A stretch of 22,800 nt of DNA. It comes from a virus. A program made the position numbers and the translations under genes. Of this stretch, positions 1 to 22,800 are shown in pieces (the first letter of the stretch is position 1; each line of letters begins with the position of its first letter). Under the pieces are notes generated by a model that worked only from the letters and a program-made list of their open reading frames with translations, was not told the origin of the DNA and ran no database searches. The stretch is taken from the IMG/VR virus record IMGVR_UViG_3300024431_000556, positions 1 to 22,800 of that record; one strand, given 5' to 3'.

Positions 1-228
1 TTAACACGGTTTATTTACAACCGCTGCAACAATGGTTTGTGCGGCTGCCAAAGTTATCAACTCTTCAGGAAAGAAGCGTCTATTTAATGTGCCATAAATG
101 AGTATGTAATCTTGCAAACCTGTTCGATTGCTATTTTCTGTAACTATTTTTTTGATTGATATCTTTTCAAGAAATCCTTTACTCGCTGAGGATTTAATAT
201 AAACTATATCGCCTACTTCATGGGTCAT
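1..228 (-). CDS. Small hypothetical phage protein, possibly SH3-like
   Basis: This is a 75-residue protein of unknown function. It opens with a VGDIVYI segment and closes with a Leu-Asn-Arg-x-Phe-Phe-x-x-Glu-Glu-Leu stretch. That pattern of short beta strands around a GD turn is common in small phage proteins with SH3-like or KOW-like barrels, but the fold is inferred. The ATG is well supported by a strong AAGGAGG ribosome site a few bases upstream. The stop codon lies at the very left edge of the window, so the next gene cannot be seen. It is transcribed divergently from the sigma-like gene at 302, and the 73 bases between them must hold both promoters. Confidence 0.7.
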   Translation of the reverse strand: MTHEVGDIVYIKSSASKGFLEKISIKKIVTENSNRTGLQDYILIYGTLNRRFFPEELITLAAAQTIVAAVVNKPC

Positions 229-301
229 TTTGCCTCCTTGCTCTTCTAATATGTATCATTTACTACCCAGCTTCATACATACAGTAATATGTGGATGCAA
301 T

Positions 302-703
302 ATGAAAAATATTTGGATAGACTTAGCACGAGAAAGTAATCATAGAAAAACTGTCAATAGATGGTTGCGCACCGTCATCGTGGGCGGTCTTAGAGGCCAA
401 GCTAGAAAGGAAAACTTAAGGCTGGCCAAGGCCATGTATGCCATGGCAGAAGTTGTTTTCAATCGTTTTAAAGTGTTGTTAGCCAAAGACAGACACTATG
501 ATGAAGCTGATGTCATGCAAGAGTGTGTCTTGGCTCAAATAAAACGCCTAGACGGCGCAGAGATGAATGAAGATCCTTTTGGTTATTTTTATAGAATCGT
601 TAAAACCTGTCTTCAATCTTTACATGATACAAAAATTCAGACCAGTTCCAAAGATTATAATTTGATATTAAATAAATTTAAAGAAAAAATCAAAGAAATT
701 TAA
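302..703 (+). CDS. Putative gp55-like late sigma factor
   Basis: This 133-residue protein resembles the conserved core of T4 gp55, the sigma factor that directs host RNA polymerase to late phage promoters. The visible similarity is the order of blocks: a helix LAKAMYAMAEVVFNRF (41-56), then DVMQECVLAQIKRLD (70-84), then NEDPFGYFYRIVKTC (89-103). The last matches the sigma region 2 pattern of a Pro-x-x-Tyr/Phe helix. It is shorter than gp55 (185 residues), and I see no counterpart of gp55's C-terminal clamp-binding peptide. I chose the start at MKNIW because the same first residues open three genes of the capsid-paralog operon; a longer reading from 230 adds residues with no support. Its stop overlaps the stop of the convergent gene at 700. 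A generic sigma-70 region 2-like protein is the alternative. Confidence 0.55.
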   Translation: MKNIWIDLARESNHRKTVNRWLRTVIVGGLRGQARKENLRLAKAMYAMAEVVFNRFKVLLAKDRHYDEADVMQECVLAQIKRLDGAEMNEDPFGYFYRIVKTCLQSLHDTKIQTSSKDYNLILNKFKEKIKEI

Positions 704-1176
704 GCTGGTTGTGCTCGTCTGCTGTTTCTTCTTCTAATTGGATCTAGCAGGTAGTATTTAATAAAAAATCTTACCTCTGGATAATTCATAGACCGTCTCA
801 TTCTACATTCTAATCTCGTCAATGGACAAGAAACTGGCGAGAACATCAAATTTACTATAAGTGTTATTATAGGCACTGCTATATACCACGGTGCAATAAA
901 TGGCAGTACGAATATTGCTACCAAATCAATTGCCAAGATGATCATGTGGCTCGCAATAACCGCAAACAACATTGTTTTTTGTGTTCTGGTCGGCAACATC
1001 TCTTTAACATCATACAACTCTCTTAGCATTTGGAGACTAACTTTCAATGAATCATTGTCTGTGATTGACCCAACTTCTGAATCTAGGCGTAGCGTAATTT
1101 CCTTTGCTTGCTCCGGTGAAAGAAATTCATTGATAATCCCTTGGATAGTAGCGGCTTCATCTGTTGATGTGGGCAT
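700..1176 (-). CDS. Two-helix membrane protein of unknown function
   Basis: This 158-residue protein has a soluble N-terminal part (1-66), two closely spaced hydrophobic helices (about 69-91 and 95-112) joined by a short Pro/Trp turn, and then a CPLTRLE motif (117-123) followed by an Arg-rich tail. A Cys-Pro-Leu-Thr-x-Leu-Glu motif after a membrane helix occurs in small bacterial and phage inner-membrane proteins, but I cannot name the family. The positive-inside rule would put the basic tail in the cytoplasm. An AAGGA site lies 7 bases before the ATG. It is convergent with the sigma-like gene, the two stops sharing bases 700-703, and no terminator hairpin separates them. Roles in superinfection exclusion or lysis control are possible but untested. 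Confidence 0.7.
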   Translation of the reverse strand: MPTSTDEAATIQGIINEFLSPEQAKEITLRLDSEVGSITDNDSLKVSLQMLRELYDVKEMLPTRTQKTMLFAVIASHMIILAIDLVAIFVLPFIAPWYIAVPIITLIVNLMFSPVSCPLTRLECRMRRSMNYPEVRFFIKYYLLDPIRRRNSRRAQPA

Positions 1177-1313
1177 TCATAAATCCTTCTTGCAAATTCA
1201 TTAGTAATTTACACTTAGTTATTCTAATACATTTGACTTATATATGATAGAGAATTTAGGATTTTTTAAGCCTAAATTCATCTTTTTAAAACACAGATTA
1301 CTCATTCAAGGAT

Positions 1314-2015
1314 ATGAACAGATACATTTTATTCGCTATTTTAATCGGATTTCCCTCTTCAGCTTGCGCGGATATTAAAAATGCCATGCAAGCTGTTTGT
1401 CGTGTTACGGTCACTTACAAACAGCCGTCAAAGAGTGATTCTAAAGTAAAAGTCACCAAATACACAATAGGAAGTGGTGTTATTTACCGAGAAGATGAGA
1501 AGAATTTTTGGATTTTAACAGCCGGGCATGTAGTTTCTAAAAAAGATATTGAAAAAATTGAAGTTGCATTTTTTACAAAGGGATTTAGAACCACACGATT
1601 TAAGGTTAAACGAATCTGGGTAAATTATACAAGTCAGGCACCAAATGATTTAGCCGTTCTTGCCTTAGAAAAAGCCAGTCTTTCACGATGGCATATGCCA
1701 AAACTTGTGCCTGTTGCTCCACGCACACGACAATTAAAAAAATTCCAAACCATCCTTACTACCGGCTGTCCACAGGGTGGTTGGCCAACCACCTTTATGG
1801 GGCACATTAAGAATGTTTCAGACACTACATTTGATTTAGTGCCTTGCCCGCACAAAGGACGATCCGGCTCGGCTGTATTTGATGAAGATGGAAAAGAAAT
1901 TATAGGAATCGTTATTTGGTGGAGAGACAGAAATGGAAGTAAGTTTGGAACTGCTGTTTCTATTGAGGGAATTTATCGCTACACAGGTTGGGGAAAATCG
2001 AAGAGACAAGAATAA
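1314..2015 (+). CDS. Exported trypsin-like serine protease
   Basis: This is a 233-residue chymotrypsin-fold (S1-type) serine protease with an N-terminal signal peptide (hydrophobic residues 4-14, likely cleaved near SACA-D at 16-20). The catalytic triad is readable: His72 in LTAGHV, Asp112 in NDLAVL, and Ser184 in GRSGSA. A WWRDRNG segment and a C-terminal beta strand complete the fold. No PDZ domain follows, so it is a bare protease domain rather than a full HtrA. Export to the periplasm or outside is predicted. The AAGG element lies unusually close to the ATG, but the signal peptide begins exactly there, which supports this start. It is followed after 8 bases by the CAP lipoprotein gene, so the two are probably co-transcribed. 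Substrates are unknown. Confidence 0.85.
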   Translation: MNRYILFAILIGFPSSACADIKNAMQAVCRVTVTYKQPSKSDSKVKVTKYTIGSGVIYREDEKNFWILTAGHVVSKKDIEKIEVAFFTKGFRTTRFKVKRIWVNYTSQAPNDLAVLALEKASLSRWHMPKLVPVAPRTRQLKKFQTILTTGCPQGGWPTTFMGHIKNVSDTTFDLVPCPHKGRSGSAVFDEDGKEIIGIVIWWRDRNGSKFGTAVSIEGIYRYTGWGKSKRQE

Positions 2016-2023
2016 ATATCTCT

Positions 2024-2512
2024 ATGAAAAAGATATTTGTTTTATTGGTAATTTTGGGAATGATGGGCCTCGGCAGCTTCACGGGTTGTCGTAGATATAA
2101 TTTACCGCCAACGAATAATGGTGGCTCATTAAAACCAAGCGAACATAGTTTATTAAATGAAATAAATGCTTATAGATCACGAAAAGGTAGAAGTGCCGTT
2201 CATACAAATGAAACACTTTCAAATGCCGCTCAAAATCATGCAAATTATATGGCCCGCACGGGCAATTTTAGTCACCGTGGCGAAGGACGAAGCACCCCAG
2301 CTATGAGAGCATCAAAGCAGGGATATAAATGGACTGCCATTGCAGAAAATATAGCATATGGGCAGACCAGCGTACCCGAAGTGGTAAGGACGTGGGCAAA
2401 TTCCTGGGGACATAATAAGAATATGTTAGGCGATTTTCAACATATAGGTATTGGTATTGCCACCGACAATAGAGGCAGGATATACTGGGTTAATATGTTT
2501 GGAAATCAGTAA
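2024..2512 (+). CDS. CAP/SCP-domain lipoprotein
   Basis: This protein has a lipoprotein-type signal (MKKIFVLL core; candidate lipobox FTGC with Cys22, where Phe at -3 is atypical) and a complete bacterial CAP (SCP/PR-1, YkwD-like) domain. Family landmarks are LLNEINAYRS near the start, NAAQNHANYMARTGNFSHRG with the conserved His, AENIAYG, W..S.GH..NML, and the final IGIGIA...YWVNMFG strand. CAP proteins are secreted; bacterial members bind lipids or cell-wall components and some are toxins or peptidases, so the biochemical role stays open. I start at 2024, where the signal peptide begins; a longer in-frame reading from 1988 overlaps the protease gene. Being coupled to an exported protease suggests one envelope-directed unit. 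A CAP protein in a T4-like phage is unusual. Confidence 0.82.
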   Translation: MKKIFVLLVILGMMGLGSFTGCRRYNLPPTNNGGSLKPSEHSLLNEINAYRSRKGRSAVHTNETLSNAAQNHANYMARTGNFSHRGEGRSTPAMRASKQGYKWTAIAENIAYGQTSVPEVVRTWANSWGHNKNMLGDFQHIGIGIATDNRGRIYWVNMFGNQ

Positions 2513-2519
2513 TTCTTAT

Positions 2520-3107
2520 TTAAGGAAGCTTTGAACAAGCCTCTCGAAGCTGTTCATAAACTGGCTCGCGTTCCTCAAGACGATAAATCATAAAAGGCGG
2601 GATATAGCTCGCAAGACACTTTAAAAAATTATAAGTCCCCTTTTCTGTAAATAGAATTTTGCCAGTGTCTCGCTCTTTTTTGATTTCACATGGCATATCC
2701 ACCTCATCAAAGAAGCGAGCGATAATTCTGTTGCCGCTCATCCCAAATGACGTTGTGCGAAGACAGACCTTCTTCTTGGTTACAAAGAAACCTTTGTCTA
2801 AAAACCAGACCGCCAATGCCAGAGGATTAAGGTGATTCAAACTATCCATTGTAAGCTTTTTTTGAAAATTATTATATAAATCAGTCCACATCACGTCAGT
2901 TCGTGACCGCCACTTCCTTTTGCCCCTTTCTGCAAAAGTAGGGCTGTTGCGCGAGTATTCTTGCAACATTGCCGCCTTGAAGTTGAGCCATCTGGGATTT
3001 TCTGTATCTGGCATAGTTAAAAAATAATTAACGCCCAGTTTAGGTTTAGATAAATAAGATTTTCCCAGCAATGTGCCCATTACTAACTGTATTTGATCAT
3101 TTTCCAT
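2520..3107 (-). CDS. LAGLIDADG homing endonuclease relative, catalytic acids replaced
   Basis: This is a free-standing LAGLIDADG-type protein. The two signature helices are visible as LVMGTLLGKS near the N-terminus and LALAVWFLDKG in the middle, each followed by the expected beta strands (YLSKPKLGVNYFL; FFVTKKKVCLRTTSF). In active members each helix ends in an acidic residue that binds the metal (LLGDG, FMDDG). Here both positions are Lys, so cleavage is probably lost while DNA binding may remain. I chose ATG 3107, just before the first signature helix; a TTG start at 3176 would add 23 residues but has no ribosome site. It converges on the CAP lipoprotein gene with a 7-base gap. It interrupts no gene and is not an intein. 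Confidence 0.75.
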   Translation of the reverse strand: MENDQIQLVMGTLLGKSYLSKPKLGVNYFLTMPDTENPRWLNFKAAMLQEYSRNSPTFAERGKRKWRSRTDVMWTDLYNNFQKKLTMDSLNHLNPLALAVWFLDKGFFVTKKKVCLRTTSFGMSGNRIIARFFDEVDMPCEIKKERDTGKILFTEKGTYNFLKCLASYIPPFMIYRLEEREPVYEQLREACSKLP

Positions 3108-3197
3108 GCCTGTATATATATGGGCTAAAAGTATTTTAATTTGATAGTCCAATGAATATCTACACTTAGAAGACAAATTTAAATTCGAGGTGATATA

Positions 3198-3527
3198 ATG
3201 GGTGCAACTTCAGTAACAGGTGTAGGTCCAGGTAGTGCAGATGGCCTTAATAAAGGCTCTGAGCATATGACGTTGGGCGTGGGCAATTTAATTGGCCCGA
3301 AAGTAGTTGTTTCCGGTACATCCACGTTAGTAGCAGGCGCAAAAGTCGTTAATTATGGAACCCTTGGTGGTGCCATAGCCGATTATGTGCTGTTTTTGTT
3401 TGACGCCACCGATGGTGGCGCAACAACCGTTCCTAGTTATTCAGCCTTTGATCTTCAAGGGTTTACTATTGCTGGGGAAGGAACTGACGTGATTAACTGG
3501 ATGGTCGTTAAAATCGGCCATGAATAA
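3198..3527 (+). CDS. Small beta-rich, Gly-rich protein, possible virion decoration protein
   Basis: This 109-residue protein is rich in Gly, Val, Thr and Ala, has no Cys, signal peptide or membrane segment, and reads as successive beta strands (KVVVSGTSTLVAG, AIADYVLFLFDA, TDVINWMVVKIG). Size, composition and a beta-rich pattern resemble small head decoration or head-fibre proteins of marine T4-like phages, but I cannot confirm homology. It is monocistronic: a strong GAGGTGAT site precedes the ATG and a perfect 15-bp-stem terminator follows the stop within 30 bases, which fits high expression. Its codons look richer in G and C than those of neighbouring genes, as also seen in the capsid gene. 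A tail or whisker component is an alternative. Confidence 0.6.
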   Translation: MGATSVTGVGPGSADGLNKGSEHMTLGVGNLIGPKVVVSGTSTLVAGAKVVNYGTLGGAIADYVLFLFDATDGGATTVPSYSAFDLQGFTIAGEGTDVINWMVVKIGHE

Positions 3528-3555
3528 TTAAGAAATCTCCTTTCTAATTAACGCA

Positions 3556-3600
3556 AACATGCCTCGAAAAACTCGTTGCTTTTCGAGGCATGTTATTTTT
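3556..3600. terminator. Rho-independent terminator, bidirectional
   Basis: A perfect 15-bp stem (3556-3570 with 3580-3594, core GCCTCGAAAA) closes a 9-base loop and is followed on the plus strand by a T-rich run. It ends the 109-aa gene. The A-rich side could also stop transcription of the minus-strand gene ending at 3600. Confidence 0.9.
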
Positions 3601-3920
3601 TAAAATCTTTTGCGAGGCAGCCATCTGTCGCCATATCTGCCTTGTTTCAATAAATTAGAATGAACGCGCTTACGAACGTCATATGGAGACGGGTCTATAA
3701 TATCAGTTCTGCCATTATCTCCAGCCTGTTGCCTTGAATTTCTGATGCGAAACTTCAGTTGTTCTAAATCATCAGTTGGTTCAATGCCGTGCCACTTCGC
3801 CAATAGAAGAAGTTGTTGAGGCGACATATCATCCACTGACACTCCATCAAGTTCTTCTATTTTTGGTGGAAGTGTGGCTAATAAAGCTTCATCTTGTTTT
3901 AACCAATCATTAAACTTCAT
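3600..3920 (-). CDS. Hypothetical protein coupled to the SWIM-like gene
   Basis: This is a 106-residue soluble protein with no domain I recognise. It is mainly helical at the N-terminus (MKFNDWLKQDEALLATLP, then SPQQLLLLAKWHG) and ends in a strongly basic tail (KRVHSNLLKQGRYGDRW, RKRF). The start at 3920 is chosen because its ATG overlaps the TGA of the upstream gene as ATGA, the usual sign of translational coupling; a longer reading from 3974 would bury 54 bases in that gene. Coupling and the nearby head genes make a virion or assembly role plausible, but nothing in the sequence proves it. The stop abuts the bidirectional terminator. Confidence 0.7.
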   Translation of the reverse strand: MKFNDWLKQDEALLATLPPKIEELDGVSVDDMSPQQLLLLAKWHGIEPTDDLEQLKFRIRNSRQQAGDNGRTDIIDPSPYDVRKRVHSNLLKQGRYGDRWLPRKRF

Positions 3921-4447
3921 TGTATGATCCCCGCTTCGGATAAAACACGCATCAATTTTATCAAATGTTTGCACATTCCAGGCATTTCCCTGGGATTTGC
4001 AGAACCTGGATTATGAAGAGCTTGATAAGGAACTCGCACGCGCCCGTACAATGAGCCATCTGTGTGATCAAAATAATTAAACCGCCAGTAGAAATCATTG
4101 CAATTACAGCGAAGCAAAACATCATTTTCTTCAAATGAAAGCTGTTCTAGCAGATGTTCTCGACCAGCATTATCGCGTAAAGGAACAAGCCCTTCAATAT
4201 CATTATCAGGATGATATCGGACATTTTTAAATAATACGGATGGGTTGTATTCCTTGCCATTGGTAATATTGTGGGCTAAACCTTTTACATATAATGTTTT
4301 AACACCTAAATATGGTGTCCAATTCAATTTGTCAATGCGAACTTCATCTATCGCGTGCTGCCGTTTTCGCGTGCGCGGAAAGGCGTCTATAGCTGAATTG
4401 TGTAAAGTATTCAGCGAAGTCTCATTGAGGTATTGGCGGAAATCCAT
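3917..4447 (-). CDS. SWIM-like zinc-finger phage protein
   Basis: This 176-residue protein carries a CxC...CxH arrangement in its C-terminal half: Cys114 and Cys116 in LLRCNCNDF, then Cys159 and His161 in PGMCKHL. Between them lie an aromatic FYWRFNYFD segment and Pro/Asn-rich loops. This matches the SWIM-type zinc-binding pattern, and phage proteins with the same RCxC...PGxCKHL layout recur in marine T4-like genomes, usually without assigned function. The N-terminal half begins MDFRQYLNE, a short helical start. A good AAGGAG site sits 9 bases before the ATG. It heads a two-gene operon and is divergent, with a 28-base gap, from the plus-strand island. Whether it binds DNA, protein or only zinc is not decided by sequence. 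Confidence 0.72.
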   Translation of the reverse strand: MDFRQYLNETSLNTLHNSAIDAFPRTRKRQHAIDEVRIDKLNWTPYLGVKTLYVKGLAHNITNGKEYNPSVLFKNVRYHPDNDIEGLVPLRDNAGREHLLEQLSFEENDVLLRCNCNDFYWRFNYFDHTDGSLYGRVRVPYQALHNPGSANPREMPGMCKHLIKLMRVLSEAGIIQ

Positions 4448-4475
4448 TATAATTGTCTCCTTACTTATTTATCCT

Positions 4476-4742
4476 ATGAGCAATAAAAAAAAATTTGAAT
4501 GGAGGCATCGTAATTTGCCTGGTGGCAAAAAAGAAAATGCACTATTCATTGATAATGAAATATTTGAATGGTCTGTTGATTTCGAGTCCCTTTCGCGGGT
4601 AATGGCAACGGGCGATGAATTTCTAATTAAAGCAACCAAAAAAGACATTGAAGCACACTTTCTTGATAGCCTTTCTGAATTTATCGGCAGAAAGATTTCA
4701 CAGCAAGATATAAACAAAGCTGAAAAAACAGGTTGGATTTAA
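4476..4742 (+). CDS. Conserved small phage protein, function unknown
   Basis: This 88-residue protein begins MSNKKKFEWRHR and has a LIKATKKDIEAHFLDSLSEF core followed by IGRKISQQDINKAEKTGWI. Small proteins with this FEWS...HFLxSxSEFIGRK...TGWI layout recur in T4-like phages of aquatic bacteria, to my recollection without a function. The start at 4476 is the only in-frame ATG that avoids reading back through the divergent SWIM gene. It has no clear ribosome site, since the preceding bases are TATTTATCCT. The next gene starts 1 base after its stop, so the pair is probably one transcript. It opens the plus-strand block that carries the metabolic island. Confidence 0.72.
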   Translation: MSNKKKFEWRHRNLPGGKKENALFIDNEIFEWSVDFESLSRVMATGDEFLIKATKKDIEAHFLDSLSEFIGRKISQQDINKAEKTGWI

Positions 4743-4743
4743 A

Positions 4744-5109
4744 ATGACTAAGAACTGGCCTAATCTTGATCCTCCCAATTGCATACGGGGTTGGATGCCA
4801 GAAATTGAGGAAATAAGCACGGTGCCTGAAATTGACGAAATTAGCATTTGGTCTGATCCTGGCACCAGGGTTCGTTTTGCGCGACCTCATGCTGGCTTTC
4901 AATGTGATGTTGATTTTGCAGCCAAGCATTTAGAATCTAATTCTATTTATATTATTGAGAAAATAGACGTTCATAACTGTCACTCCAACCTATACTTGGA
5001 AGGGTTGCCTGGATGCTTTAACAGTTGTCATTTTGATAATGTTGATCCTGTTGATCACGAAGCGTTGAAACTAAACCAAGAAATATGGAATAGAATGAGA
5101 GGTTGGTAG
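4744..5109 (+). CDS. Hypothetical protein
   Basis: This 121-residue acidic protein is not recognised. Its middle (GTRVRFARPHAGFQCDVDFA, then NSIYIIEKIDVHNCHSNLYL) looks like a small beta barrel, and it ends with a helix (LKLNQEIWNRMRGW). Three Cys residues lie at the end of the strand region but form no clear metal site. It sits between the 88-aa gene (1-base gap) and the lysine aminotransferase gene (1-base gap), so it is surely part of the same operon. The AGAGG ribosome site for the aminotransferase lies inside its last codons, which suggests translational coupling. Confidence 0.7.
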   Translation: MTKNWPNLDPPNCIRGWMPEIEEISTVPEIDEISIWSDPGTRVRFARPHAGFQCDVDFAAKHLESNSIYIIEKIDVHNCHSNLYLEGLPGCFNSCHFDNVDPVDHEALKLNQEIWNRMRGW

Positions 5110-5110
5110 A

Positions 5111-6352
5111 ATGAACAAAGTAATTTCAGTTTTGGACAAACACATACTGGTTGATGGTTTTCACGTCGTAGCAGACTTAGAAAAGTCAAAGGGCAGTTGG
5201 GTGGTGGATGCAGAAACAGGTAAGAAATACCTGGATTGTTACAGTCAGTTTGCATCGCAGGCTTTAGGGTGGAACTGCCCTGCACTTAAAGAACGTATGG
5301 CTGGAGTTTCTAGTGTTCATAAACTCGCAAATTCAGATATGTATTCGCAGCAATATGCCGCCTTTGTAGAAGAGTTTGCCAGTATTACGCCTGATTTTGA
5401 GCATTATTTCTTCATTGAGGGCGGTGCCTTGGGAGTTGAAAATGCTTTAAAAGCTGCATTTGATTGGAAGATCCAGAAGTTGCAGAATGAACATAAACAA
5501 TTCGTCTATGATACGGAAGTCGAATTGGATGTCATTCATCTTTATGGAGCTTTTCATGGTCGTACCGGATATACACTATCATTAACCAATACCGGGGCGT
5601 TAAAAACAAAATGGTTCCCCAAATTTAATTGGACTCGAATAGGTAACCCTGCAATACGATATGAAAGGTTTCATCATATTGAGCATAGGAGTATACAAGA
5701 TGCGGAAAAAGCCCTTGAGAAAGGTAATGTTGCCGCCATCATTTTAGAACCCATTCAAGGAGAAGGCGGTGATAACCATTTTAGAATTGAGTATTTTAAA
5801 AAGTTAAGAGAATTAGCTGATCAATATGAGGCAATGCTTATTTTAGATGAAGTTCAAACTGGCGTGGGCATGACAGGTCGTATGTGGTGTTATGAGCATT
5901 TTGACATCGTGCCAGATATTTTATGTTTTGGAAAGAAATCTCAAGTCTGTGGCTTTGCAGCCACAAATCGTATTGATGATATAGAAGATAATGTATTCAA
6001 TGTTAGTGGCCGCATTAACTCAACTTGGGGCGGTAATTTTATTGATATGATTCGTGCCACTCATATTTTCCAGATAATTAAAGAACAAAATTTAGTTGCA
6101 AATGCTGGTGAGGTAGGTACTTACTTTCTTGAGCAACTGAGGGAATTGGGCCTTGAGAATGCACGCGGGCGAGGGTTAATGCTTGCATTTGATTTGAAAT
6201 CTGAGCAAATACGGGATGAAGTGATGACAAGGCTGAGCGAAAACATGCTAGCACTTAAATGCGGGTCAAGAAGTATTAGATTTCGTCCTCACCTTACTTT
6301 CTCTAAAGAAGATGTGGATACTGCTATAAGTTATATAAAAAAATCAATTTAA
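5111..6352 (+). CDS. lat: L-lysine 6-aminotransferase (class III, PLP-dependent)
   Basis: This is a full-length 413-residue class III aminotransferase. Lat (EC 2.6.1.36) moves the epsilon-amino group of lysine to 2-oxoglutarate, giving glutamate and 2-aminoadipate semialdehyde, which cyclises to piperideine-6-carboxylate. Lat-specific blocks are visible: FFIEGGALGVENALKAAFDW (100-119), HGRTGYTLSLTNT with Arg151, LEPIQGEGGD with Glu213, LDEVQTGVGMTGR with PLP-binding Asp246, FGKKSQVCG with the Schiff-base Lys at 275 or 276, and RINSTWGGN (301-309). Related enzymes such as GABA or ornithine aminotransferase lack the GKKxQVCG and NSTWGGN signatures, so Lat is the better call. It is in the operon with two small upstream genes and precedes the aldolase unit by 66 bases. 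No Lat partner dehydrogenase is in view. Confidence 0.87.
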   Translation: MNKVISVLDKHILVDGFHVVADLEKSKGSWVVDAETGKKYLDCYSQFASQALGWNCPALKERMAGVSSVHKLANSDMYSQQYAAFVEEFASITPDFEHYFFIEGGALGVENALKAAFDWKIQKLQNEHKQFVYDTEVELDVIHLYGAFHGRTGYTLSLTNTGALKTKWFPKFNWTRIGNPAIRYERFHHIEHRSIQDAEKALEKGNVAAIILEPIQGEGGDNHFRIEYFKKLRELADQYEAMLILDEVQTGVGMTGRMWCYEHFDIVPDILCFGKKSQVCGFAATNRIDDIEDNVFNVSGRINSTWGGNFIDMIRATHIFQIIKEQNLVANAGEVGTYFLEQLRELGLENARGRGLMLAFDLKSEQIRDEVMTRLSENMLALKCGSRSIRFRPHLTFSKEDVDTAISYIKKSI

Positions 6353-6418
6353 TTTTGAACCTTTAATAAATTTCAGTGTCTTTCTAATTTAAGATATACT
6401 TTTTATAAGGAATATAAT

Positions 6419-7165
6419 ATGAATGATAAATCTGAATTTGAATTAGACGATAGAGAAGCTGGACTTGAATGGGAACCATTTGGACGTGATATCATAAAGA
6501 GAGCAAAGGAGAATGCAACAACTCCAGCGGGCTGGAAGAAAGAAGGTTGGGTCAAAAATACAGCAGCAAGAGAAATAGCAAGAGATGCACCTGGCAAAGA
6601 GTCGGTGATAGCTGGTGGGGAAGTGTCTGATACACGGAAACCTAAACTTAATGTTCAAGAAGTAAGAGACTGGATTGGGCAAGAGAAATATATCGAAGAT
6701 AAAATGAAACCTATTTTAGACAAAATGTCCAAACTTTCAACTCAAGGAAAAACAGAAGTATTAGATGTAGTTAAGAAATATTGTGGAATCCCCTTCTGGG
6801 AGAAGGCAGGTAATGAAGCAAAGAAAATAGACACCCCAAATGATCCGAAGCACTGGTGCAAGATGCCTGACCTGCAGGCAATGAAGCAGAATTCCTTTGC
6901 TGATAACAGCTTTGAACCGACTGAGCATATTTTGACTTTGGCTGGGTTAAATGAAGAGGAACAATCGTCATACACTCTTACAAAAGCATTGGTTCTTTGT
7001 TATGTAAATGTAGGTGAATTACCAACGTCTAAAATCACGGCTAAATTGGACGAAATAAAAAAAGGTTGGGGAAAAACTTTAATGAAGTCTTTGCCAATAA
7101 CTCACCCGGTAATTTTTATTCCTATAAACGATGATAATACAAGGATAGAAATATTAAATTTATGA
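6419..7165 (+). CDS. Hypothetical protein between lat and the aldolase gene
   Basis: This 248-residue soluble protein has no domain I recognise. The first 75 residues are charged and rich in Lys, Glu and Arg (FELDDREAGLEWEPFGRDI; GWKKEGWVKNTAAREIA) and probably flexible. A helical middle (IGQEKYIEDKMKPILDKMSK) leads to an alpha/beta C-terminal half with YTLTKALVLCYVNVGELPTS and a final HPVIFIPINDD strand. There is no signal peptide and no metal motif. A good AAGGA site precedes the ATG. Its TGA overlaps the aldolase ATG as ATGA, so the two products are made together and may act together. A 66-base gap with an AT-rich stretch separates it from lat and could hold a promoter. Confidence 0.72.
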   Translation: MNDKSEFELDDREAGLEWEPFGRDIIKRAKENATTPAGWKKEGWVKNTAAREIARDAPGKESVIAGGEVSDTRKPKLNVQEVRDWIGQEKYIEDKMKPILDKMSKLSTQGKTEVLDVVKKYCGIPFWEKAGNEAKKIDTPNDPKHWCKMPDLQAMKQNSFADNSFEPTEHILTLAGLNEEEQSSYTLTKALVLCYVNVGELPTSKITAKLDEIKKGWGKTLMKSLPITHPVIFIPINDDNTRIEILNL

Positions 7166-8244
7166 ATGAAGCAAATAAAACGGCTTTAGAATTAGTTGCA
7201 AATAATAAAGGAATCTTGGCAGCAGACGAAAGCGAACCAACAATGAAAAAGAGGTTTAATGCTGTTGGTGTAGAGTCTACAGAAAAAAATAGATTGGATT
7301 ATCGTTCTGCACTATTTTCTACGCCTGATCTTGAAAATTATATTAGTGGCATAATCCTGTTTGATGAAACTGCTAGACAAACGATTGAAGGAACTCCAAT
7401 TCCTGAATTTCTTTCGTCTAAAGGAATTATCCCAGGGATTAAAGTAGATCAAGGCGCTAAACCAATGGCAGGACATCACCCAAGCCAAAAAATAACAGCA
7501 GGCTTGGATTCACTACGGGAACGGTTGTCTGAGTATAAAGAGATGGGACTTCGTTTTACAAAGTGGCGAGCCGTCTTTACGGTCAATCCTCATTATGCTA
7601 CTGTCTCCGCTAATGCTTGGGCATTGGCGGAATTTGCCACACGGTCTCAGGAAGCAGGTTTAACCCCTATTGTTGAACCAGAAGTTCTTATGGATGGTAC
7701 ACATAGTTTGGTTGAAGCTTATGAAACAATAGATTGGGTTTTGCGAGAGGTTTTTTATGCCATCAAATCAAGCCGGACAGCCCTGAATAGCATGATTCTA
7801 AAAGTAAACATGGTGATGCCCGGTTATGATGCGAAGGAGCAAGTAGATCCTGATGTAGTTGCGAGCAATACACTAATCGCACTGCGAAGAAATGTGCCAG
7901 TTGCAGTTCCTGGCATTGCCTTTCTTTCGGGCGGCCAATCTGATGATAATGCTGTTGAACATCTAAAGCTTATGAATAAAATGGCAGGCCGTTATCCTCC
8001 TTGGGCGTTAAGCTTTTCTTATGGAAGAGCTTTGCAAAGAGACGCATTGAAAATCTTTTCAGTTGGTGGAGTTGGTGTGCCTGGCAAGTATTTGTCTCGC
8101 CTTCAAGATAAATTACTAGAACGCGCAAAAGCGTGTCATCAAGCCTGTAAAGCCAAGAACCCCTCCTTAACAGATGTTTTGACTAAATTAAACGAAGAAA
8201 CAGAATCCCCTAAATCCCCATTGGCAGAATTAGATGACTTTTAA
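7162..8244 (+). CDS. Class I fructose-bisphosphate aldolase
   Basis: This 360-residue protein is a full-length class I (Schiff-base) aldolase, which cleaves fructose 1,6-bisphosphate to dihydroxyacetone phosphate and glyceraldehyde 3-phosphate in glycolysis and runs in reverse in gluconeogenesis. The active-site set is complete: Asp22 in GILAADES, Lys134 in FTKWRAVF, Glu172 and Glu174 in IVEPEVL, the Schiff-base Lys214 in LKVNMVMPG, and the phosphate-binding LSGGQSDD and SFSYGRALQ segments. The protein ends in LDDF rather than the C-terminal Tyr of animal enzymes. The start overlaps the upstream stop by 4 bases and the end overlaps the next start by 11 bases, so it sits in a coupled set of four genes. 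Intact active-site residues argue for a working enzyme, not a structural relic. Confidence 0.93.
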   Translation: MNEANKTALELVANNKGILAADESEPTMKKRFNAVGVESTEKNRLDYRSALFSTPDLENYISGIILFDETARQTIEGTPIPEFLSSKGIIPGIKVDQGAKPMAGHHPSQKITAGLDSLRERLSEYKEMGLRFTKWRAVFTVNPHYATVSANAWALAEFATRSQEAGLTPIVEPEVLMDGTHSLVEAYETIDWVLREVFYAIKSSRTALNSMILKVNMVMPGYDAKEQVDPDVVASNTLIALRRNVPVAVPGIAFLSGGQSDDNAVEHLKLMNKMAGRYPPWALSFSYGRALQRDALKIFSVGGVGVPGKYLSRLQDKLLERAKACHQACKAKNPSLTDVLTKLNEETESPKSPLAELDDF

Positions 8245-8488
8245 AAAATTACGCTCCATGTTCAGAAAGAAAGAGCCAGAAGTAACGGCTCAAGGACTCT
8301 TTGACATTTTTGGCATGTTCGATGCTGAAACTGTAGATAAAATCAAAGCAATCCTCGCTTCTATAGATCCAGATAAAATTAAACTTATCATGGATTCCGT
8401 GGCCGTAGATGAAAATGGTTGGATTCGCATACAGGTTGATCTAGGCATTAAAAAAGTTGCATTAAGAAGTGATCTTTCTGATAAATGA
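8234..8488 (+). CDS. Small hypothetical protein overlapping the aldolase gene
   Basis: This 84-residue protein is of unknown function. It has a basic start (MTFKKLRSMFRKKEPE), a helical core (LFDIFGMFDAETVDKIKAIL) and a C-terminal strand pair around NGWIRIQVDLGIKKVAL. There are no Cys or membrane segments. Its ATG lies inside the aldolase gene (11-base overlap) and its TGA overlaps the next ATG as ATGA, so it is tightly coupled on both sides. This argues that it is real and made in step with the aldolase and the pyruvyl transferase-like protein. Small helical phage proteins of this kind are often assembly factors or inhibitors, but no specific role can be claimed. Confidence 0.68.
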   Translation: MTFKKLRSMFRKKEPEVTAQGLFDIFGMFDAETVDKIKAILASIDPDKIKLIMDSVAVDENGWIRIQVDLGIKKVALRSDLSDK

Positions 8489-9510
8489 AAATAGTTCACT
8501 TTGACACAGACTCTACAAACAATTGTGGAGATCACGTCTTGTCATGGTGTTTGCGAGCAGTTTTTGGTCAGTACGTTCCAGATATTGTCTGGAAAATATT
8601 TCATGTCCAAACCGAATGTAATGATGAAATCATTACGGAAATAAACCAAGCGGATCTTGTGATTGTTGGCGGCGGGGGGTTATTTTTAAGAGATACCGGA
8701 GCAAACTCTCATTCCGGTTGGCAATGGCCCATACCTCTTCATCTCCTGCATAAAATAAAAACGCCCCTCGTCTTGTTCGGTGTAGGATACAATCGGTTCC
8801 GAAATCAGCCAGACTTTGAGCCTATCTTTACGGAACATATCAATGCAGTTGTTGAAAAGGCTAAATTTGTCGGTCTCAGAAACCATGGCAGCATTAGTGC
8901 GATTCAATCTTACCTCAAGCCAGAGTTAAAAAGCAAAATTGATTTTCAACCCTGTCCTTCCGTTCATTTAGATAAATTAACCGACATTAAACCAGTCTGG
9001 CTAACAAACAATACTTTGGCGATAAACCCTGGTTGCGATAGACCTAAAATGAGATTTAATGGCAAGGAAGTCTTTGTAGACCTTGATAAATTAGGCCATT
9101 ATTGTGCCCAATTAGGATGGGATGTACAAGTCATTCATAATACCCCTATAGAAAAAGATTTGAAATTAAAATTTCCCACCCTTGCCCTTTATGGCAAGCA
9201 ATTCAATGAAATAATAAGTGGCTATAAGCAAGCAGCAATTACTGTGGGAATGAAGGGCCATGGCCAGTTAATCCCATTTGGATTGGGAAACGCCATCATT
9301 TCATTGGTGTCTCACAATAAACTTCAATGGTTCTTAGATGACGTAGGGGAAAGTTGGGGCGTAGATGTTTCGGAAAACATTTTTGAGGGATTGAGGGCCA
9401 GGTTTGAATTGTTGATTCAAGATCGCGAGATAATTCATAACAAAATTCAAGCAGCCAAAGCCCGCTTCTGGGAACAAACGGAAAAGAATGTAGAGTTTAT
9501 CCTATCTTGA
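8485..9510 (+). CDS. Polysaccharide pyruvyl transferase-like protein
   Basis: This 341-residue protein matches the polysaccharide pyruvyl transferase family, which adds ketal-linked pyruvate from phosphoenolpyruvate to sugars of exopolysaccharides, cell-wall glycans or LPS. Visible landmarks are the N-terminal strand and turn (DTDSTNNCGDHVLSWCLR), a Gly-rich loop (LVIVGGGGLFLRD, 58-70), LVLFGVGYN, the central KFVGLRNHGSI, and the C-terminal MKGHGQLIPFGLGNAIISL block with the conserved His and downstream Lys. Related families use the same fold for other glycan modifications, so the exact reaction is uncertain. It closes the four-gene coupled set; its last 14 bases overlap the convergent peptidase gene. 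A role in altering host surface glycans or decorating virion proteins fits the context. Confidence 0.8.
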   Translation: MKIVHFDTDSTNNCGDHVLSWCLRAVFGQYVPDIVWKIFHVQTECNDEIITEINQADLVIVGGGGLFLRDTGANSHSGWQWPIPLHLLHKIKTPLVLFGVGYNRFRNQPDFEPIFTEHINAVVEKAKFVGLRNHGSISAIQSYLKPELKSKIDFQPCPSVHLDKLTDIKPVWLTNNTLAINPGCDRPKMRFNGKEVFVDLDKLGHYCAQLGWDVQVIHNTPIEKDLKLKFPTLALYGKQFNEIISGYKQAAITVGMKGHGQLIPFGLGNAIISLVSHNKLQWFLDDVGESWGVDVSENIFEGLRARFELLIQDREIIHNKIQAAKARFWEQTEKNVEFILS

Positions 9511-10417
9511 TTAGCGAAGCCTCTTTGATGAAATACAGCATGGCCTTATAGGCTTTTCTAATTTCTTCTGGAATAGCACTCTCAGAAGGCTTTTTAGACC
9601 GGCCAAATTCCCAGGTTATGCCAAAAGCACCATTGTTGTGATAAAAGTCTTTTGATGTTCCTATGTTGTTGGATTTGCGAGGATTGTTGTATCCGGCCAA
9701 TCTAGTCATTGCCCCACAAATTTTGAGGTAGTCAGCTTCATTTTGGCCTCTGGGATATATCAACACGCGCCCGTATGCGTGTCCACATGCAGCCGCTTGG
9801 AATCCGTGTTGTAAGAAAAATGCTCTGAGAGCCTGTACAGGGGGTACAGAACGCCTAGTAGGGTTTCTAGGGTGTGGGAAGTCTCTATTGGGATCAACGC
9901 CGTCTACGTGCCTTCTATGCGCTTTATAGCTATCAGGTGATACGATAGGTATAAAATAAACGTCCCTCATGCTTAAATCTACCTTATCGTAATTGGCCAG
10001 CATATTGCTCATGCAACCTAAAACAGTTGCGGTGGCTATTTTCTCATCTCCGTGAATGCACGCCGTTATTAGAACCTTGGGTTTAGGGGCCGATAAACGA
10101 GGATTGTGCAGCCTGAAATACCAAATATCCTCACCCTGACTGCTCTTGCCATAGGTGCCCATTTCAGTAATTTCTGGGGCCTCTTGATGCCATTGTTTCA
10201 TTAAATTAACCACTCCAGCGTAATCCAAATATCGCATGGGAGCTTTTGTTGTGGGAAGCTTTAATGATAGTGGCTCGTTAGCAATAACGAGCGGTACATA
10301 AATTGGCGGATAGTGAACTGCTGGTTGAGGGGGAGTCTTACGCGAAAGGAAGATGGCCAGCCCTATAAGAAAGATAAATCCAAGCAATACAAAGACCAAG
10401 TGTCCCCCATTTTTCAT
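9497..10417 (-). CDS. Membrane-anchored M14 zinc carboxypeptidase
   Basis: This 306-residue peptidase has one N-terminal hydrophobic helix (7-24, LVFVLLGFIFLIGLAIFL), then a Pro-rich linker (29-45) and an M14 domain. The zinc ligands and catalytic residues are in order: His122 and Glu125 in CIHGDE, the substrate-binding PNRDF (Arg178), His213 in CGHAYG, and the general base Glu270 in TWEFGR. M14 enzymes remove C-terminal residues from peptides; one branch cleaves gamma-D-Glu-meso-DAP links in peptidoglycan, which would suit an envelope enzyme. The helix lacks a clear cleavage site, so it may be an anchor with the domain in the periplasm. A strong AGGAGG site precedes the ATG. Its end overlaps the pyruvyl transferase-like gene by 14 bases. 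Confidence 0.88.
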   Translation of the reverse strand: MKNGGHLVFVLLGFIFLIGLAIFLSRKTPPQPAVHYPPIYVPLVIANEPLSLKLPTTKAPMRYLDYAGVVNLMKQWHQEAPEITEMGTYGKSSQGEDIWYFRLHNPRLSAPKPKVLITACIHGDEKIATATVLGCMSNMLANYDKVDLSMRDVYFIPIVSPDSYKAHRRHVDGVDPNRDFPHPRNPTRRSVPPVQALRAFFLQHGFQAAACGHAYGRVLIYPRGQNEADYLKICGAMTRLAGYNNPRKSNNIGTSKDFYHNNGAFGITWEFGRSKKPSESAIPEEIRKAYKAMLYFIKEASLIKIG

Positions 10418-10437
10418 ACATCCTCCTAAATTATATA

Positions 10438-10466
10438 AAAAAAGCCGAGGATTATTCCTCGGCTAA
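10438..10466 (-). terminator. Rho-independent terminator
   Basis: An 8-bp GC-rich stem (AGCCGAGG at 10443-10450 with CCTCGGCT at 10457-10464), with a 6-base loop, is followed on the minus strand by a run of seven T. It ends the transcript of the small membrane protein, so the peptidase gene beyond it needs its own promoter. Confidence 0.88.
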
Positions 10467-10479
10467 TTTAATTGCTTTC

Positions 10480-10668
10480 TCAGAGTAATATTATTAGTAT
10501 CAATACACCTAGAATGAACAGTGCCATGCCAGGAAACATCCACAATAATAATATGGTTGTTCCAATGACTAAAAAATTTCGCTCTTTTGCCGCTTTTTTC
10601 TTAAGATAAAAATATCTGCCAAGGAAAAAGAGTGAAGCTAGTATCAGCAGAATGCCAAAAGTAAACAT
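10480..10668 (-). CDS. Small two-helix membrane protein
   Basis: This 62-residue protein consists of two hydrophobic helices (about 2-22 and 33-61) joined by a basic loop containing YLKKKAAKERNF. The loop should lie in the cytoplasm, with both termini outside. An AAGGAGATTCTT ribosome site gives firm support for the ATG. The gene is followed by a strong terminator and is separated from the upstream capsid-paralog operon by 42 bases that contain a TACATAT box, so it may be a single-gene transcript. Size and topology would suit a small holin-like, antiholin-like or membrane-modifying protein, but no homolog is recognised and the function is unknown. Confidence 0.72.
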   Translation of the reverse strand: MFTFGILLILASLFFLGRYFYLKKKAAKERNFLVIGTTILLLWMFPGMALFILGVLILIILL

Positions 10669-10710
10669 AAGAATCTCCTTTGTAATCCTTTACTCTTATA
10701 TGTACTCATA

Positions 10711-11226
10711 TTAAAACAAAGCTGAATTAAAGTCGGTTATACGAGTGCCAGAATGTGGATTATAACCATAATCCAAGTTTAGTTTGTTTATATATGTCAA
10801 TAATGGTACATATGTCAATAATGGGGTGGGGAATGGGGCGGTCTCAAGGTCTTTAATGATGTCTTTGCAACTTATAACTTCACTGAAAATAGTTTTTGGA
10901 AGAGGTAAAATGGATATCCTATGTCGTCTCGACCGACAGTGTGCCTTTTGAAACAATCGAACTGATCCATAATATTTACGGTAATGACGATCAGTATTTT
11001 CATGCCATTTCTTAGTTTCTTCGTTAAAATTGTGTGAAGAATCTACTCCCCATACTGCATCTTTTTCCAACAACTGGCAGTTCCCTATTCTATGTGAACC
11101 ACAAACACAAGCCTCATCTATGGGAAAATGAAACCATTCTATATCTTTCAATAACTCCTCAAAATTTTTGATCTTGCCATCAATAATCTCAATTACCTTT
11201 TTATTGTCTAACCATACATTTTTCAC
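10711..11226 (-). CDS. Cys/His-containing hypothetical protein, last gene of the capsid-paralog operon
   Basis: This 171-residue protein is not recognised. It starts from GTG, which overlaps the upstream TGA as GTGA. The first residues, MKNVWLD, match the openings of the two capsid paralogs and the sigma-like protein. It then has a helical segment (11-30), a possible metal site (Cys40, Cys42, Cys50 with His45), an Arg/His-rich stretch (HYRKYYGSVR, CRSRRHR at 97-103), and a region with a tandem repeat (LLTYVPLLTYI). The rest shows no similarity to the capsid fold that I can see. Its operon position suggests a function tied to the capsid paralogs, such as a chaperone or accessory protein, but that is inference. 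Confidence 0.7.
   Translation of the reverse strand: MKNVWLDNKKVIEIIDGKIKNFEELLKDIEWFHFPIDEACVCGSHRIGNCQLLEKDAVWGVDSSHNFNEETKKWHENTDRHYRKYYGSVRLFQKAHCRSRRHRISILPLPKTIFSEVISCKDIIKDLETAPFPTPLLTYVPLLTYINKLNLDYGYNPHSGTRITDFNSALF
10792..10827 (-). repeat. Two-copy 18-bp tandem repeat inside a gene
   Basis: A 15-base block (ATATGTCAATAATGG on the plus strand) occurs at 10792-10806 and again at 10810-10824, a period of 18. It encodes LLTYVP-LLTYIN in the Cys/His-containing protein. The repeat keeps the frame and looks like a recent in-gene duplication. Confidence 0.85.
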
Positions 11227-12299
11227 TTTTCTTCCTTTTCAGGTAAATTATCAAAAACAATGCGACCATAGAAATTAGAACCCTCTCTCAATAGTTTTCT
11301 GCCATAACGACGTATCACACCATGTCGAGGACAGAAATTACCAAGATCAATATCGGGCATAACTGGTGTTGCTGCCATTTCAATATAAGGCATAAAGAAA
11401 TATCCTGCCTCTAAATTATTGCCCTTATATCCTATCACCATTTCATTGCGGGGGAAGAGGGGGTCGGTATAAACCTTGATGTTGTCAATCTTGCCTGCCT
11501 CAATTGGTGAAACATAGACTTTGTTCCACATTTGACTGTGCTCTGCTTTTGGGAATAATTCCTTTGCAAGTTTGCCACTTGTGACGACCCAATTGCCATC
11601 CCTTTTTCCTTCATTTTCTTCTTTATAATAATCAGAAACATTCTGACCTACTTTCTTGCTCATATCTTTAATTGCAATTCGCAATAATTGAACGCAATCA
11701 TTAAGAGTGGAAAAATCTTTTGCATCCCACCTTTCCAAATGACCGGCAATATGCCTCAGATCAGTAAAAACCCCTCTGTCCCATTCTGTTGCATATTCCT
11801 GTCCCCATAAATGCACTAATTCCTGTTCGGGACTAATTCCATTAACGGTTTTTAAATCTTGCATTGTCTCGAAATTAGGGCCGAATCTCATTTTGCTTGT
11901 CTTGCAAATATAGTTTTCACTTTTTAAGGTGTGGCCTGGTCCTCGAAAGTCAACTACTCCCGTGGCTGGCACACCAGTCGGGTGCAATGTCGGCTGAACA
12001 GACACAATTTGGGGCGTTAATGCAAGCTGATATACTTTGGCAATAACTGGTATGGCGTATTTTATAACTCCTGTATGAAAGCTATTTTTGTTCTTGTCTT
12101 TGTCACAAATATCAATCCACGACCTTTCAGTTTCCAAAGCTATTGTCAGCGCTACTTTTGTTGGGCCATCTTCTATTTTGTCAAATAGCCCGCTGATTTT
12201 TTGCCACTTATCTTTAACCTTTTCATACTCTTCAATAACGTGTTTGTTGAAATCCATAATTCCCCGTTCAGTTGCTGACATAAGCCATTTATTTTTCAT
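11223..12299 (-). CDS. gp23-like minor capsid or vertex protein paralog 2
   Basis: This 358-residue protein is a clear paralog of the major capsid protein encoded at 16321. Shared blocks are KIEDGPTKVALTIALETE (41-58), IVSVQP...PTG (98-109), ETMQDLKTV (144-152), GQEYATEWDR (166-175), DPLFPRNEMVIGYKGN (279-294), AGYFFMPY (298-305), and FCPRHG..RRYGRKLLREGSNFYGR (322-346). About 150 residues between the first strand and MQDL are absent compared with the major protein, as if an inserted domain had been lost or never gained. The EENEGKRDGNWVV segment (227-239) is shared with paralog 1 but not the major protein. T4 uses a gp23 relative, gp24, for the vertices, so a vertex role is plausible. It overlaps the genes on both sides by 11 and 4 bases. 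Confidence 0.85.
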   Translation of the reverse strand: MKNKWLMSATERGIMDFNKHVIEEYEKVKDKWQKISGLFDKIEDGPTKVALTIALETERSWIDICDKDKNKNSFHTGVIKYAIPVIAKVYQLALTPQIVSVQPTLHPTGVPATGVVDFRGPGHTLKSENYICKTSKMRFGPNFETMQDLKTVNGISPEQELVHLWGQEYATEWDRGVFTDLRHIAGHLERWDAKDFSTLNDCVQLLRIAIKDMSKKVGQNVSDYYKEENEGKRDGNWVVTSGKLAKELFPKAEHSQMWNKVYVSPIEAGKIDNIKVYTDPLFPRNEMVIGYKGNNLEAGYFFMPYIEMAATPVMPDIDLGNFCPRHGVIRRYGRKLLREGSNFYGRIVFDNLPEKEEK

Positions 12300-13302
12300 T
12301 TAAATTTTCCTCAAAATCTATATGACCATAGAAACCGGCACCATTCTTTATTAACTTTTTGCCACGACGACGCCATGCTCGCTGTTGAGGGCCAGGTAAT
12401 TGACCCTTTCGTATTGGTATAATTTCTGCATAAGGCATGAAGAAATATCCTGCCTCCAAAATGCTGCCCTTGTAACCCATTGTTATTTCATTGTGAGGAA
12501 AATCACAGTCGCTATCGCCGCCGCAATAGATAGTAATTCCATCAATTTCACCTCGTTTGTAAGGGCAGACATCGGGACTAGTGTATTCACCTCTGGGAAA
12601 TATTTTATCGGCCAAATCACTATTCATAACAATCCAATTGCCATCTCTCTTTCCTTCGTTCTCTTCACCGTAATAATTGGAAACGTAGTCGCCTATGTAC
12701 CGGCTCATTTCCCAGATGCTATATACTAAACCCTTATACTGCTCCCCGCGAGGCCAATGCTTGCGACCAAAATTCCATTTGAATTTACAATGTTCTTTCA
12801 AGTTTACAAGAACTTCTCTGTCCCATTCAATTGCAAACTCTTGTGCTAAACAATCTGTTATTACTGTTTTAGAATCAATGTTAAAAACTGACTTTAAATC
12901 CTGCATACTATCAAAATTAAAAACCATTTTTAAATTTCTTGTGCTTGTTATACAAGGTTCAACTTTGTTTTCATGGCCTGGTCCTCGATAAAAAATATTA
13001 TCACATGGTCCTTTTGCGGCTTGAACTGATACAAGGTCAGGTGTCATGGCGATTCCATAAGCCTTTGCAATTATGGGCATAACACATTCTTTAAACACAA
13101 GACTGAAGTCTTGACGGATTTTGCCAGATATTCTGTTATCAATAAGAGCTTTTTCGTTCTCTAATACGATGGCCAATGCAGCTTTTCTTGATTCTTCTAT
13201 CTTAAAATGATTGATAAATTCAGCCATTACTTTACTATAGTCTATATCGTTGGGGGGTATCCCTCGTTTTTCCATTGCTAATTCAAGCCATATATTTTTC
13301 AT
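12289..13302 (-). CDS. gp23-like minor capsid or vertex protein paralog 1
   Basis: This 337-residue protein has the same HK97/gp23-type core as its neighbour and the major capsid protein: KIEESRKAALAIVLENE (34-50), LVSVQ (90-94), FDSMQDLKSV (130-139), LAQEFAIEWDREVL (152-165), NEITMGYKGS (271-280), AGYFFMPYAE (284-293), and RRRGKKLIKNGAGFYG (311-326). It lacks the same large internal segment and also the FCPRxG motif found in the other two, replaced by a Gln/Arg-rich stretch. It has extra Cys residues (73, 100, 117, 151, 172, 246, 260, 266). The start MKNIWLELA follows a GGAG site. It lies 9 bases after the MerR-like gene, so both are on one transcript. A vertex, portal-proximal or alternative-capsid role is inferred from the fold. 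Confidence 0.83.
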   Translation of the reverse strand: MKNIWLELAMEKRGIPPNDIDYSKVMAEFINHFKIEESRKAALAIVLENEKALIDNRISGKIRQDFSLVFKECVMPIIAKAYGIAMTPDLVSVQAAKGPCDNIFYRGPGHENKVEPCITSTRNLKMVFNFDSMQDLKSVFNIDSKTVITDCLAQEFAIEWDREVLVNLKEHCKFKWNFGRKHWPRGEQYKGLVYSIWEMSRYIGDYVSNYYGEENEGKRDGNWIVMNSDLADKIFPRGEYTSPDVCPYKRGEIDGITIYCGGDSDCDFPHNEITMGYKGSILEAGYFFMPYAEIIPIRKGQLPGPQQRAWRRRGKKLIKNGAGFYGHIDFEENLNEK

Positions 13303-13311
13303 TCAAATCTC

Positions 13312-13719
13312 CTATACAATTTTCATAGATTGACTTACAGATAAATCGCCTTCCTTAGCACGAATATTGAAATGTACCTTTCCATTCAAGTCGTCTTTCA
13401 CACATTCTATTTCTACGTCTTCTAACGGATCAAATAGCCTGCAAATATCATCTATTTTTGCTAGAAGATCAGCTACTTTAATGCGCTGAATAAGAAAGCT
13501 AAGTTGAGCCATTTGCGACTTTCGCAAATTATTGATCTCACTTAGCTTATAACGTCGGTGACCGCCTTTCGTGCGCTCACTCGGATGCAGTTTACCGCCA
13601 TGTTCCCAGTTTCTTAAAGTTTGTTTTGAGACACTGAGAAGGGTTGCTGCCTTTTCAATTGAAATTAAAGGGTCTTCTTGGAAGTCCTTAATTAGTTCCG
13701 GGGGAGTATAAGTAGACAT
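13312..13719 (-). CDS. MerR-like DNA-binding protein
   Basis: This 135-residue protein has a MerR/excisionase-type winged helix-turn-helix at 19-66: ISIEKAATLLSVSKQTLRNW for the helix-turn-helix, then HPSERTKGGHRRYKLSEI for the wing and the Arg-Tyr that contacts DNA. A helical linker (67-95, candidate dimerisation coil) and a short beta C-terminal part (VEIECVKDDLNGKVHFNIRA) follow. No effector domain with metal-binding Cys residues is present. It is the first gene of the operon that contains the two capsid paralogs. A 22-bp dyad lies 27 bases upstream and may be its operator. The AAAGGAG site supports this ATG. A resolvase-associated or excisionase-like role is possible, but no recombinase is seen nearby. 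Confidence 0.85.
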   Translation of the reverse strand: MSTYTPPELIKDFQEDPLISIEKAATLLSVSKQTLRNWEHGGKLHPSERTKGGHRRYKLSEINNLRKSQMAQLSFLIQRIKVADLLAKIDDICRLFDPLEDVEIECVKDDLNGKVHFNIRAKEGDLSVSQSMKIV

Positions 13720-13745
13720 ATCACAGCCACTCCTTTCTAACTAAC

Positions 13746-13767
13746 GCTATTCATATATAGTAATAGC
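13746..13767 (-). promoter_or_regulatory. Dyad upstream of the MerR-like gene, candidate operator/promoter
   Basis: Perfect 6-bp arms, GCTATT (13746-13751) and AATAGC (13762-13767), flank a 10-base AT spacer containing a TATATA box. The dyad lies 27 bases before the MerR-like start codon. MerR proteins bind short dyads within promoters, so autoregulation is likely but not shown. Confidence 0.4.
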
Positions 13768-13809
13768 TTTTGATTTTAACTGATAATTATGTAATTTTTA
13801 TTTTATTTT

Positions 13810-14025
13810 TTATGTAGCTTCAGTAATAATATACGCCCCTAAATTGTAGTGGCTTTCTGGTTCCATTGCTAATTTGTACTTAATTATCACATTTTTAACG
13901 AGTTTAATCATGCCGGCACTATTACCAGTTATAATTTTCAAAGGGGTTTCATTTAAAAGGATAAAATCCTCCACCATAATTTCAACCTTATGATACCGGA
14001 TTCCGTGTAGATTAAGAGTTTTCAT
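13810..14025 (-). CDS. Stand-alone Smr-domain protein
   Basis: This 71-residue protein matches the Smr (small MutS-related) domain and little else. The signature LNLHG is at 4-8, the helix VEIMVEDFILLNE follows, and the loop IITGNSAG (31-38) takes the place of the usual IITGxGxG/HGKG. A helix (LVKNVIIKYKL) and a terminal strand (NLGAYIIT) complete the fold. Smr domains bind or nick nucleic acids, and bacterial and eukaryotic members cleave mRNA at stalled ribosomes; the substrate of this one is unknown. I start at 14025 because the LNLHG motif lies right after this ATG and the upstream stop ends one base before it; a reading from 14073 would run back into the neighbour. Its first 33 bases are duplicated at 14633-14665. 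Confidence 0.78.
   Translation of the reverse strand: MKTLNLHGIRYHKVEIMVEDFILLNETPLKIITGNSAGMIKLVKNVIIKYKLAMEPESHYNLGAYIITEAT
13993..14025 (-). repeat. 33-bp direct repeat, copy A (start of the Smr gene)
   Basis: These are the first 11 codons of the Smr gene. They match 14633-14665 at 32 of 33 positions in the same orientation. Similarity stops abruptly at both ends, so this is a discrete duplicated block, not a diverged gene pair. Confidence 0.9.
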
Positions 14026-14026
14026 A

Positions 14027-14554
14027 TCAACAGAATTGGACTCCTGAATAAAAAATTTCTGAACCACGGCCATTTGGGTTATCCAGATATTCTTTCAGTA
14101 GTTTGAATTCATCAAATTCGAGATTTAACACCTCGACAACACCAGCGGGAACTCCGTAATTAAAGTGGTAGGTTGTAAGTATCACACGTTCTTCCAGTTG
14201 ATCTTTAAAGGCTTGAAAGAGCGTGTCGCAACCCATGTCGAACATCCCCTGATCTGTCCTAAAATCTTCGTAGAAAGGCTTATAAAGTTCGTTCCTTGGT
14301 CGCCGTTCCGCCTCTGGATATAATTCTACTGTCTTTTGTATCCATTCAGGGGTGAGCGAAATTTTGAAATCCGTCTTCGGTTGAATGTGCGAATTTTCGT
14401 CTTCTTCCTTTTCATCTATCCGTGTGGCATCCATTTGGTAGACGCCGCTAGAAATCCACGTAATGTTAAGTTCTATTTTGCGTTCTGTGTACCCAAATAT
14501 GAATCTATCTTTAACAGTTGTTTGGAACTTACCGATGTTTTCGCATATAGTCAT
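14027..14554 (-). CDS. Hypothetical protein upstream of the Smr gene
   Basis: This 175-residue protein has no domain I recognise. The first half has beta strands (FIFGYTERKIELNITWISSG) and an acidic loop (RIDEKEEDENS). The second half is helical and acidic (LYPEAERRPRNELYKPFYED; DTLFQAFKDQLEERV) and ends with VVEVLNLEFDEFKLLKEYL. There is no signal peptide or membrane helix. The ribosome site is weak. It ends one base before the Smr start, so the two are coupled. A strong terminator hairpin facing the same way lies only about 26 bases upstream of the ATG, which is odd: either transcription restarts there or the hairpin is only partly efficient. Confidence 0.68.
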   Translation of the reverse strand: MTICENIGKFQTTVKDRFIFGYTERKIELNITWISSGVYQMDATRIDEKEEDENSHIQPKTDFKISLTPEWIQKTVELYPEAERRPRNELYKPFYEDFRTDQGMFDMGCDTLFQAFKDQLEERVILTTYHFNYGVPAGVVEVLNLEFDEFKLLKEYLDNPNGRGSEIFYSGVQFC

Positions 14555-14573
14555 GCTTTAAGATAGTGAGCGC

Positions 14574-14604
14574 ACAAAAAAAGCCCGCCATAGGCGGGCT
14601 TAGT
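14574..14604 (-). terminator. Strong Rho-independent terminator, possibly bidirectional
   Basis: A 9-bp stem (AAGCCCGCC at 14581-14589 with GGCGGGCTT at 14593-14601) has a 3-base loop and a run of T on the minus strand. A shorter T run on the other side could stop plus-strand transcription. It ends the homing endonuclease transcript and lies within 30 bases of the next start codon. Confidence 0.88.
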
Positions 14605-14665
14605 TTTTCACGGAGCAACTTCTTACCGTTTTATACCGGATTCCATGTAGATTAAGAGTTTTCAT
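14600..14665 (-). pseudogene. Chimeric remnant: Smr gene start joined to a gp23 gene end fragment
   Basis: This stretch reads as a 21-codon open frame starting MKTLNLHGIRY and ending KN-stop. Its first 33 bases (14633-14665) copy the Smr gene start at 13993-14025 with one mismatch. Bases 14607-14629 match the end of the gp23 gene at 16369-16391 in 21 of 23 positions, out of the capsid frame. The homing endonuclease stop codon (14652-14654) lies inside the Smr-derived part. The terminator stem begins right after it. It looks like a scar of mobile-gene movement rather than a working gene; a tiny peptide cannot be excluded. Confidence 0.7.
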
Positions 14666-16214
14666 TGTTGAGACGATATCTTTCTTTATAAATTTCTGCT
14701 CGACACGTTTTGCATCTTGTGGACATAGCATCGGATTTGGTTTTATCCGGCGAAAAATCTTTGAACAACTTTATTTCTTTGCACTTATTGCATTGTTTTT
14801 TACCTTGATGCGCATAAGGATTTATCTTTTTTTTGCCCGGTTTCTTGCCTACTAAACATCCATTTTCTTGTCCGCAAATGTATCTTCCATTATGAGTTAG
14901 ATTTTTGTTATAGGAGATACGGAGGATGTTATGAACTTTTTGACAGAATTTGCAAAATATATTTATTTTGTCTTTAGCAATCTTAGTTTGATAGTGTTTG
15001 TTAGCTCTTTTTCTTGAATTGTTTTTTTGTCGTTCTATCCACTTTTCATCACCTGTTGTTTCTTTAATGTATTTCTTAGACCAGTTAATGATCGCTTGAT
15101 CATTTTTTAATTTGGCATCACATTCTGTCCAAACAACGAATTCCCAGTTGTTGCTTTTGGCCCATGTAGCGGAAGCTTCTATTTGTTTTGTTACCTCTGG
15201 TTCATTTAATCTTTTTTGTGGTTTAATCTCCACAATAATCGTTTTATTAGAATAAATTACTTTAAGGTCTGGGTTTCGCCATCTATTTTCGCAGTCCTTA
15301 AATGCTATCGCTCGATCAAATGATATTACGTTCTCGTCCTGTTCTAACAAATACATACACCTTAATTCGTATGAAGAGCTATAATAAATATCTTTGTTAT
15401 TTTTCTCAGATTCAAAATAGCCTCTTATATGCGAGTGTTTAAATGAGCCTGATGCGTGTTGTTTGGCACATTTTTCCGACAACTTTTCTTTCCATGATTT
15501 TGCGGAAGGATCAAGCAAATATACCCATCGTATTTTACCTTTATCCCAAATTCTCTCTAATCCTCTTAATTTAGACCATTCATATTCGGTAAGATTTGCA
15601 GGACAGTTAGTAGATGATTTTTTTTGGCTTTGCTTAGAAATGCGAACAGAAGGATTTGCGATATCTACATAGCTGTAATCTGGGGCATATTGTTTTTCCA
15701 ATGAAAAACCAAGCTGCTTATAAATATCTCCTTTTGTCCAACGATTATCACTAAAGCTGATAATCTCTTTATAGTTTAACTTTTTACTCCATTGTATGCA
15801 CACCTTAAACAGTTTGCTGCTGCCTCCGATAACAATGGTTTCTTTCTTGAAGCATAAACGATCTAAGACAATCCTATTCTGAGAAATTTGCCTACTATGT
15901 CTTCCCAAAGACATTATCCCTAACAATTCTTCCTTGAAAAGAATGCCAAAATATATCAGCGACAGATTGTTGGGGCCTTGTATATGATATTGTTCTAAAA
16001 AATCTTTTGCCACACCTTTGCTAATTTCTTTGATTTTGCATTTACGAGCATAAACTACATTAGTAAATTCGCCATTTGCTGCATTGATGAAACTTTTACA
16101 TTGATCTTTTCGATTTAACCACTCATCAGAAAAGAACAAAATATCAGCATTAAGATGTTCTTTCTGGCCATAGTTTTTAGCATCGCTCAGGTCAATAATT
16201 TTTACATTTTTCAT
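14652..16214 (-). CDS. PD-(D/E)XK homing endonuclease, Hef-like, with zinc fingers
   Basis: This 520-residue protein is a mobile free-standing endonuclease. Residues about 52-185 form the GNAT-like N-terminal module seen in several phage homing endonucleases (YHIQGPNNLSLIYFGI, DRLCFKKE, GGSSKLFK, SFSDNRWTKGDIYKQLGF). Residues 275-365 form a PD-(D/E)XK nuclease with SSSYELR (Glu283), NPDL (Asp316) and VEIK (Glu329, Lys331). Two zinc-binding sites follow: Cys421, 424, 447, 453 and Cys475, 478, 501, 504, the latter in the common CNKC...F..D...CKTC form. All key residues are present, so it is probably active. It lies just downstream of the gp23 gene, on the same strand but after its terminator. 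The ribosome site is poor. Its stop codon lies inside a copied piece of the Smr gene. Confidence 0.85.
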   Translation of the reverse strand: MKNVKIIDLSDAKNYGQKEHLNADILFFSDEWLNRKDQCKSFINAANGEFTNVVYARKCKIKEISKGVAKDFLEQYHIQGPNNLSLIYFGILFKEELLGIMSLGRHSRQISQNRIVLDRLCFKKETIVIGGSSKLFKVCIQWSKKLNYKEIISFSDNRWTKGDIYKQLGFSLEKQYAPDYSYVDIANPSVRISKQSQKKSSTNCPANLTEYEWSKLRGLERIWDKGKIRWVYLLDPSAKSWKEKLSEKCAKQHASGSFKHSHIRGYFESEKNNKDIYYSSSYELRCMYLLEQDENVISFDRAIAFKDCENRWRNPDLKVIYSNKTIIVEIKPQKRLNEPEVTKQIEASATWAKSNNWEFVVWTECDAKLKNDQAIINWSKKYIKETTGDEKWIERQKNNSRKRANKHYQTKIAKDKINIFCKFCQKVHNILRISYNKNLTHNGRYICGQENGCLVGKKPGKKKINPYAHQGKKQCNKCKEIKLFKDFSPDKTKSDAMSTRCKTCRAEIYKERYRLNNENS

Positions 16215-16259
16215 AATTTAAAATATACCAAAATTTTGCCATGAGATAAAGATGAAGAT

Positions 16260-16303
16260 ATAAAAAAAACCGCCATATCACAAAGATACAGCGGCTTTTT
16301 ATT
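16260..16303 (-). terminator. Terminator after the major capsid protein gene
   Basis: A hairpin with CCGC/GCGG at its base and AT pairs above is followed on the minus strand by a run of eight T. It lies about 20-60 bases after the gp23 stop and separates the head operon from the homing endonuclease gene. The A-rich start of the stem may allow weaker stopping on the other strand. Confidence 0.8.
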
Positions 16304-16320
16304 TATCTAATTGTGTAAAA

Positions 16321-17781
16321 TCAAATCACAAAATTAGCGATGCTAACACGGGCGTAGAACTTGGCACCTTCACGGAGCAACTTTTTGCCGTATCGAGTCA
16401 GAATACCCTTCCGAGGGCAGAAGCTCTCAGGATCAAGTACAACTGGAGTCTGTGTTAGCGGAACGTATGGGCAGTAGAAATATCCACTATCCATATAGCT
16501 GTCGCCCTTATAACCCATCAAAAGTTGTCCCGTTGGGAACAATGGGTCTTTGTATAATCGCCATCTGTTATTAACAGTACCGACATATTGAATGCCCAAG
16601 CTGGAGGTGAATGTCTCGGACGGAGCCGGGGCAAAACCAGCGGTAGCGGTTTCAAATATAGATGCAACTTCAGGAGAGGTTACAAGCCAATTACAACCAC
16701 CACGAAGGGTCTTACGGTGAACGACGTTTGAAACTTCTACGATTTTGACGTAAAGAGCTTCATACTTTTCTTTAATCGTGTCACCAAGTGCGGTATTAAA
16801 GTCCCAGGTTGCAACCGTACCAGCGTTGTTACGCAAGTCGGTCAAAACTTCGCGGTCAATTTCAAGGTTGATTTCTTGCGCGAGAACGGCAGTCAATTCA
16901 GCCTCTGCATCTAGGTTATGTTGTGAACGAAGGTCTTGCTGTGCTTCGTATGACCAAACGGCCTTTAATTTACGAGTCTTAGCAGCGATTTCTTCGCTTT
17001 CGATAACCAGGTTAATTTCTGGGAGGTCTTGGTTACATTCCATGTTGTATTCATAAGAAGCAACCATACTATTATCCCCAGGATCACCAGAAGTGTTCCA
17101 AGTTAGGTTGACTTCGCCAGAATTAACATCAAGTGAACCGCCTGCGACTAAAATTGCAGGAGCACCAATCGTTGTGAACGCAAAAATACCAGAAGTATCA
17201 ACGACAAATGTTTGAACAGCCGTTGAACCGTCAAAGATAGTACCTGTCAAAGTACCGGGTAGTACCGGAGTGTGCTCAAGAGGAGCATAAACAGATACAT
17301 GACCAGAAGCTGCACCACCTGGATCTGTACTAGATGTTTCGTTTTGTACAAACTGATGAGAATAGAAAATATCTAAGTTCCCATCACCAGAGGCCAACTG
17401 TTGTAGTGTGTTTACATCATCGCCAGGGAATCCAGCGTTATTATCAGCACCACGAGTTGCACCCTTGTTGCTGCTATAACGGAACCGAAGGTAATAAACT
17501 AAACCAGTCGGGCCTAATAGCGGCTGAACACTTACGAGCTTATTTGCAATAAGTTGCGGATAAATTCGACGAACTAGAGGAATAGAAATTCTCTTGAACT
17601 GAGCAACATCACCTGTGTCAGTGCTCACTTCATTCATAAGACGCTGATTTTCTAAAAGAACGGCGGTTGTAGAGCGGATATAACGATCCTCAATATTCTC
17701 CAACAATCCAGTCTTCTTCCAGCGCTTCTCCAATTCCCTAGCTTCGTTTAGGAATTTGGCATTGCCAGTAATAGTTTCCAT
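16321..17781 (-). CDS. 23: Major capsid protein (T4 gp23-like)
   Basis: This 486-residue HK97-fold protein is the main shell subunit of the head. The N-terminal helical region (LLENIEDRYIRSTTAVLLEN, 27-46) matches that of T4 gp23 and related phages, followed by KLVSVQPLLGPTG (81-93). Residues about 105-255 hold a large Gly/Ser/Thr-rich beta segment, probably an inserted domain that forms the capsomer surface. Core blocks then follow: YEAQQDLRSQHNLDAEAEL, LAQEINLEIDREVL, GCNWLVTSPEVAS, DPLFPTGQLLMGYKGD, SGYFYCPYVPL, and FCPRKG..TRYGKKLLREGAKFYAR. Processing by the gp21 protease near residue 50 is expected from T4, but I see no clear LxE site there. A GAGG site supports the ATG. It is the last gene of the head operon and ends at a terminator. 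Confidence 0.96.
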   Translation of the reverse strand: METITGNAKFLNEARELEKRWKKTGLLENIEDRYIRSTTAVLLENQRLMNEVSTDTGDVAQFKRISIPLVRRIYPQLIANKLVSVQPLLGPTGLVYYLRFRYSSNKGATRGADNNAGFPGDDVNTLQQLASGDGNLDIFYSHQFVQNETSSTDPGGAASGHVSVYAPLEHTPVLPGTLTGTIFDGSTAVQTFVVDTSGIFAFTTIGAPAILVAGGSLDVNSGEVNLTWNTSGDPGDNSMVASYEYNMECNQDLPEINLVIESEEIAAKTRKLKAVWSYEAQQDLRSQHNLDAEAELTAVLAQEINLEIDREVLTDLRNNAGTVATWDFNTALGDTIKEKYEALYVKIVEVSNVVHRKTLRGGCNWLVTSPEVASIFETATAGFAPAPSETFTSSLGIQYVGTVNNRWRLYKDPLFPTGQLLMGYKGDSYMDSGYFYCPYVPLTQTPVVLDPESFCPRKGILTRYGKKLLREGAKFYARVSIANFVI

Positions 17782-17825
17782 TTTTTAATTGCCTCGCTTT
17801 TATAGCATAGGATTGTTTTAATTTT

Positions 17826-18770
17826 TTATTCTAGTGTACGGAGTCCAGCAAGTACCGAGAGTGACTCATAGTCCACACCCGTCACCTGTTCAGACAAGTT
17901 GTCATCACTATCATCGTCTTCGAGGACAGCCTCTCCCGTAGTTTCATGTATTACCACTGTCTTTTGACTAGCGGTATTTACCTTTTCGCCCTTGCCTTCA
18001 GCGCCTTTTGCTTTCTTAGCTCTTTCTTTCTGTTCGTTAAGCTGCTTACCTTCCTCAGATTCTGCGTATTCATAAATCAGAGTTTTGGCTTCTATTACAG
18101 CTTCATTTAATTTTTTATTGTCAACAGACAATCTAATATTCTTGGCTTCAAGAATCTTGACTTGGCCTTTGACCGCATCAACGCTTCGTTCTGCTTCTTC
18201 TAGCTTTGTAGTAGTAGCAATTGAACAATTTTCGTCAGACACATAACTAGCTACTACGTCAACAATTTTATCTAATGCAACGCGATGCTCGGCCATGCGC
18301 GGGTCGTTGATGATATCCCGTCGTGCCTGTTCATAGATTTCCTTGCCTTTGTAGTGAAGGAATTGATCAACTTTATCAACCATGTACTCCTTCATCTCAG
18401 CAAGTTTGCCATCGTATTCTTCATACATTCCGACTTCGATATTTTTATTCTTGTCACGCTCAGTGATTAGCATTTGATATGCTTCTTCATAATTTTCCTC
18501 TAAGGTAGAAGAAAATTCTTCGCGTTGAGTTTCAAGTCTCAATCGTAAGTCTTCGATAATACCATGTGCTTGTTCGTAGCCGCTCTCTGCTACGGTTTCT
18601 GCTTCCTGTTTTTCACGATAAAGCTCGGAGTAAGCCTCTTCCAGTTTTTCGTTGTACTCTTTTTCAAGTTCAACTTTAGCTTCTTCAAGTGTGCTTTGTA
18701 CGGCTTCCGTAACGTCCTTTACCTGATCTTCGGGGAGCAGTTTTTTAAGAGCTTCAATGACCTTATCCAT
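17826..18770 (-). CDS. 22: Prohead core scaffolding protein (T4 gp22-like)
   Basis: This 314-residue protein is very rich in Glu and Lys and almost wholly helical, with predicted coiled coil at about 28-130 (EAKVELEKEYNEKLEEAYSE) and 185-245. A low-complexity Lys/Ala/Glu stretch (EQKERAKKAKGAEGKGEKV) and an acidic tail (EDDDSDDN) ending in LSVLAGLRTLE follow. Composition, size and position between gp21 and gp23 match T4 gp22, the scaffold around which the shell assembles and which gp21 later cuts to peptides. Its ATG follows the gp21 stop with no gap, and its ribosome site (GAGG) lies in the last codons of gp21. The protein shows little exact sequence similarity, so the call rests on composition and order. 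Confidence 0.9.
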   Translation of the reverse strand: MDKVIEALKKLLPEDQVKDVTEAVQSTLEEAKVELEKEYNEKLEEAYSELYREKQEAETVAESGYEQAHGIIEDLRLRLETQREEFSSTLEENYEEAYQMLITERDKNKNIEVGMYEEYDGKLAEMKEYMVDKVDQFLHYKGKEIYEQARRDIINDPRMAEHRVALDKIVDVVASYVSDENCSIATTTKLEEAERSVDAVKGQVKILEAKNIRLSVDNKKLNEAVIEAKTLIYEYAESEEGKQLNEQKERAKKAKGAEGKGEKVNTASQKTVVIHETTGEAVLEDDDSDDNLSEQVTGVDYESLSVLAGLRTLE

Positions 18771-19448
18771 TTAGCTTAACCTCGCTTTAATTTCGTCAGT
18801 GTGTTCCCGAACTATACCGCCTAATAAGGCTTTGAGAGCATCGGCGTTAATTGTATGTATGCTCTCGTCTTCATTTTTAGGCTGTTGTTGTGATTGGACG
18901 TTCTCACGCTTACGTCCTACCACCTTTTCTTGGAATGCCTCAAAAGTGCTTGGGTCCGCTACTGCGTCAAAAGTAATAAGTTTATACCCATCACTAATAA
19001 CCAAAACACCGTTTTCATCAGCTTTGCCGCTTCCAACACCGCGACTACTAATGCCGATTCTGACACCATCATTGATTAGGCTTTTCAAAACTTTTCCGTG
19101 AGGTGTATTAAGGATTTCTCCTTCACCCATCAATACATTTCCTTCCCACCATAGTTTAGTAATAAGGTGAGATGCTTTCTCAAAATGAATAATAGAATCA
19201 GTTGGATGATCTAATTCACCTATGAGGCCACGGTTGCCCACAACCTCCTTTAACTTTTGAACATTCTCATCAAGAACATCAAAAGGATAACGTCTTTTAT
19301 TTTTGTTGACGACGTCTGCCTCTTGAAATTTTCCCTTGAATTTAATTCGACCATTAGAGGAAGATTCATCAAGTTGCAACTCAAAAGCGCCATTACTCCA
19401 ATCAACAAGCAACTGTTTATGTTGCTCGTCTTCTAACAAGCGTTCCAT
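18771..19448 (-). CDS. 21: Prohead protease (T4 gp21-like)
   Basis: This 225-residue serine protease belongs to the herpesvirus assemblin/T4 gp21 (S80-type) group and cleaves the scaffold, capsid and core proteins during head maturation. It shows KFKGKFQEADVVNKNKRRYP near the start, then the catalytic His81 in GELDHPT, the nucleophile in GISSRG (Ser134 or Ser135), and the conserved FDAVADPST block (160-168) with two Asp residues. The C-terminal part (about 178-225) is Gln-rich, then helical, and probably is removed by self-cleavage. A strong AAGGAG site lies before the ATG. The gene is directly followed by gp22 with no gap, as expected for co-expression of protease and scaffold. Confidence 0.94.
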   Translation of the reverse strand: MERLLEDEQHKQLLVDWSNGAFELQLDESSSNGRIKFKGKFQEADVVNKNKRRYPFDVLDENVQKLKEVVGNRGLIGELDHPTDSIIHFEKASHLITKLWWEGNVLMGEGEILNTPHGKVLKSLINDGVRIGISSRGVGSGKADENGVLVISDGYKLITFDAVADPSTFEAFQEKVVGRKRENVQSQQQPKNEDESIHTINADALKALLGGIVREHTDEIKARLS

Positions 19449-19458
19449 AAACTGCTCC

Positions 19459-21387
19459 TTATTTATCGATTACCAAATTATCAGCCTTCATTTTCCAGCC
19501 ATCTTGTCCCGGTGCATCCGGTGTATATGGATTTTGAAGTTCTGGCCACGTTTGGCCACGATATAGCGAGAATCCAGAGTTGGCTTTATCAACACCTTTT
19601 TCGCCTTTCATGGTATAATCACCAAAAGGTTCCGGTGTGTATGGATTACGAACAGACGGGTAAGTGTCTGGTCCACCAATATTGCCCCAACTTCGGTTTC
19701 TCATTTCATCAGCTAAACCACCTCTATAACTCTTGCCATCACTGACGGGAGCTTTGTCACCCCAATCTCCTGTTCCGTCTGCTCGTGGGCTGTAACTTTT
19801 GCCGGCTTTTTGAGCCATATCAGGATGATCGCCACTAACAGTCATATGGGGTTTGTTGTTGACGTTCCAAGACTGAGTTTCAAGATTGGTTTCAATGATC
19901 AAGCCTAACCAAAGAGTGACCTCTTCAGCTAAAGTCAAATCACTTTCCACGTCCTTAGAAACAACAGCATGTAAATCCCTTAGATAACCAGTTGCTTCTT
20001 CTGCAACAATTTCGTCACCAGCACGAGCAGCTATTTCGTGAATGTCGCGAACACTGTTATAGAGATCAACAAAGACCTGCATTTCGCTAACAACACTCTC
20101 ATCTAGGGTTGGATAGAACCTTTCAACTACTTCTTGGAATTTTTCAAAAGCATCTTCTTCGTCTTTAGTTTCCGCACTCACACCGGCAAGTTTAAGAATC
20201 TTGTCAACGCGATCTGTGTAAGAAGAATGAATCTTTCTTAATATGCCTTCTGCAAGAAATGCGGCTATTTCGTCATCCCAATTAGTTACGCCAGCAGTCT
20301 TTAAGGCTGTTGATACAACTTCAGATAACTCAGCATGTGTAAGATAGATAACATCAGGCCAGTTAGTGGCAATGGCTTCTAAATTGTCAGTCATTGCATC
20401 ATTGTCTGATAATGCGTTATTGCGCTTTAATTCAGCTACTGCTTTACAAAAATCTTGATTTTCACCAAGACTCTTACTAGCGCTACGCATGATTTTGGAT
20501 TCGTGATCTAAAACATTCCACTTAAAGCTCAGTAGTCTTGATTGATTTCTGGCTTCAGTAGTGGGAACACGAAGAGCAATGACATTGCCTTTATCATCAT
20601 GCTTAACAAGAAGGTTTTTTAATACGGGACCAAGTTCCTTGTAATTAAGGTAATCAGTTACGTTTTCTACTAGATTTGACACTGCAATACGTTGTTCTGT
20701 TTTCATAGCTGCCAATCCAGTTGGCCTGTTATAGCGAACAACAACTCGTGCTCTTTTATTTCCGCCTAATCCTCGTCTAAACTTTTTGCGCTCTCGTGAA
20801 GCACGTTGCTTCAAGCCTGGACTTATTCTTTTAAGACTCCTTTTTCTCCCACGAACTCGCTTTGCGACTAATGCTCTTGACTGTCTCTTCCCTCTGCCAA
20901 AACCACGCTTAGTAGGTTTGGACTTGCGAATTCTAAAGCCACCGCGACTTTGGCTGACATCTTCGTTTAATTCCTCGTCTTCCTCTCCGGTCTCTCCTTC
21001 AAGAAGATCCCGTTTAATATTGGGAAGTGCTAGGTATTGTTCAAAGGCTCTGCCCGCTTTAGCTTCTTCATCTTCAAGAATGGAATCTAATAACGTGCCT
21101 AGAAGCTTTTTGGCTTCTGCTTTTTCGGTATCCTCATCCACAACAAGTTCCTGAACATTTTCAAATGTCAAGTTCCCGCCTTCGACTTTATAATTTGCAT
21201 GGATGTAGGTGCCATCTAATGTCTCATATAATACTGATTCGTCGCCATAACAATGAAGCTCTAGGAAATCCGCATCCAAAGCCTCAGTGAGCAGATCGGT
21301 AGCTTCCTCAAGCTCGAACTGCGCGGAAGATAGAGAATTACTTTCCATCTTTTTCAAAACGTCGTAATCAATGAGTGATCTCTTCAT
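19459..21387 (-). CDS. Large head-core protein in the gp67/gp68 position
   Basis: This 642-residue protein fills the slot between portal and protease where T4 has the small core genes 67 and 68. It begins with an acidic helical part (about 1-145), switches to a very basic Arg/Lys/Gly region (148-218, RIRKSKPTKRGFGRGKRQSR and following), then has a helical middle (220-500), and ends with a Gly/Pro/Asp-rich tail with two NPYTP repeats and preceding TYPSVR/TWPELQ. The basic region could bind the packaged DNA and the acidic part could act in the core, but this is inference. I use ATG 21387 with a GAGGAG site 8 bases upstream; a GTG three codons earlier would sit on that site. Possible gp21 cleavage sites exist but cannot be assigned. 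Confidence 0.8.
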   Translation of the reverse strand: MKRSLIDYDVLKKMESNSLSSAQFELEEATDLLTEALDADFLELHCYGDESVLYETLDGTYIHANYKVEGGNLTFENVQELVVDEDTEKAEAKKLLGTLLDSILEDEEAKAGRAFEQYLALPNIKRDLLEGETGEEDEELNEDVSQSRGGFRIRKSKPTKRGFGRGKRQSRALVAKRVRGRKRSLKRISPGLKQRASRERKKFRRGLGGNKRARVVVRYNRPTGLAAMKTEQRIAVSNLVENVTDYLNYKELGPVLKNLLVKHDDKGNVIALRVPTTEARNQSRLLSFKWNVLDHESKIMRSASKSLGENQDFCKAVAELKRNNALSDNDAMTDNLEAIATNWPDVIYLTHAELSEVVSTALKTAGVTNWDDEIAAFLAEGILRKIHSSYTDRVDKILKLAGVSAETKDEEDAFEKFQEVVERFYPTLDESVVSEMQVFVDLYNSVRDIHEIAARAGDEIVAEEATGYLRDLHAVVSKDVESDLTLAEEVTLWLGLIIETNLETQSWNVNNKPHMTVSGDHPDMAQKAGKSYSPRADGTGDWGDKAPVSDGKSYRGGLADEMRNRSWGNIGGPDTYPSVRNPYTPEPFGDYTMKGEKGVDKANSGFSLYRGQTWPELQNPYTPDAPGQDGWKMKADNLVIDK

Positions 21388-21532
21388 AATTTGCACTCCT
21401 CAGCCGGACTTGTCATTGTTTCTTGTATATATTATTGAGGGCTATTATTTTTATAATAAGAAGGCTACCCACAATTATAAAACGATGCCTATACATATAG
21501 TATGCAGCAGAGGTAAAAAACTGAGGTAAGTT
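21388..21532. promoter_or_regulatory. Divergent promoter region in the head module
   Basis: This 145-base AT-rich gap separates the minus-strand core-protein gene from the plus-strand gene at 21533. It holds TATATATTA (minus direction, about 40 bases from the core gene start) and TATACATATAG (about 32 bases from the plus gene start). Both resemble boxes upstream of other genes here. No hairpin was seen. Exact promoters are not identified. Confidence 0.45.
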
Positions 21533-21850
21533 ATGAATTCATTTAGGGATTACGCCAAACAACAAGATGAAATAACAGAAAGTGTCGAGCAAGATGATGG
21601 GCCTCGCATTGCTAATGATGAACAGCCCAACCTGCTTAATGCCGCAGTCGAACTTGGTGTGAAGAAGGGTCATAAAGATTCAATAATTAAGTTTTTGCGA
21701 GGTTTGGGCGACGAAGAAATAAATAGAGAACTTGATGAATTAGATGGCGGTCTTGGAAATGTTCGCAAATCTAACTCCAAAGATACTTCAATGGGACAAG
21801 ATGAGGTGGTCCCATCCCCTGTGGATCACGAAAACCCAGGACTAGAATGA
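21533..21850 (+). CDS. Acidic hypothetical protein, opposite strand to the head genes
   Basis: This 105-residue acidic protein is unknown. It has a helical N-terminus (MNSFRDYAKQQDEITESVEQ), a central helix (LLNAAVELGVKKGHKDSII) followed by KFLRGLGDEEINRELDELDG, and a Ser/Asp/Pro-rich tail likely disordered. It has a strong GAGGTAAG site before the ATG and its own terminator after the stop. It is the only plus-strand gene in the head module, between portal and core genes, so it needs a separate promoter. An assembly chaperone or core peptide is conceivable from size and charge, but nothing in the sequence decides this. Confidence 0.72.
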   Translation: MNSFRDYAKQQDEITESVEQDDGPRIANDEQPNLLNAAVELGVKKGHKDSIIKFLRGLGDEEINRELDELDGGLGNVRKSNSKDTSMGQDEVVPSPVDHENPGLE

Positions 21851-21857
21851 AAAATGT

Positions 21858-21892
21858 AAAAAAAAACGCCCAAATTGGGCGTTTTTTTTATA
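21858..21892. terminator. Bidirectional Rho-independent terminator
   Basis: The hairpin AACGCCCAAATTGGGCGTT (21865-21883) is flanked by A runs on the left and T runs on the right, so it can stop transcription both ways. It ends the acidic protein gene (plus) and the portal gene (minus). Confidence 0.92.
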
Positions 21893-21897
21893 TTTAC

Positions 21898-22800
21898 TTA
21901 AACTTCGCTATAATCAACATCTTCCACATCTTGCTCGGATTCATAATCCTGAATTTCAAGATCATATTTCTTAATATCATCATCCGTAGGATCAGAAATT
22001 GCGGCTGCGTTGCCTTTTTGCGTTAATTGCGGACTTGGTTCCTGTTCTTGAGGTGGTCCACCTAATGCTGCTTGGGCCTCTCCTCCTTCCTGTCCAGGCT
22101 GACCTGGCTGCTGTTCTCCACCTGGCTGCTGTTCTCCACCTGGGGGTTGTTCTCCACCTGGCGGCTGTTGACCAAGCATTGGGTTGGGTCCACCAGGCTC
22201 GGTTCCCATTTCCATTTCGCCCTGTCCTGGCATACCAATGCCCACTAATTGCGGATTAGAGGCCATTATTTGCAGTTTAAGGTCTTCTAGTTTTTGGATT
22301 TTAATTCTAGCCAGCTTTTCAACGGCATCTTCATGTGAATATTTCATCCAATCAATATAAATGTCATAATCAGCCATTAACTGCGATCCCTTCAAGTTAC
22401 TGGCGTTACTAAGTCGGTTAGTGATGACTTCTGCACGGCTTAATTCTCTCCAATCAGAGGGCGGGGTCATTTTTATTTCCAAGTCCTCATACATTTCATC
22501 TGGAAAACCTCTGAGTTTGAGGTGTCTGCGGGCAAGTTCATACATTCCGTCTTCAAGTGGTGCTTGTAATCTTTCGATTGTTCGGGCGAATTTAACATCT
22601 TGTGCAGATAAAGTTATGCGTGTCGCACCTGGGTCTTCTTGGTCCAGATAATTTTTAGGAAAATGCAATGCTGTATAAAGTTTATTTCTAAAATAAACGG
22701 CATCATCTATTTCGCCTAAATTCTGAGCACCAGGCAGCGTTTCAACGCGAGTGTTGGTATTTGGTCTGATTGGAACCCAATAGTCCTCATCAGCAGGCAT
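21898..22800 (-). CDS. 20: Portal protein (T4 gp20-like), C-terminal part, cut by the window edge
   Basis: At least 300 residues of the portal vertex protein are present; the gene continues past the window end, so the Met at the edge is probably internal. The visible part has the gp20 signature ADEDYWVPIRPNTNTRVETL, LPGAQNLGEIDDAVYFRNKL and DVKFARTIERLQ, which in T4 form part of the wing and stem of the dodecameric channel for DNA packaging. Past residue 188 (from the window edge) the sequence is a long Gly/Pro/Gln/Glu-rich tail with PPGGEQ repeats, then an acidic end (DYESEQDVEDVDYSEV). Such a tail is absent from T4 gp20. A terminator follows the stop, so the downstream core gene must be transcribed from its own promoter. 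Confidence 0.94.
   Translation of the reverse strand: MPADEDYWVPIRPNTNTRVETLPGAQNLGEIDDAVYFRNKLYTALHFPKNYLDQEDPGATRITLSAQDVKFARTIERLQAPLEDGMYELARRHLKLRGFPDEMYEDLEIKMTPPSDWRELSRAEVITNRLSNASNLKGSQLMADYDIYIDWMKYSHEDAVEKLARIKIQKLEDLKLQIMASNPQLVGIGMPGQGEMEMGTEPGGPNPMLGQQPPGGEQPPGGEQQPGGEQQPGQPGQEGGEAQAALGGPPQEQEPSPQLTQKGNAAAISDPTDDDIKKYDLEIQDYESEQDVEDVDYSEV
22108..22161 (-). repeat. Three-copy 18-bp tandem repeat in the portal tail
   Basis: The unit CTGCTGTTCTCCACCTGG (plus strand) is exact at 22108-22125 and 22126-22143, and the third copy at 22144-22161 has a few changes; a decayed fourth follows. It encodes the PGGEQQ repeats of the portal tail and keeps frame, so its copy number can vary without breaking the gene. 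Confidence 0.9.

What the first reader, a model, noticed from the sequence alone, without database searches (positions are those of the whole stretch)
5111..9510. Lysine aminotransferase, class I aldolase and pyruvyl transferase-like genes form a phage metabolic island
Seen: five contiguous plus-strand genes, all intact, the last four linked by 4-11 bp overlaps, set between minus-strand phage genes. Known: Lat makes 2-aminoadipate semialdehyde from lysine; class I aldolase works in central carbon metabolism; pyruvyl transferases modify glycans. Inference: the island may redirect host carbon and amino-group flow, or supply a glycan precursor for host-surface or virion modification. I know of no described pathway that joins these three activities, so the 248-aa and 84-aa partners may be its missing parts.
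Basis: partly seen in the sequence, partly recalled or inferred. Interest (0 to 1): 0.78.

Follow-up and report, generated by a model that had tools for sequence, protein, structure and literature searches.

The report
Huge-phage lysine aminotransferase gene cassette
A fragment of a giant T4-like phage carries intact-looking genes for a lysine-consuming enzyme and a sugar-splitting enzyme; the lysine enzyme turns out to be a widespread gene of such phages that repeatedly sits beside other amino-acid-breaking enzymes, which suggests that these viruses mine lysine for nitrogen and carbon during infection.

Summary
Five intact plus-strand ORFs lie at 5111-9510: lysine 6-aminotransferase (Lat), 248 aa, class I FBP aldolase, 84 aa and a pyruvyl-transferase-like protein. 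The last four overlap by 4, 11 and 4 bp. Two more plus-strand genes (4476-5109) abut Lat, so the run has seven genes. The window is a 22.8-kb viral contig with T4-like head genes, syntenic with the 595-kb huge phage LR756511. It is not a chimera.

The single five-gene pathway is not supported. No relative has this order, and the 248-, 84- and 121-aa proteins have no detectable relatives. Lat is the conserved core. I found 57 viral Lat loci, separated from all sampled bacterial Lats on an unrooted tree. Glutamate dehydrogenase lies within about 3 kb of Lat in 14, all at the window's locus type. In 17 marine loci an aldehyde dehydrogenase and an arginine dihydrolase-like gene lie beside it. Aldolase lies within 10 kb of Lat in 7 marine loci.

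Most likely Lat moves lysine nitrogen to glutamate and carbon to aminoadipate in the infected cell. Aldolase acts in central carbon metabolism and the pyruvyl-transferase-like protein on glycans; both are lineage-specific cargo. No paper on phage-encoded Lat was found in the open-access library searched.

The parts
4425..4453 (+). sigma-70-like promoter match TTGAGG-17-TATAAT just upstream of the first gene (weak)
   Evidence: 10 of 12 matches, but the number of such matches in the region equals the shuffled expectation; position fits, function unproven
4476..4742 (+). 88-aa ORF (called g10 here), conserved directly upstream of Lat in huge-phage relatives
   Evidence: relatives in about 30 viral loci and in LR756511 (43% id)
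4744..5109 (+). 121-aa ORF, no relatives found
5111..6352 (+). L-lysine 6-aminotransferase (Lat), PLP class III aminotransferase
   Evidence: 63% id to LR756511 Lat; M. tuberculosis K300, E243, R170, R422, N328, T330 equivalents conserved
6419..7165 (+). 248-aa protein of unknown family, no relatives
   Evidence: AF2 model uninformative (pLDDT 36)
7162..8244 (+). class I fructose-1,6-bisphosphate aldolase
   Evidence: Schiff-base Lys (K214) and D22, K94, K134, R136, E172, E174, R289 invariant in 8 phage aldolases
8234..8488 (+). 84-aa protein, no relatives
8485..9510 (+). polysaccharide pyruvyl transferase-like protein (PF04230, GT-B-like fold)
2520..3176 (-). LAGLIDADG endonuclease-family ORF; conserved left neighbour that anchors synteny of the Lat locus
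3198..3527 (+). 109-aa conserved ORF (g7) of the same syntenic block
3917..4447 (-). 176-aa conserved ORF (g9) of the same syntenic block
16321..17781 (-). T4 gp23-like major capsid protein, shows viral origin (78% id to LR756511)
21898..22800 (-). T4 gp20-like portal protein (cut by contig end)

Best explanation
The segment is an auxiliary metabolic cassette at a conserved Lat locus of a huge T4-like phage. Its core, Lat, is an old phage-lineage lysine 6-aminotransferase. During infection it takes lysine (from host protein or pools), transfers the epsilon-amino group to 2-oxoglutarate and yields glutamate plus 2-aminoadipate semialdehyde (piperideine-6-carboxylate). In related phages the next steps are encoded too: an aldehyde dehydrogenase that could oxidise the semialdehyde to 2-aminoadipate, and a glutamate dehydrogenase that could regenerate 2-oxoglutarate with release of ammonia and NAD(P)H. 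The net effect would be to mobilise nitrogen, carbon and reducing power from amino acids for virion production. In this lineage FBP aldolase, the 248- and 84-aa proteins and a pyruvyl-transferase-like enzyme have been added behind Lat in one transcription unit: aldolase for triose/hexose flux, the pyruvyl-transferase-like enzyme for a glycan. They share transcription, not one pathway. Shown: gene content, conserved catalytic residues, viral context, recurrent Lat-GDH, Lat-ALDH and Lat-aldolase linkage. Inferred: substrate, flux direction, co-transcription, and that the unsequenced rest of this genome holds ALDH or GDH.
For: Lat: best solved match is M. tuberculosis lysine epsilon-aminotransferase (381.9 bits, full length; next family 163 bits) with all its key residues conserved. 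Viral context and synteny with LR756511. 57 viral Lat loci, separated from 46 bacterial or reference Lats by one branch (support 99/80). GDH within about 1.4-3.3 kb of Lat in 14 loci; in 42 capsid-clade contigs GDH is in 4 of 6 with Lat and 0 of 36 without. ALDH-arginine dihydrolase-like-Lat operon in marine phages; an ALDH 55% identical to theirs in LR756511. In bacteria an ALDH is also beside Lat in 35 of 80 loci. Aldolase within 10 kb of Lat in 7 marine loci, and in L302 beside ALDH, SDH and OCD.
Against: Neither ALDH nor GDH is in the window itself (22.8 kb of a genome probably several hundred kb), and LR756511 has ALDH but no GDH. Phage Lat scores 1.1 bits below the curated TIGR03251 cut-off, and the phage ALDHs fit no curated substrate-specific family. 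Several long viral Lat contigs have neither partner. The window aldolase is not firmly joined to the marine phage aldolases (long branch), so the two Lat-aldolase pairings may be separate events. No expression or activity data exist.
Confidence: 0.6

Rival explanations
1. Glycan-precursor route: lysine nitrogen passes through glutamate/glutamine, and aldolase-derived fructose 6-phosphate feeds amino-sugar synthesis; the pyruvyl-transferase-like protein finishes a surface or virion glycan.
For: Two marine Lat/aldolase loci also carry a glucosamine-6-phosphate synthase-like gene (L066, L071), 15 carry a UDP-glucose dehydrogenase-like gene beside Lat, and viral relatives of the pyruvyl-transferase-like gene lie in clusters that I read as sialic-acid/glycosyltransferase genes (L322).
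Against: None of these sugar genes is in the window. Glucosamine-6-phosphate synthase was found in only two distinct viral genomes, where the proteins share 78% identity. The pyruvyl-transferase relatives lack Lat and aldolase. No nucleotide-sugar gene lies in the seven-gene run.
Confidence: 0.15
2. Lat serves to make the reactive semialdehyde / piperideine-6-carboxylate (or pipecolate) itself, as osmolyte, stress signal or trap for host pyridoxal phosphate, rather than to feed nitrogen.
For: Many viral Lat contigs, including two long ones (G007, 341 kb; G036, 254 kb), show neither ALDH nor GDH. Marine loci have ornithine-cyclodeaminase/ketimine-reductase-family and saccharopine-dehydrogenase-family genes. 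Pyridoxal phosphate trapping by this intermediate in ALDH7A1 deficiency is established knowledge.
Against: Where partners exist they are ones expected to remove the semialdehyde (ALDH) or recycle glutamate (GDH). There is no reductase in the window.
Confidence: 0.12
3. Unlinked cargo: the genes are independently acquired morons that merely share an operon; each acts alone or not at all.
For: Aldolase, the 248- and 84-aa proteins and the pyruvyl-transferase-like gene are absent from every relative of the Lat locus of the window's synteny type. Bacterial aldolases reach 54% identity to the window's, marine phage ones 43-48%.
Against: Lat recurs with amino-acid enzymes far beyond chance and is retained over a deep phage clade; Lat-aldolase linkage recurs in marine phages.
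Confidence: 0.12
4. Chimeric assembly or host contamination.
For: Enzymes are of cellular type.
Against: Left flank (LAGLIDADG, g7, g9, g10, Lat) and right flank (capsid genes) are both syntenic with independent viral contigs. The window Lat is closer to many phage Lats (up to 63%) than to any bacterial Lat (52% at best). GC of the run (0.35-0.41 per gene) is within the range of the minus-strand genes (0.33-0.45).
Confidence: 0.01

Closest known systems
Bacterial/actinobacterial L-lysine 6-aminotransferase (Lat; M. tuberculosis Rv3290c, PDB 2CIN) and the Lat-aminoadipate pathway
   Same: Full-length homology, conserved PLP lysine, glutamate switch and substrate arginines; in bacteria an ALDH gene is often adjacent (35 of 80 loci), as in marine phages
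   Different: Phage Lats lie apart from all sampled bacterial ones; encoded in huge T4-like phages; recurrent neighbours also include glutamate dehydrogenase and an arginine dihydrolase-like enzyme
Cyanophage class I FBP aldolase (Prochlorococcus phage P-TIM68 and relatives)
   Same: Same enzyme family carried by a T4-like phage as an auxiliary metabolic gene
   Different: Only 43-44% identical, in a separate clade of 57 viral rows in the tree; in P-TIM68 it sits among replication genes without Lat
Huge phages of Al-Shayeb et al. 2020 (PMC7162821); LR756511.1, 595 kb, is my attribution to that set
   Same: Capsid 78%, Lat 63% identical and same order LAGLIDADG - g7 - g10 - Lat - capsid block
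   Different: LR756511 has no aldolase; its only pyruvyl-transferase-like gene is of another subfamily about 340 kb away; ALDH lies about 183 kb from Lat. The paper's main text mentions neither lysine, aminotransferase, aldolase nor glutamate dehydrogenase
Polysaccharide pyruvyl transferase family (CsaB, ExoV, Pvg1 type)
   Same: PF04230 above cut-off, GT-B-like predicted fold, conserved GH motif
   Different: Far below the CsaB cut-off (27.6 vs 213 bits); motif reads K-G-H in place of the R-x-H expected from CsaB/Pvg1; pyruvylation not demonstrated
Phage-encoded amino-acid/polyamine enzymes (PMC9992855)
   Same: Auxiliary amino-acid metabolism in phages, with biochemical proof there
   Different: Concerns decarboxylases and polyamines; my term search of the text showed no lysine aminotransferase

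Membership tests
L-lysine 6-aminotransferase (TIGR03251 equivalog) | Score at or above curated cut-off 520.8 bits | tested here: not met
   519.7 bits over the full length; other phage Lats 472-511. Short by 1.1 bits, next best family 214 bits
L-lysine 6-aminotransferase (TIGR03251 equivalog) | PLP lysine K300, glutamate switch E243, substrate arginines R170/R422, N328, T330 (M. tuberculosis numbering) | tested here: met
   alignment to 2CIN: window K275, E218, R151, R390, N303, T305
L-lysine 6-aminotransferase (TIGR03251 equivalog) | Lysine epsilon-transamination activity | not testable with these tools
   needs enzyme assay
Class I FBP aldolase (NF033379 / PF00274) | Score above curated cut-off | tested here: met
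   398.3 vs 250 bits; 347 vs 22.2 bits
Class I FBP aldolase (NF033379 / PF00274) | Schiff-base lysine and catalytic Asp/Lys/Glu/Arg set | tested here: met
   D22, K94, K134, R136, E172, E174, K214, R289 aligned and invariant
Polysaccharide pyruvyl transferase (PF04230) | Score above Pfam gathering cut-off | tested here: met
   52.4 vs 25.3 bits
CsaB S-layer pyruvyl transferase (TIGR03609) | Score above equivalog cut-off 213 | tested here: not met
   27.6 bits
Polysaccharide pyruvyl transferase (PF04230) | R-x-H active-site motif | tested here: inconclusive
   K-G-H in window, R-G-H in Sinorhizobium homologues and L323, A-G-H in L320/L322
Viral auxiliary metabolic gene | Flanked on both sides by viral genes, intact ORF | tested here: met
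Viral auxiliary metabolic gene | Expressed and metabolically active during infection | not testable with these tools
   no transcriptome or host known
Conserved five-gene 'metabolic island' | Same gene order in other phages | tested here: not met
   no other locus has Lat-248-aldolase-84-pyruvyl transferase

The most novel reading that the evidence does not exclude
Huge T4-like phages and a group of marine phages carry a phage-owned amino-nitrogen module that dismantles host lysine (and arginine) into glutamate, ammonia, 2-aminoadipate and reducing power during infection: Lat with glutamate dehydrogenase, a semialdehyde dehydrogenase, an arginine dihydrolase-like enzyme and at times FBP aldolase. 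Lysine catabolism would be a previously undescribed target of viral metabolic reprogramming.
Probability: 0.5. Interest if true: 0.75.

Novelty: new variant of a known kind. Interest (0 to 1): 0.58.

Why it matters
Auxiliary metabolic genes of phages are known mostly from photosynthesis, pentose phosphate, nucleotide, sulfur and phosphate metabolism. A lysine aminotransferase that is separate from bacterial ones on the tree, is kept in dozens of huge or marine phage contigs, and has glutamate dehydrogenase or aldehyde dehydrogenase beside it, points to amino-acid nitrogen as something large phages actively mine. It gives a testable set of enzymes (Lat, GDH, ALDH, arginine dihydrolase-like) and a clear prediction: lysine-derived nitrogen should appear in virion nucleotides and protein.

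Tried and rejected
Single five-gene pathway: rejected, order and small partners not found elsewhere. Chimera: rejected by two-sided synteny. Single-sequence viral scans with aldolase, pyruvyl transferase and the 248-aa protein gave nothing; alignment-based scans worked for the first two. Megablast of the whole window against phages: no match. AF2 of the 248-aa protein alone was uninformative (pLDDT 36). AF2 of the pyruvyl-transferase-like protein was moderate (pLDDT 66); its PDB matches are generic GT-B enzymes such as UDP-GlcNAc 2-epimerases and TagF, which supports the fold, not the reaction. Considered and dropped: the pyruvyl-transferase-like gene of LR756511 as an orthologue, because it has the R-L-H motif, lies far away and gave no tblastn match to the window protein. 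T4 late-promoter motif TATAAATA: two hits, as expected by chance. No tRNAs. Literature searches for phage Lat returned nothing relevant, within a library that lacks most subscription journals and preprints.
Full report
1. Observation. Two further plus-strand ORFs (4476-4742, 88 aa; 4744-5109, 121 aa) join head-to-tail to Lat, so the presumptive transcription unit begins near 4476. A 10-of-12 sigma-70-like match ends at 4453; such matches are no more frequent than in shuffles, so this is only suggestive. On the right the run ends tail-to-tail with a minus-strand M14 carboxypeptidase gene.

2. What carries it. The window is an IMG/VR virus record with a T4-like head module on the minus strand: portal gp20, prohead protease gp21, major capsid gp23 plus two gp23 paralogues. 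Its nearest relative in the phage collection is the 595-kb uncultured huge phage LR756511.1 (capsid 78% identity, Lat 63%). Protein synteny covers both sides: LAGLIDADG ORF, g7, g10 and Lat on the left and capsid to portal on the right. That left block recurs beside Lat in about 25 other viral contigs. A chimeric assembly is therefore very unlikely.

3. Identity of the enzymes. Lat: best solved match M. tuberculosis Lat 2CIN, 381.9 bits, against 163 bits for the next family. Residues equivalent to K300, E243, R170, R422, N328 and T330 are all present (the functional roles are from established knowledge of that enzyme). The curated Lat model misses its cut-off by 1.1 bits, so strict membership is not met, while function as a Lat remains the best reading. 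Aldolase: above the class I cut-off, catalytic set intact. Pyruvyl-transferase-like protein: Pfam family met, CsaB not met. Its closest homologues are on Sinorhizobium plasmids (37% and 34%). Viral relatives (26-28%) sit with genes that by my reading of the translations encode a NeuA-like cytidylyltransferase, a NeuB-like synthase and glycosyltransferases, in phages with UvsX-like and replicative-helicase-like genes. The predicted fold is GT-B-like. The 248-, 84- and 121-aa proteins matched no family and no other locus.

4. Lat elsewhere in viruses. An alignment-based scan found 57 viral Lat loci (roughly nine are near-identical repeats). Records behind these loci reach 533 kb. In a maximum-likelihood tree the 58 phage rows and 46 bacterial or reference rows are separated by one branch (support 99/80). 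The tree is unrooted and its bootstrap not fully settled. The best bacterial identity to the window Lat is 52%.

5. Recurrent partners. (a) Glutamate dehydrogenase lies 1.4-3.3 kb downstream of Lat in 14 loci, all of the window's synteny type. In 42 capsid-clade contigs GDH occurs in 4 of 6 with Lat and in none of 36 without; p = 0.00013, or 0.008 if only contigs of at least 60 kb count. (b) In 17 marine loci Lat is in a tight run VOC - ALDH - arginine dihydrolase-like - Lat - UDP-glucose dehydrogenase-like, sometimes with saccharopine-dehydrogenase- and ornithine-cyclodeaminase-family genes. 'Marine' is my reading of the IMG sample series and was not checked with a tool. LR756511 holds an ALDH 55% identical to theirs, 183 kb from its Lat; two GDH-bearing contigs also hold an ALDH. 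In bacteria, too, an ALDH is adjacent to Lat in 35 of 80 loci. Neither phage nor bacterial ALDH reaches a curated substrate-specific cut-off, so 2-aminoadipate semialdehyde as substrate is inferred from context. (c) Aldolase lies within 10 kb of Lat in 7 marine loci. L302 has aldolase with ALDH, VOC, SDH and OCD but no Lat within the stretch read. Only 81 aldolase relatives were found by pattern in all viral contigs, so a chance pairing with 57 Lat contigs is expected about 0.002 to 0.02 times (naive, ignores shared ancestry). The tree puts the window aldolase beside the marine ones, but on a long branch flagged as unreliable.

6. How it most likely works. Lat takes lysine nitrogen to glutamate and releases 2-aminoadipate semialdehyde; ALDH and GDH in relatives complete the route to 2-aminoadipate and recycle 2-oxoglutarate. 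Aldolase can supply triose or hexose phosphates; the pyruvyl-transferase-like enzyme is likely a glycan modifier. I see no chemistry that joins Lat, aldolase and pyruvyl transferase in one pathway, and the comparative data show them as separable. The flux direction, the substrates and the presence of ALDH or GDH in this very genome are inferences.

7. Novelty. Phage auxiliary metabolism is a known kind and class I aldolase in phages is known (P-TIM68). I found no report of phage Lat, nor of Lat linked to GDH, ALDH or arginine dihydrolase-like genes, in the open-access library, which is not exhaustive. I rate it a new variant of a known kind.

Noticed in passing
window 14652-16214 (-): 520-aa protein combining a Mom (adenine-modification) domain, a weak TnsA-like nuclease segment and an endonuclease VII-like C-terminus; its Mom region matches the C-terminal part of phage HNH/homing endonuclease families. 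It sits between the major capsid gene and the capsid paralogues.
   Followed up: no
window 11223-12299, 12289-13302, 16321-17781 (-): Three gp23-family capsid paralogues in one head module, two overlapping by 11 bp.
   Followed up: no
window 2520-3176 (-); relatives in about 35 loci: A LAGLIDADG endonuclease-family ORF keeps a fixed place next to g7/g9/g10/Lat over a deep huge-phage clade, unusual for a mobile homing endonuclease; it may be domesticated.
   Followed up: partly
window 1314-2512 (+) and 9497-10417 (-): Trypsin-like protease, CAP-domain protein and M14 zinc carboxypeptidase, apparently secreted or membrane-linked, flank the Lat region; trypsin-like genes recur near Lat in many relatives.
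   Followed up: partly
window 700-1176 (-); L006 10091-10582: DUF2784-like membrane-protein gene shared with marine phages, where it directly follows the Lat operon.
   Followed up: partly
L066, L071 (marine Lat loci): Glucosamine-6-phosphate synthase-like and 3-hydroxyacyl-CoA dehydrogenase genes lie with aldolase and Lat in the same phage stretch.
   Followed up: partly
L302 12369-13469 (-) and 8687-9952 (+): L-sulfolactate/malate dehydrogenase-family gene and an actin/ParM-like gene in a viral contig with aldolase, ALDH, SDH and OCD genes.
   Followed up: no
L002 3059-4975 and 11733-13424; also L005: The bacterial-type DnaE polymerase gene is split in two, and the whole Lat/ALDH/arginine dihydrolase-like cassette lies between the two halves.
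   Followed up: no
L011 31560-33209 (-) (LR756511 326.6-328.2 kb): The huge phage encodes a thiamine-diphosphate decarboxylase-like enzyme, a translation initiation factor IF-3-like protein and an IscA-like protein near its aldehyde dehydrogenase (read from translations only).
   Followed up: no
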